Source: Spirochaetota bacterium
GTDB lineage: Bacteria; Spirochaetota; Brevinematia; Brevinematales; Brevinemataceae
Assembly: GCA_030154445.1 (NCBI GenBank)
Contig: JAGUQW010000002.1
Location: 124,001 to 188,000, forward strand
Direction: 5' to 3'
DNA: 64,000 bases
In this document: one piece after another, positions 1-64,000 of the stretch
Layout of the letters: every line of letters begins with the position of its first letter
Position numbering within the stretch: the first letter of the stretch is position 1
The notes under the pieces: generated by a model
Database searches by the model: none
The model's input: only the letters and a program-made list of their open reading frames with translations
Told to the model about the DNA's origin: nothing
Made by a program: the position numbers and the translations under genes

Positions 1-1
1 T

Positions 2-328
2 AAGATATCTATGGAAGAACAACAATTTGGATTACATGAATATAGTAAAACTATTGATACTTTACAAGATAATTTTGGTGAAGTAAAATCAACACTAAAT
101 GGACATATGTCCAGTGTGAATAATTTATTAGTTATTCTCACTGATATGGGAATAAGAATTTCTATTCAAAAAACTATTATGGATAATGTTCAAAAATTTC
201 TAAATATTTATAAAGTGAATCCTGATTTACAAGTATCAGAATCTTATATCAAAAATACTCAAGATGCTATGTTTTTAGAATACAAAAAAAATACACAACA
301 AAAAATGATGGATGAAAATAACAAATAA
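2..328 (+). CDS. C-terminal part of an unknown protein, cut by the window edge
   Basis: The reading frame is open through the first base of the window, and the first ATG (position 11) has no ribosome site in the ten bases before it, so this is most likely the tail of a longer gene. The visible 105 or so residues are hydrophilic, rich in Gln, Asn and Lys, and look helical or coiled-coil forming (LHEYSKTIDTLQDNFGEV, then a Lys/Gln-rich end). There is no signal peptide or membrane segment in this part. I do not recognise a family. A strong symmetrical terminator follows 12 bases after the stop. Confidence 0.6.
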   Translation, partial: KISMEEQQFGLHEYSKTIDTLQDNFGEVKSTLNGHMSSVNNLLVILTDMGIRISIQKTIMDNVQKFLNIYKVNPDLQVSESYIKNTQDAMFLEYKKNTQQKMMDENNK

Positions 329-340
329 CAAATAAAAAAT

Positions 341-372
341 AAAAAAAGCTCCTTATTGAAGGAGCTTTTTTT
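341..372. terminator. Bidirectional intrinsic terminator
   Basis: A 14-bp perfect stem (341-354 with 359-372) has a four-base loop, an A-tract on one side and a T-tract on the other. It sits between two convergent genes and should stop transcription from both directions. Confidence 0.9.
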
Positions 373-377
373 ATTTG

Positions 378-3300
378 TTATTTAATAGTAATATTGTCTT
401 GTGATTGAAAACCAAATACATCGGGAGAGGTGATAAATTGTACTGAGCTTGGTGGTGCTGTCCATATTCCAAAAGTTTGAGCAATAACAAGATAACGAAT
501 AATAATCTTACTTTTATTAACTTTTGTGAAAATATGAATTTTATCGTGTTTGGCAATATAAGTAGCATTTTTCAAATATTCTTTTTGCTTAGTAGGGGTA
601 TCTAATATAATTCCACCATATAAAGGATCTATAATTTCTATTTGTTGACTGCCTGAAGCTTGAGGAGTAATTTCTAATTCTATGATATATTTTTCTCCAA
701 ATATTAAGTTGTTATCAACAATAGAATTTGTAGTACTTTGATTATAAATATTTTTTTTAATTTGATAGCCACTATTGTTTTGAGTAGGATTTTTTTTGGG
801 AATAGAACCATAAACTAAATAATAATAAATTTTTTTTTGTTCTGTATCCATAGTGATAGAAATATTTTTTTCTTTAATAGGGATAGTAATTTTATTGTTT
901 GTATTATCTAAGGTAAATGTTTTTTTATTTATAGTAATATCAACTTTATAAGTATTATCAGAAGGATATTTCTGTAAAAAATTAACAAATACAAATATAT
1001 TATCTTGTTTCTGAATATCTAATCCATTTAATATTTTAAATCCATCTTGATAGTCTCCATAATATTTAATTAATGTTGAGGCTATAAATCTTGAATTAGA
1101 ATTTTTTATTAGAATAGTTGTACCTGTTTCCGTTGTTTGATTCATTAATAATAAAGTTTGTTTGGAAATATCTTGTAAAGGAAAATTTAGTAGATGCATT
1201 GTGTCTAAAATTAACGCATGAGTATTGTTATAAGAAGATAAAATTGGATAAATATTTTTAAAACTTTCTTTATCTAATAATTTGTTTGAAGCAAGTATAT
1301 TAAGAGCATAAATTTGAATTAAAGCATCATTTGCTGAAGTATTCTTATTTTTTTTACTAATTTGTTGAGTAGTTTTTGTTAAATTGTTAAATAAATTACT
1401 GTCTATTTGATAGTTATGTTTATTTGCTAATTGTAAACTTTCGTACATTTGTAGTAATATCATAGGATTGGAAGTAATAATATTACCCAAAGGACTAGTT
1501 GCTATATTAGTAGAATTGATATAATAAGAGGATAGTGAGTTTAAATCATCTTGAAGTAAAGTGTTCAGCTTTTTTTTATTCCAATCTATTAGTTGATTTG
1601 TAATAAATAAGTCTTCATTTCCTATAAATAATAATAATCGTTGTAATATTTGTTCTATATACAAGCTTTCAGAAGTCAAAATTTTATTCAGGCTATTTTT
1701 CATTTGTATCATGGGCGTAGATGACAATTGAAGAGTGATCTCTTGCTCAAGATTGTTCTCAAGATCTGTCTCTAATGTAATATTAGTTGTATTATTTAAA
1801 TACCCGGAATAACTAGAATATGTCCATGGATTATCAAGAATAACAGGAATATTCTTAATAAAATTATCTGAAAAATTAGTAGAATCTACTAGTATATTCC
1901 AAGATCTTTCTATATTTTTGATAGTATTTGTATTGGTAACAATAGCATATGATTTTTTAGGAATTAAAATATTTTTAGTAAAGTATGAATCAACATTATC
2001 TAAAGTTACTTTGGCATCAATAGTGCTATCAGAAAAATTACGAATATAAGCACCCCAAGTAACTTGATCATCTGGGCGTACAAAATTTGGAATAATTTCA
2101 TCTATCATTAATTTTTTAGAACTAGTGAAATTATAATTTGTTTTACCAAATAATTCATTTTGATCATAGGCAATGACAGTAATATCAAATCCAGAAATAT
2201 TGTCTGGTAATTGAAAAGAAATTTTTGTCTTTTTGTTTCGAGATAATTGTACAGAACTATTATAATAGATAGTATAAGGAAAATTAGATCTAACTTGAGA
2301 AGAACTTTCTATATTATCCATTAAAGAAGTACTTATAGGATTAGCAAAAGCAATGCTTTTTCTATTTAAAGAAGAAATAGGCATGGGAGATATAGCTGTA
2401 GTATTTGTTAAATTTTTAGTATCTAAAAGTTGTTTGCCACTATGCCATGTTGAAAAACCTGGATATCTAGTATTATAAAATATATCGATAGGATTCGGAA
2501 TATCAGTATCTGTTTGTTCTAATACGGCTTTGTCTCTAATGATGACTACAGCTTCCCCATCAATTTGTTTGTTTTGAGCATTGTAAACCATCAAGTCTAT
2601 TTCTACTAATTCTTTAGGTAAATAATTGGACTTTGAGGTGTTGATTTGAAAAGATAATTGTTTTTCATTAGGGCGTACGGTTAATGATGTATTTCCAAAT
2701 AAAGTAAGAGGAATATTTTTTGTATTAGAAATGGAGGATAAAATAGCTGTAATATTTATACCTGGAATATCTTGGTGAGTTAGTGCTATAGGATAGGTAA
2801 AAATATTGTTAGATAGAATAATAGAGTGAAATTCTCTGATGGAATCTCTTTCTATAAAAAGTAATAATCGAGCTTTATCAAAAGGGTTTGAAATGTGTAA
2901 AAATGCCGTATCACCACTTTGGTATGTGGTGTTGTCTAATTCCATATAAAGTTGAGTATTATAAGACGAGGACTCCGATTTGAGAACAGAAAAAGAAGTA
3001 GACGAGCTTATTTTGGTATTATTACTATAGGTATGTACAATAACTTGATAGTTACCTTCTTGAGAAGGAATATATTGATAACTATATTGCCCATTTTTCA
3101 TAGTTTTAGAGAAGATAGTTCTAGAATAATATTGTTTGAGAGGGATAATATTTGTAATAAAACTCCATTTTCCAAGAGTTAATTTTTCTATTTTATTAAT
3201 AGTTAAAACACTTTGGATATTAGTAATAATTTCTTCAGTAATAGAATTTAGTGCTATTATTTTAAAAGCTATGGCTTCATTATTAAAAACTGTTGTGTTT

Positions 3301-5864
3301 TCAAGGTGTATTCCTAGTTGTACAGGTTGAAATACAGAAAGAGTATTGTTGTTAATTTCTGTAGATAGTGTAGAATCAGAGATAGTTTTTGCTTGAATAC
3401 ATAATTGATAATTTTTTCCAGAATAATCAGATAATTTTTTATTTATGATAATATCGGGTTTTTTGAGAGAGCTTTTTTGAGTATTTTTTAGTAATAATTC
3501 AGACAATTGAGGGTAAATATCTATAATAGGAGAATCATAAGGAGTAATTGGTTGAGCTGTTCCAAATTGATAGTAAGCGTATTTTTTACTGATAAAATTG
3601 AGTGGAGTTTTAGTAACAGTATACGAAATTGTTGATGGGAGTATTTCGCCGAATAAAAATTGAGGACGCAAAGAAAATACTAACTTTTCACCAAACAAAA
3701 TTTTTTGTTTGGGTGCTGAAAATACGATTTCTGTATTTTTTGGAGTAAGAGGATATACATTAAAAAAAGCTTGTTTATAAAAATCACTGCTGGTATTTTT
3801 TATTTTTATAGTGTATTGTCCAGAAATAAGAGTTTGTTTTTCGTTTAAGGTTATATTCAAAGATCCGTTAGAAGACCAAGAGCTAAGGGTATTGGTAATC
3901 ACTGTATTATTTGGATTTATAATAGTAATATCTACGGATTTAGTGAAAAAAGTGTTTTGACTAGTATAATAATTATTAGTTTTTGCACGAGCAATAGCAT
4001 GTATATGAACTTGTTCTCCTAATTTATAAGTAGGTCTGTCTGTAAATACCATACTATAAATGTGTTGTGTTGTTGTAATATCATTATAAAATAAACGAGG
4101 TGAACTAGAAAAGAAAAAAGTAGAATTAATACTGTTGAAGTAACTATCATCACCACTAAGAAAAGCAATTTCATTAAATTTGCTTGTATCTTTAGGTATT
4201 CCTATAAATATAGGTTTTTCTAGTGCTTTTAAGGGTAATTTTGCGTTTGGAACACGAAGAAATCCATCCGATTTAGTTCTTCCTAAATCTTGAAAAGAAC
4301 CTCTAATGGGATCCCAAATAGAAATCATTATATTTTCTAAAGGATTTTGAGTATCTATATCATGTGCTTGTAAAACAATATCTGATATAGATATATGAGC
4401 CATAAGACCACTCTGACTAGCTAATATTTTTGTAAAATTTGTATCTTTTGATGGCTGATCAGTATTTTGAATATTCATCAAAATAAGTGAGGTTTGATCT
4501 TCAAATATTTTAGTCAGATCGAATTCTTGCCAAGAAATTTGATCTATAGGAGAATTAATAGAAAAATTAGTTTTGTAAGTATTTACAGGCACATTTTTTC
4601 CATAAAGAGATAGTGCTGTATAATAAGCAGAATTAATTATTTGATAAGTAATAGTTATATTGGATACATTGACTGTTTGAAAAGGAACAATTGGATTTTT
4701 TCTATCTATATACAAAATATTTTTCATTTGACTAATAGCTGGTTTTTGATTTTGAATATCAAATTTGGCTGTGAAAACATTTGTTATTTTTTGACCATAA
4801 ATATCAAATAATTTTTTAGGTGTAAAAGATAACAAATATTCTGTATTTCCTACAAAATCTCCATATATTTGTATATTAGATTCTTTAATACTATAAGATA
4901 GATTAGACACAGCAGGTATTGTAGTCAGTATAGAATTTGTAACAGCAGTTTTTTTGATAGGGGTGTTATGAACAAGCCAAAGATCATCATTGATAGTTTT
5001 AGAAAGTAACTTTGGTTCTCTTTGATTAAGATAAGGGGTACTATTAAGTCCTAACCATTCGGGAGATTTATAAGTATCAAATTCGTAGATAAATGGCTTT
5101 AAAATTGAATTAGTGTTTATTTTGGAATAATCAATCTCAAGCTTGTAGCTGGTGTTTTTTTTTAATCCATAAGGAAAAATATAAATTTCATTATAGTTTG
5201 TTACGATACAGAAGGTAGAAGAATTTTTTTGATTAGTTCTAATAGCATATTTTAAGCGAAATTTTATGTTTTGATATTGATCGGATAAAGTCAACCCTTT
5301 TTTTAGTTCTTGAATTTTAATGGCTCTAGAAATAGATAAGTATATAGGACTATATAAATTTTTTGATTCTAGAGAAGCATAAGAAACTTTAAATTCTTTG
5401 CCTTTTATTATGAAAGGTGAAGAAGAACTTTGTTGATAATTAATACTAAGTGATACAGGAGCACCTGTTAGAGAAGTAATATTCGTGTTGTAAGACACTA
5501 TTATATCTTGATTTGGAGGTAACGGGGTATCCAAAGTATAAGTAAATTTTTTCCCACTGATAGTACGGATAGATCCTGATAAATTAGGAGTAAAGGAAAG
5601 ATTCATTAGTGTTAACCATTCATAAGAACTTTCTTCGTAAGAAGAAAATTTAATAATATCTTGATCAAAACAAAAAGAAATTTCTCGTTGTCCTGATTGA
5701 AGAAGAGCTTCTTGGAAAGTAGAACCTTGGATAGTTGTGTATTTATTATGGACAATTACCAATCCTATAATGAAAATAAATAATAGACAACAAAATGTAA
5801 TAAAATACATGTAATATGTACGGATCAATTTGTTGATACTAGATAAATTAGTACTAAAGCTCAT
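378..5864 (-). CDS. Alpha-2-macroglobulin family protein without thioester cysteine
   Basis: A very large (1828 residue) envelope protein. A hydrophobic segment at about residues 18-38 should anchor it in the inner membrane, with the rest in the periplasm. MG-type beta domains are shown by DRPTYKLGEQVHIHA and similar stretches, followed by the later KSNYLPKELVEIDL and FVRPDDQVTWGAYIRN regions typical of bacterial A2M. The family normally traps proteases through a Cys-x-Glu-Gln thioester. Here the aligned site reads SLYIEQILQR, with Tyr1402 in place of Cys and Glu1404-Gln1405 kept. It should therefore be a non-covalent trap or structural protein. The usual partner PbpC (penicillin-binding protein 1C) is not next to it. 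The start has AAGGA about eight bases upstream. It is transcribed alone. Confidence 0.88.
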   Translation of the reverse strand: MSFSTNLSSINKLIRTYYMYFITFCCLLFIFIIGLVIVHNKYTTIQGSTFQEALLQSGQREISFCFDQDIIKFSSYEESSYEWLTLMNLSFTPNLSGSIRTISGKKFTYTLDTPLPPNQDIIVSYNTNITSLTGAPVSLSINYQQSSSSPFIIKGKEFKVSYASLESKNLYSPIYLSISRAIKIQELKKGLTLSDQYQNIKFRLKYAIRTNQKNSSTFCIVTNYNEIYIFPYGLKKNTSYKLEIDYSKINTNSILKPFIYEFDTYKSPEWLGLNSTPYLNQREPKLLSKTINDDLWLVHNTPIKKTAVTNSILTTIPAVSNLSYSIKESNIQIYGDFVGNTEYLLSFTPKKLFDIYGQKITNVFTAKFDIQNQKPAISQMKNILYIDRKNPIVPFQTVNVSNITITYQIINSAYYTALSLYGKNVPVNTYKTNFSINSPIDQISWQEFDLTKIFEDQTSLILMNIQNTDQPSKDTNFTKILASQSGLMAHISISDIVLQAHDIDTQNPLENIMISIWDPIRGSFQDLGRTKSDGFLRVPNAKLPLKALEKPIFIGIPKDTSKFNEIAFLSGDDSYFNSINSTFFFSSSPRLFYNDITTTQHIYSMVFTDRPTYKLGEQVHIHAIARAKTNNYYTSQNTFFTKSVDITIINPNNTVITNTLSSWSSNGSLNITLNEKQTLISGQYTIKIKNTSSDFYKQAFFNVYPLTPKNTEIVFSAPKQKILFGEKLVFSLRPQFLFGEILPSTISYTVTKTPLNFISKKYAYYQFGTAQPITPYDSPIIDIYPQLSELLLKNTQKSSLKKPDIIINKKLSDYSGKNYQLCIQAKTISDSTLSTEINNNTLSVFQPVQLGIHLENTTVFNNEAIAFKIIALNSITEEIITNIQSVLTINKIEKLTLGKWSFITNIIPLKQYYSRTIFSKTMKNGQYSYQYIPSQEGNYQVIVHTYSNNTKISSSTSFSVLKSESSSYNTQLYMELDNTTYQSGDTAFLHISNPFDKARLLLFIERDSIREFHSIILSNNIFTYPIALTHQDIPGINITAILSSISNTKNIPLTLFGNTSLTVRPNEKQLSFQINTSKSNYLPKELVEIDLMVYNAQNKQIDGEAVVIIRDKAVLEQTDTDIPNPIDIFYNTRYPGFSTWHSGKQLLDTKNLTNTTAISPMPISSLNRKSIAFANPISTSLMDNIESSSQVRSNFPYTIYYNSSVQLSRNKKTKISFQLPDNISGFDITVIAYDQNELFGKTNYNFTSSKKLMIDEIIPNFVRPDDQVTWGAYIRNFSDSTIDAKVTLDNVDSYFTKNILIPKKSYAIVTNTNTIKNIERSWNILVDSTNFSDNFIKNIPVILDNPWTYSSYSGYLNNTTNITLETDLENNLEQEITLQLSSTPMIQMKNSLNKILTSESLYIEQILQRLLLFIGNEDLFITNQLIDWNKKKLNTLLQDDLNSLSSYYINSTNIATSPLGNIITSNPMILLQMYESLQLANKHNYQIDSNLFNNLTKTTQQISKKNKNTSANDALIQIYALNILASNKLLDKESFKNIYPILSSYNNTHALILDTMHLLNFPLQDISKQTLLLMNQTTETGTTILIKNSNSRFIASTLIKYYGDYQDGFKILNGLDIQKQDNIFVFVNFLQKYPSDNTYKVDITINKKTFTLDNTNNKITIPIKEKNISITMDTEQKKIYYYLVYGSIPKKNPTQNNSGYQIKKNIYNQSTTNSIVDNNLIFGEKYIIELEITPQASGSQQIEIIDPLYGGIILDTPTKQKEYLKNATYIAKHDKIHIFTKVNKSKIIIRYLVIAQTFGIWTAPPSSVQFITSPDVFGFQSQDNITIK

Positions 5865-5929
5865 TTCAAATCCTTATTGTAGTTAATTATTATATTATTT
5901 TATCATATTTGTACTTATATTACTAGTAA

Positions 5930-5967
5930 ATTTTATACTTTATTTTGATAATAATAAAGTATAAAAT
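5930..5967. repeat. 15-bp inverted repeat upstream of the macroglobulin gene
   Basis: Arms 5930-5944 and 5953-5967 are perfectly complementary with an eight-base spacer. It lies 66 bases before the start of the macroglobulin gene and just beyond the terminator of the neighbouring gene. It has no T-tract, so it could be an operator or a transcript hairpin. It is all AT-rich, so chance cannot be excluded. Confidence 0.5.
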
Positions 5968-5979
5968 ATAAATTTCAAT

Positions 5980-6014
5980 AAAAAACAAGCTCTAAAAGAT
6001 AGAGCTTGTTTTTT
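5980..6014 (-). terminator. Intrinsic terminator of the FakA-DegV gene
   Basis: A 14-bp perfect stem (5980-5993 with 6001-6014) with a seven-base loop lies 17 bases past the stop of the minus-strand kinase gene and ends in a T-tract on that strand. Confidence 0.88.
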
Positions 6015-6030
6015 ATTTTTGATGTAGTAA

Positions 6031-7842
6031 TTAATTATTATAAGTAATACCAACAGATACTGCACCATAACCGACATGATTGGCAATTGCTGCTGAAGCA
6101 GTATTGATTTCAAGAGGAGGGCAACCCAATATGTTTTCTAAATGTTTTAGATAGTATTCTTTTATATTTTCATTTAAGTGTGTATGAGTAACAATATAGC
6201 TTTTTATAGAGCGATTTGATGATTTTTTAGCAATTGCTTTTATGCTTTTAGCAATTGCTTTTTTAAATCCAAAGGCTTTACCAGTAATTATAACCTTTCC
6301 ACCAACCATTTCAAATATAGGAAATAGGTTTAAAGCTTTAATTATTCCACCTTTAAACATCCCTAATCTTCCACTTTTAATAAAATGATCTATAGTTAAA
6401 AAGTTTAGAAAATTTGAAGTATGAGCAATCTCAGTAGAGATATTTTTAATAATATCTTCATGAGAAACTTTATTTTCAATATATCTAACAATAGAGCAAG
6501 CAATAACAGATGATCCAGCAGCTAAGCTATGAGAATCAATGATGTCAATTTTGATATCTTTTTTGGATAATATTAATTCCTTACCTTGTAGGGCACTTCT
6601 ATATGTTCCACTAACTTCTGATCCCATAGTTAGAACAATAACAGATTCATAATAATTAGACAAATATCCAAATAAATCAGCATAACTTTTAGGAGAAGGT
6701 TGAGAGGTTTTTACGGAGGTATTTTTTTGAATGAAATACTGTTGAAATAATTCGAGATTCATAGTACGAAGATCTTGATAACTAACTTTATCAATTTCAA
6801 TATTTGTAGGAATTAGATGAATTTGATGTTTATCCATAAATTCAGGAGAGAGAGAAACACCAGAATCTACAATAAAAGCAATAGAATTCTTTCTATGATG
6901 AGTAACATTATATTGAAGACGCATATCTTCTACTTTTTGAAAAGTGAAAGATCCAAATTGACGCAATTTGTCAAACATATCAACAGGATTGTTTGTATGA
7001 AAATGGAGACGTAATTTTTTGTCAGAACCAGCAATTACAATAGAATCTCCATCAGATTCTAAGATCTCAAGAATGGTATCACGAGAGATATTTTCACCGA
7101 CAATACAAGTTTCAGTACAATATCGATTATGTAAAGACTCTTCAGTTAGATTTTCTGCTTCAGCCATAGGAAAATCATAATCATACATAAGAAGATGTTC
7201 TATATCATGATCTTCACGAGAAAAAGCACGCTTGAGCAGAGTATCTCTCATACCTTCTATAAAAAGAACAAAACCTTTAGCTCCTGCATCAACAACTTTG
7301 GCGATACGAAGTGCTTCTAATTGTTCAGTAGTACGAGCTAAAGCTTTTTGAGCGATAACTTCAGCTTTTGAAAATAGAGAATCAAAATCAGAAAAAGAAT
7401 TTTTATTTGTGTGGATATACTCAGCCCATTCACGAATTACGGTAATAATAGTACCTTCTTGAGGAGATGGTATAGCTTTGTAGACATAGTCAGAAGCTTT
7501 TTTGACTATGTCTGCAAATTTTTGAGTAGAAACATTGGCACAATCTTTGATTTCGACACCAATACCGTAGAGGAATTGAGCCAAAATAACACCGCTATTA
7601 CCACGAGCTCCATCAAGTGCAGCATCGCCAATACTAGCAGCAACAATATCAATGGAATCATTTTCTTTTGAATTGTAAATAATAGAAGTTGCTGTAGCAG
7701 CAAGGTTTGATCCAGTGTCTCCATCGGGGACAGGAAAGACATTTATTTTATTAATTTCTTCTTGATGCTCAATAATTTTTTTACCCCCAGAAATTATAGA
7801 CCAATAAAGTTCTTTTCCAGTTAATTTTGATAGAATAGACAT
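6031..7842 (-). CDS. Fatty acid kinase: FakA (DhaL/DAK2) fused to DegV/FakB
   Basis: A 603-residue fusion of the two halves of bacterial fatty acid kinase, which phosphorylates exogenous fatty acids for phospholipid synthesis. Residues 1-205 are a DhaL/DAK2 ATP-binding domain with the metal-binding motif VFPVPDGDTGSN and GARGNSGVILAQ. Residues of about 225-310 match the FakA middle domain, including RYCTET and LHFHTNNP, the Cys and His positions of its metal site. From about residue 321 a complete DegV/FakB lipid-binding domain follows: VDSGVSLS (Asp326), TSQPSP, MGSEVSGTYRSA and DSHSLAAGSS. Elsewhere FakA and FakB are usually separate proteins. The start has AAGGAGAG upstream and a promoter at 7949-7921. 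It is monocistronic. Confidence 0.9.
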   Translation of the reverse strand: MSILSKLTGKELYWSIISGGKKIIEHQEEINKINVFPVPDGDTGSNLAATATSIIYNSKENDSIDIVAASIGDAALDGARGNSGVILAQFLYGIGVEIKDCANVSTQKFADIVKKASDYVYKAIPSPQEGTIITVIREWAEYIHTNKNSFSDFDSLFSKAEVIAQKALARTTEQLEALRIAKVVDAGAKGFVLFIEGMRDTLLKRAFSREDHDIEHLLMYDYDFPMAEAENLTEESLHNRYCTETCIVGENISRDTILEILESDGDSIVIAGSDKKLRLHFHTNNPVDMFDKLRQFGSFTFQKVEDMRLQYNVTHHRKNSIAFIVDSGVSLSPEFMDKHQIHLIPTNIEIDKVSYQDLRTMNLELFQQYFIQKNTSVKTSQPSPKSYADLFGYLSNYYESVIVLTMGSEVSGTYRSALQGKELILSKKDIKIDIIDSHSLAAGSSVIACSIVRYIENKVSHEDIIKNISTEIAHTSNFLNFLTIDHFIKSGRLGMFKGGIIKALNLFPIFEMVGGKVIITGKAFGFKKAIAKSIKAIAKKSSNRSIKSYIVTHTHLNENIKEYYLKHLENILGCPPLEINTASAAIANHVGYGAVSVGITYNN

Positions 7843-7920
7843 AAAACTCTCCTTTGAATATACTAAAATATAATAAATAAGACCATATATAGTCTATTAA
7901 CTCATATTTATTCCACACTG

Positions 7921-7949
7921 ATTATAATATAATACAACTCAAAATGCAA
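7921..7949 (-). promoter_or_regulatory. Promoter of the FakA-DegV gene
   Basis: On the minus strand, TTGCAT (7949-7944) is 17 bases from TATAAT (7926-7921), giving a leader of about 70 bases. Confidence 0.65.
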
Positions 7950-8138
7950 TCTTTTCAACAGATTTTATTTTAGTAAAATATTGTTATTCTAATACTATCT
8001 ACTAATAGAATATAATTAATTAATAAAATTATTATATAGAATATTACAATTTTTCTTTATTATAAATCAATATTGATAATATTAACTCATATGTACATAT
8101 ATATTTATATGTTTTTTTGTTTATAATGATATTTTGTA

Positions 8139-8166
8139 TTGTAAAGTTCTGATAGTGCGGTATAAT
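8139..8166 (+). promoter_or_regulatory. Promoter of the PTS operon
   Basis: TTGTAA (8139-8144) and TATAAT (8161-8166) are separated by 16 bases, 40 bases ahead of the first gene of the operon. Confidence 0.65.
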
Positions 8167-8205
8167 TAATAATCATATAAATATATATTTTCAAGGGGTA
8201 TAAAG

Positions 8206-9069
8206 ATGAAAAATTTGTTAATTTTTATAGTAGCAATATTTGCTATTACAGGGACAGGATTTGCACAAGATGAAGCACCTGCAGTCAATCGGTCATTAAG
8301 TTTTTATTTGGATTCTTTTACAGGGCATCTTACAGAAGCTTCTGGTGGTAAAGTTGGTGGAAGAACTCGTATTCTCACTGGTAATGAATTTGAGTTTGGG
8401 ATGACTTATTCTCAGAATTTTGCTACTGTACCATGGCTTTCTATGTGGGTGAAAGCTCTTATTGTTACAGGAACAGCTCCTGGATTTAACAAAAATACAG
8501 GGGATTTTATGGGTAATCTTGGTGGAGCTTTTGTTCAACCTTATGGCCAACCTAGAGCACAAGTTGGTGTTAATCTTGGTGGACATGCTATTTTTGCAAT
8601 GGATACAAGAGGTCTTTTGGCTCAAGAAAATTATTACACTATAAAATTAGGTAACGCAGGAGCATTGACTTTTCAAAGTATTTTAGAATTATGGATGGTT
8701 CCTCAAGTTAATGAAATGTTTACTACAGATGCCGATGGAAATTCTACTGGTATAGGTGCTGGATTAACTGTAACTGTTGTTGATTTATTTGAAATGCGTT
8801 TGAATTATGAAATTGGATTTGCTCCAGGATGGACTTATAGAACTAAATTAGGCTTTCGTTTTGGTGGAAATGAATCTGCAGAAGCTTTTGGTCAAAGCTT
8901 TGCAATACGTTGGGAAAATCAAGTTGTTTGGTCTGTAACACCTAGTTTCTATACATGGATACAACTTCGTTATCATATAGCTAACATGGCTAATGCTACT
9001 ATGAAAACAGATAATCAACTATTTCTACAAGCAGGTTTAGGCTATGCATTTGATTTTTCAAAAAACTAG
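8206..9069 (+). CDS. Predicted outer-membrane beta-barrel protein of the PTS operon
   Basis: A signal peptide (MKNLLIFIVAIFAITGTGFA, cleavage before QDEAP) is followed by about 265 residues with no transmembrane helix. Alternating hydrophobic and polar stretches, many Gly and aromatic residues, and a C-terminal strand LFLQAGLGYAFDF suggest an outer-membrane barrel. The start is set by AAGGGG seven bases upstream. It is the first gene of a sugar-PTS operon, 52 bases ahead of the IIC gene, so I infer that it lets the operon's disaccharide through the outer membrane, comparable in role to BglH or ChiP. I do not recognise a named family. Confidence 0.65.
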   Translation: MKNLLIFIVAIFAITGTGFAQDEAPAVNRSLSFYLDSFTGHLTEASGGKVGGRTRILTGNEFEFGMTYSQNFATVPWLSMWVKALIVTGTAPGFNKNTGDFMGNLGGAFVQPYGQPRAQVGVNLGGHAIFAMDTRGLLAQENYYTIKLGNAGALTFQSILELWMVPQVNEMFTTDADGNSTGIGAGLTVTVVDLFEMRLNYEIGFAPGWTYRTKLGFRFGGNESAEAFGQSFAIRWENQVVWSVTPSFYTWIQLRYHIANMANATMKTDNQLFLQAGLGYAFDFSKN

Positions 9070-9121
9070 AAAAATAATAATAATTAATTAAGAAATAAAA
9101 TACAAACTAAGAGGTATAAAA

Positions 9122-10414
9122 ATGAATCTACAAGAGTTTATGGACAGTAAAATAGCACCAGCAATGAATAAATTTGCTCAAATGCGTCATATTCAAGCTA
9201 TTAGAGATGGAGTAGTTCTTAATCTTGTTCCAAGTATGATAGGATCAATGTTTCTACTATTTGCTGCATTACCGATTCCTGGATATGGAGATTGGATTCG
9301 TGCTAATGGTATTTTTGATGCACTCTTAATTCCTATTGGAGCAACATTAGATTTAATGGGAATGACAGCTGTTATTGCAATTTCTTATCGTTTGGCGGAA
9401 AGTTACAAAGTGGATGCTTTACCTGCAGCAGTGATATCTTTGCTTTGTTTTTTTATGTTAACACCTTATCGTGTTTCTCATGAATTAGTAGAAGGTGGTA
9501 TAGCAGGAGTAATGCCTATAATGTATTTAGGCTCTCGTGGATTATTTACAGCACTACTTGTTGCTCTAGTAGCAACAGAAATTTATGTGAAAATGGTTAA
9601 ATCAAATTTAGTAATAACAATGCCTAATGGCGTTCCACCAGCTGTAGCAAAATCTTTTGCTGCTTTAATACCTGGAGGAATCACTTTAGTTGTTCTTTGG
9701 TTGGTTCGTTTGGCTATTGATGCATCTTCTTTTGAGAATATTCATACTATTTTGGCTGAGTTTGTAGTAAAACCTCTTTCTGGTATGGGTGGTAATATTT
9801 GGGGTGCTATTGGATTCATGTTTTTAGTGCATTTCTTTTGGTTCTTTGGAATACATGGGCACTTAGTAATTGGTCCCGTTTTAGATCCTATTTTCACAGT
9901 GTTTCAGGATGCAAATCGTCTTGCTTTTCAAAATGGAGAGGCAATTCCTCATATTATTACTAGATATTGGTTTGATCTATATGTAACATTAGGTGGTGCA
10001 GGAGCATCATTATCAGTTATCATTGCTATGGTATTATTTGCTCGTAGTAGACATTTAAAAGAAGTAGGTCGTTTGTCATTAGCTCCAGGAATATTTAATA
10101 TTAATGAACCTTTTGTATTTGGTCTTCCAATAGTATTTAATCCTATTATTTTTATCCCTTGGATGCTTGTTCCTATAATGAATGTATGTACAGCTTATTT
10201 TGCAACAATTATTGGTTTTTTACCAAGACATAATGGTATTATTGCACCTTGGACTATGCCAATTTTCTTTAGTGGATTTTTAGTAGCAGGTTGGAGAGGG
10301 ATAGTAATGCAAGTAATTAATCTTACTTTATCATCTATTGTTTGGTTTGCATTTATCAAAAAACTAGATAATATGGAATATCAAAAAGAATTAGATGAAT
10401 TAAAAAAGAATTAA
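9122..10414 (+). CDS. celB: PTS lactose/cellobiose family IIC permease
   Basis: A 430-residue polytopic membrane protein of the CelB/ChbC class, the sugar channel of a disaccharide phosphotransferase system. The conserved N-terminal region MRHIQAIRDGVVL and the central HFFWFFGIHGHLV and FNINEPFVFGLPI motifs, the latter with the catalytic-loop Asn-Glu-Pro, are intact. Length is normal for IIC of this family. The start has AAGAGG-type spacing just upstream. IIB and IIA are separate small proteins downstream, as in the E. coli chb operon. A hairpin follows the stop before the IIB gene. The substrate cannot be read from sequence, but the two downstream hydrolases point to a beta-linked disaccharide. 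Confidence 0.93.
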   Translation: MNLQEFMDSKIAPAMNKFAQMRHIQAIRDGVVLNLVPSMIGSMFLLFAALPIPGYGDWIRANGIFDALLIPIGATLDLMGMTAVIAISYRLAESYKVDALPAAVISLLCFFMLTPYRVSHELVEGGIAGVMPIMYLGSRGLFTALLVALVATEIYVKMVKSNLVITMPNGVPPAVAKSFAALIPGGITLVVLWLVRLAIDASSFENIHTILAEFVVKPLSGMGGNIWGAIGFMFLVHFFWFFGIHGHLVIGPVLDPIFTVFQDANRLAFQNGEAIPHIITRYWFDLYVTLGGAGASLSVIIAMVLFARSRHLKEVGRLSLAPGIFNINEPFVFGLPIVFNPIIFIPWMLVPIMNVCTAYFATIIGFLPRHNGIIAPWTMPIFFSGFLVAGWRGIVMQVINLTLSSIVWFAFIKKLDNMEYQKELDELKKN

Positions 10415-10435
10415 TTTATTTGAAGATTGATACAA

Positions 10436-10472
10436 AACAAAACTAAGTAATATTTATTTACTTAGTTTTGTT
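10436..10472 (+). terminator. Hairpin between PTS IIC and IIB genes (attenuator-like)
   Basis: A 15-bp perfect stem (10436-10450 with 10458-10472) with a seven-base loop starts 21 bases after the celB stop. The descending arm is T-rich (TTTTGTT) but lacks a long clean T-run, so it may be a partial terminator or an mRNA-stabilising stem rather than a full stop. Confidence 0.5.
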
Positions 10473-10526
10473 GTATTAATTGTATTAAGTAGTTTATACT
10501 ATATTATATTTTTATTGGAGTTTATT

Positions 10527-10829
10527 ATGACTAAAATTATTTTATGCTGTAGTGCAGGAATGTCTACAAGTTTATTTGTTCAAAAAGCAAAAACATATGC
10601 TGACGAACAAGGGATAGAGATAGAAATTAATGCTATTTCTGTAGCTGAATTGGATACTTATTTGACAGATGATGTGGATGTTGTTGTATTAGCACCACAA
10701 ATTCGTTTTCAATTAGATATCGTATCTTCCAAAACGGATAAGCCTATTATGGTTATTGAAATGAGAGATTATGGTATGATGAATGTTCAAAAAGTATTAC
10801 CTGAAATATTAGCACTTGTTAAAAAATAA
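10527..10829 (+). CDS. celA: PTS lactose/cellobiose family IIB subunit
   Basis: A 100-residue cytoplasmic phosphocarrier. The active-site loop CCSAGMSTS is present near the N-terminus, with Cys8 as the likely phospho-cysteine by analogy to Cys10 of E. coli ChbB. The fold continues through DVVVLAPQIRFQLD, as in the family. I choose the ATG at 10527 because TTGGAG immediately upstream forms its ribosome site; an earlier TTG lies within that site and is not a plausible start. It takes phosphate from IIA and gives it to the sugar bound by IIC. Confidence 0.92.
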   Translation: MTKIILCCSAGMSTSLFVQKAKTYADEQGIEIEINAISVAELDTYLTDDVDVVVLAPQIRFQLDIVSSKTDKPIMVIEMRDYGMMNVQKVLPEILALVKK

Positions 10830-10849
10830 AAAATATTAAGGAAAATATA

Positions 10850-12244
10850 ATGTTCAAAAATTTTTCTAAAGATTTTTGGTGGGGAGTTGCGTCTAGTGGT
10901 CCTCAGCATGAGGGCGGAGCTTTAGAAGGTGGAAGAGAACCATCTATATGGGACAAATATTATGAAATGAGCTCTCATCGATTTTTTAATGAGGTAGGTC
11001 CTCAAGAATGTGGAGATTTTTATCATCGATTTAAAGAAGATATAAGTCTTTTAAAAGAACTAAATCTCTCTACCTATCGTACTTCTATTCAGTGGTCTCG
11101 CTTATTACCTTATGGTACAAAAACTCCCAATCCTGATGCTGTTCGTTTTTATAATGAAGTAATAGATACTATGTTGGAATTAGGAATAACTCCTTTTATA
11201 AACTTACATCATTTTGATATGCCTTGGTCTTACCAAGAAAAAGGTGGCTGGGAAAATAGAGATACAGTAAAAGAATATCGTTATTTTGCAGAACAATGTT
11301 TCAAATTATTTGGAGATAGAGTACAACACTGGTTTACTTTTAATGAACCAATAGTAGTACCTTATATTGCTTATGTAGGTGATTTTCTTTACCCTAATGT
11401 GATGGATATGCAAAGAGCAATGACTGTAGCATATCATACATCTCTTGCACATGCAGAAGCAATGGATGCTTTCCGTCAAGGTGGTTATACAGGAAAATCT
11501 GGTATTATTTTAAATATAGCACCTTCTTATCCTAGAAGCTCTAATCTTGAAGATGTGAAAGCAGCTCATTTAGCAGATCTTTTTCATAATGAATCCTTTA
11601 AAGAGCCTTCTCTTAAAGGAGTATATTCTCAAGAATTAATTAAATTTATGCAAGATAATAAGATCCCTCTTCCTATTCTCAAAGATGATGAAAAAATTAT
11701 AGCTAAGGGTAAGGTTGATATTCTGGGTATTAATTACTATGCTCCGCAACGAGTTAAAGTGAAGGAACATCTTGTAAATCCTAAAGCTCCACTATATCCT
11801 GGAACATATTTTGATAATTATGATATGCCTGGTAAAAAAATCAATCCTCATAGAGGTTGGGAAATTTATCCACAAGGTATCTATGATTGTCTTATAGATA
11901 TTAGAGATAACTATTCTAATGTAGAAACATTTATCAGTGAAAATGGAATGGGCGTAGAAAATGAAGAACCATTCCGTAATACTCAAGGTTTCATTGAAGA
12001 TTCTTATAGAATAGATTTTATTAAAGATCATCTTGTACAAGTACATAAAGCCATTGGTGAAGGATGTAATTGTAAAGGATACCATTTGTGGACATTTGTG
12101 GATAATTGGTCTTGGCAAAATGCTTATAAAAATCGTTATGGATATGTTGAATTACAACTACATAATGATAAAAAAAGAGTTATTAAAAAAAGTGGTTATT
12201 GGATTAAAAAAGTTATTGAAGATGGTGGTTTTGAATATCGCTAA
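10850..12244 (+). CDS. Glycoside hydrolase family 1, probable 6-phospho-beta-glucosidase
   Basis: A 464-residue GH1 TIM-barrel enzyme. The acid/base is Glu166 in TFNEP and the nucleophile is Glu364 in ISENG. The N-terminal FWWGVASSGPQHEG and the C-terminal DNWSWQNAYKNRYGY are family hallmarks. Given the PTS genes it should cleave a 6-phosphorylated disaccharide imported by CelABC. Of the phosphate-binding residues known from LacG (Ser, Lys, Tyr), Ser421 and Tyr430 are present, but the Lys position reads Asn428, with Lys427 next to it. Phospho-specificity is therefore likely but unusual in detail. It is co-transcribed, 20 bases after celA and 14 before mupG. Confidence 0.9.
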   Translation: MFKNFSKDFWWGVASSGPQHEGGALEGGREPSIWDKYYEMSSHRFFNEVGPQECGDFYHRFKEDISLLKELNLSTYRTSIQWSRLLPYGTKTPNPDAVRFYNEVIDTMLELGITPFINLHHFDMPWSYQEKGGWENRDTVKEYRYFAEQCFKLFGDRVQHWFTFNEPIVVPYIAYVGDFLYPNVMDMQRAMTVAYHTSLAHAEAMDAFRQGGYTGKSGIILNIAPSYPRSSNLEDVKAAHLADLFHNESFKEPSLKGVYSQELIKFMQDNKIPLPILKDDEKIIAKGKVDILGINYYAPQRVKVKEHLVNPKAPLYPGTYFDNYDMPGKKINPHRGWEIYPQGIYDCLIDIRDNYSNVETFISENGMGVENEEPFRNTQGFIEDSYRIDFIKDHLVQVHKAIGEGCNCKGYHLWTFVDNWSWQNAYKNRYGYVELQLHNDKKRVIKKSGYWIKKVIEDGGFEYR

Positions 12245-12258
12245 ATAAGGAGAATATA

Positions 12259-13356
12259 ATGACTAGAGAAAAAGGAATTTCAATTTATCCCTTTCATGCG
12301 TCATTAAAAGATAATTGTGAATATATTGAAAAAGCTGCTCATTATGGTTTTACTAGAGCATTTACTTGTTTATTATCTATAGATACTTCTAAAAAAGCTG
12401 AAATTATATCAGAATTTAAAAAAACAATAGAATTTGCTGAAAAGAAAGGTATTCAAGTTATTGCAGATGTTGCTCCAAATATTTTTACAGAATTAAATAT
12501 TTCTTATGATGATCTTACTTTTTTTGGAGATTTAGGGGCTTCAGGTATTCGTTTAGATCTTGGTTTTACAGGTAATGAAGAAGCTAGTATGACATTCAAT
12601 CCTCAAAATTTGAAAATAGAGTTAAATATGAGTCAGAGAACGCATTACTTGGATACGATTATGGATTTCAAACCTAATCCAAATAATTTAATAGGTTCTC
12701 ATAATTTTTATCCTCATCGTTATACAGGCTTGGGTCGTAAACACTTTATTGATTGTACCGCACAATTTCAACGACATCATCTGCGTATGGGAGCTTTTGT
12801 TAAAGCACCATCTGCATCTATAGGTCCGTGGCCTGTTAGTGATGGATTGTGTTCTATGGAAGAACATAGAGATCAAGTGTTATCTTATCAAGTAAAAGAT
12901 ATGTTTCTTAATTTAGGAATGCATACAGTTTTGATTTCTGAATGTTTTGCTTCAGACAAAGAACTTGAAATGATGGGAAATATTGATCCTTATTTATTAG
13001 AATTACAAGTAGATATAATCAAAGATATCCCTGAAGTTGAAAAATCTATTATTTTTGATGAATTACATGTTCATCGAGGAGATGAAGGAGAATACTTGAT
13101 TCGTTCTACTCAAAGTCGAGTAAAATATAAAGGTCATCAATTCTCAGTATTTAATGCTCCTACAATAATCAAAAAAGGTGATATTTTGATTGAATCTTCA
13201 AAATATGGAACTTACGCAGGTGAACTACATATTGCACGACAAGATATGCCGAATTCAGGTAAAACTAATGTTGTGGGTAGAGTATCTGATAGAGAACTAG
13301 GATTGATCGATCATATAGAAGGCTGGCAACGGTTCAAATTAAAAAAACAAAACTAA
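12259..13356 (+). CDS. mupG: MupG-like (DUF871, GH170) 6-phospho-N-acetylmuramidase
   Basis: A 365-residue DUF871 protein. The N-terminal two-thirds is a TIM barrel (GISIYPFHAS, IADVAPNIF, SGIRLDLGF, HNFYPHRYTGL), and the C-terminal third is the small beta domain of this family (DELHVHRGDEGEYLIR ending in GLIDHIEGW). S. aureus MupG cleaves MurNAc-6-phosphate-GlcNAc during peptidoglycan recycling; other members sit beside lactose/cellobiose PTS genes, as here. The gene lies inside the PTS operon with AAGGAG upstream. That suggests that the PTS may import a cell-wall disaccharide or that the operon handles more than one beta-linked sugar. Confidence 0.85.
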   Translation: MTREKGISIYPFHASLKDNCEYIEKAAHYGFTRAFTCLLSIDTSKKAEIISEFKKTIEFAEKKGIQVIADVAPNIFTELNISYDDLTFFGDLGASGIRLDLGFTGNEEASMTFNPQNLKIELNMSQRTHYLDTIMDFKPNPNNLIGSHNFYPHRYTGLGRKHFIDCTAQFQRHHLRMGAFVKAPSASIGPWPVSDGLCSMEEHRDQVLSYQVKDMFLNLGMHTVLISECFASDKELEMMGNIDPYLLELQVDIIKDIPEVEKSIIFDELHVHRGDEGEYLIRSTQSRVKYKGHQFSVFNAPTIIKKGDILIESSKYGTYAGELHIARQDMPNSGKTNVVGRVSDRELGLIDHIEGWQRFKLKKQN

Positions 13357-13375
13357 GTATCAAAAGGTGGTTATA

Positions 13376-13693
13376 ATGACAGATGAAAAAATGGAAGAAA
13401 TAGTCATGAGCCTAGTTGGATTTTCTGGAGAAGGAAGAAGTTATGCTTTTGAAGCTTTAAGAGCTGCTAGAAAGGGTGAATTTATAAAATCAGATGAAGC
13501 AATGAAAAAATGTGAGGAAGCTTTGCTTGAAGCACATCACACCCAAACAGACTTGATTCAAAATGAAATCAATGGTGTACCAACAAAAGTTTCTATTTTA
13601 ATGGTACATGCTCAAGATCATTTGATGAATGCATTATTAGCTAAAGAATTAATTACAGAATTGATTGAAGATAAAAAATCAATGATAAAATAA
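13376..13693 (+). CDS. celC: PTS lactose/cellobiose family IIA subunit
   Basis: A 105-residue helical phosphocarrier that receives phosphate from HPr and passes it to IIB. The conserved motif MVHAQDHLM is present, its first His being the phosphorylated residue in the family. I place the start at the ATG at 13376 because AAGGTGG just upstream is the ribosome site; the GTG at 13367 lies inside it. It is the last gene of the operon, 19 bases after mupG, and is followed by a strong terminator. HPr and enzyme I are not in the window. Confidence 0.92.
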   Translation: MTDEKMEEIVMSLVGFSGEGRSYAFEALRAARKGEFIKSDEAMKKCEEALLEAHHTQTDLIQNEINGVPTKVSILMVHAQDHLMNALLAKELITELIEDKKSMIK

Positions 13694-13701
13694 ATAGATA
13701 T

Positions 13702-13737
13702 AAAAAAAGACCTCTTTATATAAAGAGGTCTTTTTTT
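13702..13737. terminator. Bidirectional terminator ending the PTS operon
   Basis: A 36-base fully palindromic sequence with a central GACCTCTTTA stem, flanked by seven A and seven T. It serves the PTS operon and the convergent lipoprotein gene. Confidence 0.92.
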
Positions 13738-13755
13738 GTTTTAAGTAATTATAAA

Positions 13756-14733
13756 TTAAAGATGTTTTTTTAGATCAATAGAAGTAATTTGATTTTGTGT
13801 AAATTCTGGTAAGTAAACAATACTATTATCTATAGTAATATCTGCAACACTTGTTATCATTCCATTAATAGTTAAGGCTAAAGAACGATCACTATTGAAC
13901 ACATAAATATGTGCTGCATTTGGATTACCACCAACACCCCAATCAGAAACAATAAGTTTACCGTTAATAAGTACTAATCCATCAAGTCCACCAGCACCTA
14001 ACATATCTGTATTCCATTGTGTGATTTTTGATGCAGTAGTATAATCATTATTAAGAGTAGCTTGAAAAATATGCCCTCTTGTTGCATCTCCACCAAAAGT
14101 AGATGTTACAAAATATAGAGTAGAAGTAGCATTATCAAATGCTAAACCATTAATTCCATTTTCAGTAATACCTGTAACTACTACATAACTCAAGGTAGTC
14201 ATGTCTTTAGAAATAGATATTTTATAAACAAGTCCTTTTCCTGTATCAGAAATAAGAGCTGTTGTATTATCAATTAATACTACATCATTTAGAAATCCAG
14301 GGGTATTAATAGCCAATGTAGCTAAAACAGTTCCTGTTGAAATTTGTAGAATTTTCACATTGGGATGATCGGATACAATAATAGTATCATCATTTAAGAA
14401 CGCAAATCCTTTAGGATCATCAAGTAATCCTACAAACAAATGTTTAGTAGTATTATTTTTGTATTCAGTAATAAATCCTTTACCCACAGATGCTCCGGGA
14501 TTACCACCAATATTAGCTATATAAATAGTATTATTACGGACGACAACACTTTCAGGTGTTGATAATCCTGTAATGTTATGTGTAGTAATAGTACCCTCAA
14601 CAGTAGTCGTTCCATTATTTATAGACACTGTTTTTGTAGGTTCTATTGTTGACACTTCTTTCTTTTGCCCACAACCTGTGATATACACGATAGATAAAGC
14701 TAAAGATGTATATTTAATAAAATTATTTATCAT
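13756..14733 (-). CDS. Beta-propeller (NHL/SMP-30-like) lipoprotein
   Basis: A 325-residue exported lipoprotein. The signal peptide begins MINNFIKYTSLALSIVY and ends in the lipobox ITGC, so the mature protein is lipid-anchored. The body is a repeated beta-propeller pattern of the NHL/gluconolactonase kind (SVVVRNNTIYIANIGG, KGFAFLNDDTIIVSDH, LNDVVLIDNTTALISD, DGLVLINGKLIVSDWG). No catalytic residues can be assigned. I choose the ATG at 14733 rather than a start 20 residues earlier, because AGGAG lies just upstream and the signal peptide then begins correctly. It has its own promoter. Confidence 0.75.
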   Translation of the reverse strand: MINNFIKYTSLALSIVYITGCGQKKEVSTIEPTKTVSINNGTTTVEGTITTHNITGLSTPESVVVRNNTIYIANIGGNPGASVGKGFITEYKNNTTKHLFVGLLDDPKGFAFLNDDTIIVSDHPNVKILQISTGTVLATLAINTPGFLNDVVLIDNTTALISDTGKGLVYKISISKDMTTLSYVVVTGITENGINGLAFDNATSTLYFVTSTFGGDATRGHIFQATLNNDYTTASKITQWNTDMLGAGGLDGLVLINGKLIVSDWGVGGNPNAAHIYVFNSDRSLALTINGMITSVADITIDNSIVYLPEFTQNQITSIDLKKHL

Positions 14734-14763
14734 TTTATTATCTCCTAATATATAATATATTAT

Positions 14764-14793
14764 ATTATATATGTTTTTTTTAACAATTGTCAA
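14764..14793 (-). promoter_or_regulatory. Promoter of the propeller lipoprotein gene
   Basis: On the minus strand, TTGACA (14793-14788) and TATAAT (14769-14764) are 18 bases apart. The -35 lies in a 14-base sequence (14781-14794) shared with the next gene's promoter. Confidence 0.65.
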
Positions 14794-14852
14794 TGTTTTT
14801 TTATAAGTATATAATTAGTATGTATTTAAGTAGCTTGACAAATAAAAAATAT

Positions 14853-15857
14853 TTATATTTGATGTTTAGTTTTTTTCCAAAGATGTTTATTCTTCTTAGT
14901 CCAATTAATAATATCTGTCATTGTTTCTTTAAAAGGACGAATAGTATATCCAAGTTCTTTTTGAGCTTTATCACTTTTTAAATCAGCATTAGAAAAAAGA
15001 ATTTCTAAAGATTCATTAGTTAAAATAGGAATAAGATTTAATGGTTTGTAGAAAGGTGATAAGAAAAAAGAACCTATATAACAGAGCAATTCTGGGGAAG
15101 AAATATAAAAATGTTTTCTGTTCAGAATTTCGTCTATAACTCTCTTTTTTTCTTGAATACTTAATAAATGCCCAGAAAGAATATAGCGTTCACCTATTTT
15201 ACCTTTTTTACCAGCGAGAATAATTCCGTTAACAACATCTCTAACATCTACAAAATTATAAGCTCCAGCCATCCCTATAAAAAGACCATTAATCATAAAA
15301 TTATAAACAAGACCTAATTGAGAAGGCATATAATCATAAGGTCCAATAACTCCGGCTGGTTGCACAATAACGGCTGGTAAATTATCATTTTTGACCATAT
15401 CTAGGATAGCTAAAGTTGCAGCAGCTTTTGTTTTGCCATATTTTCCAATAGCATTTTTGATGCAAATAGGTACTTCTTCTGTAATTTCACTACCATGAGG
15501 ATGATCAGAAATAGCGTGAACAGAACTTGTATACACTAATTTTGGAATTTTTAACTCAACACATACTTTCCCAACATTTTTGGTACCTTCTATATTAACA
15601 GTAGCTAGTTCAGGATCAATACCCGGGAAAATAGAAATAATAGCTGCTAAATGATAAACAACTTCCATATCTAAAAAAGCTTTTCGTAAATCTTCAATAT
15701 TACGGATATCCCCGTATACTTTTTCCACATTTAAACCATCGAGAGGAAGTTCTGTTGATCCAGGACGAATTAAAACACGAACTTGTTCTCCTTGTTTTAA
15801 TAATTCGCGAACGAGAACATTTCCAATATGTCCTGTTGCTCCAGTAACAATAACCAT
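14853..15857 (-). CDS. NAD(P)-dependent epimerase/dehydratase (extended SDR)
   Basis: A 334-residue extended short-chain dehydrogenase. The N-terminal Rossmann motif TGATGHIGNVL binds the dinucleotide, VYHLAA is the usual second segment, and the catalytic Ser (YTSS) and YGKTK (YxxxK) are in place. The overall pattern resembles dihydroflavonol-4-reductase-like or sugar-epimerase-like SDRs, but the substrate is not predictable. AGGAG precedes the ATG and a TTGACA/TATAAT promoter lies about 50 bases upstream. It is separated from the downstream lipoprotein gene by 119 bases with a second promoter, so the two are probably separate units. Confidence 0.85.
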   Translation of the reverse strand: MVIVTGATGHIGNVLVRELLKQGEQVRVLIRPGSTELPLDGLNVEKVYGDIRNIEDLRKAFLDMEVVYHLAAIISIFPGIDPELATVNIEGTKNVGKVCVELKIPKLVYTSSVHAISDHPHGSEITEEVPICIKNAIGKYGKTKAAATLAILDMVKNDNLPAVIVQPAGVIGPYDYMPSQLGLVYNFMINGLFIGMAGAYNFVDVRDVVNGIILAGKKGKIGERYILSGHLLSIQEKKRVIDEILNRKHFYISSPELLCYIGSFFLSPFYKPLNLIPILTNESLEILFSNADLKSDKAQKELGYTIRPFKETMTDIINWTKKNKHLWKKTKHQI

Positions 15858-15905
15858 ATAAAACTCCTATTTTATAGATCTATTAATAGAATAACCTATC
15901 TGAAT

Positions 15906-15935
15906 ATTATAACAATAGGTAATAACAATTGTCAA
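15906..15935 (-). promoter_or_regulatory. Promoter of the SDR gene
   Basis: On the minus strand, TTGACA (15935-15930) and TATAAT (15911-15906) are 18 bases apart. The -35 region contains the same 14-mer TAACAATTGTCAAT (plus strand, 15923-15936) found at the next promoter downstream. Confidence 0.68.
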
Positions 15936-15966
15936 TATATAATAATTTTAGTATATTTGATAAAAC

Positions 15967-15995
15967 TTGCAAAAACATCAAATTTCTTTTATAAT
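15967..15995 (+). promoter_or_regulatory. Promoter of the 16-17.5 kb operon
   Basis: TTGCAA (15967-15972), a 17-base spacer and TATAAT (15990-15995) precede a GGAGGG ribosome site and the gene starting at 16026. Confidence 0.68.
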
Positions 15996-16025
15996 AAATA
16001 TTAAATATGGAAGGAGGGTAATAAT

Positions 16026-16688
16026 ATGAAAAATAATAAAATATTTTTGTTTTTTATTTGTATATTAATCACTTCCACACAATTATTTACACAAGAATCT
16101 ACTACTAAAGAACAGAAAATAAAACAAGAATTAAATGAAATAATTTTACCAGAATTACCACCAGAAAATGAATTGGCAATGTCTAAAAAAGATGTTCCTG
16201 TTCCTGTTGCTTTAAATATTGATTCTAGTGAAGTAATAAAAGAAGAACGAGTCATTCCAAATGATGGAATACCTTATTTTACACTTTCAGCTGGTTTAGC
16301 CCCTTTTCAAGTAAGTATAGGTATTCTAAAATACTTTATTCCTGAATGGTGGGGACAGTTAGATATTGATCTAACATTTTTACCTAATATTCCTGTTCCT
16401 GATTATTATAAAGCAGCTAAGTTTTATAAACCATATGTCGCTTTTAAAGTAATAACAGGTTATGCTTTTTATACTTATAGAAAATTTGAACTATCACTTA
16501 TAGCACAAGTACAATTTGCGTTTATTAGCTCTGATGATATTCCTATTTTACCATCTTTAGGTATGAGATTTATTATTGATTTTTTTTATTTAGATGTTGG
16601 TGTTACCTATGCTTTTGTGGCTGGTGGAGTTGAATTCCCTATCTTTACTGGATGGTATCCAGCCATTACCGTAGGTTTTAGATTTTAA
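16026..16688 (+). CDS. Predicted outer-membrane beta-barrel protein
   Basis: A signal peptide (MKNNKIFLFFICILITSTQLF, cleavage near TQES) is followed by a charged linker to about residue 75 and then a small barrel-like domain of alternating strands. The protein ends in AITVGFRF; the final Phe is the classical signal for outer-membrane barrel assembly. There is no transmembrane helix after the signal. An excellent GGAGGG site sets the start. No family is recognised. It is 39 bases ahead of the steroid-reductase-like gene and likely co-transcribed with it. Confidence 0.65.
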   Translation: MKNNKIFLFFICILITSTQLFTQESTTKEQKIKQELNEIILPELPPENELAMSKKDVPVPVALNIDSSEVIKEERVIPNDGIPYFTLSAGLAPFQVSIGILKYFIPEWWGQLDIDLTFLPNIPVPDYYKAAKFYKPYVAFKVITGYAFYTYRKFELSLIAQVQFAFISSDDIPILPSLGMRFIIDFFYLDVGVTYAFVAGGVEFPIFTGWYPAITVGFRF

Positions 16689-16727
16689 AAAATTTATAAT
16701 AATAACTATTAAATATTGGGAGTATAT

Positions 16728-17498
16728 ATGTTTGATTCTATTATTTTTACTAATGCTTTATGGGTCTTTAGTTTATCATCTATTATTGTTTTTTGTGTAT
16801 TAATATTTGGTAAGCTTTTTGCTCCCTATGGAAAAATGACCTCTAATGTTTGGGGATCTGTCATGATACCGGCTCGCTTAGGCTGGATTATTATGGAATC
16901 ACCAACATCAATTTTATTTGTTGTATTTTTATTACTATGTGATCATTTAAATAATGGTTTGATAGTACTTTTTTTTGTATGGCAGTTTCATTATTTTTAT
17001 AGAAGTTTTATCTTTCCATTTTTAACACGACATAGTAAGCCTATGCCTATTTTGATGATGATTTCAGGGATGTCTTTTCAATTAATTAATATTTATTTTC
17101 AAGCAGGATGGCTTTTTTTTGTTGCTCCTAAAGATATGTACGGAGGTGATTATTTACAATCACCTCAGTTTATTATAGGCTTTGTTATATTTTTAATAGG
17201 TTCATTTATTAATAGGCAGGCAGATTATATTTTAAAGAATCTTAGAAATCCTGGTGAAACTGAATACAAAATACCTTATGGTGGACTATATCGTTTTATT
17301 TCTTGTCCTAATTATTTAGGAGAAATTATAATATGGCTTGGTTGGGCAATTTTACTCAAATCATGGGTAGGTGTATCATTTTTTATGTGGACTGTAGCAA
17401 ATCTAGTGCCAAGAGCTTTAACAAGTCATAAATGGTATAAAGAAAATTTTACTAATTATCCCTCTGAAAGAAAAGCGATAATTCCTGGAATTTTATAA
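16728..17498 (+). CDS. Steroid 5-alpha-reductase family / DUF1295 membrane protein
   Basis: A 256-residue polytopic membrane protein with about six or seven hydrophobic helices. The C-terminal part carries the 3-oxo-5-alpha-steroid 4-dehydrogenase signature: YKIPYGGLYRFISCPNYLGE, then HKWYKENFTNYPSERKAIIP at the end, where NAD(P)H is bound in family members. The substrate is unknown; bacterial relatives act on lipid or isoprenoid-type double bonds. I choose the ATG at 16728 because TTGGGAG immediately before it is the ribosome site. It is the last gene before a very long terminator. Confidence 0.85.
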   Translation: MFDSIIFTNALWVFSLSSIIVFCVLIFGKLFAPYGKMTSNVWGSVMIPARLGWIIMESPTSILFVVFLLLCDHLNNGLIVLFFVWQFHYFYRSFIFPFLTRHSKPMPILMMISGMSFQLINIYFQAGWLFFVAPKDMYGGDYLQSPQFIIGFVIFLIGSFINRQADYILKNLRNPGETEYKIPYGGLYRFISCPNYLGEIIIWLGWAILLKSWVGVSFFMWTVANLVPRALTSHKWYKENFTNYPSERKAIIPGIL

Positions 17499-17499
17499 T

Positions 17500-17568
17500 A
17501 ATAAAATAGAACAAAAAAAAAGAAAGTATATACTGTATATACTTTCTTTTTTTTTGTTCTATTTTATT
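17500..17568. terminator. Very long bidirectional terminator
   Basis: An almost perfectly symmetrical 69-base sequence centred on 17534, with about 33 bp arms and nine-base A and T tracts inside them. It separates two convergent genes and is clearly longer than the other terminators here. Confidence 0.9.
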
Positions 17569-17580
17569 TGATAATTCTCT

Positions 17581-18696
17581 CTATAGCTGATCTATATCAA
17601 TCAAATATAAACCTTCAAATCCACCTAATAATATCAAATTATTTTGTTGTGCTAGTAGCTGTATGGGAGGATTATCTATAAATTCTTCTGAATAAATCAT
17701 TTTTTTCAATTGTAAATCAGGTTTTTGAGTGATAATAAATAATGTACCTTTTATACCATCTATGTGTACTAAAATATCATCATTTCCTGCTAGTGGTATT
17801 CCAATTTTACTTGTATATTTGTTGGGACTAAATTCTATTTGTTTAATAGAAGTAAGTGTTTCATCAATTTTATATATAGTACCTATTTGATGTTGTCGTA
17901 ACCAAATACTTGTACCTGTTACACTTAATATATTATTAGTAAAATAATCACTTTTGGAAAATAAAGTGTCATTACTATAAACTTGTATATCTTTACTTGT
18001 TGGGATAAATAAAAGCTCATCCTTAACGACTGGTTGGCGAATCACAAAATCGGATTCTGATGCTCCAAAAACAAGAGTCCTGTTTGCTTTACTTATGGGA
18101 TTAAATGATTGTACAAAATTATTTAAAAATCCTAAAATAAAACTATCTTTGTATTGAATAGGTAAAGTTTTGGGAGATGAATTGAATGTTTCTACAATAT
18201 TTCGTTCTAGAGTTTTTTTGTGAAATGATATTAATTGAGGACCAAGAAAAACATAAATAAGATCTTTGAATAAAATAGAATGTCTAGGTAATAATTCTGT
18301 AAACTGAAAAGCAGATTTTTTTCTAACATCATATCCAAAATTTTTTATCATCTCTCCTGTATCTGTGTTGATACGAATGAGAGCATCTGTAATAATAACT
18401 ACTATTTCATTACTTTCTGTTCTATATATTTTTGCTTCAGAAAAAGGATTTTCAGCAGCTAAGCCTTTTTTCCATAATTCTTTGCCCTTTAGATCTAAAG
18501 CAATTAAATTATAAGCATTCAATACAATGATTTTATCTTCTAAAAGAATTCCACTACGCCAAAATTGTCCAGATCGAGGAGAAGGTGCGGTTTCGTCCAT
18601 TGTATAACGCCATTTAAATCCTTGAGGAAGATTATTCATTCTTGTTTCGGTGTAAGATATATTAGAAAGTAAGAGAAAAAGGAGTAATAAAAACAT
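17581..18696 (-). CDS. Exported PQQ-like beta-propeller protein
   Basis: The short hydrophobic N-terminus MFLLLLFLLLSNISYTETR is probably a signal peptide. The remaining 350 residues show repeated propeller blades of the PQQ/quinoprotein-like kind (DKIIVLNAYNLIALDLKGKE, LIYVFLGPQLISFHKK, ILLGGFEGLYLIDID), but no PQQ-binding or catalytic residues are evident. A structural or assembly-platform role like that of BamB is possible; this is inference. The start lies seven bases after the secA stop with only a weak ribosome site, so it probably depends on translation or transcription from secA. Confidence 0.7.
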   Translation of the reverse strand: MFLLLLFLLLSNISYTETRMNNLPQGFKWRYTMDETAPSPRSGQFWRSGILLEDKIIVLNAYNLIALDLKGKELWKKGLAAENPFSEAKIYRTESNEIVVIITDALIRINTDTGEMIKNFGYDVRKKSAFQFTELLPRHSILFKDLIYVFLGPQLISFHKKTLERNIVETFNSSPKTLPIQYKDSFILGFLNNFVQSFNPISKANRTLVFGASESDFVIRQPVVKDELLFIPTSKDIQVYSNDTLFSKSDYFTNNILSVTGTSIWLRQHQIGTIYKIDETLTSIKQIEFSPNKYTSKIGIPLAGNDDILVHIDGIKGTLFIITQKPDLQLKKMIYSEEFIDNPPIQLLAQQNNLILLGGFEGLYLIDIDQL

Positions 18697-18703
18697 TAGA
18701 GAC

Positions 18704-21193
18704 CTATTTTTTTTTATTTTTGTTCTTTTTAATTTTAGGAGTACTAAAATCTCCTAAACTAGGAATTTGTTGTTCAGGTTTTATATCCAAACGACTTAAA
18801 ATACTTAAAATATCTAATTGTAATTTTTCTTTTAATTCTCTAAAGGCAATAGAGGCACTCATTTTGTACTCAACAATAGGACTTTTTTGAGCATAGCCTT
18901 GTAAGCCAATACCATTTCTTAAAATATCAATATTATGTAAATGCTCTTTCCATAAATTATCTAAAGTTCGTAATGATATAAAACGAATAGCTTGATGCAC
19001 TACAGAAGTAGGAGAATCAGTAAAACGATCCAATACTTGATAACGAATAATTTGAATTAATTCTTCTTTGTTGGGAGCTTGTTCAAAATGATGTTCTATA
19101 GTAAAATGTTGATTCAACCAAGTTTCTAAGGCTAATAAATCCCAAGATTCTGATCTTCCTATTTTTTCACCACGATTGTCTGCATAAATATCAAGGGAAT
19201 CAGAAATTATTTGTTCAATATTATTATTTTCGTGATCTGTATCAAGTATTTTATCTCTAAGAGTATAAATATAATTACGCTGTTCATTCATTACACCATC
19301 ATATTCAAGAATATTTTTACGAATATCAAAATGAAAGTTTTCTAAGCGTTTTTGGGACATTTCAATAACACGAGAGAACATTTTATCTTGTATTTCATCA
19401 TCTTCAGAGAAGCCCATTTTTTGCATGAGTTCTTTGTGTTGAGATACATTCACAGCTTTCATGAGAGGATCATCGCAAGATACATAAAAGATAGAAGCAC
19501 CCGGATCACCTTGACGACCAGATCGTCCTCTTAATTGATTATCAATACGACGAGCTTCATGACGCTCAGCCCCGAGTACTAATAATCCTCCAATTTCACG
19601 AACACCTTCACCAAGTTTGATATCTGTCCCGCGTCCTGCCATATTAGTTGCAATTGTTATAGCGTTTTTCTTACCGGCATCTTGTACGATTTTTGCTTCT
19701 TGAGCATGATATTTGGCATTAAGTACAGAATGAGAAATTTTTTCTTTTTTTAGTAATTTGGATAATTCTTCAGAAGATTCTACAGAACCTGTTCCCACGA
19801 GGATAGGTTGACCTGTAGCATGAATTTTTTTAATATCATGGACAAGAGCTTTGTATTTACTTTCTTTAGAAAGATACATTTTATCTTGATGATCAACACG
19901 AGTAATAGGTTTGTTAGTAGGGATTATAATAACATCTGTTTTATAAATAGAATATAGCTCTGAAGCCTCTGTTTCAGCTGTACCTGTCATGCCTGATAAT
20001 TTTTCATACATACGAAATAAATTTTGAAAAGTAATTGATGCAAGAGTTTGAAATTCTTGTTTAATTTTTAGATTTTCTTTTGCTTCAATAGATTGATGGA
20101 TACCATCAGACCAGCGTCTACCTGCCATTTTACGCCCTGTAAATTCATCAATAATGACGATTTCACCTTGCTCGATAATATATTCTATTTCACGAAAATA
20201 TAGATGATGTGCTTTAATACCTGCTAATACAAAATGAATATATTTACTATTTTCTGGAGAATACAAATCATCAATTTTTAATAATTGTTCTATATGATGT
20301 GCACCTTGTTCTGTTAATGTCACACTTTTTTCTTTGAGAAAAAGCCCAAAATCTCCACTACCTTCAATAACTTCTTCTTTGTCATTCAACTCAGCTTTAG
20401 TTAATTTTGGAATAATTTGATTGACTTGATAATAAAGATCGGTTTTTTCTTCAGAAGGACCTGAAATAATAAGAGGAGTACGAGCTTCATCGATCAGAAT
20501 AGAGTCAGCTTCATCTACAATAGCAAAGTTTAAAGGGCGTTGAGTTTTTTCATATAATTCAAAAATCATATTATCTCTTAAATAATCAAATCCAAGTTCG
20601 TTGTTTGTAATATAAGTAATATCACAGGCATAAGCTTCTTTTCGAGAAACAGGTACTAATTCTGTTTCAAAATCTTTTCCAGTAAATTGTACTCTAAAAC
20701 TTATTTGATCTTGATTTATAATACCAACACTTAAATTAAGGAATAGATATATAGGAGCCATCCATTGTGCATCACGCTTGGCAAGATAATCGTTGACAGT
20801 CACTAGGTGAACACCTTTATTAGAAAAAGCATTGAGAGAAATAGCTAATGTTGCCATGAGTGTTTTGCCCTCACCTGTTTTCATTTCAGCAATATTACCT
20901 TCATGAAGTGCTATACCACCAAACAATTGTACATCAAAATGACGCATACCAAGAGTTCGTTGAGAAACTTCACGAATAACGGCAAATGCTTCAGGGAGAA
21001 TATCATCTAATGTTTCACCCGCAAGTAATTGATTTTTGAAATAAGTGCCCTTTTCAGCAAGTTCTTCGTTAGATAGAGATGTAATCTTTGCTTCAAATTC
21101 GTTAATTTGATCTACACGACCTTTGATTTTTTTTAAATCACGATCTTGCTTTGTTCCAAAAAATAGTTCTAAAATTTTAGTTAATATAAACAT
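18704..21193 (-). CDS. secA: Preprotein translocase ATPase SecA
   Basis: An 829-residue SecA, the motor of the Sec export pathway. The sequence shows the Walker A region MKTGEGKTLMA, the DEAD-like VDEADSILIDEARTPL, GRKMAGRRWSDG, the helicase motifs ATNMAGRGTDIKLG and QLRGRSGRQGDPG, and the C-terminal scaffold NIDILRNGIGLQGYAQ. The usual C-terminal Cys-rich zinc tail that binds SecB is missing; the protein ends in a Lys/Asn-rich KIKKNKNKKK. That is seen in several lineages. The start is preceded by AAGGAT, with a promoter at 21257-21229. Confidence 0.97.
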   Translation of the reverse strand: MFILTKILELFFGTKQDRDLKKIKGRVDQINEFEAKITSLSNEELAEKGTYFKNQLLAGETLDDILPEAFAVIREVSQRTLGMRHFDVQLFGGIALHEGNIAEMKTGEGKTLMATLAISLNAFSNKGVHLVTVNDYLAKRDAQWMAPIYLFLNLSVGIINQDQISFRVQFTGKDFETELVPVSRKEAYACDITYITNNELGFDYLRDNMIFELYEKTQRPLNFAIVDEADSILIDEARTPLIISGPSEEKTDLYYQVNQIIPKLTKAELNDKEEVIEGSGDFGLFLKEKSVTLTEQGAHHIEQLLKIDDLYSPENSKYIHFVLAGIKAHHLYFREIEYIIEQGEIVIIDEFTGRKMAGRRWSDGIHQSIEAKENLKIKQEFQTLASITFQNLFRMYEKLSGMTGTAETEASELYSIYKTDVIIIPTNKPITRVDHQDKMYLSKESKYKALVHDIKKIHATGQPILVGTGSVESSEELSKLLKKEKISHSVLNAKYHAQEAKIVQDAGKKNAITIATNMAGRGTDIKLGEGVREIGGLLVLGAERHEARRIDNQLRGRSGRQGDPGASIFYVSCDDPLMKAVNVSQHKELMQKMGFSEDDEIQDKMFSRVIEMSQKRLENFHFDIRKNILEYDGVMNEQRNYIYTLRDKILDTDHENNNIEQIISDSLDIYADNRGEKIGRSESWDLLALETWLNQHFTIEHHFEQAPNKEELIQIIRYQVLDRFTDSPTSVVHQAIRFISLRTLDNLWKEHLHNIDILRNGIGLQGYAQKSPIVEYKMSASIAFRELKEKLQLDILSILSRLDIKPEQQIPSLGDFSTPKIKKNKNKKK

Positions 21194-21228
21194 AGATAAT
21201 CCTTAGTAAATAATTTTCATAGTTCTTT

Positions 21229-21257
21229 AGTATAAAACTATCTACAAAAAAAATCAA
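21229..21257 (-). promoter_or_regulatory. secA promoter
   Basis: On the minus strand, TTGATT (21257-21252), 17 bases, then TATACT (21234-21229), about 36 bases before the secA start. Confidence 0.62.
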
Positions 21258-21329
21258 ATTAATCATAGTATATATATAGTATAGATACGAGATACTATTA
21301 GGTATAAATTTTTTTAGTATTTTTAGTAA

Positions 21330-21358
21330 TTGAAATATATTAAATATTATGGTATAAT
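21330..21358 (+). promoter_or_regulatory. Promoter of the barrel/hydrolase pair
   Basis: TTGAAA (21330-21335), 17 bases, TATAAT (21353-21358), followed by a GGAG ribosome site ahead of 21398. Confidence 0.68.
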
Positions 21359-21397
21359 ATTTTGTATCTTATTTAATAGTACAAATGGAGTTTAATA

Positions 21398-21994
21398 ATG
21401 GTTATTATTTATTTATTAATTTTATTTAGTAGTTTTTCGTTACCAATATTTTCGCAAGAACAAATAAATAAAAACAAAGATTTAACTACAAGAGTTGGAT
21501 TAATTTCGAGTTTTTGGTATGAACCAGCTAATAGAGTAGGTCTTGAATTAGGCAATGATTGGGAATTTATGAATAATAAAGGGCATGGAGTAGCAGTAAC
21601 TTTTCCTCAATTTAATGTGTTTTATTTTCCTAATAATTATATAGCTTTTTCTTTGTATCCGACCATATCATATCGTTTTGTTCATCCTAAAAATGGTTTT
21701 TATACTTCATTAACTATGGGTGTTGGTTTGAATATACAATGGAAAACAGTACCTGTTTATAATATAGAAGGATATTTAATTAAAGATTCTGGGTTTTATA
21801 GAATGATAGCTGTTGCTCATTGGGATATTGGCTATGACTTTGAAATAAAATATAAAGCACCCGTGAGACTTTATACATCTATAGGATGGAATGGTATTGC
21901 ACCAAATAATTTGGGTATTAATAGTCATATACTATTTCAAATAGGACTTAATATCAAATTATCAGATTTAAATAATATAAGGAAAGAAAAATGA
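21398..21994 (+). CDS. Predicted outer-membrane barrel protein
   Basis: A signal peptide (MVIIYLLILFSSFSLPIFS, cleavage before QEQIN) is followed by about 178 residues with strand-like alternation and many aromatic residues (LTTRVGLISSFWYEPANR, AFSLYPTISYRF, HILFQIGLNIKL). The last predicted strand is near the end, with a short charged tail LNNIRKEK after it. It is about the size of an eight-stranded barrel. I recognise no family. Its stop overlaps the start of the following lipoprotein hydrolase (ATGA), so the two are translationally coupled and may work together in the envelope. Confidence 0.6.
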   Translation: MVIIYLLILFSSFSLPIFSQEQINKNKDLTTRVGLISSFWYEPANRVGLELGNDWEFMNNKGHGVAVTFPQFNVFYFPNNYIAFSLYPTISYRFVHPKNGFYTSLTMGVGLNIQWKTVPVYNIEGYLIKDSGFYRMIAVAHWDIGYDFEIKYKAPVRLYTSIGWNGIAPNNLGINSHILFQIGLNIKLSDLNNIRKEK

Positions 21995-23073
21995 TTAAAA
22001 AAAAATATTTTATGATGTTATCTAGCTTATTAATGATTTTGTTTTTTACCCAATGTTCTCTAGCACCTAATGAAGAAGTCTTATATATGAAAACTGGAAA
22101 TTCTTATTTTCCTATTTATGTGCGAGGTAATCCAAAGGCTGAAAATTATATTATATGGGTTCATGGTGGACCTGGTTCTTCAGGTTTGTATTATGGTGAT
22201 ATTCCAGAAGTAGCAGTTCTACAAAAAACCTATAGAGTAATCTATTGGGATCAACTTTCTTCTGGTGGTACGATTGGAAATCCAACGAAGAGTGATTTTA
22301 CTATTTCTAATTTTGCAGAACATTTACAAGGTATCGTGAATATTGTAAAAAATCGTTATAAGCCTAAAAATTTATTTTTATTAGGGCATAGTTGGGGTGG
22401 TTTTTTATCAGCTTATTATTTAGTAGCAGAAGGTAATCAAAAAGTATCTCAACAAAGACAAAGTCAATTTAATGGATTTATTAATTTGAATGCTGTATTA
22501 GATGTACAGGAAACTCTGACTAATGGAGTTACTTTTGTAACCAACTACGCTAGTGATCAAATTGCAAAAGGAAATAATAAAAAATCTTGGCAAAAAATGA
22601 TAAATTGGTATAAAGAGAAAAATGGTATTTTTAGAGGGCGAGATGTTACAGAACATTATAATAATGTGGATGCCGCTGGTGGGATGGTCATTCAAAAAAA
22701 ACGAAGAGATGAAGTTGAAGCAGAACTTACCTTAAAAATGGTCTTTAGTTCTCCTTTTGAATTTTATAGTTATTATGATAATCAAAATAATATTAGGACT
22801 TATTTGAATATAGAAAATTGTTCTTTAGTACGGGATAATGAACCTAATGTTAATGCAATTACAATACCAACATTGATTATGGCAGGAAAAGAGGATAAAA
22901 TAGCCTTTCTTACTGATACAAAACGCTGGCATAGTGTTCTAACTAATGGAAAAACAGATCCTGATAATAATTTTCCTTTGATTGAATATGATAATGCAGC
23001 ACACGCTGTGTTTTTAGACGCCAAAGACAAATATATTCAAGATATACATGCCTTTATCAATAAGTTTAAATAA
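21991..23073 (+). CDS. Alpha/beta-hydrolase lipoprotein, proline iminopeptidase-like
   Basis: A 360-residue lipoprotein: the signal peptide ends in the lipobox-like FFTQC. The hydrolase domain has HGGPGSSG, which forms the oxyanion loop typical of proline iminopeptidases, YWDQLSSGGT, and the nucleophile elbow GHSWGG with Ser134. The acid is probably the Asp in GKEDKIAF and the His is in NAAHAVF near the C-terminus, so the triad looks complete. A lipid-anchored exported member is unusual, since the classical enzyme is cytoplasmic. Its substrate could be peptides or an ester. It overlaps the preceding barrel gene by four bases. Confidence 0.8.
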   Translation: MIKKKYFMMLSSLLMILFFTQCSLAPNEEVLYMKTGNSYFPIYVRGNPKAENYIIWVHGGPGSSGLYYGDIPEVAVLQKTYRVIYWDQLSSGGTIGNPTKSDFTISNFAEHLQGIVNIVKNRYKPKNLFLLGHSWGGFLSAYYLVAEGNQKVSQQRQSQFNGFINLNAVLDVQETLTNGVTFVTNYASDQIAKGNNKKSWQKMINWYKEKNGIFRGRDVTEHYNNVDAAGGMVIQKKRRDEVEAELTLKMVFSSPFEFYSYYDNQNNIRTYLNIENCSLVRDNEPNVNAITIPTLIMAGKEDKIAFLTDTKRWHSVLTNGKTDPDNNFPLIEYDNAAHAVFLDAKDKYIQDIHAFINKFK

Positions 23074-23087
23074 TACGAAGATATCTC

Positions 23088-23116
23088 TTGACAGAGATCC
23101 GAAAGAATAATATAAT
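23088..23116 (+). promoter_or_regulatory. Perfect consensus promoter upstream of nupC
   Basis: TTGACA (23088-23093), 17 bases, TATAAT (23111-23116): an exact match to the housekeeping consensus. The -35 also overlaps the dyad ATCTCT-TGAC-AGAGAT (23083-23098), a candidate repressor site. Confidence 0.8.
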
Positions 23117-23122
23117 AGGATA

Positions 23123-23254
23123 TAATTTTTTTATAGAGTTGGTTTGAAATGACAATTTTTCCTATTTTTTTAAATGATAACATAATAAAGTGATTTTAAT
23201 TTAATCCCTAATAGATATAAGTAAGTTTTTTTTATATCTATTAGGGATTTTTTA
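23123..23254 (+). ncRNA. Candidate leader RNA or small RNA ahead of nupC
   Basis: Transcription from the consensus promoter should start near 23123 and meet a strong intrinsic terminator ending near 23254, before the nupC start at 23314. The product would be about 130 bases. It could be an attenuator or riboswitch-type leader for nupC-udk, or a free small RNA. It contains a possible 14-codon frame beginning at 23150 (MTIFPIFLNDNIIK) with a poor ribosome site. I do not recognise a known riboswitch class. Confidence 0.5.
23203..23254 (+). terminator. Terminator in the nupC leader
   Basis: An 18-bp perfect stem (23203-23220 with 23232-23249) with an 11-base loop is followed by a T-run. It lies between the promoter and the nupC gene, so it must be passed or regulated for nupC to be expressed from that promoter. 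Confidence 0.85.
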
Positions 23255-23313
23255 TAAAGTACCATAGATAATATTATAGAATAAGATAATAATATACGAA
23301 GTAGGGAGTGATT

Positions 23314-24915
23314 ATGAGATTTATTGGTTTAATAGGGATTGTGTTATTTATGGGCTTAGCGTATATATTTTCTAAAAATAGAAAAGCAATTAATTGGAAA
23401 ACAATCGCTTGGGGTTTGGGATTACAAGTGTCATTTGCTATGACTATTCTAGGAGATGTTAATATATCTTTTATTACCGCTGGATTTTTATCATTATTAA
23501 TTACAGTATATATAGCTATAATTCGGTTTATTCCTTGGTGTCAAAATAATCATCCTATACTATGGGTAAGAAAAACACCAAGTTTTATGATTGTTTTGAT
23601 GTCTGTGATCAAAATATTTATTATTGGAATATCATTAGGTTATTTCTTTGGTAAAGAATCAGAAATTCTCCTTACTAATGTAATCAATATTATTTGGGGT
23701 GTTGTCATTTTGGTATGGGTTGCTCGTAAATTTAATAATTCAGCTTTATTACAAAAAACACCTATTAATTCTATTTTAGTATTATTAGCTATTAATATGA
23801 GTTTAGGTCTTTGTATTTCTATTGCTGAAACAACACTTGGTGCACGGGGTACTATTTCTCAGAATATTCAACAATTGTCCATAGGAGTTGGTAATTTTTT
23901 ATCTATTCCTACTAATGCTGGAGCAAGTATGATCTTTGGACCTTTAGCAACAATTCAAGAACCTTGGTATTTTTTATTCTTTGTACAAGTATTACCAACA
24001 ATCATCTTTTTTTCTGCATTGATTTCTGTACTGTATTATATAGGTGTTATACAAGTTTTTATTGAAGAATTATCTCAATTTATGCGTTGGACAATGCAAA
24101 CATCTGGAGCAGAAACACTTTCTTGTGCTGGTAATATTTTTATAGGACAAACTGAAGCTCCAATTTTGATCAAACCTTATATCAAAGATATGACCAAATC
24201 AGAGATTCATGCGGTAATGACAGGTGGATTTTCTACTATTGCTGGTAGTGTGTTTGCTGGTCTAGTGGCTATGGGAATTGATGCAAGCTATCTAATTAGT
24301 GCTAGTATTATGAGTGCTCCTGCAGCCTTGATGCTTTCTAAAATGTGGTATCCAGAAACAGAATCATCTAAAACAACAGGTGATGCACATATTCCTAAAA
24401 TTCAAATTTCGGATAATATTATTGGTGCTGCAGCTCAAGGTACGGCAGAAGGACTTCAATTAGCACTCAATGTAGGGGCGATGCTACTAGCATTTATTGC
24501 ATTAGTTACCGTCGTAAATATGGGACTAGGGACACTTCAAGAAGGGTTAAGTTTGGATTATATTTTTGGACATATTTTTCAATATGTAGCACTTGTTATG
24601 GGTGTTGTTCCTCAAGATGCTCAAGCAGTGGGAACATTATTAGGAAGTAAAATTGCAATTAATGAATTTGTTGCTTATGGACAACTTGCTGAATTTGTCA
24701 AAAATGGTACTATCACTCCAAGATCTCAAGCTATTGCTACTTATGCATTGTGTGGTTTTGCTAATTTTAGTTCTATAGGTATTCAAATTGGTGGTATTAC
24801 ACCAATGGCACCAGAAAGAAAAACTGATATTGCTAGTTTGGGATTTACGGCTATGTGGGCAGGGGCTTGTGCATCTTGGATGACAGCAACTATTGCTGGA
24901 ATTTTTATAAGGTAA
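23314..24915 (+). CDS. nupC: Concentrative nucleoside transporter NupC
   Basis: A 533-residue inner-membrane nucleoside symporter of the CNT family. There are about ten hydrophobic helices. Conserved CNT segments are visible, including GNFLSIPTNAGASMIFGPLA, GNIFIGQTEAPILIKPY, MTGGFSTIAGSVFAG and the C-terminal CGFANFSSIGIQIGGI. It is longer than E. coli NupC (about 400), with extra residues at the N-terminus and in the middle. I choose the ATG at 23314 because AGGGAG lies just upstream; the GTG at 23308 sits within that spacing. It is in an operon with udk, four bases downstream. Confidence 0.93.
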   Translation: MRFIGLIGIVLFMGLAYIFSKNRKAINWKTIAWGLGLQVSFAMTILGDVNISFITAGFLSLLITVYIAIIRFIPWCQNNHPILWVRKTPSFMIVLMSVIKIFIIGISLGYFFGKESEILLTNVINIIWGVVILVWVARKFNNSALLQKTPINSILVLLAINMSLGLCISIAETTLGARGTISQNIQQLSIGVGNFLSIPTNAGASMIFGPLATIQEPWYFLFFVQVLPTIIFFSALISVLYYIGVIQVFIEELSQFMRWTMQTSGAETLSCAGNIFIGQTEAPILIKPYIKDMTKSEIHAVMTGGFSTIAGSVFAGLVAMGIDASYLISASIMSAPAALMLSKMWYPETESSKTTGDAHIPKIQISDNIIGAAAQGTAEGLQLALNVGAMLLAFIALVTVVNMGLGTLQEGLSLDYIFGHIFQYVALVMGVVPQDAQAVGTLLGSKIAINEFVAYGQLAEFVKNGTITPRSQAIATYALCGFANFSSIGIQIGGITPMAPERKTDIASLGFTAMWAGACASWMTATIAGIFIR

Positions 24916-24919
24916 ATAT

Positions 24920-25543
24920 ATGAAAAATATAGTAATAGGTATTGCTGGTGGAACAGCATCAGGAAAGACAACAATAGCACAAGCTATAGAGCGATCTTTT
25001 TCGAGAAATGAGGTAGTAATATTAAGACAAGATAATTATTATAATTCTCAAGATCATATTACTTTAGAAGAGCGTCTCAGTACTAATTATGATCACCCTA
25101 ATGCGTTTGATTTTGAATTATTAAGAGATCATCTAAAATTATTATCTGAAGGCAAAATAATAGAGCAGCCTATTTATAATTTTACAACACATACTCGATC
25201 AAGTAATACACATAAAATAATTCCTAGTCGTGTTATTATCTTAGAGGGTATTTTATCTTTTGCAGATAATAGTCTTATGGATTTGATGGATATAAAAGTG
25301 TTTATCGATACAGAAGCTGATTTAAGATTTATTAGAAGATTGCTCCGAGATACAGTTGAACGAGGAAGAACAATAGAACAATCAATCAATCAATATCTTG
25401 CAACAGCAAAACCTGGACACGATCAATTTATAGAGCCATCAAAGAAAAAAGCTGATATTATTATTCCTTATACGGATCATAATACAGTAGCTATTGATAT
25501 GCTTATAGATCATGTTCGTTATATTGTTTCTCAAAATAAATAA
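24920..25543 (+). CDS. udk: Uridine kinase
   Basis: A 207-residue P-loop kinase that phosphorylates uridine and cytidine to the monophosphates. The Walker A is GGTASGKTT near residue 10, followed by RQDNYYNSQDH, NYDHPNAFDFELL and YNFTTHTRS, all typical of uridine kinases, with the lid RRLLRDTVERGRT. It is co-transcribed with nupC (four-base gap, ribosome site within the end of nupC), so imported nucleosides can be trapped at once by phosphorylation. A terminator follows. Confidence 0.95.
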   Translation: MKNIVIGIAGGTASGKTTIAQAIERSFSRNEVVILRQDNYYNSQDHITLEERLSTNYDHPNAFDFELLRDHLKLLSEGKIIEQPIYNFTTHTRSSNTHKIIPSRVIILEGILSFADNSLMDLMDIKVFIDTEADLRFIRRLLRDTVERGRTIEQSINQYLATAKPGHDQFIEPSKKKADIIIPYTDHNTVAIDMLIDHVRYIVSQNK

Positions 25544-25553
25544 TATAAAATAT

Positions 25554-25588
25554 AAAAAGCCTGTAATATAAATTTACTGGCTTTTTTT
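25554..25588 (+). terminator. Terminator of nupC-udk
   Basis: An AAAAAGCC/GGCTTTTT stem extended by GTAA/TTAC across one T-T mismatch, ending in a T-run, 10 bases after the udk stop. Confidence 0.82.
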
Positions 25589-25602
25589 ATGCGTTCTTTT
25601 TA

Positions 25603-25631
25603 TTGTAAAATATATAGATCTTTGTTATAAT
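25603..25631 (+). promoter_or_regulatory. Promoter of the sppA-lptF/G operon
   Basis: TTGTAA (25603-25608), 17 bases, TATAAT (25626-25631), followed by a ribosome site AAGGAA ahead of the gene at 25674. Confidence 0.68.
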
Positions 25632-25673
25632 AGAAATACTATCAACTCAATTTTAGAGATATAAGGAAAATAA

Positions 25674-26543
25674 ATGAATTATTTTATTCAAAATACTAAA
25701 AAAATCATATTATTATTAGTATGTTTTATTAGTAGCTCTTGTAATTCTTTTAACAGTAATTTGGTAAAAGACGGAGATGTTTATTTATTTCAAGGTAAAG
25801 AACAGGTTATTGTTTCTTTTGTTGGAATAGATCCTACAATCGAGACTCTGGATAATACAGCAAAAATCATCGCTTTTCTCAAACAAAAACAAACAAAAGA
25901 ACTATCAAGTGAGTCTGTTCTTATAGAAGGATTAACGGACAATATCTTTTATAATTTCCATGTTATTGGAGAAGCTTTATTTTTTGTTAAACCCTATTAT
26001 CAAAACAAAACATTAATCTATGGATATATAGCTTCGTTATATGCTGATTTTTCTTTCAAAAATAATAAAAACTTTTTTATTCCTTTACAAGAATTTCAAA
26101 AATTTATAAAAGAAAATAAAATACCTAACAAAGATGATGAATTATTAATGAAAGTCGTGGTAGATTTTGCAATAAACGAAGTGTTTTTTGTTTCTGTATT
26201 AGAATTGCTAGAAAGACCTCAGCGATATTTTTATTCACAAAAAACGCAAGAAGAGTTATATCAAACATTGATTTATCCTGAAATATTAGGATTTTGGAAT
26301 TATTTAGTATTTAGATTTGGTCGAACGATGCTACTAAAAATAGCTCAAGAAAAATATACTCCAGAATCATGGCATGTACTGTTTGGTGAAGAAACAAGCG
26401 AGTTAGAAGCAGCTTATGTGAAAAATATAAAAGATTCTAAAAAAAAATTAAAAGTGTTATCTAATGAAGAAGTTTATAAAGATCTTACAAATTCTCTACA
26501 ATTATATATGACAGGAACTAAAAAGTCTCTTATGACTGAATAA
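25674..26543 (+). CDS. Lipoprotein, possibly a degenerate peptidase-MA-like domain
   Basis: A 289-residue lipoprotein with signal peptide and lipobox FISSSC. The C-terminal third (ILGFWNYLVFRFGRTMLLKI and the following tail) resembles the end of peptidase-MA/gluzincin-like domains, in which a helix after the metal site is followed by FVxYLxxxYG. No HExxH metal-binding motif is present; the nearest counterpart, DFAINEVFFVSV, lacks the histidines. If the resemblance is real the domain is inactive. It heads an operon with sppA (15-base gap). I would otherwise call it a lipoprotein of unknown function. Confidence 0.6.
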   Translation: MNYFIQNTKKIILLLVCFISSSCNSFNSNLVKDGDVYLFQGKEQVIVSFVGIDPTIETLDNTAKIIAFLKQKQTKELSSESVLIEGLTDNIFYNFHVIGEALFFVKPYYQNKTLIYGYIASLYADFSFKNNKNFFIPLQEFQKFIKENKIPNKDDELLMKVVVDFAINEVFFVSVLELLERPQRYFYSQKTQEELYQTLIYPEILGFWNYLVFRFGRTMLLKIAQEKYTPESWHVLFGEETSELEAAYVKNIKDSKKKLKVLSNEEVYKDLTNSLQLYMTGTKKSLMTE

Positions 26544-26558
26544 AAAAGGAGTATAGGA

Positions 26559-27545
26559 ATGAACAAAAAGACAGTATTAATAATATTTATTACCTTGTAT
26601 ACAATAAGTGTAGGAGCATCTATAGTAATTCTTGCAACAGGAAACAAACAACAAGAAAACCAAAAACAAAATAAGATGAGCCCTTTTTCTTCTCTCACAG
26701 GTATTAATAAAAGTAGCGATATGATAGGTGTCATTAAAATTGATGAGCCTATTGCCTTTATTTCTCAAAACTCAAGTATATTTACTAAACAACAGAGAGG
26801 GGCTTCTTTTTGGTTGGAACAAATGGACTATGCTACTACTAATGAAAATGTCAAAGCCGTTATTATTCGTGTTAATAGTCCTGGTGGAACAGTAGGGGCT
26901 TCTCAAGAATTACATGCAGCTGTGCAAAGAATAAAAGATGCTGGGAAACCTGTAATTACTAGTATTGCTGATTTATCTGCTTCTGGTGGTTATTACGCTA
27001 CTGTTGGATCTGATAGAATGTTTGCTAATCCAGGGTCTTTAGTAGGTAGTATTGGTGTTATTTTGGGTGGTATAGAATTTGCTGATTTGTTGGCAAAATT
27101 GGGTATTAAATACCAAGCAATCACTAGTGGGAAAAATAAGGATCTTCTTTCTCCTTATAAAAAAATGAGTGAAGAACAACGTTCTTTTTTACAAAAAATG
27201 GTAAATAATACTTATGATCAATTTCTTACAGCTGTTGCAATAGGTCGTAAGAAAGATAAAGAAGTCATCAGACCTCTAGCGGATGGGAGTGTATTTACTG
27301 GGGAACAAGCGGTTGAGAATGGCTTGATTGACGAATTAGGTAGCTTTTATGATGTGGTAGCATATACTAGGAAAAAATATGATCTACCAAAAGCTAATCT
27401 TGAATTAATAACTCCACACAGTGGTGCTTTTAATATCAAAGATCTTATCTCTGTATTAGCACCTAACGCAATGCCTACAATGAGCTTGATAGATACAACA
27501 CCTGCATTGGGTTATTCTCCTGTTTTATATTTATATCAATTTTAG
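26559..27545 (+). CDS. sppA: Signal peptide peptidase SppA (short form)
   Basis: A 328-residue membrane-anchored serine protease of family S49 that degrades cleaved signal peptides. One N-terminal transmembrane helix (residues about 5-27) is followed by a single protease domain: VIIRVNSPGGTVGAS, the nucleophile Ser142 in ASGGYY, NPGSLVGSIGVI and the general base Lys192 in TSGKNKDLLSP. The 50-residue Ser-Lys spacing is like that of B. subtilis SppA. It is the short, single-domain form. It is operonic with envelope genes, consistent with a periplasmic active site. Confidence 0.93.
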   Translation: MNKKTVLIIFITLYTISVGASIVILATGNKQQENQKQNKMSPFSSLTGINKSSDMIGVIKIDEPIAFISQNSSIFTKQQRGASFWLEQMDYATTNENVKAVIIRVNSPGGTVGASQELHAAVQRIKDAGKPVITSIADLSASGGYYATVGSDRMFANPGSLVGSIGVILGGIEFADLLAKLGIKYQAITSGKNKDLLSPYKKMSEEQRSFLQKMVNNTYDQFLTAVAIGRKKDKEVIRPLADGSVFTGEQAVENGLIDELGSFYDVVAYTRKKYDLPKANLELITPHSGAFNIKDLISVLAPNAMPTMSLIDTTPALGYSPVLYLYQF

Positions 27546-27555
27546 GAGTTAGATA

Positions 27556-28116
27556 ATGATAGATATTTTTTGGACAAGTTTAGGATTATTTCAACATCCT
27601 AAAGATACATTTACAGAACTTAAAACTTATACAACAAAAAATATTTTTATGAATGGATTGTTTATTTCTATAATAGGAATTATTTCATTATTTTTGGGTG
27701 AAATTTTAGGACAAGGTAATATTGCACCACATACTGTTTTTTTTAAGCTAGTTGCTTATTATATAAGTTCTTATTTATTTTTAAGTGTTATTTTATTTAG
27801 TCTTAGTTTTTTTCATAATAAAATCAATACATTACAATTTTTAGGATTGTATTTGAGTACAGATTTAGTGTTATTAGCTATTTTACCATTATCTCTTTTA
27901 GGATCAGCAATACCCATATTGTCAATAGTATTTAAAATAAGTATTTATATAATAGGTTTCATATCTTGGTGTTTGAAACTTAGATTATTTATGAATTATT
28001 TCAAATTATCAATATCACAAGTTATTATTATTTATTCTTTACCTGTTCTTCTTTTAATGGGTTTAGGGATAATGGTAGGACTAGTTTTTTTTAATACAAC
28101 AGTCTCATTTTTTTAA
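27556..28116 (+). CDS. Yip1-like multi-pass membrane protein
   Basis: A 186-residue protein with about five hydrophobic helices. The beginning LGLFQHPKDTFTEL, followed by a helix, is the pattern of bacterial Yip1-domain proteins, where a Pro-containing amphipathic start precedes the membrane bundle. No catalytic motif is seen and the role is unknown. It is ten bases after sppA with AGGAG and lies 45 bases ahead of the first LptF/LptG-type permease, so it belongs to the envelope operon. Confidence 0.6.
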   Translation: MIDIFWTSLGLFQHPKDTFTELKTYTTKNIFMNGLFISIIGIISLFLGEILGQGNIAPHTVFFKLVAYYISSYLFLSVILFSLSFFHNKINTLQFLGLYLSTDLVLLAILPLSLLGSAIPILSIVFKISIYIIGFISWCLKLRLFMNYFKLSISQVIIIYSLPVLLLMGLGIMVGLVFFNTTVSFF

Positions 28117-28161
28117 TAAGTAATAATTACTGAATTTGTAATATAAGGACTGTACGGTAAT

Positions 28162-29610
28162 ATGATTTTAGAATCATTTAAAAAAATTCTCTATACTTGG
28201 TTTTATACTTCTCTTGATAGATATTTCTATTCTCAATTACTGTTAAATTACATTATTGGTGTACTATTTTTTTCATCTATTATTATGATTAATGAATTAT
28301 ATTATATTATACGATACTATTTTGAACAGAATGTGCCTCTTTTTCATGTAATGAGTATGATGGGAGCATTGATCCCCTTTTTAGTTTCCTTTTCTGTTCC
28401 TTTTGGAGTTCTTCCTGCTTATCTACTTTTAATGGGACAATTATCTCAAGATAGTGAGATAGTCGCTATGCGTGCTTGTGGAATTTCACAGTTTCGTATT
28501 ATGTTACCTGGAATTGTTTTTGGTATATGTATTATGATTTTTGCATATAATTTTAAAAATACTATAGAAACTGCCTCTAATGCTTATTATTTACAACTTA
28601 AAGGTAAAGTTCTTTCTCAAAAACCTGTAGTTCAACTGATGGATAATGTGTTTTTGAATATTGGTTCGGTACAATTAAGTTTTGAAAGTACTTCTCCTGT
28701 AGAAGGTAGTGAAGATGTATTACATAATGTATATGCTGTAGATGTAGAGAATAGAAGAACGATTAGAGCTCAAGAAGGACGGATTTATGTGAGTCCTGAT
28801 AATCCAGAACATTATATAATGAGATTTCTACGCGGTGATATAAATGAATTAACTATCAAAACAAATACTTCTACGAATGTAACTAGTGATTCTACAAATA
28901 TCATCAATGAATTTAGTGATCCGGTTAATGAAAATGCTATTATAAATCCTACTGTGAATACAACTGTAAAAGAAGAATTTTATTTATCATCTTTTGGGTC
29001 TATGACTTTACACAATTATGTGTGGCTTCCTGGTGATGGGTATTATAAAGGTCCTGATACATATACTTTTAAAGAATTAAAAGAACAAATAGATATAAAA
29101 GAAATTAATATTGTAAATAGAAAAAATTATGAAATAATTGTTAGTAATAAAACAATTATTGATAAATTAGCTAATTTAGTAAAGTTCAATAAAAAATTTG
29201 TTTATAGTATGGCTGAAGATGAAGAGGATCTAAAAGCAATTTCTAATTTTATAGAAACTAATTTAGAATTATTAACCACAACTGTAAAAAATAATGCTAT
29301 TGCTCAAAAAACTGCTAGAGCAGAATTACCTAATTATGATCTTATGAAATTGTATGATAAATTAGCATTACCAGCTATTGCTTTAGTCTTTGCTATATTG
29401 TCACTACCTTTAGGTATGTTTTCTGCTAGAAGTGGGCGAGGGGAAGGATTAAGTATTAGCTTGGTGGTTGTTCTTATTTTCTATGGATTCAAATCGGCTA
29501 TTGAAAATATGATTAGTCAAAATAAATTGATTCCTGAATTAGTATGGTTACCCACAATATGCTTTGGGATCATAGCGTCAATATTATATATTAAAAAATT
29601 AAATGAATAA
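28162..29610 (+). CDS. LptF/LptG family permease (first copy)
   Basis: A 482-residue YjgP/YjgQ permease. Three helices at the N-terminus (LLNYIIGVLFFSSIIMINEL onward) are followed by a large periplasmic beta domain (about residues 120-400) and three C-terminal helices with LPLGMFSARSGRGEG, a family motif. With LptBC this family extracts lipopolysaccharide from the inner membrane. Two such genes in a row match the LptF-LptG heterodimer and imply that the cell makes LPS or a related lipooligosaccharide. The periplasmic part is longer than in E. coli LptF (366 residues), with a Thr/Asn-rich insert near residue 240. Which copy is F and which is G is not decided. Confidence 0.88.
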   Translation: MILESFKKILYTWFYTSLDRYFYSQLLLNYIIGVLFFSSIIMINELYYIIRYYFEQNVPLFHVMSMMGALIPFLVSFSVPFGVLPAYLLLMGQLSQDSEIVAMRACGISQFRIMLPGIVFGICIMIFAYNFKNTIETASNAYYLQLKGKVLSQKPVVQLMDNVFLNIGSVQLSFESTSPVEGSEDVLHNVYAVDVENRRTIRAQEGRIYVSPDNPEHYIMRFLRGDINELTIKTNTSTNVTSDSTNIINEFSDPVNENAIINPTVNTTVKEEFYLSSFGSMTLHNYVWLPGDGYYKGPDTYTFKELKEQIDIKEINIVNRKNYEIIVSNKTIIDKLANLVKFNKKFVYSMAEDEEDLKAISNFIETNLELLTTTVKNNAIAQKTARAELPNYDLMKLYDKLALPAIALVFAILSLPLGMFSARSGRGEGLSISLVVVLIFYGFKSAIENMISQNKLIPELVWLPTICFGIIASILYIKKLNE

Positions 29611-29625
29611 TATTAAGGATGAATA

Positions 29626-30996
29626 GTGAAAGATAAAATAAATTTTTTATTATCTAAATATAATACTTTACCTATTTTTGAAATCATAAATGATGTAGTA
29701 TATTTTTTTTATAATTTTTTTTATAGCTTGATTAATTTTTTTCATAAAGATCATATAGTTGCAAATCTGAGAACACTACGTTGGAATAAATTAGATTCTT
29801 ATATTATGAGTCAATTTCTTATGGCGATGATAGGATCTATTGTTTTATTTGTTTCTATTTATGAATTAGCTCAGATTTTCCAAGATTTGAGAGGGCTTCC
29901 AGATGATGTTAATAATTATTATTTAAATCTTCACTACCTAAATACAGTTCCTTATTGGACTTTCATTTTACAACCTTTTGGTTTTTTATTTGCTACTGTA
30001 TATGTATTAAGTAAATTATCATCTACTCGTGAAATAATAGCTATGGTAAGTACAGGGACAAGTATTTATCGTTTAACTTTTTATATGGTTTTAACTTCTA
30101 TTTTATATTATATTTTTATTATAACTTTTTTAATGAATAATTTTATTTTACCTACTTATCAAAATTCTTATATTTATAGAAGAGTTGCCTTAAATCAAGC
30201 TAAATTAGGGGAACTCAGTTTTTTAAATGATAATAAAAAATTCACGATTTTTGGTGCTAATAATTTGTTATATCTTGGTGAATATTATAATGCCACAGAA
30301 AAATATATTGATAATGCAACTGTTATTCAATATTTATCACAAGATGAGATTCAAGAAGCGACTCAATTTATTCCTGGTGGAGAAGATTCAGAATGGCTCT
30401 ATGATAATAGAATTAATATAGAATCTTTAAAAAATATTAATGTTCCAGATAGAATATCTTTTCAAAAGCGAATAGATGCAGAGCGTTTGTCATGGAATGA
30501 AGAAAAACAAGCGTGGGCGATTTCTAATGGTACTGTGAGATTAATATCAGAAGGTGGAAAATTATTTAGCCTACGAAAAACAGAATATGAAATTGATTTA
30601 AGTTTGTTAGATCCGTATTGGTTTTTTGAAAGAAATTGGTATCCTATTGATGCGATGACTGTAGAAGAAGGATTAAGGCATATTGATAAACTTAAAAGAT
30701 CGGGACGATCTTATCATAGTGAATTAACAAAGTATTATGCTAAAGATGCTTATCCTATGGGATTAATTTTTGTAGTAATGGTAGGGATAGGAATTGTGAA
30801 TATGGCTTCTAAAAAAGTTTCAGTACCTATTAATAGTGCTCTCAGTATGGCTCTATTTATTGTATATTATTTGATGTATACTTCTTTTTTAGGAATGGCA
30901 GGACGCGGAGATGTAACACCTTGGGTAGGTGGTTTTGGAGGAAGTCTGATATTTGGTGTATTAGCTTTTGTATTGTATTCACGAGCAACGACATAG
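29626..30996 (+). CDS. LptF/LptG family permease (second copy)
   Basis: A 456-residue partner of the preceding gene. An N-terminal cytoplasmic or amphipathic extension of about 50 residues comes before the first conserved helix (LDSYIMSQFLMAMIGSIVLF). Family motifs include STREIIAMVSTGTSIYRL and the final helices MGLIFVVMVGIGI. The start is GTG with AAGGAT five bases before it, 15 bases after the previous stop. The extension is unusual; a later start is possible, but the ribosome site supports the GTG. Its 3' end nearly touches the convergent holB gene (eight bases), and I see no terminator between them. Confidence 0.87.
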   Translation: MKDKINFLLSKYNTLPIFEIINDVVYFFYNFFYSLINFFHKDHIVANLRTLRWNKLDSYIMSQFLMAMIGSIVLFVSIYELAQIFQDLRGLPDDVNNYYLNLHYLNTVPYWTFILQPFGFLFATVYVLSKLSSTREIIAMVSTGTSIYRLTFYMVLTSILYYIFIITFLMNNFILPTYQNSYIYRRVALNQAKLGELSFLNDNKKFTIFGANNLLYLGEYYNATEKYIDNATVIQYLSQDEIQEATQFIPGGEDSEWLYDNRINIESLKNINVPDRISFQKRIDAERLSWNEEKQAWAISNGTVRLISEGGKLFSLRKTEYEIDLSLLDPYWFFERNWYPIDAMTVEEGLRHIDKLKRSGRSYHSELTKYYAKDAYPMGLIFVVMVGIGIVNMASKKVSVPINSALSMALFIVYYLMYTSFLGMAGRGDVTPWVGGFGGSLIFGVLAFVLYSRATT

Positions 30997-31004
30997 ATAA
31001 ATAT

Positions 31005-32165
31005 TTAATTTTTTCTTCGTAACAAACGAGAGATATTTAATAATAAAGTAGGTAAAAGATGATCATCTTTTATTACAGATCTAGTAATGTGTTGAAAAAC
31101 TTCTTCTATGGCTATCACTAATTCTTCTAATTCTATAGTAGATATATTAATAAATAGTTGACTGTAAGGAGTATAGAGAGGATGAGGAAGTTCAAGAGAT
31201 ATATTTCTTATTTTGTTTTGGCGACAACGCAGACTGTTTTCCATACATTTACTTAGTTCTTCCAAAAATAAAATACTATGTCCGTTTTTACTTAATTTTT
31301 CTGAAAATTGTATAAAAAGAATACCATGTTCTATATTGGAAGTACATTGAGTGAAAAACTCAGTAATCAAATTAAATTTAATATCAGAGAGCTTATATAA
31401 GCTCTCCTTCATTATTTCTATAGAAGATGTAAGTTTTTGTGGATTAATATCAAGAAATTCTAATTCATGATAGACAGGTTTTTTGAAAGTGATTTTTAAA
31501 GTTCGTGAAAGAATAGTAGGAAGAATTTTTTTTGGGTTTTGTGCAGTAATAATTACCCAATGATGTGGATAAGGTTCTTCAATAAGTTTTAGCGCGGCAT
31601 TTTGTGTTGTTGCATCAGCTGTATCAAAATCTGCGAGTATGCTTACACGACCCAAAGATTGTGTAGAATGAAATTTAATGGCTTCTCTAATAACATTAAT
31701 AGGAATTCCTGTTTTTTTATTAAGAACAGCTGTAAAACTTATCAATTGAGCAATGAATTTGTTATCTTTAGGAATGTGTCTTGTTTGAATAATTTCATCA
31801 AGTTGTTCTTTGATATTTATTAATTTAATTCCTGTAGGCATAGTAATAGTCTCATCTAAAGTAGCAATCATATTAATTCTTCGTTGTAATAAATATAACC
31901 AAGTCCAAGTTTCTTCACTTATAGATGATTTGGTGAGGAAATACTCAGTTTTTAAAGCACATAAGTCATTTCGAAAATAAAAAAAATTACTACTAGATAG
32001 AGGATTTTCTTGTAAAATATATTGAGCTAGATCCAAGGCACAAGCGACTTTACCCCATCCAGAATCTCCAGTAAATAATAATGTTCGACTTTGTTTTGTA
32101 TTTAATACAATACCTTGCAATAAGGCAAAGAAAGCTTCTGTGTTATTTTTTCTAAATTGATGCAC
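31005..32165 (-). CDS. holB: DNA polymerase III delta-prime subunit
   Basis: A 386-residue clamp-loader AAA+ protein. The P-loop is GDSGWGK. The strongly conserved tract ATTQNAALKLIEEPYPHHW, then IITAQNPKKILPTILSR, carries the sensor region and the SRC-like motif of delta-prime. The zinc-binding cysteines of the E. coli protein are absent, and there is an unusual insert between the P-loop and Walker B. Only two bases separate it from the recJ stop, so it is expressed with recJ. Confidence 0.85.
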   Translation of the reverse strand: MHQFRKNNTEAFFALLQGIVLNTKQSRTLLFTGDSGWGKVACALDLAQYILQENPLSSSNFFYFRNDLCALKTEYFLTKSSISEETWTWLYLLQRRINMIATLDETITMPTGIKLINIKEQLDEIIQTRHIPKDNKFIAQLISFTAVLNKKTGIPINVIREAIKFHSTQSLGRVSILADFDTADATTQNAALKLIEEPYPHHWVIITAQNPKKILPTILSRTLKITFKKPVYHELEFLDINPQKLTSSIEIMKESLYKLSDIKFNLITEFFTQCTSNIEHGILFIQFSEKLSKNGHSILFLEELSKCMENSLRCRQNKIRNISLELPHPLYTPYSQLFINISTIELEELVIAIEEVFQHITRSVIKDDHLLPTLLLNISRLLRRKN

Positions 32166-32167
32166 AA

Positions 32168-34399
32168 TTATTTTCCATCAATATCTATCAACTGTAGTCG
32201 TACTTCTTGAGTATTATTCCAATCATTAATCTCTGGAATTCCAACAATATCAAAAGAAGTATGGTTTTTCAACTCTTCCCATCGCTTGCTAAATCCCCAT
32301 GCAATAACATTGAAAGGAGTTTTATCTTTTTGGAAAATAAAAGTCATATGTTCTTTATTTTTGCCTATATACTTCGCTTCGATGAGAGTAACATTTTTGA
32401 TTAAAAAATTTGGAAATGGATTTTTACTTCCAATAGGATTAAATAATGTTTGAAGATAGTTAATATTTTTAATATTTAAGGAAGATAAATCAGTAAGTTC
32501 TATATCGATTTCTAAAGGATTTTTCAGATTAGTTGAAGTCCAATTTGTCATATATTTAGTAATATTATCTTTGAATTCAGGAATATTCTCTTGAGAAATA
32601 ACGAATCCCCCAGCAGCTTTATGCCCACCAAATTGAGAAAATAAATGACTAGAGTTTTGTAAAAAATTGATTACATCAAAAGCACCTGTAGAGCGTACAG
32701 AACCAGAAGCTGTTTCTTCATCTGATGACAATGCTACAATAATTATGGGGACTTGGAATTGATTTGTTAATTTGGTAGCAATAAGTCCTGTCAATCCACG
32801 ACTAATATTATTAGACATAATAAACACATGTTTTTTTGTAAGAATATCATCAAGATTGGTAGATCTGACAATTTCTTCTTCAAGAGATGTTATTAATTCT
32901 TTACGCTCTTGATCTTTTTGAATAAGTTGTTCAACAAGTTCATTTGCTTTGTGAATACTATTAGTAATTAATAATTCTACCACAAGACTAGCTTGACCCA
33001 AACGCCCAGGTGAATTAATAATAGGACCTAAAGTCCAACCTATTGCTTTTGCATTGAGAGAATCCATAATTTTTAAACGACGAAGTAGAGTGATAAGTCC
33101 AGTAGTAGTAAGTTTGATATTTTCTTGTTCTGTACCTACACGAACAATATTACGATTTTCATTAATAAGAGGCATGATATCAGCGACAGTTCCAATAGCA
33201 GCTAAAGGAAGCAACTCTGATAAAATTTGTTGAATAGGACGAGAGCGAGTGAGAGACATGCGTCTGTATACTTCAGCATTCAAAATAACATCATTCAATG
33301 CTCTATGTAATTTAGTACGATCTACATAAATTCCAAGATGTTCACCGACCGTAAGAAGTTTGTGAGATTTAAGTTGTTTGAACATTACACGAGCCATAGG
33401 TAAAGTATCAATAGGTGTGTTAGTGATTTGTTTGTTGAAATATTTTTGTAATTGAATTTGAAGAAATTTCATATCAAATCCAATAATATTATGTCCAATA
33501 ATAGGTCTATCACCAATAAAATCAAGAAAATTAGTAAGAGCTTCTACTATAGGAATTCCGTTTTCTTGTAGCATTTTTTGAGTAATATTCGTAACTTCTA
33601 TTATTATAGGCTCTAGTATTTTTTCTGTTTGAATAAGACATTGATATTCTTTTATTATAATACCATTTTTGGAAATAACAGCTGCAATTTCTATGATATC
33701 ATCTTGTTCTGGATCAAGTCCTGTAGTTTCAATATCAAAAAAAACAAGTTCTTGATTATAATCATCTAATAAATAAGATTCACTAAGAGCTTGAGCTAAT
33801 TTTAATGCAACTCCTGCTCCAGCAAGATAAGGAAAAGGATAATTATTTAATTTTGGATTAACAAGAGCAAATGCTGTAGGAAGAGTATCTAAAGGCTCGT
33901 GATGATCAGTGATAATAACATCAATCCCCAATTCTGTAGCATAACGACACTCTTCTACTGCTGTAATACCACAGTCTACAGTAATAATAAGAGTAATATT
34001 TTGAGTTTTTGCTTGATCAATTGCTGCTTTTGACATTCCATAATGATCATCACCTTCTGGTACTTTAAAAGAAATATCACCCTGAAAACGATTTATAATA
34101 CGATATATAATAGCTGTAGATGTCACTCCATCTGCATCTTTGTCGCCGAAGATAAGAATTTTTTCTTTATTTGCAATTGCTTTTTGTATGCGTACGACAG
34201 ATTTATCTATATCTATTAACGCAAAAGGGGATGGTAAAGATAGTAATTTTGGATAGGTAAAATCCATCATGGTAGGGTAGCTATCAAAACCTCGATTTTT
34301 AGCAATGTTAAGTATAAATTCTGGAAGAAAAAGAGCATTCTTAATATCATGATGTAATGGTACATCTGAGCGACGAAGGTTCCATTCAAAAAAAGGCAT
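32168..34399 (-). CDS. recJ: RecJ single-strand exonuclease with an inserted DEDDh exonuclease domain
   Basis: A 743-residue protein with a full RecJ frame: motif I DKDADGVTS (Asp86, Asp88, Asp90), VDCGIT, the DHH motif at Asp165-His167, and the DHHA1 motif FGGHKAAGGF (His593). Between the DHH segment (ending GAGVALKLAQAL) and the LLPLAAIGTVADIMP segment lies an inserted domain at about residues 215-380. It carries all DEDDh proofreading-exonuclease motifs: FDIETTG (Asp222, Glu224), HNIIGFDMKF, and HRALND with His365 and Asp370. Typical RecJ is about 560-580 residues, so the extra length is explained by this insert. RecJ acts 5'-3' in recombination and mismatch repair; DEDDh enzymes act 3'-5', so both polarities may reside in one chain. 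It heads the recJ-holB operon. Confidence 0.92.
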   Translation of the reverse strand: MPFFEWNLRRSDVPLHHDIKNALFLPEFILNIAKNRGFDSYPTMMDFTYPKLLSLPSPFALIDIDKSVVRIQKAIANKEKILIFGDKDADGVTSTAIIYRIINRFQGDISFKVPEGDDHYGMSKAAIDQAKTQNITLIITVDCGITAVEECRYATELGIDVIITDHHEPLDTLPTAFALVNPKLNNYPFPYLAGAGVALKLAQALSESYLLDDYNQELVFFDIETTGLDPEQDDIIEIAAVISKNGIIIKEYQCLIQTEKILEPIIIEVTNITQKMLQENGIPIVEALTNFLDFIGDRPIIGHNIIGFDMKFLQIQLQKYFNKQITNTPIDTLPMARVMFKQLKSHKLLTVGEHLGIYVDRTKLHRALNDVILNAEVYRRMSLTRSRPIQQILSELLPLAAIGTVADIMPLINENRNIVRVGTEQENIKLTTTGLITLLRRLKIMDSLNAKAIGWTLGPIINSPGRLGQASLVVELLITNSIHKANELVEQLIQKDQERKELITSLEEEIVRSTNLDDILTKKHVFIMSNNISRGLTGLIATKLTNQFQVPIIIVALSSDEETASGSVRSTGAFDVINFLQNSSHLFSQFGGHKAAGGFVISQENIPEFKDNITKYMTNWTSTNLKNPLEIDIELTDLSSLNIKNINYLQTLFNPIGSKNPFPNFLIKNVTLIEAKYIGKNKEHMTFIFQKDKTPFNVIAWGFSKRWEELKNHTSFDIVGIPEINDWNNTQEVRLQLIDIDGK

Positions 34400-34572
34400 A
34401 ATAGCTCCGTCTGTTTTTTTTTATTATATTTTTATCAAAAATGGGGGACTTTAGAGTCAGAGCGTATATAAAATATTGTGTATAGTATTTTCTAAAGATA
34501 TATTTATATTAACATGGAACCATAAAAATGGCAATCTATTAATTCAAATGTTTTCAAAAATTTATAACTAAT

Positions 34573-34616
34573 GATATATTGATTATATTAAAAAAATAAA
34601 GTATAATCAATATATC
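34573..34616. promoter_or_regulatory. Symmetrical bidirectional promoter (recJ / bactofilin)
   Basis: A 15-bp perfect inverted repeat (34573-34587 with 34602-34616) encodes a promoter in each direction. The plus strand has TTGATT (34579-34584), 17 bases, TATAAT (34602-34607). The minus strand has TTGATT (34610-34605), 17 bases, TATAAT (34587-34582). The sequence GATATATTGAT recurs a third time at 34622-34632, next to the bactofilin ribosome site. Confidence 0.75.
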
Positions 34617-34641
34617 TAATCGATATATTGATGGAGGACAC

Positions 34642-35097
34642 ATGAGTAAAGATATCATACCTAATAGTTTAATAGGTGAAGGTGCTGAATTTAAAGGTAA
34701 TTTTAAAGTTGCAGGATCTTTTCGTATTGATGGATATTTTGAAGGAAAATTAACAGTAAATGATCACTTATTTATTAGTCCAATTGGTAAATTAAAAACC
34801 GATACAGTATACACTAAAACAATTGCTATTGCTGGAATTTTTATGGGTAATGTGGATGCTTCTGAAGAAGTTCAATTATTATCATCAGGTAGAGTTTTGG
34901 GAAATATTAAAGCTCCAAAATTGATTATGGAACCAGGTGTTGTTGTACAAGGCAGTATTGATATTACAGGTTCTAAGTCACAACAACTTAATTCAATAGT
35001 AGAATCGACTTTTAAAAGTCAAAATGAACAAATCATTGTAAAAAAAATTGAAAAAAACGAAGATGAAGATAAAAACATAGTATCTGCTGAAAATTAA
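34642..35097 (+). CDS. Bactofilin (polymer-forming cytoskeletal protein)
   Basis: A 151-residue bactofilin. The central beta-helix domain has the regular repeats expected (GEGAEFKGNFKVAGSFRIDG, then VNDHLFISPIGKL and IKAPKLIMEPGVVVQGSI), flanked by short disordered ends; the C-terminal tail is rich in Lys and Glu. Bactofilins polymerise without nucleotide and help shape the cell or place envelope enzymes, including in helical bacteria. A GGAGGA site precedes the ATG. It is followed after 15 bases by map and driven by the symmetrical promoter. Confidence 0.92.
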   Translation: MSKDIIPNSLIGEGAEFKGNFKVAGSFRIDGYFEGKLTVNDHLFISPIGKLKTDTVYTKTIAIAGIFMGNVDASEEVQLLSSGRVLGNIKAPKLIMEPGVVVQGSIDITGSKSQQLNSIVESTFKSQNEQIIVKKIEKNEDEDKNIVSAEN

Positions 35098-35112
35098 ATA
35101 ATAGAGACAAAA

Positions 35113-35886
35113 ATGCTAAAAAATACTTTGCAATTAGATTATATGCGTAAATCTGGTAAATTAGTAGCGGATGTTTTTAATCATTTGAAAACCGTTATTA
35201 AACCAGGAGTTACGGGACTTGAAATTGATGCTATTGTAGAAGAAATGATATGTTCTCGTGGTGGGCGTCCAGCTTTCAAAAATTATACTCCTCATCCTGA
35301 TATGAGTCCTTTTCCTTATTCTATCTGTTGGTCTATGAATGAGGAAGTTATTCATGGATTTCCATCAAATATTCAGGTTAAAAATGGGGATGTTATTTCT
35401 GTTGATATGGGTGTAGATTTGAATGGATATTATGGTGATTCTGCTTATACATTTTTAATAGGTGATGTTGATCCAGAAATTCGTAAGATGTCAGATTGTA
35501 CAAAAAAAGCTCTTTGGGAAGCAATACAGATTTGTGAACCAGGTAATTATATTGGTGATATCGGTAAAGCAATAGAATTCACCATTAACAAACAATATGG
35601 TATTGTCAGAGATTTCTGTGGGCATGGTATAGGTACTAAACTACACGAAAAACCAAGTATTGTAAATTATTATGATCCAAAACGAAAAGGTCCTAAAATG
35701 GAAATAGGTATGGTCCTTGCTATAGAACCTATGGTTAATTTAGGTACAGAAAAGGTAAAAACAAAAGAAGATGGTTGGACTATTGTTACACAAGATAATA
35801 AAGTATCTTGTCATTGGGAACACACCGTTGCTATTACTAATAATGGTCCTGTGATTTTGACAGATAGAGGCGATTTTAATTTTTAA
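35113..35886 (+). CDS. map: Type I methionine aminopeptidase
   Basis: A 257-residue cytoplasmic enzyme that removes the initiator methionine. The metal ligands are visible: VDMGVDLNGYYGDSA (two Asp), CGHGIGTKLHEKP (His) and LAIEPMVN (Glu), with the last Glu in HWEHTVAI. Length is normal for a bacterial MetAP1. The ribosome site upstream of the ATG is weak (AGAGAC), so translation may be partly coupled to the bactofilin gene. A terminator follows 40 bases after the stop. Confidence 0.96.
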   Translation: MLKNTLQLDYMRKSGKLVADVFNHLKTVIKPGVTGLEIDAIVEEMICSRGGRPAFKNYTPHPDMSPFPYSICWSMNEEVIHGFPSNIQVKNGDVISVDMGVDLNGYYGDSAYTFLIGDVDPEIRKMSDCTKKALWEAIQICEPGNYIGDIGKAIEFTINKQYGIVRDFCGHGIGTKLHEKPSIVNYYDPKRKGPKMEIGMVLAIEPMVNLGTEKVKTKEDGWTIVTQDNKVSCHWEHTVAITNNGPVILTDRGDFNF

Positions 35887-35925
35887 TTAAAAATGAAGTA
35901 GATATCTACAAATAATAATATAAAC

Positions 35926-35958
35926 AAAAAACACTCTTTCATAAGAGTGTTTTTTTTA
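35926..35958 (+). terminator. Terminator of bactofilin-map
   Basis: A 13-bp perfect stem (35926-35938 with 35943-35955), a TCAT loop and a T-run of eight. Confidence 0.88.
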
Positions 35959-35968
35959 TAAAAATAAT

Positions 35969-36065
35969 ATAAATATTTGATAATAGAAAAAATAACAGGT
36001 AATACCAAATATGGTACGGAATGTGTTTGTTAAAAATATTATTGTATTTATTATCAAATATTTAT
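35969..36065. repeat. 97-base element bounded by 17-bp perfect inverted repeats
   Basis: Arms 35969-35985 and 36049-36065 are perfectly complementary across a 63-base interior, which itself has a small TACCA-AATA-TGGTA hairpin. It could be a structured RNA, a miniature element or an operator. The arms are AT-rich, which lowers certainty. Confidence 0.45.
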
Positions 36066-36118
36066 AGAGAGCTAAAAAATATAATTTGAGTATTGTTAGT
36101 AAAATAATATATTTGTAG

Positions 36119-36132
36119 ATCTTGTACAAGAT
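36119..36132. promoter_or_regulatory. 14-base palindrome, candidate operator
   Basis: ATCTTGTACAAGAT is a perfect palindrome with no loop, of a size usual for a dimeric repressor site, 134 bases upstream of the 50-residue gene. Confidence 0.35.
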
Positions 36133-36265
36133 AGAGTTCGTTAAAAAATATATGTAGTGTTTTTCAAACTATTAAAAATAAAATAAAATAAAATTTATGA
36201 TTTCAAAGAATATTTCCGATAATTTAATTGAGCTTAATAATTATTACTAGAAAATTGGAGGAGAT

Positions 36266-36418
36266 ATGACTAAAGAAGTCGTTACAAATATTCAATCAAT
36301 CAAAACTTCTATAATCCCTGCTTATAGAACTAAAAAATTAGTACATTTATTTCGTGCAATTTCTTTGTTTGCAATGCCTATCCGTTGTTCGGAATTAGGA
36401 TTACGTCGTCGTAAATAA
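36266..36418 (+). CDS. Small basic protein of 50 residues, unknown
   Basis: The frame starts with an ATG five bases after a near-perfect GGAGGAG ribosome site and runs 50 codons to TAA, followed 27 bases later by an intrinsic terminator. The product begins MTKEVVTNIQSIKTSII and ends in a basic SELGLRRRK; there is one moderately hydrophobic stretch LFRAISLFAMPI. It has many Lys and Arg residues and a single Cys. I recognise no family. The strong translation signal and own terminator make it a better gene candidate than its size suggests. Confidence 0.6.
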   Translation: MTKEVVTNIQSIKTSIIPAYRTKKLVHLFRAISLFAMPIRCSELGLRRRK

Positions 36419-36445
36419 TATAATATCAATGGCTAATCAATTAAT

Positions 36446-36478
36446 AAAACAACCTCTTAAATTTTAAGAGGTTGTTTT
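36446..36478. terminator. Bidirectional terminator
   Basis: A 15-bp perfect stem (36446-36460 with 36464-36478) with a three-base loop and flanking A and T tracts, between the small gene and the convergent HAD gene. Confidence 0.9.
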
Positions 36479-36486
36479 TATTTTAA

Positions 36487-37128
36487 TTAAATAATATCCA
36501 AGATATCTTGAGGAGTATTAAATCTCAAAATATTATCTTCCTGTTCAAATAAAGAGCTTGATCCCCAAACTGCTAAACCAAAATTAATACCACTATCTTT
36601 AGCACAAATCAAATCTGAATAAGAATCGCCTATATATATACAGTCGTGAGCTTGATGGGAAGACAAGTTAAGATATTCTAATAGTGGTGCTGGGTGTGGT
36701 TTGTGGTAAGGGGTGTCATCTGCTAATACAATATGAGTGAAAAAATCATGGATATTGAGATATTCTTTCTCTATATTATAAATATCTCTACTCTTAGAAC
36801 TCACAATACCGCAAGTGATAGATTGTTTGTTCAGTTCTTCTAATAATTCAAAAACACCTTGAAACAATTCTATAGGTTTTTGGGATTCTTCATAAACAGC
36901 ATTAATCCAAGCATTCAAATATTCACCCATCTCTTCTTCTGGAACACCAAAATCTTGTAAAATAGAAATGCTAGAACGCTTCATTTTGGGAGTAATATCA
37001 TCTATTGTTAATTCTGTTTTATTAGCTTTGTTATGTAAAACATTTAACAATCCTAGGGCGTTTCTTTTTTCACTATTAAGTAGTGTTCCATCAAGATCAA
37101 AAATGATACTAGAGTATTTGTTTTTCAT
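36487..37128 (-). CDS. HAD-superfamily phosphatase (Gph/PpaX-like)
   Basis: A 213-residue haloacid-dehalogenase phosphatase. Motif I is FDLDGTLLNS (both Asp present), motif II is GIVSSKS, motif III is the Lys in HKPHP and motif IV is IGDSYSDL. A helical cap domain between motifs I and II places it with phosphoglycolate or pyrophosphate phosphatases, but the substrate is not certain. AGAGGAT precedes the start. It overlaps the end of the upstream transporter gene by 20 bases, so the two are translationally linked. Confidence 0.87.
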   Translation of the reverse strand: MKNKYSSIIFDLDGTLLNSEKRNALGLLNVLHNKANKTELTIDDITPKMKRSSISILQDFGVPEEEMGEYLNAWINAVYEESQKPIELFQGVFELLEELNKQSITCGIVSSKSRDIYNIEKEYLNIHDFFTHIVLADDTPYHKPHPAPLLEYLNLSSHQAHDCIYIGDSYSDLICAKDSGINFGLAVWGSSSLFEQEDNILRFNTPQDILDII

Positions 37129-38032
37129 AATTATCCTCTGAAATGTTATTTTTTAATAGAATTTTTTTGATAGCTTCCCATTCACAAAACATAATACCAC
37201 AAGAAATAAATGAAATTCCTAAAATTTTGTGAAGAGTGATAGTTTCCCCTAAGCTTAGTAGTGCAAAAACAAAAGCCCATGCAGGTTCTAGTGAAGTAAT
37301 TAATCCTACTTTGAGAGTGTCTTTGGTCAAGTGTTGTCCTAGTAATTGTAGCCCATAACTAATAATAGAGGCAAATATTCCCAAATATAACAAGGATGCA
37401 ATGTTAGTTAAATTCCAATTAGTGGGGAAAACTTCAAAATGAAAAGCAAATATCCAAGATAATAGAGCTACAAATACAGATTGTAAAAAATGAAGGGTGA
37501 TAGGTGATTCACCTTTTTCTAAAAAATAATTAGAAAAAATAATATGAAAGGTAAATCCTAAAGAACACAACAAGGTTATTAAAATACTGGGAGACCAAGT
37601 GAATACAATACCTTTTTGAAAATTAAAAATAAAAACTCCAATAATTGTACAAATAATAGCAAAAATATTATATTTATTAATAGTTTTTCTAAAAAATAAA
37701 GCTCCAAAAATAGGAATTAGTACTACACTACTGTTTGTAATAAAAGCACTTATACTAGCGTCTAAATCTATAAGCCCAATTGTTTGGGTTATAAAAGAAA
37801 GTACCAACATACTTCCTAAAATAAATCCATAGAATATAGTATATTTAGTAAATTTTATTTGTTTTTTAAAGTGAAAAAATATCAATAAAATAAACGAAAA
37901 TCTAAATGCAGTAGTATAAAATGGAGGAAATCCTGTTGTTATAAGAATTTTTTGAGGGATAAAAGAAAATCCCCATAGAAATGCAGCAGTATGTAATAAT
38001 AAAGTACCCAAAATTTTTTTAGACATAGCCAT
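37109..38032 (-). CDS. EamA/DMT family transporter
   Basis: A 307-residue inner-membrane protein with ten predicted helices in two EamA repeats. The first starts at LLLHTAAFLWGFSFIPQKIL, the second near ILITLLCSLGFTFHIIFSNY, and the typical LGEPxT-like motif reads SLGETITLHKILG. Members export or import small metabolites; the substrate is not predictable. A second, related EamA gene lies at 59.2-60.1 kb. The start (MAMSKK) lacks a strong ribosome site and lies five bases after the upstream stop, so it is probably coupled. Confidence 0.86.
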   Translation of the reverse strand: MAMSKKILGTLLLHTAAFLWGFSFIPQKILITTGFPPFYTTAFRFSFILLIFFHFKKQIKFTKYTIFYGFILGSMLVLSFITQTIGLIDLDASISAFITNSSVVLIPIFGALFFRKTINKYNIFAIICTIIGVFIFNFQKGIVFTWSPSILITLLCSLGFTFHIIFSNYFLEKGESPITLHFLQSVFVALLSWIFAFHFEVFPTNWNLTNIASLLYLGIFASIISYGLQLLGQHLTKDTLKVGLITSLEPAWAFVFALLSLGETITLHKILGISFISCGIMFCEWEAIKKILLKNNISEDNYEKQIL

Positions 38033-38037
38033 GATAG

Positions 38038-38562
38038 CTATTCTTTTATGGTTACTAAAATTGTTTTGATGGAGTCTGCGTATTCATGGTCTTTTATAGC
38101 GTCTAATGTTTTTGATATAGAATAGGCATTCTCTTCTAATACAAGAAGAGTTTCAAAAAAAAACATTGTTAATGAAAAAAATTCTGCTGGATTATTAGGA
38201 GTTGAGGCATGATTTGGAAAAAATTTTTGATTTTGTTGATAATAATATTTACCTAAGGACACATAGATTTTGAGTTCTTTGTGGAGATTTTCTTGAATAT
38301 TATTATCTAAGGCAATTATATCTTGTAAGGTATCCAAAGTAACAGTTAACAAATTTTTAGGAATATTTTCTCTAATATCTGTTTGAGTAGCCATAATATC
38401 TTGATCATTTTCAATAAAAGAATCCAAAGACAAATAGGACATAATTGCAATATTTGAAATCTCTTGTTGTTCATTCTGTCCGAAATTATCTAATTCTAAT
38501 TGCTGTTCAATAAAAATTGAATTATACAACAAATAGGTAGCATAAATTTGATTGTTTGACAT
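38038..38562 (-). CDS. Unknown 174-residue acidic protein
   Basis: A soluble, acidic, mainly helical protein (MSNNQIYATYLLYNSIFIEQ at the start) without signal peptide or membrane segment. I do not recognise a family or motif. Its first-gene position in an operon with the EamA transporter and HAD phosphatase, five bases ahead of the transporter, is the only functional hint. AAGGAT upstream supports the ATG. Confidence 0.65.
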   Translation of the reverse strand: MSNNQIYATYLLYNSIFIEQQLELDNFGQNEQQEISNIAIMSYLSLDSFIENDQDIMATQTDIRENIPKNLLTVTLDTLQDIIALDNNIQENLHKELKIYVSLGKYYYQQNQKFFPNHASTPNNPAEFFSLTMFFFETLLVLEENAYSISKTLDAIKDHEYADSIKTILVTIKE

Positions 38563-38891
38563 AGAATATCCTTATTATAAAATAATTATTGAATATAGTG
38601 TACTATATTTAAATATAAAAAACAAGGGTGTATGTAACTAAGTAATTAATCTTTAATAATTGATGTATTTTGGTATTTGTCCATTTATATTTATAAAGAA
38701 GGGACATTTTTAAAAAACTATTTTACAAATTATTCGTATTAAAATTATTTTTATAAAGTGTTTTAATATATTGAGTTAGATTATTATTAAATATTTAATC
38801 TTCAGTAAGATAGATATTGACTTTTTAATATTGGTATTATATAATAAATTATAGAGTATTTTGTGCTATATAATAATATTTGGAGGAAATT
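38563..38891. other. 329-base divergent intergenic region
   Basis: The region lies between the minus-strand unknown gene and the V-ATPase operon. It holds the V-ATPase promoter and several weak AT-rich dyads, such as AATATAGT/ACTATATT near 38595. I find no small frame with a ribosome site and no RNA gene. Confidence 0.55.
38817..38845 (+). promoter_or_regulatory. V-ATPase operon promoter
   Basis: TTGACT (38817-38822), 17 bases, TATAAT (38840-38845), 46 bases ahead of atpK. A second TATAAT at 38869-38874 could be an alternative -10. Confidence 0.72.
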
Positions 38892-39338
38892 ATGTTTTAC
38901 ATGTGGACTTTATTTGCAATAGTTTGTTTGACTTGTTTGGCTGGAGTGACAATTCATTGGACAAGAAATCATGTGTTGATACCCGAGGTAGTTGCCAAAA
39001 GTTTAGTTGGTGGTTTTACAGGGTTCTTTTTTATTATATTAGCGGTTGTTATAGCAAGTATTTTTAATATTTCTCCAGTATATGCTTCAGAAGCTACAGG
39101 TGCTCTTATATTATCTTCTGAAGCGTATGGCTTGGGATTTTTAGGAGCTGGTATCTCTGTTGGTTTAGCTTGTATTGGTACAGGTATTGCAACAGGGATG
39201 TCGGCCTCTGCAGCTATAGGAGCTGTTAGTGAAGATCCAAAAATGTTAGGTACTAGTTTACTCTTTGTTGGACTTTCAGAGGGTATAGCTATCTATGGAT
39301 TGATTGTTGCCATTATGATTTTAGGAAGATTAGGATAA
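38892..39338 (+). CDS. atpK: V-type ATPase proteolipid subunit K
   Basis: The 148-residue membrane rotor subunit. Four helices form two hairpins. The second hairpin is a canonical c-type unit (GLGFLGAGISVGLACIGTG, then SASAAIGAVSEDP and VGLSEGIAIYG) with the ion-binding Glu130. The first hairpin is diverged and has no acidic ion site. TGGAGG sets the ATG at 38892; a TTG upstream lies inside that site. It is the first gene of the operon, and its stop codon sits in the loop of a terminator-like hairpin. Confidence 0.93.
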   Translation: MFYMWTLFAIVCLTCLAGVTIHWTRNHVLIPEVVAKSLVGGFTGFFFIILAVVIASIFNISPVYASEATGALILSSEAYGLGFLGAGISVGLACIGTGIATGMSASAAIGAVSEDPKMLGTSLLFVGLSEGIAIYGLIVAIMILGRLG

Positions 39339-39355
39339 GTCCTAATCTTTTTTTT
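39326..39355 (+). terminator. Intrinsic terminator overlapping the atpK stop codon
   Basis: The stem AAGATTAGGA (39326-39335) pairs with TCCTAATCTT (39340-39349) across a four-base loop, and a T-run continues to 39355. The atpK stop TAA is in the loop. It has all the features of a terminator yet stands inside the operon, so it may give partial termination and more atpK mRNA. Confidence 0.75.
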
Positions 39356-39382
39356 AATAGATTTATTTCTAAGGATTATATT

Positions 39383-39682
39383 ATGAAAGTGTTAGCACTG
39401 GTTGGAGAGCAGGTATCTACTGCTTTTAGTTTAGCTGGAATGGAGACGATATCTCCATCTAATCATCAAGAATTATTAGAAGTTTTTGATAATGCTATCC
39501 ATCAAAAAGACTTAGCTCTTTTGGTAATATCAGCTCGTTATGCAATAGCTTTAAAAAAAGAAATAGAAGTAGTTCGTCTATCAAAAAATACTGTTATTAT
39601 CCTTGAGATTAGCTCATCTAAAGGTGATTTTAATGCTGGTGAAAAATTAATGCAGCATATAAAAAAAGCAATAGGTCAATAA
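39383..39682 (+). CDS. atpF: V-type ATPase subunit F
   Basis: A 99-residue central-stalk subunit. The Rossmann-like pattern of subunit F is present: VLALVGEQVSTAFSLAGME, the central LLVISARYAIALKKEI and VIILEISSSKGDF. It links the rotor shaft D to subunit C and the membrane ring. AAGGAT precedes the start. It is the first gene after the internal terminator. Many spirochaete V-ATPase operons that I know of show no obvious F gene, so its clear presence is noteworthy. Confidence 0.85.
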   Translation: MKVLALVGEQVSTAFSLAGMETISPSNHQELLEVFDNAIHQKDLALLVISARYAIALKKEIEVVRLSKNTVIILEISSSKGDFNAGEKLMQHIKKAIGQ

Positions 39683-39707
39683 TAATAGTATTAATTAGGG
39701 GATCTCT

Positions 39708-40298
39708 ATGGCGTTGAAAGATATGGTCACTTACATCCAAGAACAAGTTCGTGTAGAAATAGAAGATCAGTTTAATAGAGTAAAACTCGAAGGAACTAGA
39801 TCTCTTATTGCATTAGGTGAAGAATTAGAATTAGATCAAGAAAACAAAATTTATGAAAGTACAAATCATTACTTAAAACTAGAGAGTATGCTCAAAGCAG
39901 AGCAAGATTTTGTTATAACTAACAAAAAACTTAATTTGGAACAAGAGTTTACAGATTTTTTACTTATAGAACTAAAAAAATCCTTGTTAGATTATGTACA
40001 AATGAATAGACAAGAATATCAACAAATACTACAATCATGGCTTAAAAAAGTTAATGAAGCACTGAACGGTATAAAAATAACTATTACTGTTAATGAGAAT
40101 GATGTAGATTTTGTAAAACAATTATTATTATCTTTATCTATTTCAGGACATACGAAAAGCTCACAAAAAATAAAAGCTGGATTATATGTAGAAGGTGAAA
40201 GTGGAGTTGTTGTTGATTTAACTTTTGAAACATTATTTATAGAAAGAAAAGAACAATTATTGAATATTTCTATGCAGATATTGAAGGAGAGCTTGTGA
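39708..40298 (+). CDS. atpE: V-type ATPase subunit E
   Basis: A 196-residue peripheral-stalk subunit. The N-terminal half is a long helix (MALKDMVTYIQEQVRVEIED onward) and the C-terminal part ends in the globular E-domain pattern VEGESGVVVDLTFETLFIER. It pairs with the coiled-coil G-type subunit encoded later in the operon to hold the A/B hexamer still. Its stop overlaps the GTG start of atpA by four bases. Confidence 0.88.
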   Translation: MALKDMVTYIQEQVRVEIEDQFNRVKLEGTRSLIALGEELELDQENKIYESTNHYLKLESMLKAEQDFVITNKKLNLEQEFTDFLLIELKKSLLDYVQMNRQEYQQILQSWLKKVNEALNGIKITITVNENDVDFVKQLLLSLSISGHTKSSQKIKAGLYVEGESGVVVDLTFETLFIERKEQLLNISMQILKESL

Positions 40299-42085
40299 AA
40301 TTAATAGGAAAAATCACTCGTATCAATGGACCTCTTGTAACAATGGAAGTCCTTGATATTATCCAATTAATGGAAATGGTTTATGTTTCTCATCTCAAAT
40401 TAATTGGTGAAATTTTAAGTATTGAAGAAAAATCTGCTGTTATTCAAGTATATGAAGCAACAGAAGGTCTAAAATTAGACGATGTTGTCTATGGATCAGG
40501 CTTACCTTTATCTGTAGAATTAGGACCTGGATTATTATCTCAAATATTTGATGGTATCCAACGACCTTTAAAATCAATTGCAAAAGAATCAAAAAGTATT
40601 TTCTTAAAAAGAGGGATCTATGTGTCACCTCTTGATAAAAGTAAAAAATGGGACTTTACTCCTAAAATATCTGTAAATGACAAACTAGATAAAGGGGCTA
40701 TTATAGGAACAGTACCAGAAACAGAATTGGTATTACATAGTGTTATGATCCCACCAAATATGTCAGGAACAGTAAAATCTATTGTAAGTGCTGGTGAGTA
40801 TACGGTAGATGAAGTTATTGGAACATTAGAGGATGAGCATGGGACTATTCACGAACTCAAATTAGCCCATCGGTGGCCTGTAAAATTAGCAAGACCTTAT
40901 AAAACAAGATATTTGCCTACAGAACCATTAATTACAGGACAAAGAATTGTCGATATTTTCTTTCCTGTGGCAAAGGGTGGAGCTGTTGCAATTCCTGGTG
41001 GATTTGGCACAGGTAAAACAATTACTCAACATCAATTAGCTAAATGGTCTGATGCTAAAATTGTTGTTTATGTAGGGTGTGGAGAGCGTGGAAATGAAAT
41101 TACGGAAGTATTAGAAGAATTCCCCCAATTAATAGACCCACATACTGGAAGACCACTTTTTGATAGAACAGTAATGATAGCAAATACTTCGAATATGCCT
41201 GTAACAGCTCGTGAGGCTTCAATTTATACAGGTATTACTATTGCTGAATATTATCGTGATATGGGTTATGATGTAGCTGTAATGGCCGATTCATCATCTC
41301 GTTGGGCTGAAGCATTGAGAGAATTGTCAGGACGCTTAGAAGAAATTCCTGCAGAAGAAGGTTTTCCAGCATATCTAGGCTCTAAATTAGCATCATTTTA
41401 TGAAAGAGCGGGAAATGTTCAAGTGCAAAGTGGTATGAATGGATCAGTAACAATGATTGCTGCGGTATCACCTCCTGGAGGAGATTTCTCTGAACCTGTT
41501 ACTCAAAACACAAAACGTTTTGTTCGTGCTTTTTGGCAATTAGACAAAGCTTTGGCATCAGCAAGACACTATCCTTCTATTAATTGGATTCATAGTTATA
41601 GTGAATATGTAGATTATGTATCTGCTTGGTGGATAAAGAATATAGATGTAGATGCAATAACGATAAGGCAAGAGGCGTATAATTTGTTATTACGGGAAGA
41701 AAAATTACAAAAAATTGTAAAATTAATAGGTCCTGATGCTTTGCCAGATAGTGAACGACTAGTACTTGAAGTAGCTCATATGCTCAAAGAAGGATTTCTC
41801 AAACAAAACGCCTACGATGATGTAGATATGTATACTGTTCCTAAAAAACAAATTGCTATTCTTAAATTAATTATATTGTTTTATAAAGAGACAGAATCTA
41901 TTATTCAAATGGGTGCTCCTATTTTTGAAATTCGTGCATTACAATGTTTTCCTATGATTATCCGTGCACGCTTAGATATTAAAAATGATGAGCTTGATCA
42001 ATTTGATAAACTCTCTCTATTAATAACAGATGAACTTAATAGTTTGCGTTTAAAATATGATAGAGCTATTAAGGGAGCAAACTGA
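40295..42085 (+). CDS. atpA: V-type ATPase catalytic subunit A
   Basis: The 596-residue catalytic subunit. The Walker A is PGGFGTGKT, with the arginine and acidic catalytic region [15 protein letters not shown] and [14 protein letters not shown] following. The V-type-specific non-homologous insert (about residues 110-190, including [12 protein letters not shown] and MSGTVKSI) is present, separating it from F-type beta. The start is GTG, overlapping the atpE stop, so translation is coupled. The stop shares one base with the atpB ATG. Confidence 0.97.
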
Positions 42086-43476
42086 TGGATTTAAAAATTA
42101 AAAAATCTTATAAAGGCTTGAAATCACTTAATGGTCCTTTGATGGTACTAAAATCTATTCCTGATATTTCTTTTGGTGAATTAGCTGAAGTTACTTTAAA
42201 AGATGGGTCTACAAAACTAGCTGTCGTTATTGAAGTAAATAAAGAATCTATTATATTGCAATTATATGGACATACAGCAGGTATTGAACCAGATACGACA
42301 CAAATCAAATTTTTACAACAAACTTTTCAAATGGGCGTTTCTGAAAAAATGTTGGGTAGAGTATTTGATGGTTTAGGAGCTCCTATTGATGGAATTCGTA
42401 TGCCTGATGCAGAAGAATACAGAGATATTAATGGTGAACCTTTAAATCCTGTCGAAAGAGAATATCCACATGATTTTATTCAAACAGGTATTTCAGCAAT
42501 TGATGTCATGAACACTCTAGTTCGGGGACAAAAATTACCTATTTTTTCTAGTGCAGGTCTTCCTCACAATCAGCTAGCAGCACAATTAACAGCTCAAGCA
42601 AAATCAAAAAGTGGAAATCCTTTTGTCGTAGTATTTGCAGCTATGGGTATCAGACACGATGATGCAACTTATTTTATTGATTCGTTCAAAGAAACAGGAG
42701 CTCTTAATACAACAGCATTATTTTTGAATTATGCAGATGATCCCGCTATAGAAAGATTAGTTACTCCAAGAGTAGCATTAACTTTGGCAGAATTTTTAGC
42801 TTATGATAAAGGAATGGATGTGTTAGTGATTCTTACTGATATGACAGCCTATGCTGAGGCATTAAGAGAAATAGCAGCAGCTCGTGGCGAAGTTCCTTCT
42901 CGTAAAGGATTTCCAGGTTATATGTATTCTGATTTTTCTACGATTTATGAAAGAGCTGGTAGGGTAAAAGGGAAAGACGGATCTGTTACCCAAGTACCTA
43001 TTTTAACAATGCCTGGTGATGACATCACACACCCAATTCCTGATTTAACAGGTTATATTACAGAAGGGCAAATTGTATTAGATAGAAACTTAAATGGTCA
43101 AAATATTCTACCTCCTATTAATTTGATGCCATCTTTATCTCGATTAATGAAAGATGCTATCGGTGAAGGATTGACTAGAGATGATCATCCAAAATTATTT
43201 ATGCAATTATATGCCTCCTATTCAAAATCTTTAGAAGTTCGTGCTATTGCAGCTATTGTATCAGAGGATGAAATGTCTCATTTAGATCGTTTATATTTGA
43301 AATTTGGGAGAGAATTTGAAAATGTATTTATTAATCAAAGTTTTCATGTAAATAGATCTATTGAAGAAAGTTTGAATCTTGCATGGGAAATTTTATCTAT
43401 TTTTCCTAAAAGTGAATTGACAAATATAAGTACTAAAGATCTAATTCGTTACTACAAAGGTAGTAATGATGATTAA
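42085..43476 (+). CDS. atpB: V-type ATPase subunit B
   Basis: The 463-residue non-catalytic regulatory subunit. It lacks a Walker A lysine, as expected ([15 protein letters not shown] replaces it), and shows the V-type B signatures [47 protein letters not shown] and [14 protein letters not shown]. It alternates with A in the head. It overlaps the atpA stop by one base. Confidence 0.97.
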
Positions 43477-43511
43477 TAATGTTGAATAATGATAAATTAT
43501 AAAGGTATAAT

Positions 43512-44180
43512 ATGGCACAGAAAAATATAACTCCTACAAAAAGTAATTATATAACACTTACAGAAGATTTGATTTTAGCCAAAGAAGGACACGGACTTTT
43601 AGAGCAAAAGCGTGAAGTGTTGGTTATCAATCTAACACACCTTGTTTCTCAAATTAGAGAAGCTCGTACAAAACTTGATGAGAAATTATTTACAATTTTT
43701 TCACAATTATCATTAGTGCGTCTTGAAAGTGGGAGTATTATATTAGATTTGATTGTAACTAGTATAGTTCAAGATTATGAAGTAGATGTTTTGTCTTATT
43801 CTGTAATGGGCGTTGTTGCACCAAAATTGTTTTTTACAGAAAAACTATCTAAAAATAAATCTGTTGTACCTATGGGTATTTCAGGAACCAGTCCAAATTT
43901 TGATAAATTACTGCAGTTGACGAATGAAATCAAACCTTTAATGGCAGAAGTTGCTTATTTAGAAAGTACGGCATGGAAACTAATTACAGAAATCAAAAAA
44001 ACACAAAGACGAATTAACGCATTAGAAAATTTTGTTATACCTGATACTCAAGATACAATAAAATTTATTAAAGAAATATTAGAAGAAAAAGATAGAGAAA
44101 CATTATTTCAAATAAAAAGAATTAAAGATAAGCAACGTAAAAATCAAGCTCTTACAAAGGAGAATTTTCATGATATGTAA
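43512..44180 (+). CDS. atpD: V-type ATPase subunit D
   Basis: The 222-residue central rotor shaft, two long antiparallel helices. The family start ITPTKSNYITLTEDLILAKEGHGLLEQKR and the C-terminal RINALENFVIPDTQDTIKFI are easily recognised, here quoted in part only as TPTKSNY and RRINALENF. The C-terminus is Lys-rich. Its last 11 bases overlap the start of the Usp-like gene, whose ribosome site AAGGAG lies inside atpD. Confidence 0.95.
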   Translation: MAQKNITPTKSNYITLTEDLILAKEGHGLLEQKREVLVINLTHLVSQIREARTKLDEKLFTIFSQLSLVRLESGSIILDLIVTSIVQDYEVDVLSYSVMGVVAPKLFFTEKLSKNKSVVPMGISGTSPNFDKLLQLTNEIKPLMAEVAYLESTAWKLITEIKKTQRRINALENFVIPDTQDTIKFIKEILEEKDRETLFQIKRIKDKQRKNQALTKENFHDM

Positions 44181-44619
44181 AATATTTGTTCCTATTACAG
44201 GATCTGATGAAAGTAAATTTTCTATTGATAAAGCAGTAGAAATAGCAGCTTCTCTTAATGCAAAAATTGTTGCTATAAATGTACTAGATCAAGACTCTTT
44301 AGCAAAATTACAACGTTATAAAATTTTTATAGAAGAAGAATCAGATGTTTTTGGTGAAAGTCTTAGACGAGATGCTGAAAAATATCTTAAATATGCACAA
44401 AATATAGCAGATTCTTTTCATGTAGCTATAGAAACAGTTCTATTAGAGGGAGAACCTTATACTGAGATTTATAAGTTCATAAAAAATGATCCATCTAGTC
44501 AAAAGTTTGTTATGATTACTTCTACTAAAAATAGTGATAGTTTTATAGAATCATTTGGAGTCTTAGAAAAGAAATTATTACGCTCAGGTTTATCTATTAT
44601 GATTGCAGGAGATAAGTAA
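44170..44619 (+). CDS. Universal-stress-protein-like protein in the V-ATPase operon
   Basis: A 149-residue UspA-fold protein. The start KIFVPITGSDESKFSIDKAV and the AIETVLLEGEPYTEI segment match the family, where a Rossmann-like alpha/beta fold dimerises. The ATP-binding signature G-x2-G-x9-G-S/T near the C-terminus is not intact; the region reads MITSTKNSDSFIESFG, so nucleotide binding is doubtful. It lies between atpD and the G-type stalk gene, overlapping the first by 11 bases and abutting the second. I infer a regulatory or assembly role for the ATPase. I know of no V-ATPase operon where this is standard. Confidence 0.82.
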   Translation: MICKIFVPITGSDESKFSIDKAVEIAASLNAKIVAINVLDQDSLAKLQRYKIFIEEESDVFGESLRRDAEKYLKYAQNIADSFHVAIETVLLEGEPYTEIYKFIKNDPSSQKFVMITSTKNSDSFIESFGVLEKKLLRSGLSIMIAGDK

Positions 44620-44928
44620 ATGTCTATTATTGATCAAATTTGTGATATTGAAGAAACTCTTATCAAGATGCGTAAAGATAGTGAACAAAAAATTCTAGAA
44701 ATAAATAACGATTTTTCTGTAAAAAAAGCTAAAATGAGAGAACATTTTGTCCAAGAATTAGCTCAAAAAAATACAGAACTTCAACAAGATATGTATGTGC
44801 GTGTAGAAGAATATAAAACAAATCTACTGAAATCCAGTGGAAATACTAGAGAAATATTAACTTCTGAATTTGAAAATAAAAAAGAAAACATTTTACAAAT
44901 TGTTTGTAAAATGTTTTGGAAAGAGTAG
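44620..44928 (+). CDS. V-type ATPase G/H-type peripheral stalk subunit (coiled coil)
   Basis: A 102-residue protein that is almost entirely a charged helix (IEETLIKMRKDSEQKILEIN, then VKKAKMREHFVQELAQK), as in AhaH/subunit G of archaeal-type ATPases. Sequence conservation in this subunit is low, so the assignment rests on size, coiled-coil pattern and location. It follows the Usp-like stop directly, with a ribosome site inside that gene, and precedes atpC. It would pair with subunit E to form the stator. Confidence 0.75.
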   Translation: MSIIDQICDIEETLIKMRKDSEQKILEINNDFSVKKAKMREHFVQELAQKNTELQQDMYVRVEEYKTNLLKSSGNTREILTSEFENKKENILQIVCKMFWKE

Positions 44929-44932
44929 AGAT

Positions 44933-45925
44933 ATGATATCAGTACAATATATACCGCTATCTGTCCGTGTTAGATCTTGGAATAAATCTTTATTTTCTCA
45001 AAAAGAATTAGAAGAATGTATCCAAGAAGATGCAACGACTTTTATGATTAAAGTTGCTAATAAAGAAAAACATCAAATACTAGATACAACATCTTCTCAA
45101 AAATTTATTTTATCTACTCAAAATTCAATTTTAGAATATTTAAAGGTTGCTATGTCAACTTCTTCTGGATCTAGTAAGCGTTTTATTAAAGAAATGTTCT
45201 ATGAATTTGAAATCTATAATCTTAAAAATGTTGTTCGTATGATTATTTCTCAAAAATTTCAAAATCATTTTTATCCTTATCAATTTACGGATACTATTAC
45301 TCTGAAAAAACTTTCTGAAATCAGAAGTATTAGTGAACTTATTCAATTATTAGATTATACGCCTTACAATATGTTCAGGCCTATTTTGGAACAAGTAGAA
45401 CAAGAAAAAAATGCTTTATATTGGGAATTAGCCTTAGATAATTACTATATTAATCAAGTTTATCATGTTTCACAAAGTTTGGATATAGATAGTAAAAAGG
45501 CTATTAAAAAATTATTTTTAATTCCATTATTACACGAGCGTTTGGTATCTTTGTATAGATATAAATTTCATTATAATGTAGCATCAACAGAAGCGTTAAA
45601 ATATGTACCAAATTTGACGGCATTGATACCTACTGATAAATGGAATGACTTAGCTTTTACAACATCACATATAGATTTTTATAAAATATTAGCTGAAATA
45701 GGTTATATAAATGAAGATTTACCTAATAATGCAATTACACTAAAAATGACATTTCAAAAAGAATTAGAGAGAAGTTGTGTTCGTTTTTTACATAAAGATC
45801 TCACTAGTATTGCCTCTTTTTTAGCTTTCATACAATTAAAAAAAATACAATATAAAAAAATAATAACGATATTAGAAGCAAAATCTTTACAAGTAAATAA
45901 AATAGATATTATGCAATTTTTATAA
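44933..45925 (+). CDS. atpC: V-type ATPase subunit C
   Basis: The 330-residue AC39-type socket subunit that seats the central stalk on the membrane ring. The family pattern is recognisable in FYEFEIYNLKNVVRMIISQK, followed later by FLAFIQLKKIQYKKI and TILEAKSLQ. I choose the ATG at 44933, four bases after the preceding stop; a longer frame from 44870 would overlap the stalk gene by 59 bases and has no ribosome site. Conservation is weak, as is usual for this subunit. Confidence 0.83.
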   Translation: MISVQYIPLSVRVRSWNKSLFSQKELEECIQEDATTFMIKVANKEKHQILDTTSSQKFILSTQNSILEYLKVAMSTSSGSSKRFIKEMFYEFEIYNLKNVVRMIISQKFQNHFYPYQFTDTITLKKLSEIRSISELIQLLDYTPYNMFRPILEQVEQEKNALYWELALDNYYINQVYHVSQSLDIDSKKAIKKLFLIPLLHERLVSLYRYKFHYNVASTEALKYVPNLTALIPTDKWNDLAFTTSHIDFYKILAEIGYINEDLPNNAITLKMTFQKELERSCVRFLHKDLTSIASFLAFIQLKKIQYKKIITILEAKSLQVNKIDIMQFL

Positions 45926-45964
45926 AATTAGAAATAAGGATATTAATTAAAGAGGGTTAACTTT

Positions 45965-47908
45965 ATGTTTGTAACACAAAAAATGATTTTATTAGATATC
46001 TTACTTCTTCAAAAAGATGTGGAGGATGTTTCTAAATTAATTATAGAATCAAATTTTTTTGAACTTTCTGCGTATTCATCATTAGCATCAGATACTGAAA
46101 ACAAATGGTCTCACGAAAATACAACAGGTAAGAAAAAATTAATTTCTGATCTTCAAAAAAGTAATCAAGAGTTAGAATTGTTTTTTCATCCCTATAGAAC
46201 TGTATCTCTATTAATAACAAAGGAAACCCCTGCTTATACTATTCCTTTTATGAGTGATACTATTCGTCAATATAAAACTAAAAAAGATCAATTAGAAGAA
46301 AGATATTATCTTATTAAAAAAAACAAAGAAAAAGTTGCTATCAAAATAGCAGGACTTCGTATGTATATGGATACTCAGCGTAACAATAAAAAAGTGATTG
46401 TTAATGAATCTGCTACTATGTATTCTATTTTAGGACTGATTAATATTTCTAATTTATCTATCTTGAAACAAGAATTTAGTCGTTTTAATGGGGAATTATT
46501 AACAGAAGGACATGTTAATGATTCTGAAATTGTATTCATTACTATTCCTGAAAATCAAAAAGAAGAATTAACTACTTTATTAGAACAATTATATTTTATA
46601 AATTATGGTCTTCCTGAAGAATTTTTCGGTGAAGGTATCGCAAATATGATGAAACTAGGATTAGAGTATACTATAATTTGTGATCAAGAAGAGATGTTAG
46701 AGTTTGAAATCAAAAAAATAACGCCTGTTATTATTGATATTTTAGATAATATTGCAGATTCTTTAAAATTATATGCTAAGATATTAGAAGTGAGTCATTC
46801 AATGAAACAAGCAGGACATTTTGTACTTTTATCAGGATGGATTGCAGCAAGTAAATATAGAGAATTACAAAAAAAATTAAAAACATTATGTGGTGATATT
46901 TTTGAAATAACAGTAACAGATACAGAAACATTTAGAATAGAAGTAGATATTCCTACTAAATTACAAAATCCAAAAATATTTAAACCTTTTGAACAATTAG
47001 TAACTACCTTCGGAATTCCCAATTATAAGGAAATTGATCCTACAATTCTTTTTGCTGGATTATATGTATTTATGTATGGAGCAATGTTTGGTGATGTAGG
47101 ACAAGGTGCTTTATTATTATTATGTGGTATTTTTGGAAAATTATTTAAAAAACAATCTAATTTTAATATAATTTTTGGGCTAATGATATGGGTAGGGATG
47201 TCGTCTACTATTTTTGGTGTTCTTTATGGGTCTTATTTTGGATATGAATCTACATTGTATACTTGGGTACCAGAACCTTTGTGGTTAAGTCCTATGCATA
47301 ATATCAATACGATATTAATGTATGCAATTTTTTTTGGAATAGGTGTTATTTCTTTTAGTTATGTGTTAGGTATTATTAATGCTATCCGTATGAGAGAATG
47401 GGATGTATTGATTTTTTCTCATAAAGGTTTAATTGCATTTATTATTTATATTATTGTATTAAGTATGGGTTATATGATGATTAAAGGTGTAACTATTCCT
47501 ATTTCTTTGTTTTATATTTTTGGAATTTTAAGCTTATTCTTAGGATTAGAAAGAATTTGGGAAGCTTTATTTTATGGACATGGCTCTATTAAAGACTGGT
47601 GGATGGGATTTTTTGATATGTTTGAATTTTTCTTATCTATGCTCACTAATACTCTTTCCTTTGTAAGAATAGGAGCGTTTGCATTGACACATACAGCTTT
47701 AATGATGGCAATATTCACACTGAGAGACCTGGCTGGAGGCGATACTTTAATGGCTTATATAATAGTAATTATAGGCAATATTTTTGTTATTGGTATGGAA
47801 GGATTCATTGTAGGTATCCAAACTTTACGATTAGAATATTATGAATTTTTTATGCGTTTCTTTAGAGGAACTGGTCGTCTATTTAAACCTATTGTGTATA
47901 AATCTTAG
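45965..47908 (+). CDS. atpI: V-type ATPase subunit I (a-type stator)
   Basis: The 647-residue subunit: a cytoplasmic half (residues 1 to about 350, with coiled coil) and a membrane half with seven or eight helices. Hallmarks are YVFMYGAMFGDVGQGALLLL, GVLYGSYFGYES and SMLTNTLSFVRIGAFALTHT, which holds the essential Arg of the proton or sodium path, and FIVGIQTLRLEYYEFFMRFF at the end. A 39-base gap separates it from atpC. It is the last ATPase gene in the operon. Confidence 0.95.
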   Translation: MFVTQKMILLDILLLQKDVEDVSKLIIESNFFELSAYSSLASDTENKWSHENTTGKKKLISDLQKSNQELELFFHPYRTVSLLITKETPAYTIPFMSDTIRQYKTKKDQLEERYYLIKKNKEKVAIKIAGLRMYMDTQRNNKKVIVNESATMYSILGLINISNLSILKQEFSRFNGELLTEGHVNDSEIVFITIPENQKEELTTLLEQLYFINYGLPEEFFGEGIANMMKLGLEYTIICDQEEMLEFEIKKITPVIIDILDNIADSLKLYAKILEVSHSMKQAGHFVLLSGWIAASKYRELQKKLKTLCGDIFEITVTDTETFRIEVDIPTKLQNPKIFKPFEQLVTTFGIPNYKEIDPTILFAGLYVFMYGAMFGDVGQGALLLLCGIFGKLFKKQSNFNIIFGLMIWVGMSSTIFGVLYGSYFGYESTLYTWVPEPLWLSPMHNINTILMYAIFFGIGVISFSYVLGIINAIRMREWDVLIFSHKGLIAFIIYIIVLSMGYMMIKGVTIPISLFYIFGILSLFLGLERIWEALFYGHGSIKDWWMGFFDMFEFFLSMLTNTLSFVRIGAFALTHTALMMAIFTLRDLAGGDTLMAYIIVIIGNIFVIGMEGFIVGIQTLRLEYYEFFMRFFRGTGRLFKPIVYKS

Positions 47909-47917
47909 GAGTATTCA

Positions 47918-48997
47918 TTGGAAAAATCATCTTTAGAAAAATTAGGCTGGAATTCTTTTTTTGAACAATATTTAGGTGTAAATGATTTTATTCCTGCTCG
48001 TATTGTTCGAAAACATAACTCAGGATACGATCTTGCTTGTCAAGAAGGCGTCTATTATGCTCGTATTAGAGGTAAACTAAGAAAAGATCTTCCTAAAGAA
48101 CAATGGCCTGCTGTTGGTGATTGGGTAATGTGTACTTTAGAAAAAGAATATGCAATGATAGAAAGTATTTTACCTAGAAAAAGTAAAATATCAAGAAAGG
48201 TTTCAGGTAAAACATCTCAAGAACAAATCATAGCAGCTAATGCTGATACTATTTTTCTTGTTGTTTCTTTATTTGAAGATTTTAATCCTCGTAAAATTGA
48301 AAGATATTTGGCTTTAATCGCTGAAAGTCATGCAAAACCTGTAGTGATTCTCAATAAAGTAGATCTTATTGAAGATGCTAAACCGTATTTAGAAGAAGCT
48401 GAAAAATTAGTGAATAATACGCCTATTCTTGTAACAAATGCTCTAAAACCAGAAACTTTATCTATCTTAGAACAGTATACTAATAAGGGTCAAACTAGTG
48501 TTTTTTTGGGTTCTTCAGGAGCAGGTAAATCAACAATAGTCAATGTATTATTAGGTATTGGGCATCAAAAACAAACTGTTAATGATATAGGTAAACACAA
48601 TAAAGGCAAACATACTACAACATCTCGAGATATGCTTTTTTTAGATAATGGTGGTATTTTAATTGATAATCCCGGTATTAGAGAATTAAGAGTATGGCTT
48701 GATGGGGATGAAGCACTAAACGAAAGTTTTGCAGACATAGAAGATCTAGCAAAACAATGTCGATTTAGAGATTGTCTGCATGATATGGAGCCAGATTGTA
48801 AAGTGTGCGAAGCTATAAAAAATGGCATTTTAGATCAAGAAAGAGTTGACAATTGGCGTAAACTAAGAGAAGAGTCTCTTGAATTATTAATGAAAAGACA
48901 AGAATTCGGGCGTCATGTAGATAAAAGTCAATCCAATAGATTGGCTAAATGGACAAAAAGTGCTCGTAAAAAAAGCTGTCGTCGTGGACTTCGTTAA
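47918..48997 (+). CDS. rsgA: Ribosome small-subunit GTPase RsgA
   Basis: A 359-residue circularly permuted GTPase that checks late 30S subunit maturation. An OB-fold N-terminus is followed by G4 NKVDL first, then the P-loop GSSGAGKST and DNPGIRE, the permuted order of the family. A zinc knuckle with CRFRDCLHDMEPDC and a basic helical tail end the protein. The start is TTG with AGGAG upstream, only nine bases after the atpI stop, so it is read through with the V-ATPase operon. Confidence 0.95.
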   Translation: MEKSSLEKLGWNSFFEQYLGVNDFIPARIVRKHNSGYDLACQEGVYYARIRGKLRKDLPKEQWPAVGDWVMCTLEKEYAMIESILPRKSKISRKVSGKTSQEQIIAANADTIFLVVSLFEDFNPRKIERYLALIAESHAKPVVILNKVDLIEDAKPYLEEAEKLVNNTPILVTNALKPETLSILEQYTNKGQTSVFLGSSGAGKSTIVNVLLGIGHQKQTVNDIGKHNKGKHTTTSRDMLFLDNGGILIDNPGIRELRVWLDGDEALNESFADIEDLAKQCRFRDCLHDMEPDCKVCEAIKNGILDQERVDNWRKLREESLELLMKRQEFGRHVDKSQSNRLAKWTKSARKKSCRRGLR

Positions 48998-49028
48998 TAT
49001 TATGAAAATATAAATTTGAAATAAATAC

Positions 49029-49058
49029 AAAAACCACCTTCTATAAGGTGGTTTTTTT
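49029..49058. terminator. Bidirectional terminator after rsgA
   Basis: A 12-bp stem AAAAACCACCTT/AAGGTGGTTTTT (49029-49040 with 49045-49056) with a CTAT loop, between convergent genes. Confidence 0.88.
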
Positions 49059-49088
49059 CTGTAATCTATTGGATGAAATTTGTTATTG

Positions 49089-49775
49089 TTATATAGATAA
49101 TTTATCCCATAATGGAGGAATAAATTCAGGAGTAATCCAATATTCTTTGCCATCTAAAGTTCTAATAAGATAGAATTCTTGATTTTGTACAATAACTTTA
49201 ACTTCTGTTCCTGCAGGTAAATCTAATAAATAAAGACTCTCTGTAGACGCTTCTTCATAAGCTTTAGTTTTTGTAAGAACAATACGCTGATCAGGAATAA
49301 AAAATAAATAGTACTGTACTGTTGCTTGAATAAAATTAATACCTGAAAAAATAAAACTAATCCATATTGCTATAATAGCTATATTTTTATGTTTGGCTAT
49401 TTTGTTAAGAAGAACACAAGATAGCAATAGTGATCCTAATAAAAATAATAGTGATCCTATAAGTGCATTAGTTTGAGGTCGGAGTTGACTAAATATATTA
49501 CTAAATAAAATATTACTAAAACTATCATTAGAATAAATTTGAGGAAGTCCTATGTCTTTTCTAATAGTATAAAATAATTCTCGAATATTTTTATCAGTAG
49601 GATTTAATAGGAAAGCTCTTTTAGTATGAAACATAGCGTTACCAAGATTATCTTGTTGGTAATATTTTAATGCTTTATTATAGCTATTATTAGGATGTTC
49701 ATATTCTTGACTATAAGATAAAGAATATGAAGTAATTAATGTTAATAAAACAATTAATATTTTGTTAACTGACAT
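49089..49775 (-). CDS. BatE-like TPR/SH3 membrane protein
   Basis: A 228-residue protein with a signal peptide (MSVNKILIVLLTLITSYSLS), a TPR-like pair (SYNKALKYYQQDNLGNAMFH, AFLLNPTDKNIRELF), two transmembrane helices (about residues 103-122 and 130-155) and a C-terminal SH3-like beta domain (LPAGTEVKVIVQNQEFYLIR). The same order occurs in BatE of Bat aerotolerance operons in Leptospira and Bacteroides, but no BatA-D or MoxR gene is nearby, so the name is only a resemblance. AGGAGG precedes the start. It overlaps the upstream hydrolase by 22 bases. Confidence 0.68.
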   Translation of the reverse strand: MSVNKILIVLLTLITSYSLSYSQEYEHPNNSYNKALKYYQQDNLGNAMFHTKRAFLLNPTDKNIRELFYTIRKDIGLPQIYSNDSFSNILFSNIFSQLRPQTNALIGSLLFLLGSLLLSCVLLNKIAKHKNIAIIAIWISFIFSGINFIQATVQYYLFFIPDQRIVLTKTKAYEEASTESLYLLDLPAGTEVKVIVQNQEFYLIRTLDGKEYWITPEFIPPLWDKLSI

Positions 49776-50473
49776 TTTTCTGCCTCCTTGAGGATAGTAG
49801 TATTTTTTTGTTGTATGCGTTTAATAATATTCTCTTGTGTTTTAACTAGTGTATTATTTCCATCATAATCTATTTTACCATGCCCAGGAAGGATCATTTG
49901 TATATTATATTTTTGAAGTTTTTTGATACTATATATCAAACTACCATCAGCTCCTGAATTGGTTATTAATGCTGGTATACCTTGTGCAAAAACAGTATCA
50001 CCACTGATAAGAATTTGTTTTTCAATGTCTAAAAGACAGATACTATCGTCAGAATGTCCCGGTGTATGAAGAATTAAAAATTGATAATCACCATTGTTAT
50101 AATAATCATTTGAATCTATAGTGATAGATGGAATTCGTGTTGGTAAGGCTATTTGATATTTTAAAGCATAGATACAAGAATCATCTTGATAAAGCAGTTT
50201 TTCTTTGCATATTGGATGAGAATAAACAGTTGAGTGAGGAAAAAATTCACCAGCACCAGTATGATCGTAATGACAATGTGTATAAATTATATCATTAATA
50301 TCTAAAATTGACAAATTTAACTCTTGAAGTTGATGAGAGAGATGATCATAATTTTCTCTAATACCTACATCTATTAGAGTATTTTTTTCTCCTCTTATTA
50401 AATAACAATTACAAGCTGGTTTGAGAGCTGGTAATTGGTACAAATTAGGGGCTATGAGTACTGGAGTTGACAT
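49754..50473 (-). CDS. Metallo-beta-lactamase-fold hydrolase
   Basis: A 239-residue binuclear metal hydrolase. The metal motif is THCHYDHTG (HxHxDH); further ligands are HTPGHSDDS, SGDTVF and LPGHG. The fold starts with NLYQLPALKPACNCYLIRG. The substrate class (glyoxalase II-like, lactonase-like or other) cannot be fixed. It overlaps both neighbours, the Maf-like gene by 22 bases and the BatE-like gene by 22 bases, so it is tightly coupled within a five-gene operon. Confidence 0.86.
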   Translation of the reverse strand: MSTPVLIAPNLYQLPALKPACNCYLIRGEKNTLIDVGIRENYDHLSHQLQELNLSILDINDIIYTHCHYDHTGAGEFFPHSTVYSHPICKEKLLYQDDSCIYALKYQIALPTRIPSITIDSNDYYNNGDYQFLILHTPGHSDDSICLLDIEKQILISGDTVFAQGIPALITNSGADGSLIYSIKKLQKYNIQMILPGHGKIDYDGNNTLVKTQENIIKRIQQKNTTILKEAEKCQLTKY

Positions 50474-52053
50474 AAAACATTCCGAATTTTTTTGTGAAAT
50501 AAATTAGTTTTTCTAGGAATTTGAAAAGAATACAGAGCTTTATAATTATGTTCTTTGTAAAAAAATTCTTTACAAATAGGGTGAGAATTATCTATATTCA
50601 TAGGAAGGATTTGTAATTCTTTTAATAAAGCAATAATTTTTTCTTGAGAATAGTGAGAGATTTTATAAGGCTGTTTGGAATTTGTAATAGATATATTATA
50701 TTGAGATAAAGGAGTATGTATCCAATGTTGAAATAAAGCACCATTTTCAGAAGCATTGATTGCAATATCTGATAATAAAGGATTGTCTTTTAGAGTAATT
50801 TCAAACCATGATTTGAATTGAGCTAATAGGTCATCTGTATAGGTATAACTTTGATCAATAGCTAATATTTTTTTATTATGAAAAGGTATTTTTTTAAGAT
50901 GTATTGTTTCTAAAGTATTAGTACGAGAGCTTTGTAAACGATATTCCATATCATAAGGTGATCCAACAGCATGTCCTCTATTATTGGTATATGCTAGATC
51001 TTGTCCCACTAATAATATTTTTTTGGCTTGATATGCTATCCCTAGATAAAATGCAGAAGTTGCTACTGAGCCACCCGTTTGGGTTTCTGGAAAACGAATA
51101 TGATTGTCCCATAGATATTGTTGTAGTACGGTTCGTTTCAAAACATATTCTTGATTTTGTTTGATTGGATGGGAAGTAGATAAAAACAACACGTCTTTCC
51201 AAGGAAGATTAGTAACTTGAGGGTCTAGAGTAATATCAGCAAGTAGGGATATTTGTTGAAAAATAGAACTAGAGATCCCTCTAAAATCAGCTATGTTATG
51301 GATCTTAGCATCTACAGAATGGACAAAATCTGGAATAATGTCTGCTTGAACTAAACTTAATAAAGCGGTATCAACTGCTAATAAAGTGATTTTATCACGA
51401 TTTTTTTTGAGATAAGGTAAGCTTTCTTTTAGAGAAGGACCTGCAGAACAAATAACGAGAGTTTGATTTTTGAAAATAGGATCATGTGTATATCCAATAC
51501 AAGGATGAATAGATAAAGAAATATTGGTGATAATATTATAATACCAAGATTCAATTAAAGCACAATGTAGACTGTGTTGAGATAGAATAGCATTTTTACC
51601 TTGTTTGGATTGCTTGTATAATGCTGTAGGTATAGCAAGACCTAACATAGGAAGATCTATAAAATTTTGATACTGTGTTGTGTCTAAAGCAACCAAAAAA
51701 TCAAAAAGCTCATTAGTAGTAGTATTAGTAATAAAACCAATCAGTTTGTCTGTAGGGAATACTTGTTGGAATATTTTTGCAATAGAAGGACGAAATTCGA
51801 TAGCAAGGACATGATACCCTTGTTCGATAAGCATTTCTATATGATAACCGAGTCCTGTACCCCAAGCTATAATAAGAGTTTTGTTTTTATCATTCTGATC
51901 AATATTAGGAAGGGTATTAATTAATTTTTGAGCTTCTTTGATAGGAAATTTACTGCTATGAACATATTTATTATCATATTGTATGGTATAAGTTCCTTCT
52001 GTTGTTAGAATAAGAGGTGATCCACTCTTCGCTAATCGAGAGATTAGATTCAT
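50452..52053 (-). CDS. DUF115 / Maf-like protein (motility accessory factor family)
   Basis: A 533-residue protein. The central domain has LVICSAGPSLKESLPYLKKN, TLLAVDTALLSLVQADIIPD, GGSVATSAFYLG and ILLVGQDLAYT, the signatures of DUF115/MptE-like proteins. In Campylobacter, Clostridium and others, Maf proteins transfer nonulosonic-type sugars to flagellins; spirochaete flagellins are also glycosylated. An N-terminal Rossmann-like region (IAWGTGLGYHIEMLI) precedes it. No flagellin or sugar-synthesis gene is in the window. I choose the ATG at 52053, which overlaps the upstream stop as ATGA, over a TTG 30 bases earlier. Confidence 0.82.
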   Translation of the reverse strand: MNLISRLAKSGSPLILTTEGTYTIQYDNKYVHSSKFPIKEAQKLINTLPNIDQNDKNKTLIIAWGTGLGYHIEMLIEQGYHVLAIEFRPSIAKIFQQVFPTDKLIGFITNTTTNELFDFLVALDTTQYQNFIDLPMLGLAIPTALYKQSKQGKNAILSQHSLHCALIESWYYNIITNISLSIHPCIGYTHDPIFKNQTLVICSAGPSLKESLPYLKKNRDKITLLAVDTALLSLVQADIIPDFVHSVDAKIHNIADFRGISSSIFQQISLLADITLDPQVTNLPWKDVLFLSTSHPIKQNQEYVLKRTVLQQYLWDNHIRFPETQTGGSVATSAFYLGIAYQAKKILLVGQDLAYTNNRGHAVGSPYDMEYRLQSSRTNTLETIHLKKIPFHNKKILAIDQSYTYTDDLLAQFKSWFEITLKDNPLLSDIAINASENGALFQHWIHTPLSQYNISITNSKQPYKISHYSQEKIIALLKELQILPMNIDNSHPICKEFFYKEHNYKALYSFQIPRKTNLFHKKIRNVLCQLQYS

Positions 52054-52634
52054 AACATCACGCCTGTTACTAAGTTTGAACAAATAAGAGCTATCCTTAC
52101 AGAAAAGCTTGCAATAATAATACCTGCAAAGACATCAGAAGGATAATGAGCAGCGAGATAAATACGAGAAAATGCGATAATAAGAGCTACTACTAAGAAA
52201 TAAGGCCAAAGAATAGGAAAGGCTAGTTTAGCTGTAAAAGCCATTGTGAAGGCAGCACAGGTATGTCCTGATGGGAAAGAATAGGGGTCTGGTGGTATAT
52301 ATAATGCTTCTAAGTCTAAAAATTTTTGATAAGGTCTAGCTCTTTTAATAATATTTTTTAATAATATTTGAATATAAAGCTGTATCAAAATTGCAAATTG
52401 AAAAGTAATTCCTATAGGAATATCATAAATAAAAGTCATACAAGCAAAAATTAACCAAAGTTGTCCGTTACCTAATTTTGTAAAGAAAATAGCGACTCTG
52501 GTTAGATGTTTTTTTCGTGTTTTGGTGAAGAGCTTTAAGAATATATGATCTAGATTTAAAAATGTAAGTAATGATCTTTTCTCTGTAGTATTATTTGTAT
52601 AAAGAAATTTCTTTTCTTGAGTTTTTTTTTTCAC
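52050..52634 (-). CDS. PAP2-family membrane phosphatase
   Basis: A 194-residue membrane phosphatase with about five helices. The three catalytic motifs are complete: KNIIKRARP, PSGH in YSFPSGHTCAAF, and SRIYLAAHYPSD. Members dephosphorylate undecaprenyl pyrophosphate, phosphatidylglycerophosphate or lipid A. With LPS transport genes in the window any of these is possible. It starts 15 bases after the thioesterase gene and shares a four-base overlap with the Maf-like gene. Confidence 0.9.
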   Translation of the reverse strand: MKKKTQEKKFLYTNNTTEKRSLLTFLNLDHIFLKLFTKTRKKHLTRVAIFFTKLGNGQLWLIFACMTFIYDIPIGITFQFAILIQLYIQILLKNIIKRARPYQKFLDLEALYIPPDPYSFPSGHTCAAFTMAFTAKLAFPILWPYFLVVALIIAFSRIYLAAHYPSDVFAGIIIASFSVRIALICSNLVTGVML

Positions 52635-52649
52635 AGGGCACCTTTATAT

Positions 52650-53075
52650 TTATGATAGTATGTTTTCAAATTCAGGATGATAGAATTTTTTAAATTTATT
52701 TAATAATATGTTGTCAATACGCATAGATCTTCGTGTGGAAGTATTCATAAAAATATGCTTGGTATACCCAATGCAACATATTTTATCATCGACACATATT
52801 TTGTAATCTATTCTTGTTCGTCTATTATCTAGGAGTGTAATAGCACAGTTAGTCAAAACTTTGTTCTCATAAAATACAGGAGCTTTATATTGGAAGCGTA
52901 TTTCTGTAACAGGAAGCATAATGCCAGATTTTTCAATTTCATAGTAGGAGTATCCCATAGCTTGCATTAATTCTGTTCGTGCAACTTCAGCCCAAATAGG
53001 ATATACAGAATGATGAATAACACCCATCATGTCAGTTTCTGCATAACGGGCAACTGTGTGAGATTGATAAATCAT
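52650..53075 (-). CDS. YbgC-like acyl-CoA thioesterase (4HBT hotdog fold)
   Basis: A 141-residue hotdog-fold enzyme. The catalytic region YAETDMMGVIHHSVYPIWAE, with the Asp that defines the 4-hydroxybenzoyl-CoA-type thioesterases, is intact, and VTEIRFQYKAPVFYENK follows the family pattern. It probably hydrolyses short or medium acyl-CoAs or acyl-ACPs. Unlike YbgC in E. coli it is not next to tol-pal. It is the first gene of a five-gene operon; AGGAGT precedes the ATG. Confidence 0.87.
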   Translation of the reverse strand: MIYQSHTVARYAETDMMGVIHHSVYPIWAEVARTELMQAMGYSYYEIEKSGIMLPVTEIRFQYKAPVFYENKVLTNCAITLLDNRRTRIDYKICVDDKICCIGYTKHIFMNTSTRRSMRIDNILLNKFKKFYHPEFENILS

Positions 53076-53180
53076 AGATACTCCTTTTTATTAGTTGATA
53101 ATAATACTTATATATATTATAAAAGATTAATAAAATTGTCAATTAATTATATACAAGACTATCTTCAAAAAGGAGGATAT

Positions 53181-53570
53181 ATGAAAAAAATTGTAGTATT
53201 AGTTTTTTTGTTTTGTATTAATTGTGTTGGTTCAAATTTACTATTAGAAGGAGAACAGATAGGAATTTTGTGGAATGGTAAATATACAGAAGAATTGACG
53301 GGAAATGCTTATCTTAATATAGGTATTAAACAAGTAGATATTAGAAATATCGATAATATACCAACATTTATTTATACTTTAGATTGTATAATAGAACAGA
53401 AGGAAGAGTTGAAAGTATGGTTGAAATTTGATGATTATTATTTACCTATGAAAATGACTAGAGATACCCTATCAGATTCTAGAACACAAGTATATTTTGA
53501 TAAAATAACTACAGAAAAAAAACAATTTCCCACAATATTTGAAACAAATATTTTAATGATAAGATATTAA
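53181..53570 (+). CDS. Small exported protein, possible lipoprotein
   Basis: A 129-residue protein. The N-terminus MKKIVVLVFLFCINCVGS looks like a signal peptide, and Cys15 could be a lipidated cysteine, although the preceding Asn makes a poor lipobox. The mature part is beta-rich with no recognised domain. I place the start at 53181 because AAGGAGG lies eight bases upstream; a longer frame from 53010 runs back over the divergent thioesterase gene and has no ribosome site. It is monocistronic. Confidence 0.68.
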   Translation: MKKIVVLVFLFCINCVGSNLLLEGEQIGILWNGKYTEELTGNAYLNIGIKQVDIRNIDNIPTFIYTLDCIIEQKEELKVWLKFDDYYLPMKMTRDTLSDSRTQVYFDKITTEKKQFPTIFETNILMIRY

Positions 53571-53576
53571 AATATT

Positions 53577-53618
53577 AAAAAAAAACAACTCCCCCCTCTT
53601 TCAAGGGGGGAGAGTTGT
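53577..53618 (-). terminator. Terminator of the yraN / FlgM-like operon
   Basis: The GC-rich stem CTCCCCCCT (53589-53597) pairs with AGGGGGGAG (53604-53612), extended by ACAA/TTGT. On the minus strand it is followed by a T-run, so it terminates the minus-strand genes. It is striking for six consecutive C/G pairs in an AT-rich genome. Confidence 0.82.
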
Positions 53619-53649
53619 GAAAAACGCTCAAAACGATATAAAATAGTAA

Positions 53650-53856
53650 CTAATCAGTAATATGATCTGCTAAATATCCTTCAGAGAAAGCCATACTGAT
53701 ATTATCAGCAAGTCTATCTATGGAAAAGTCTAAATAGGCAGGATCATTGATCTTAGCTCTTAAAAACAAAGTTCTTTCTGGAGTTAGAGATCCTGCATTA
53801 GTTTTAACTATCAAACGATTTAAGTTACGCTTTTTGTCAAATAGTTGTTCAGACAC
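53650..53856 (-). CDS. Small protein, possible FlgM-like anti-sigma factor
   Basis: A 68-residue acidic-to-neutral protein. The segment ERTLFLRAKINDPAYLDFSI continuing into DRLADNISMAF resembles the C-terminal pattern of FlgM (R..KI...Y..d...iA..i), which binds the flagellar sigma factor. The N-terminal part is polar and probably disordered, also as in FlgM. The match is by eye and short, so the call is tentative. It lies 12 bases after yraN and ends in a strong terminator. Confidence 0.5.
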   Translation of the reverse strand: MSEQLFDKKRNLNRLIVKTNAGSLTPERTLFLRAKINDPAYLDFSIDRLADNISMAFSEGYLADHITD

Positions 53857-53868
53857 GATGTAACCTCA

Positions 53869-54219
53869 TCATAAAAAATTTGGTTTGTGTCCAATCTCCT
53901 CAACGTTACCTGTGGTACCTAGAAGAATAAAAATAACATCAAATTGCATTTCTGTAAAAGAAACATTTTCTTTCTCAATAAAAATCTCTGCGCTAGCTCG
54001 GAGACATTTCATTTTTTGAAATCCAATGGCAATATCAAAGTCATTTTTATTTTTTCTAGTTTTGACTTCTATAAATAATAATATATTTTTATTTTGAAAG
54101 ATAAGATCAATCTCACCTTTCCTTGTAAAATAATTTTCGGTAATAAATGTAAAGCCTTGATCAATTAAATATTTTTTTGCAATTGTTTCACCAAATTTAC
54201 CCAATTCTTTTTTTTTCAA
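53869..54219 (-). CDS. YraN (UPF0102) nuclease-like protein
   Basis: A 116-residue protein of the restriction-endonuclease-like fold. The family motifs LGKFGETIAKKYLIDQGF, TRKGEIDLIF and LLFIEVKTRK give the Glu, Asp and ExK residues of a PD-(D/E)xK site, so it could be catalytically active. The biological role of UPF0102 proteins is poorly known. It is followed by the FlgM-like gene in the same operon and its upstream region contains a large palindrome. Confidence 0.9.
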   Translation of the reverse strand: MKKKELGKFGETIAKKYLIDQGFTFITENYFTRKGEIDLIFQNKNILLFIEVKTRKNKNDFDIAIGFQKMKCLRASAEIFIEKENVSFTEMQFDVIFILLGTTGNVEEIGHKPNFL

Positions 54220-54268
54220 CTACTTACACCCTTTTCTTTATAAAGCGATAATCAATTTTCGGAGAATT

Positions 54269-54329
54269 AATATGAATGCTTTACAGTATATTTAAAATAC
54301 TTTTAAATATACTGTAAAGCATTCATATT
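54269..54329. repeat. Giant perfect palindrome (29-bp arms)
   Basis: Positions 54269-54297 and 54301-54329 are perfectly complementary with a three-base loop TAC. The arms include ATGCTTTACAGTATA, so they are not simple AT repeats. The element sits between the divergent yraN and WG-repeat genes, with no T-run and no convergent gene, so it is not an ordinary terminator. Confidence 0.85.
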
Positions 54330-54341
54330 TCATGGAATTGA

Positions 54342-54370
54342 TTGAAAATATTTGATTGTTATGTTATAAT
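54342..54370 (+). promoter_or_regulatory. Promoter of the WG-repeat gene
   Basis: TTGAAA (54342-54347), 17 bases, TATAAT (54365-54370), about 48 bases before the gene and 12 bases downstream of the giant palindrome. Confidence 0.66.
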
Positions 54371-54417
54371 AATTCTTATTAATAGTATAGTAAATATATT
54401 ATAATATAGAGGATCTT

Positions 54418-56562
54418 ATGAAATTATTATTTTTTGTTAGTATTATGTTAGTATCGGTGAGTTCATTTTCTCAACAATTATATCCTTTTCCACAAAATGG
54501 AAAATGGGGATATATTGATAAAACAGGGAATATTGTAGTTCAAGCTATCTATAATTCTGCAGGATATTTTGTAGAAGATATGGCAAAAGTTGCTAAAATA
54601 AACGATAGGAACGAGTATTTATATGGCTTTATAGATATATCAGGGCGAGAAGTTATTCCTCCAAAATTTATTACAGTATCAGATTTTGATGGAGGTAGTG
54701 CTCGTATAAAAATTCGAGAAAGCTATTTTTATTTATTAAAAAATGGAACAGTATTGACAAAAAATCCATTTGATGATGTTTATGCTGCTACTAATGGCAT
54801 ATCTATTTTTAAAAAAGATAACAAATATGGTTATGTGAGTATTGATGGAACTATTCTTTTGAATGCAGTATTTACGAGTGCATATAATTTTAGTGAAGAT
54901 GGACTTGCTGTTGTTAGTACTAATGAAGGGCGTAAAATTGAATACGGTGTAATTACTAAAAATGGTTCTTTTGTAGTTCCACCTAGATATACAGGGATAA
55001 AACATTTTGTTAAAGGTTTTTCAGCGTTAAAAGAAAATAATCAATGGAAAGTTATTGATAATAAAGGGCGTCTAGTTTCTGAAACTTTTTTTGATGCTGT
55101 TGGATCGTTTTCAAATGGATTAATTAACGTTAAAAAAAATGGAAAATGGGGATATATTGATAGTGTTGGTAAAACGATTATTTCTTTTCAATATGAAGTT
55201 GCAGATAAATTTTGTAAAGGATTGGCAATTGTTGGAAATGGAAAATTATATGGATATATTAATACAGCTGGCAAATTAATAGGTTCTTTTAACTTTACTA
55301 GAGCAACAAGATTTGATGGTAATTTAGCTCGAGTTGCACAAGGTAGGCAGAATGGATTTATGAATGCCGCAGGTCGTTTTAATCTAACTGATAAAATAGC
55401 TTCTATAGGTTCTTTTCATTCAGGAAGAGCAAGAATGAGAGTGGGTTCTTATTATGGATATTATAGTAGTGATGCTAAATTAGCAATTAAACCAACATTT
55501 CTCTATGCTTCTGATTTTAGAGAAGATCTTGCTATGACAATTACCCCTATTGCAGGTGGTTATAGAGCATCTTATATTAATAATATGGGAACAATTATAA
55601 AAACATGGGATGTATTATCAAAACCAATTTTTACAAATAAAGATGTTTTCTATTCTATTATTTATCCAAGTGTTCCATTTTATAAAGATAGTGATCCTAA
55701 TTCTCGAGTAATTATTAAAGCAAATTATGGAGATAGTTTTATAAAATCTCATCAAAAAACTGCAACTCCAATTAATGGGCATGGATTAGGTGGATTACTT
55801 TATACTGCTGAATATTATGCTCGTCCTGGTTATATATTTTCAGAAGTTGTATCTTTGTATTCACCACCTAAAATAGGGATGGGTGTATCAGCTTTCTTTA
55901 GAGAAAATATAGGAGTTGTTTCAGAAACAGGTTCTCCAAACTCTTTTAGAGGACCTGTCAACACAGTATTTTTTAATGGAGCAACTTTGCAAAGATCAGT
56001 AACATCTTCTATGATAGAAGATAAATATTTTGTTCCATTTATGAAAGTTAGCGAGTCTTTATTTTTATTTGCAGCAGCTTTGGGATCACCTATTGCTGAA
56101 TATCCAAATAATTCAGGAAATTTACCTAATTATTTATCTTCTGCAGAAACAATTCGTTTTTCTGGTCGTAAAAAATCTGATGGTAAACCTAGTTCTTATA
56201 TATTAACACAGAAAAAATCTAGAATAACTGTTTCTGAGACAAAATTTGGAATTAATATGGTTTATACATATCCGATACCAATAGTTCTTGGTCAATATGA
56301 TAGAAAAGAACCTGTTTTTATTACGGATAATGCTAATTTAAAATCAATAGAAAAACCTATTGTTGAACCAATTATCACTAATAATATGCTAGATCAGACA
56401 ATAGTACAAACTAATGTAAAAAATCAAACAGAAATTATTGTTGAACAAGTTAATTCAACTAACACTATAGAATTAACAGATGCATTAATTATGGATACTA
56501 TTCAAAATACTAACATCACTGTAGGAAATATACTAACTAATAATAATAAAATTAATGAATAA
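54418..56562 (+). CDS. Exported WG-repeat protein
   Basis: A 714-residue exported protein: signal peptide MKLLFFVSIMLVSVSSFS, then about nine WG/KWGYID-type repeats over residues 25 to about 370 (NGKWGYIDKTG, YGFIDISG, NKYGYVSIDG, NGKWGYIDSVG, LYGYINTAG and others). The remaining half has no recognised domain and ends in an Asn/Thr-rich, low-complexity tail. WG repeats form beta-propeller-like or beta-sheet scaffolds used for binding. The C-terminal half may be a separate surface domain. It is transcribed alone between a promoter and a terminator. Confidence 0.82.
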   Translation: MKLLFFVSIMLVSVSSFSQQLYPFPQNGKWGYIDKTGNIVVQAIYNSAGYFVEDMAKVAKINDRNEYLYGFIDISGREVIPPKFITVSDFDGGSARIKIRESYFYLLKNGTVLTKNPFDDVYAATNGISIFKKDNKYGYVSIDGTILLNAVFTSAYNFSEDGLAVVSTNEGRKIEYGVITKNGSFVVPPRYTGIKHFVKGFSALKENNQWKVIDNKGRLVSETFFDAVGSFSNGLINVKKNGKWGYIDSVGKTIISFQYEVADKFCKGLAIVGNGKLYGYINTAGKLIGSFNFTRATRFDGNLARVAQGRQNGFMNAAGRFNLTDKIASIGSFHSGRARMRVGSYYGYYSSDAKLAIKPTFLYASDFREDLAMTITPIAGGYRASYINNMGTIIKTWDVLSKPIFTNKDVFYSIIYPSVPFYKDSDPNSRVIIKANYGDSFIKSHQKTATPINGHGLGGLLYTAEYYARPGYIFSEVVSLYSPPKIGMGVSAFFRENIGVVSETGSPNSFRGPVNTVFFNGATLQRSVTSSMIEDKYFVPFMKVSESLFLFAAALGSPIAEYPNNSGNLPNYLSSAETIRFSGRKKSDGKPSSYILTQKKSRITVSETKFGINMVYTYPIPIVLGQYDRKEPVFITDNANLKSIEKPIVEPIITNNMLDQTIVQTNVKNQTEIIVEQVNSTNTIELTDALIMDTIQNTNITVGNILTNNNKINE

Positions 56563-56579
56563 AAAGATTATGAATTAAA

Positions 56580-56612
56580 AAAAAAGCTCCCTTAATAAAA
56601 GGGAGCTTTTTT
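56580..56612. terminator. Bidirectional terminator (WG gene / clpC)
   Basis: A 14-bp perfect stem (56580-56593 with 56599-56612) with GCTCCC/GGGAGC core and A and T tracts, between convergent genes. Confidence 0.9.
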
Positions 56613-56618
56613 CTAGAA

Positions 56619-59165
56619 TTATATTTCAGTTATTTTTTTAGATTTAAGTGTTTTTTTTATTTCCGCAACTTTTTTTATTTTTGGTTTTTTAGAGATATGT
56701 TCTATTAATGATCTCATTGTCAGTGAAAAATTTAGAGCTTCTTTATCTTTTTTAACACTAATTTCTAAATATTCGATTTCAGGATTTGGCGGAGTATTAC
56801 TTTCTAAAACTTTTTGTGTAGCAGGTATTTCAAGATACTGTGTAATTCCGCGTTTTAAAGATCGAGCACCATAAGGAACTTGGAAAGATTTTTCTATAAT
56901 ATATTTAATAGAGTTTTCGTCAACTACAAATTGAATACCTTGAAACTTCATCCCTTTATTCAATTCAAAAATCATATTAGTACAAATATCAACTAATGTT
57001 GTGTTATCTAGAGGATTGAAAATTATTGATTCATCAATACGATTTAAAAATTCAGGACGAAAAAAACGTTTAAGATCGGCCATAACCATATCTTTTCGTT
57101 TTTCATATTCTTGCACAGGCTCAGAAAAACCAAGAGTAGATTTTTGAGTAAGTTTTTCTGTACCTAAATTCGATGTAAATATAATTAAGGCATTTTTAAA
57201 ACTAACTTTTTCTCCCATAGAGTCGGTAACATGTCCTTCATCTAAAATTTGTAAAAACATATTAAAAATTTCGGGATTTGCTTTTTCAATTTCATCAAAA
57301 AGAATAATAGAGTAAGGTTTGCGTTTAATATGTTCTGTTAATTCTCCACCATTTTCATGACCGATATATCCTGGAGGTGCTCCTAATAAACGAGATGAAT
57401 TGTGTTTGTCCATAAATTCACTCATATCGATACGGATTAAGGCTTCTTCTGTTCCAAACATAATTCGAGCAAGAGCTTTAGCTAATTCGGTTTTACCAAC
57501 GCCTGTAGGTCCTAAGAAAATATAACTTCCAATAGGTTTTTTAAAATCTCTGATACCTACAGCATTTTTTTTAACAGCATTACTAATCGATGCAATAGCA
57601 TGATCTTGACCTTTGATAGTTTTTTGAAGATTTTTTTCTAATTCTAGGTATTTGCTGTATTCACCATCAGTATTTAATTGTTGAATAGGAATATCTGTCA
57701 TGCGTGATAACACCTTACAAATTTCAGCACTATCAATCACAACATCATCTTGTCTTGCTGTTGCCAGCCACTCTTCTCGTAACTCATTAAGTTCTGTTCT
57801 TTTTGCTCTTAAAGTGTCTCGTAATTCTGCTGCATTTTCATATTGTTGTTTGTTTACAAGATCATTTTTATGATTTTCTAAACGTGATAATTCTAATTCT
57901 AATTCAACAAGATTTTCAGGTTTATCAGACAATATAGCAGCTACTTGAGCTCCAGCTTCATCAATAATATCTATTGCTTTATCTGGAAAATAACGATCTG
58001 TAATATAACGAGATGCTAGCTGGACAGCAGTTTTTAACGCTTGAGGAGTATAAGTAATATTATGAAATTCTTCATATTTACTTTTTAGTCTTGTTAAAAT
58101 AGTAATTGTTTCATCTATACTAGGTTCTTCAATACGAATTGGTTGAAATCTTCGTACAAGGGCTTTGTCTTTTTCGATTCGTTTTTTATATTCATCAAAA
58201 GTAGTAGCACCAATAGTTTTTATAAGTCCACGAGCAAGTGCAGGTTTGAGCATATTAGACGCATCAAGAGCACCTTCGGCATTGCCAGCTCCTAGAATAG
58301 TATGAATTTCATCAATAAATAAAATTATATCTTTATCTTTTTCAGCTTCTGTCATAAGAGCTTTGAGTCTTTCTTCAAACTCTCCTCTATATTTGGTACC
58401 AGCGACAAGAGAACCCATATCTAATAAAAGAATCTTTTTCCCAAGAAGAGGCTCTGGAACAGAATTAGACACAATTAATTGAGAAATCCCTTCAATGATA
58501 GATGTTTTACCAACGCCAGGTTCGCCAATTAAGATAGGATTGTTTTTGGTGCGTCTACATAAAATTTGTAATACACGAGCAATTTCTTTTTTACGACCGA
58601 CTACGGGATCAAGTTTACCTTCAGCGGCTTCATCTGTAATATTTTTACAAAATTTATCTAAAAATGGAGTTTTGATTTGTTTTTTCTTTTTATTCCAAGT
58701 ACGAAGTTCACCATAACCAACAATATTAATGACAGCGTTTCGTAATTGATGAATATCAATATCTCTGTTTTCAATAATAAACGGTATAATTGCTTGCGGA
58801 TAGTTTTCGTTAAAAATACCGAGTAATAAATGCTCTGTACCTATGTAATTATGTCCTACAAGCTTGGCTTCTTGACGAGCACTTTCAATAATTTGATAAA
58901 CACGCTTAGAAATAGGGATACCACCCAATGTGAGTGTATCACTACCTTGTCCACGCAATGCAAATTCAACTTCATTTTGTAATTCTTCTATACTTAATCC
59001 TAAATTCTGTAAAGTTTTGATAGCAGCACTTTCAACTTCTCGCAACATTCCTAAAAAAATATGTTCAGGAATCAACTCTTCACTAAATAAGCGGCGAGCT
59101 TCTTGTTGGGCGATGATAGATACAACACGCTGTGCACGATGTGTAAATCCTGTAAAATCGTACAT
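56619..59165 (-). CDS. clpC: ATP-dependent Clp protease ATPase subunit ClpC
   Basis: An 848-residue Hsp100 unfoldase. An N-domain with two Clp repeats ([36 protein letters not shown]) is followed by AAA-1 with GEPGVGKTS, a short middle region with a UVR-like helix ([18 protein letters not shown]), and AAA-2 with GPTGVGKTE. The ClpP-docking loop is probably around LGFSEPV. These features mark ClpC rather than ClpB, which has a longer middle domain. It works with ClpP, which is not in the window. AAGG precedes the ATG. Confidence 0.94.
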
Positions 59166-59248
59166 ATTACCTTCCTATTGTGTAGTATTTTATTAGAGTC
59201 AATTATTATTTTATTAGATTTATACTATCGGAATTTATATTTGAAAAC

Positions 59249-60133
59249 TTAATTTGTCTTTTTTATTTGTAACGGTGCTATAAATACAGCTGTGATAATA
59301 CAAAGATAAGCAATTATTTGTATTATACTTAATTCTATTTTAAATAAAATTAAGTCGGCTATCATTGAAAAAATTATTTGAGAAGATAAAATTAATGTAG
59401 TGACAATAGGATGAGACATTTTTTGTCCATAAAAAAACAATTGATAACCTAATGTTCCAGCACCTAATCCAATAAATAAACAAGCTTGTAATAATGTTGG
59501 ATTGGACCAATTTACATCACTAAAAGAATCCTTTTGCAGAAGAATCAAAGGTATACAGAATATAAGAAAAGAGAGACTTTGAAAAAATTGTAAGATTCCT
59601 GGTTCAAGATCTGCGGTAAGCATTTTGGAACATAAAATAATATAACAAGTGTATCCTATACTAGCTAAGATACATAAAAATATTCCTATATTTAAAGGCG
59701 TATTAGAGGTACCTATGGTAAGTATTACAATACCAGTAAAAGATAAAATAAATCCAATAATTAAATTTGTAGGAAGTTTTTGTTTGTGATAGAATACAAA
59801 ATATAAAGGCACAAGAATAATATTAAGTGATATTAGTAATAAACCTATAGAACCATATTGAACAATACGAATTCCATAAATAGAACAAATAATAGTAAAG
59901 AAAAGAATAGAGCCAGTGAGCAAACATTTTTTGATAATGGAAAAGGGAGTTTTTATAATTTTTTTAAAATAAATGAGACCGAATATTATAAAAGGAAAAG
60001 AATATCTTATTAATAATTCTAAAAAGACACTAACATTTTGTTCGCCTAAGTAACGAGTAGGGATGTAGGCTATACCCCAAATAAAAGAAGCTCCTAAAAG
60101 AAGAACGCCTCCCAATAAAGATTGTGAATTCAT
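59249..60133 (-). CDS. EamA/DMT family transporter (second)
   Basis: A 294-residue membrane protein with ten helices in two EamA repeats, beginning LLLGASFIWGIAYIPTRYLG and with the second repeat near GIFLCILASIGYTCYIILCS. It resembles the EamA protein at 37.1-38.0 kb in layout (FIWG/FLWG start), so the two may be distant paralogues. The substrate is unknown. It is 61 bases downstream of the DUF6311 gene and 83 upstream of clpC; I see no terminator on either side. Confidence 0.85.
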   Translation of the reverse strand: MNSQSLLGGVLLLGASFIWGIAYIPTRYLGEQNVSVFLELLIRYSFPFIIFGLIYFKKIIKTPFSIIKKCLLTGSILFFTIICSIYGIRIVQYGSIGLLLISLNIILVPLYFVFYHKQKLPTNLIIGFILSFTGIVILTIGTSNTPLNIGIFLCILASIGYTCYIILCSKMLTADLEPGILQFFQSLSFLIFCIPLILLQKDSFSDVNWSNPTLLQACLFIGLGAGTLGYQLFFYGQKMSHPIVTTLILSSQIIFSMIADLILFKIELSIIQIIAYLCIITAVFIAPLQIKKTN

Positions 60134-60194
60134 AAATATTCTCCAAATTGTAATAATAATAATATTATTATTATATAATATTATGTTAAATAAT

Positions 60195-61760
60195 TTAGTA
60201 AGGTTTAAATAAAATATTATTTTTAATTTGTATTGTTTTTCCTAATGTTAAATATTCTTTGGGAAATTCAGTTTCTTTTATAATATAAATAGTGTTTTTA
60301 TGAAAATCTTTTATTAAAAAATGTTGTTTTGTTTTTATAAGATTATCTTGATATTTTGTAGGAAATCGAATGAGAGGAAATGCATTAATTAATATATTAT
60401 TATTAAAAGCATAGTAAGCAAGTTGTTCATAAAGATCTGGTCGAAAAGGGATTTCTGTTAGAAAAACCCATTCGAATGCTGTTGTATTTTCAATAAATTG
60501 TGTTGTTGTAGAATCTAATGGTTCAAAATTTTTATATTTTAATGATGTGAAGTAAAAATTATCCATTATTTGTATAATACAGATCATTATTAAAAAAAAG
60601 CTACCTGCGTATTTTTTTCTTTTTTCTATACGATACACTATGGCAAGGATAAAAATAGGAAGTAGATATAAGATAGGAATAAAAAACTTAGGACCAGAGG
60701 TAAAGAAAGGATACAAATATTCTTTTCCCCATGAGTTGAGAGGTATATTTATAAACAAGGATTTTGTTATCTGGATACCTCCTAAAGAGGCACAAAATAA
60801 CAAAATCAATACAGTACCTAAAAGCGCTCTATAATAATAAAAATATTTTTTCAGTTTTTTAGCATGATAAAATGCTAATATAAGACTAAGAATAAAACCT
60901 ATAAAAACTCCTTTTCCAAGTTGAAAATAAGAAATATTATAAATATCATTGTTAGGAGTATTACTAAAAAAAGAAAGTGGAGGGATAACTATTGCGTTAT
61001 TTTGTAAAATAGGTAAATAAAATATTCCTAAAATACTCATTGTAATGAACAGTGCAGTAAACATATAACTAAAAGAAGAGGCAACTTTATATGATGAAAT
61101 ACTATAATTATATATATAAAGATGTATCATATCTGAAATCATAATTAAAAAAGTAGTAAATGCAAAAAATGGATGAACAAAACTAGAAAAAATTAGTAAT
61201 CCAAACCACTCATTAGAAATACAAGGTTTTTTCTTAAAATAGATAGAATATGCCCATAAAACAAGCCATTGTCCAGCAAACCAAGGAATGTAGAGTGAAT
61301 GATACCATGTGAAAGGTAACATGAGAAAAAGTAATGTGCCAAAACAACGGATAATAAAATTTTCTGCAAAAATATTTTTACAAATACGATAAGCAAAAAA
61401 AGTATAAAGAAAGAAAGATATCAAAATCCAAAGTCCAAAATATTGATCTGTTTGTATATTAAAAGCTTTGTATAACATAGCCATAAAAGGGATATTATCG
61501 GTCAAACTAAGAGGAATACGAGATTCAAAACTATTAACAATAGATAGTGGAAAATTCCATGTATCAGCTCTAAAAAATAAGCTTGTGATATGTTCTTCTC
61601 TGATATTTTTGGGAAGAATTGTAAAATCTTTAGCATTCATATACATATTAAATGTAGATTGTATGGTTACAAGTGCAAATAATATAGGAATTGCTAATGA
61701 TATAAATTTGATATTTTTTTTAAAAGTTTCTTTATTGAATGATGCTCTTTTACTAAGCAT
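60195..61760 (-). CDS. DUF6311-like polytopic membrane protein
   Basis: A 521-residue membrane protein with about ten to twelve helices. The segment LFFRADTWNFPLSIVNSFES, then SLTDNIPFMAMLYKAF and QYFGLWILISF matches the pattern I associate with DUF6311, whose members look like membrane glycosyltransferases of the GT-C type. The conserved acidic residue in RADTW would be the candidate catalytic position; that is inference. A soluble C-terminal part of about 110 residues follows. Its start lies eight bases inside the trpS 3' end, so it is translationally coupled to trpS. Confidence 0.68.
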   Translation of the reverse strand: MLSKRASFNKETFKKNIKFISLAIPILFALVTIQSTFNMYMNAKDFTILPKNIREEHITSLFFRADTWNFPLSIVNSFESRIPLSLTDNIPFMAMLYKAFNIQTDQYFGLWILISFFLYTFFAYRICKNIFAENFIIRCFGTLLFLMLPFTWYHSLYIPWFAGQWLVLWAYSIYFKKKPCISNEWFGLLIFSSFVHPFFAFTTFLIMISDMIHLYIYNYSISSYKVASSFSYMFTALFITMSILGIFYLPILQNNAIVIPPLSFFSNTPNNDIYNISYFQLGKGVFIGFILSLILAFYHAKKLKKYFYYYRALLGTVLILLFCASLGGIQITKSLFINIPLNSWGKEYLYPFFTSGPKFFIPILYLLPIFILAIVYRIEKRKKYAGSFFLIMICIIQIMDNFYFTSLKYKNFEPLDSTTTQFIENTTAFEWVFLTEIPFRPDLYEQLAYYAFNNNILINAFPLIRFPTKYQDNLIKTKQHFLIKDFHKNTIYIIKETEFPKEYLTLGKTIQIKNNILFKPY

Positions 61761-62745
61761 TCAACGCTCCTAATCCTACTGCTTTACGTACTTGATTGAT
61801 TTTGGGACGGGCATACTCCTGTGCTTTGTATGCACCTTTTTTGATTAACTTGTATACCTCATCCTCATTATTATTGAGTTCTTGTAAATTACGACGAGCT
61901 TCTTCAAAATATTCTAATATTTTTTCATATAATCTTATTTTAGCATGACCATAACCATAATTTCCGTTTTTATAATTAGCTTGCATTTCTGTGAGTTCAG
62001 TAGGAGTTGCAAGAAATTTGTAAATATTGTACACAGTACAAGTATTAAATTCTTTTGCTTCTTCAAGAGGCGTGGAATCTGTAGTAATACTCATCACTTG
62101 TTTTTTTATTTCTTTTTCAGATCCAAAAATCTCAATGGTATTATTTTTGGATTTAGACATTTTTTCACCATTAGTACCAGGGATAATAGCAACAGATTCT
62201 TGTATTAGTGGCTCTGGAACGACAAAAGTATCGCCATAAATTCTATTAAATTTTTCTGCTAAATCTCTTGTAATTTCTATATGTTGTTTTTGATCTGCGC
62301 CTACAGGAATGAAATGAGGATCATACATGAGAATATCTGCTGCTTGAAGAATAGGATAAGACAATAAGCCCATATTAGGATTTTTTTCATGAGCAATAAT
62401 ATCTTTGTAAGCATGAGCTCTTTCCATGAGACCAACAGGCGTTAAGCTTGTAAGTAACCAACATAATTCTGTATGCTCAGGAACATCACTTTGTATAAAA
62501 ATAGTACTTATATCAGTATCCAAGCCCAAAGCAATAAGAGACTTGAACATATCCAATGTTAATTGTCTTAGAGCTTTAGGATCTGGACTACTATTAAGGG
62601 CATGATAGTCTGCAATAAAATAAAAATTATTAATATCTTTTTGAGCTTGTAAATTGATAAATCCTTGAACAGCACCAAGATAATTACCAAGATGAATGTT
62701 TCCTGTTGGTTTGATACCTGATAATGATCTTTTGCAAGTATTCAT
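61753..62745 (-). CDS. trpS: Tryptophanyl-tRNA synthetase
   Basis: A 330-residue class I aminoacyl-tRNA synthetase. The HIGH-like motif is TGNIHLGNYLGA near residue 15 and the KMSKS loop is GEKMSKSKNN near residue 195. VGADQKQHIEITRDLAEKFN is the Trp-specific region. Length is normal. GGAGG precedes the start and a promoter lies at 62803-62775. It leads the unit trpS-DUF6311-EamA. Confidence 0.97.
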   Translation of the reverse strand: MNTCKRSLSGIKPTGNIHLGNYLGAVQGFINLQAQKDINNFYFIADYHALNSSPDPKALRQLTLDMFKSLIALGLDTDISTIFIQSDVPEHTELCWLLTSLTPVGLMERAHAYKDIIAHEKNPNMGLLSYPILQAADILMYDPHFIPVGADQKQHIEITRDLAEKFNRIYGDTFVVPEPLIQESVAIIPGTNGEKMSKSKNNTIEIFGSEKEIKKQVMSITTDSTPLEEAKEFNTCTVYNIYKFLATPTELTEMQANYKNGNYGYGHAKIRLYEKILEYFEEARRNLQELNNNEDEVYKLIKKGAYKAQEYARPKINQVRKAVGLGALNA

Positions 62746-62774
62746 TATATACCTCCACTATGTGATAGTATTTT

Positions 62775-62803
62775 ATTATATCTAATTTTAAATTATTCGT
62801 CAA
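62775..62803 (-). promoter_or_regulatory. trpS promoter
   Basis: On the minus strand, TTGACG (62803-62798), 17 bases, TATAAT (62780-62775). No T-box-like leader fits in the roughly 25 bases between the start site and the gene. Confidence 0.7.
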
Positions 62804-62846
62804 GCATATGATAAAGTAATAACAAATATAATAATAGTATATTAAA

Positions 62847-62878
62847 AAAAAACAACTAGTCTAGGCTAGTTGTTTTTT
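62847..62878 (-). terminator. rlmN terminator
   Basis: A 13-bp perfect stem (62847-62859 with 62866-62878) with a six-base loop lies just after the rlmN stop and gives a T-run on the minus strand. Confidence 0.88.
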
Positions 62879-62880
62879 AT

Positions 62881-63954
62881 TTATACTTGTTGATTTTTTA
62901 ATGCTAATTGACCACATGCTGCATCAATATCTCTTCCTTTGGATATTCTTAATACATGAGGGATAGAATGTCTTTTGAGACGAGCTGTGAAGTCATTAAT
63001 ACAATTCTGACTAGGAGCGTCGTAAGGCAAGCTAGATACTGGATTTAATGGTATTACATTAAGATTGTATTTAATTTTATGTAATTCATGTTTTAGTGCT
63101 AATACATCTTCTTCAAGATTGTTAAATCCTTCGATAAGAATATACTCTATGGTAATACGCCTACCAGTTTTTTCTTGATAATAACGAACAGCATCAAGAA
63201 CTTCTTTGGTATTTTCTTTTCTAGCGATAGGCATGATAGTTTTGCGTTTTTCATGATTTGCTGCGTGTAGTGATAATGCTAAGCGAACTTGTCCCCTAGC
63301 ATAAGCTAGTCTTTGGATACCATCGATAATACCTGATGTGGAGACTGTGATTCTGCGTGTTCCAATATCAAAACATTTTTGATCATTAAGAACTTCAATA
63401 GAACCAATAACAGCATCAAAATTTAGGAAAGGTTCTCCCATTCCCATAAATACGATATTGTCAATAGCTCTATCGTGGGGATCAAGTTTGTAGGTGTTTT
63501 TGAGATAAGCATCAACAAGAAGAACTTGAGATATAATTTCGTCTCTTCGGAGATCTCTTTTGTATCCTAGTAATCCCGTAGCACAAAAAGAACATCGTAA
63601 AGCACAACCTACTTGTGATGATACACAAATAGTATAACGAGAATCATCTTCGTTAGGAATCATGACGGTTTCAATATTTTCACCATCTTCTGCAATAAAA
63701 AGAAATTTTAATGTGCCATCTTCTGAAGTTTGGACTCTTTTTTGAGTTAATGAAATTACAGTAAATAATTCTGCTAAAGCACTTCTATCTTTTTTAGAGA
63801 GATCACTCATTTCATCAAAAGTGAAAACACTTCTTTTGTATATCCATTGGAGGATAGTTTGAGCTTTGTATTTTGGGTAACCATTTTTTATGAGAAGTGC
63901 TTGTAACATTTCAAAATCGTAATCGAGTATGGATAATTTTGGAGTATCTATCAT
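62881..63954 (-). CDS. rlmN: 23S rRNA (adenine-2503-C2) methyltransferase RlmN
   Basis: A 357-residue radical-SAM enzyme that methylates C2 of A2503 in 23S rRNA and A37 of some tRNAs. The cluster motif CALRCSFC gives CxxxCxxC, preceded by SSQVG. The SAM region MGMGEPFLN and the methyl-carrying Cys in DIDAACGQL near the C-terminus are present. Its substrate-binding start KAQTILQWIYKR is typical. The start is the ATG at 63954, with AAGGACAGG before it. Only 46 bases of upstream sequence are visible. Confidence 0.96.
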   Translation of the reverse strand: MIDTPKLSILDYDFEMLQALLIKNGYPKYKAQTILQWIYKRSVFTFDEMSDLSKKDRSALAELFTVISLTQKRVQTSEDGTLKFLFIAEDGENIETVMIPNEDDSRYTICVSSQVGCALRCSFCATGLLGYKRDLRRDEIISQVLLVDAYLKNTYKLDPHDRAIDNIVFMGMGEPFLNFDAVIGSIEVLNDQKCFDIGTRRITVSTSGIIDGIQRLAYARGQVRLALSLHAANHEKRKTIMPIARKENTKEVLDAVRYYQEKTGRRITIEYILIEGFNNLEEDVLALKHELHKIKYNLNVIPLNPVSSLPYDAPSQNCINDFTARLKRHSIPHVLRISKGRDIDAACGQLALKNQQV

Positions 63955-64000
63955 TCTGTACCTGTCCTTATTTGTAAGACATAGTATAGTATAGATCTGC

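Follow-up and report, generated by a model that had tools for sequence, protein, structure and literature searches.

What could a RecJ nuclease do that carries a second, DnaQ-type exonuclease domain within its DHH core? RecJ is single-strand-specific and proceeds 5'-3', and structures are known for the bacterial enzymes of D. radiodurans and T. thermophilus; DnaQ-type domains proceed 3'-5'. The question arises from a gene of a Spirochaetota bacterium of the family Brevinemataceae (G000, a 1.5-Mb draft genome), located in a contig stretch of 64,000 nucleotides which is called here the window. A sequence-only reading of the window had proposed that the DHH core of RecJ encloses a complete DEDDh domain, with gene coordinates which proved correct (Table 1). 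The gene lies on the minus strand, where the open reading frame starts with ATG and contains no internal stop; read on the plus strand, the same positions are full of stops.

The whole protein scores 465.7 bits against the NCBIfam recJ model TIGR00644, above the curated cut-off of 396.9, and with DHH, DHHA1 and OB domains all present it belongs to the RecJ family. The Pfam DHH match is restricted to profile positions 1-104 of 125 and stops before a complete RNase_T domain (PF00929, E 1.1e-28, 101.3 bits against a gathering threshold of 24, profile 1-164 of 164); the DHH domain is thus interrupted. The inner domain is in turn a member of PF00929: it is full-length, has all of D, E, D, H and D, and is modelled with an RNase H-like fold. 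Its closest curated family is the PolC-type exonuclease (138.7 bits; NCBIfam, PRK00448 and TIGR01405). No polymerase domain was found in the protein by Pfam and NCBIfam scans, the PolC models matching by their exonuclease part alone. To draw the boundaries of the insert, 88 RecJ ORF records from spirochaetes, including some duplicates, were aligned; the helix GAGVALKLAQAL stands before it and the block LLPLAAIGTVADIMP after it. In the best-matching RecJ of the PDB (8y30), chain residues 216 and 219 pair with query residues 214 and 398; as this chain runs straight across the insertion point, a normal RecJ is uninterrupted there. The nesting put forward in the sequence-only reading is upheld by Pfam, by TIGR00644 and by the invariance of the DEDDh residues (see below). 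By sequence, the product is a complete RecJ in which a DEDDh exonuclease of PolC/DnaQ type, itself complete, interrupts the DHH domain.

Table 1. Positions in the window of the predicted recJ gene, its domains and catalytic codons, its neighbour, and other genes
Feature	Position	Strand	Residues	Basis or remark
recJ with nested DEDDh exonuclease	32168..34399	-	743 aa	ORF, Pfam, NCBIfam
DHH domain, first part (D86/D88/D90, D142, D165-H166-H167)	33779..34162	-	80-207	Pfam PF01368; residues invariant
Inserted segment	33230..33763	-	about 213-390	RecJ alignments; gap against PDB RecJ
DEDDh exonuclease domain (RNase_T)	33266..33745	-	219-378	Pfam, fold model, invariant residues
DEDDh catalytic codon	33734..33736	-	D222	
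DEDDh catalytic codon	33728..33730	-	E224	
DEDDh catalytic codon	33473..33475	-	D309	
DEDDh catalytic codon	33305..33307	-	H365	
DEDDh catalytic codon	33290..33292	-	D370	
DHH core, second part (LLPLAAIGTVADIMP, D407)	33170..33214	-	396-410	Alignments
DHHA1 domain with GGHKAAGG	32546..32818	-	528-618	Pfam
RecJ OB domain (RecJ_OB)	32183..32509	-	631-739	Pfam
holB-like clamp-loader delta' gene	31005..32165	-		Two bases downstream of recJ; Pfam, NCBIfam
Bacterial alpha-2-macroglobulin-like protein	378..5864	-	1828 aa	
Steroid 5-alpha-reductase-like membrane protein, here in a spirochaete	16716..17498	+		PF02544, E 5e-49
V-type ATPase subunit genes	38880..47908	+		Sampled ORFs: C and AC39 matches, E-subunit sub-threshold

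A frameshift or misassembly could in principle have fused two genes, and this was the sequencing error against which the earlier reading had to be checked. Beyond G000, however, the same single frame recurs in two uncultured Brevinema MAGs with published contigs (L034, L035), and other Brevinematales genomes have it too. All 13 genomes searched of Brevinematales have the nested architecture; among them one copy is truncated at a contig end, and the gene of G012 is split in two pieces, which points to errors splitting the fusion, not creating it. Nothing was found in support of an artefact, which was rejected through this recurrence and has a probability close to nil. A nesting unique to Brevinema was rejected as well, since it is present throughout Brevinematales and, in catalytically complete copies, in families f17 and f26 (393 genomes across Spirochaetota). 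As intact nested copies are shared by the whole of Brevinematales and by two further families of spirochaetes, the architecture is old within the phylum and not peculiar to this genome. Beyond Spirochaetota, the comparison extended to the sequences of the PDB, to phage records and viral contigs, and to named genomes in a single pattern-based scan. The scan of named genome contigs returned the two Brevinema MAGs only, and otherwise DEDDh-only matches. No nested insert was found in the RecJ genes of phage records and viral contigs, where match lengths are too short to hold one.

Conservation of the two catalytic sets was then compared. D222, E224, D309, H365 and D370 are invariant in 15 of 15 nested copies, which diverge to about 34% whole-protein identity. 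Wherever the nested copies extend over them, the RecJ residues D86, D88, D90, D142, D165, H166, H167, D407 and H593 are likewise unchanged, and the RecJ catalytic motifs (DxDxD, D, DHH, D, GGH) are also invariant in 69 other spirochaete RecJs. Both sets agree with the positions given in the sequence-only reading or with family predictions. Between the two closest species, dN/dS is 0.11 for the insert and 0.07-0.09 for the remaining protein, and the insert is under purifying selection in Brevinemataceae. A model of the insert alone, built with 34 homologues, has a mean pLDDT of 91.4 and a pTM of 0.86. Among solved structures, the best folds are a DnaQ domain from S. thermophilus (TMq 0.82, Foldseek E 1.4e-16), PolC exonuclease domains, the DinG exonuclease of S. 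aureus and E. coli epsilon (2gui, TMq 0.79). The insert is predicted with high confidence to fold as a DEDDh domain. A full-length model (AlphaFold, three close sequences) reaches a pLDDT of 39.5, too poor for placing both active sites.

The best explanation, to which we give a probability of about 0.6, is that the protein would be a two-headed single-strand repair nuclease, with a RecJ core working 5'-3' and a nested DEDDh domain working 3'-5'. The RecJ core would resect single strands with 5' ends; the 3' single-stranded ends or flaps encountered on the same substrate would be trimmed by the nested domain. This would happen as mismatches are excised, gaps repaired or forks restarted. The two activities and their polarity are inferred from the respective families, and so is a role in repair. 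The conservation of both catalytic sets makes it plausible that the enzyme works on the two ends of DNA. A setting for mismatch excision exists, since MutS1 and ExoVII are retained in the genome.

Several known systems share part of this design. Bacterial RecJ (TIGR00644) has the same DHH, DHHA1 and OB domains and all the same catalytic residues; the difference is the extra DEDDh exonuclease of about 165 residues which here splits the DHH core. The exonuclease domain of PolC (2p1j, 9qpc) is of the closest curated family, has the same fold and is likewise nested in another catalytic domain, PHP in that case (PMC3919608), but the host here is RecJ and not a polymerase, with no covalent tie to DNA synthesis. 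DnaQ, the epsilon subunit of Pol III, has the same DEDDh residues and fold, whereas the domain studied here is an insert of RecJ and not a separate subunit, lacks a conserved clamp motif and is nearer in sequence to the PolC exonuclease. DinG of S. aureus and B. subtilis is also a repair enzyme with a DnaQ-type 3'-5' exonuclease (PMC12345164, PMC12525004), but its DEDDh domain is an N-terminal fusion to a helicase and is not nested in a nuclease of opposite polarity. No description of a RecJ with an internal DnaQ-type domain was met in the literature searched (subscription journals not covered), so that a previous characterization, which the sequence-only reading had left to be looked for, did not emerge. 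Within this literature, an exonuclease lying inside a second one whose expected polarity is opposite would be new.

The alignments of spirochaete RecJs, which represent some 40 families, show that the insertion point is not peculiar to intact copies. In most other families RecJ has an insert at the identical point, usually shorter and without the catalytic set (e.g. L019, L064, L068). Between the two flanking blocks, complete copies have a spacing of 181-188 and the Brachyspira-like f14 has one of about 181. The Treponema-like families f22/f42/f49 and the Borrelia-like f36 have about 150; several other families fall at 108-139 and a few at 42-100, these family labels being inferred except for Brevinemataceae. 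Ordinary RecJ spacing, 12-13, is found in f7, f13 and f18. When the inserts of the Treponema-like families, f49 and f36 were compared with intact inserts by profile-profile alignment, a probability of 89.5% was obtained (P 1.9e-6, 105 columns), with a score of 41.7 against at most 18.3 in 40 column-shuffled versions. Tested singly in the same way, the inserts of f36, f14 and f5 gave no significant match. Pfam detected no RNase_T in the sampled inserts of other families; those of f14 retain D-x-E at the first motif and have lost the full DEDDh set. The Treponema-like inserts are likely to be decayed exonucleases; for the remaining ones, among them the Borrelia-type, Brachyspira-type and f5 inserts, such an origin is unproven.

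In a tree of the RecJ core, the intact copies fall into two clades with good support, Brevinematales and f17+f26, which lie among families with other inserts. The nested exonuclease domains themselves cluster together (support 96/94), apart from most stand-alone DEDDh domains. Their group also includes one long viral branch and a stand-alone domain of family f7 (L117), and to this extent a single origin is not clean. L117 is a DEDDh protein of 182 aa encoded in G019, whose RecJ is without insert; it may possibly be a donor or an excised copy of the nested domain. The best fit suggested by these comparisons is one early insertion followed by repeated catalytic loss: RecJ probably acquired an active DEDDh domain a single time, at an early stage of spirochaete evolution, and the activity of this domain would have been retained in Brevinematales, f17 and f26, the catalytic residues being lost in most other families.

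This persistence of inserts without catalytic residues in most families indicates that an insert can be useful without catalysis. It raises the alternative that the insert is mainly a structural or binding platform, with marginal catalysis. A precedent is found among RecJ relatives: Cdc45 and archaeal GAN are RecJ-fold proteins, and in Cdc45 the DHH and DHHA1 domains are separated by an additional one, in its case a non-catalytic three-strand/helical module for replisome contacts (PMC4873980). Against a mainly structural insert stand the complete DEDDh set in every nested copy in spite of their divergence and the confidently modelled active-site fold, and we consider a mere platform improbable.

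A link with replication had been proposed in the sequence-only reading on the basis of the next gene, holB. The two-base gap is confirmed, and the adjacency is kept in f1, f3 and f4, three of the four families of the order. The holB match is weak (TIGR00678, 64.6 bits, under the cut-off; PF13177, E 1.2e-19), family f2 has short holB-like matches only, further from recJ, and no holB was seen near the nested recJ of f17 and f26. The gene pair hints at co-regulation of recJ with the clamp loader, no more.

A stronger link with replication than the holB neighbour is provided by the polymerase itself. Nine metal ligands, HHDHEH[C/H]DH, define the PHP proofreading site of DnaE (PMC12926913). They read HHDHEHCDH in 17 of 17 other spirochaete DnaE1s; in the four Brevinemataceae genomes, each with a single DnaE, they read HQRYKTDPL, HHRYKTDPL, HQKFKTDPL and HQHRQSDPK. 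Seven to eight of the nine ligands are lost (L135 on contig C17 of G000; L147, L148, L133), and the PHP proofreading site is, by its ligands, destroyed in all four. The RecJ insert is the sole PF00929 domain of G000. In the four Brevinemataceae drafts no other DEDDh domain or stand-alone DnaQ was found even at E<=10, no PolA-type DEDDy 3'-5' exonuclease domain was recognisable (G000-G003), and no PHP protein exists besides DnaE; the DEDDy domain was found in 3/4 other genomes of the order tested (comparison set G004, G005, G007). These absences are drawn from genomes 79-95% complete, but a gap shared by the assemblies is unlikely as four independent drafts agree. With the PHP site dead and no stand-alone DnaQ, PolA-type DEDDy domain or second PHP protein, the RecJ insert is the sole DEDD exonuclease that could be recognised in Brevinemataceae, and likewise their one recognisable candidate for a proofreader.

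The nested domain of Brevinemataceae might consequently be read as a replicative proofreader, performing epsilon-type 3'-5' editing for the PHP-dead DnaE, either in trans or through a tether at the fork, which may be e.g. the clamp loader or the inactivated PHP domain of DnaE. A lineage whose sole DnaE is PHP-dead would then edit through an exonuclease carried on a repair nuclease, a tentative proposal. It draws on the contrast between the four Brevinemataceae and the 17 other DnaE1s, on the lack of any second candidate in these genomes, on the purifying selection which still acts on the insert and on the adjacency of holB. It also agrees with a 2026 survey of bacterial polymerases, according to which some bacteria that have neither an active PHP site nor DnaQ 'may possibly use noncanonical proofreaders' (PMC12926913), in a text with no mention of RecJ or Brevinema. 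Chlorobi are listed there as having no known proofreader. However, the domain is equally intact in f2-f4, f17 and f26, where every examined DnaE1 has an intact PHP site, so that standing in for PHP cannot have been its original role. RecJ shows no conserved clamp-binding motif, and incomplete drafts underlie the absences on which the argument depends. We regard a proofreading role as possible but unlikely.

The same losses could instead mean that Brevinemataceae are without polymerase-linked proofreading, mismatch repair carrying the load and the RecJ insert being unrelated to fork fidelity. MutS1 is present as this would require, and neither a stand-alone DnaQ nor a PolA exonuclease domain was found beside the dead PHP. 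In a published tree Brevinema andersonii is the longest branch within its clade (PMC12236494), as faster evolution would give. On the other hand, the DEDDh residues are perfectly kept while the same lineage lost other proofreading or exonuclease sites, which is not the pattern predicted by a general relaxation. This alternative, a serious one though somewhat unlikely, is compatible with the two-headed repair nuclease, as is a proofreading role of the insert.

If both sites of the two-headed repair nuclease work, the protein would be a natural single polypeptide in which one single-strand exonuclease is enclosed by another of opposite polarity. A concrete proofreader candidate would then also be available for PHP-inactive, DnaQ-less bacteria, a gap stated in the survey of polymerases (PMC12926913). 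More widely, the comparison of inserts suggests that a decayed exonuclease makes up at least part of the extra RecJ segment seen in many other spirochaetes, with Treponema and Borrelia probably among them.
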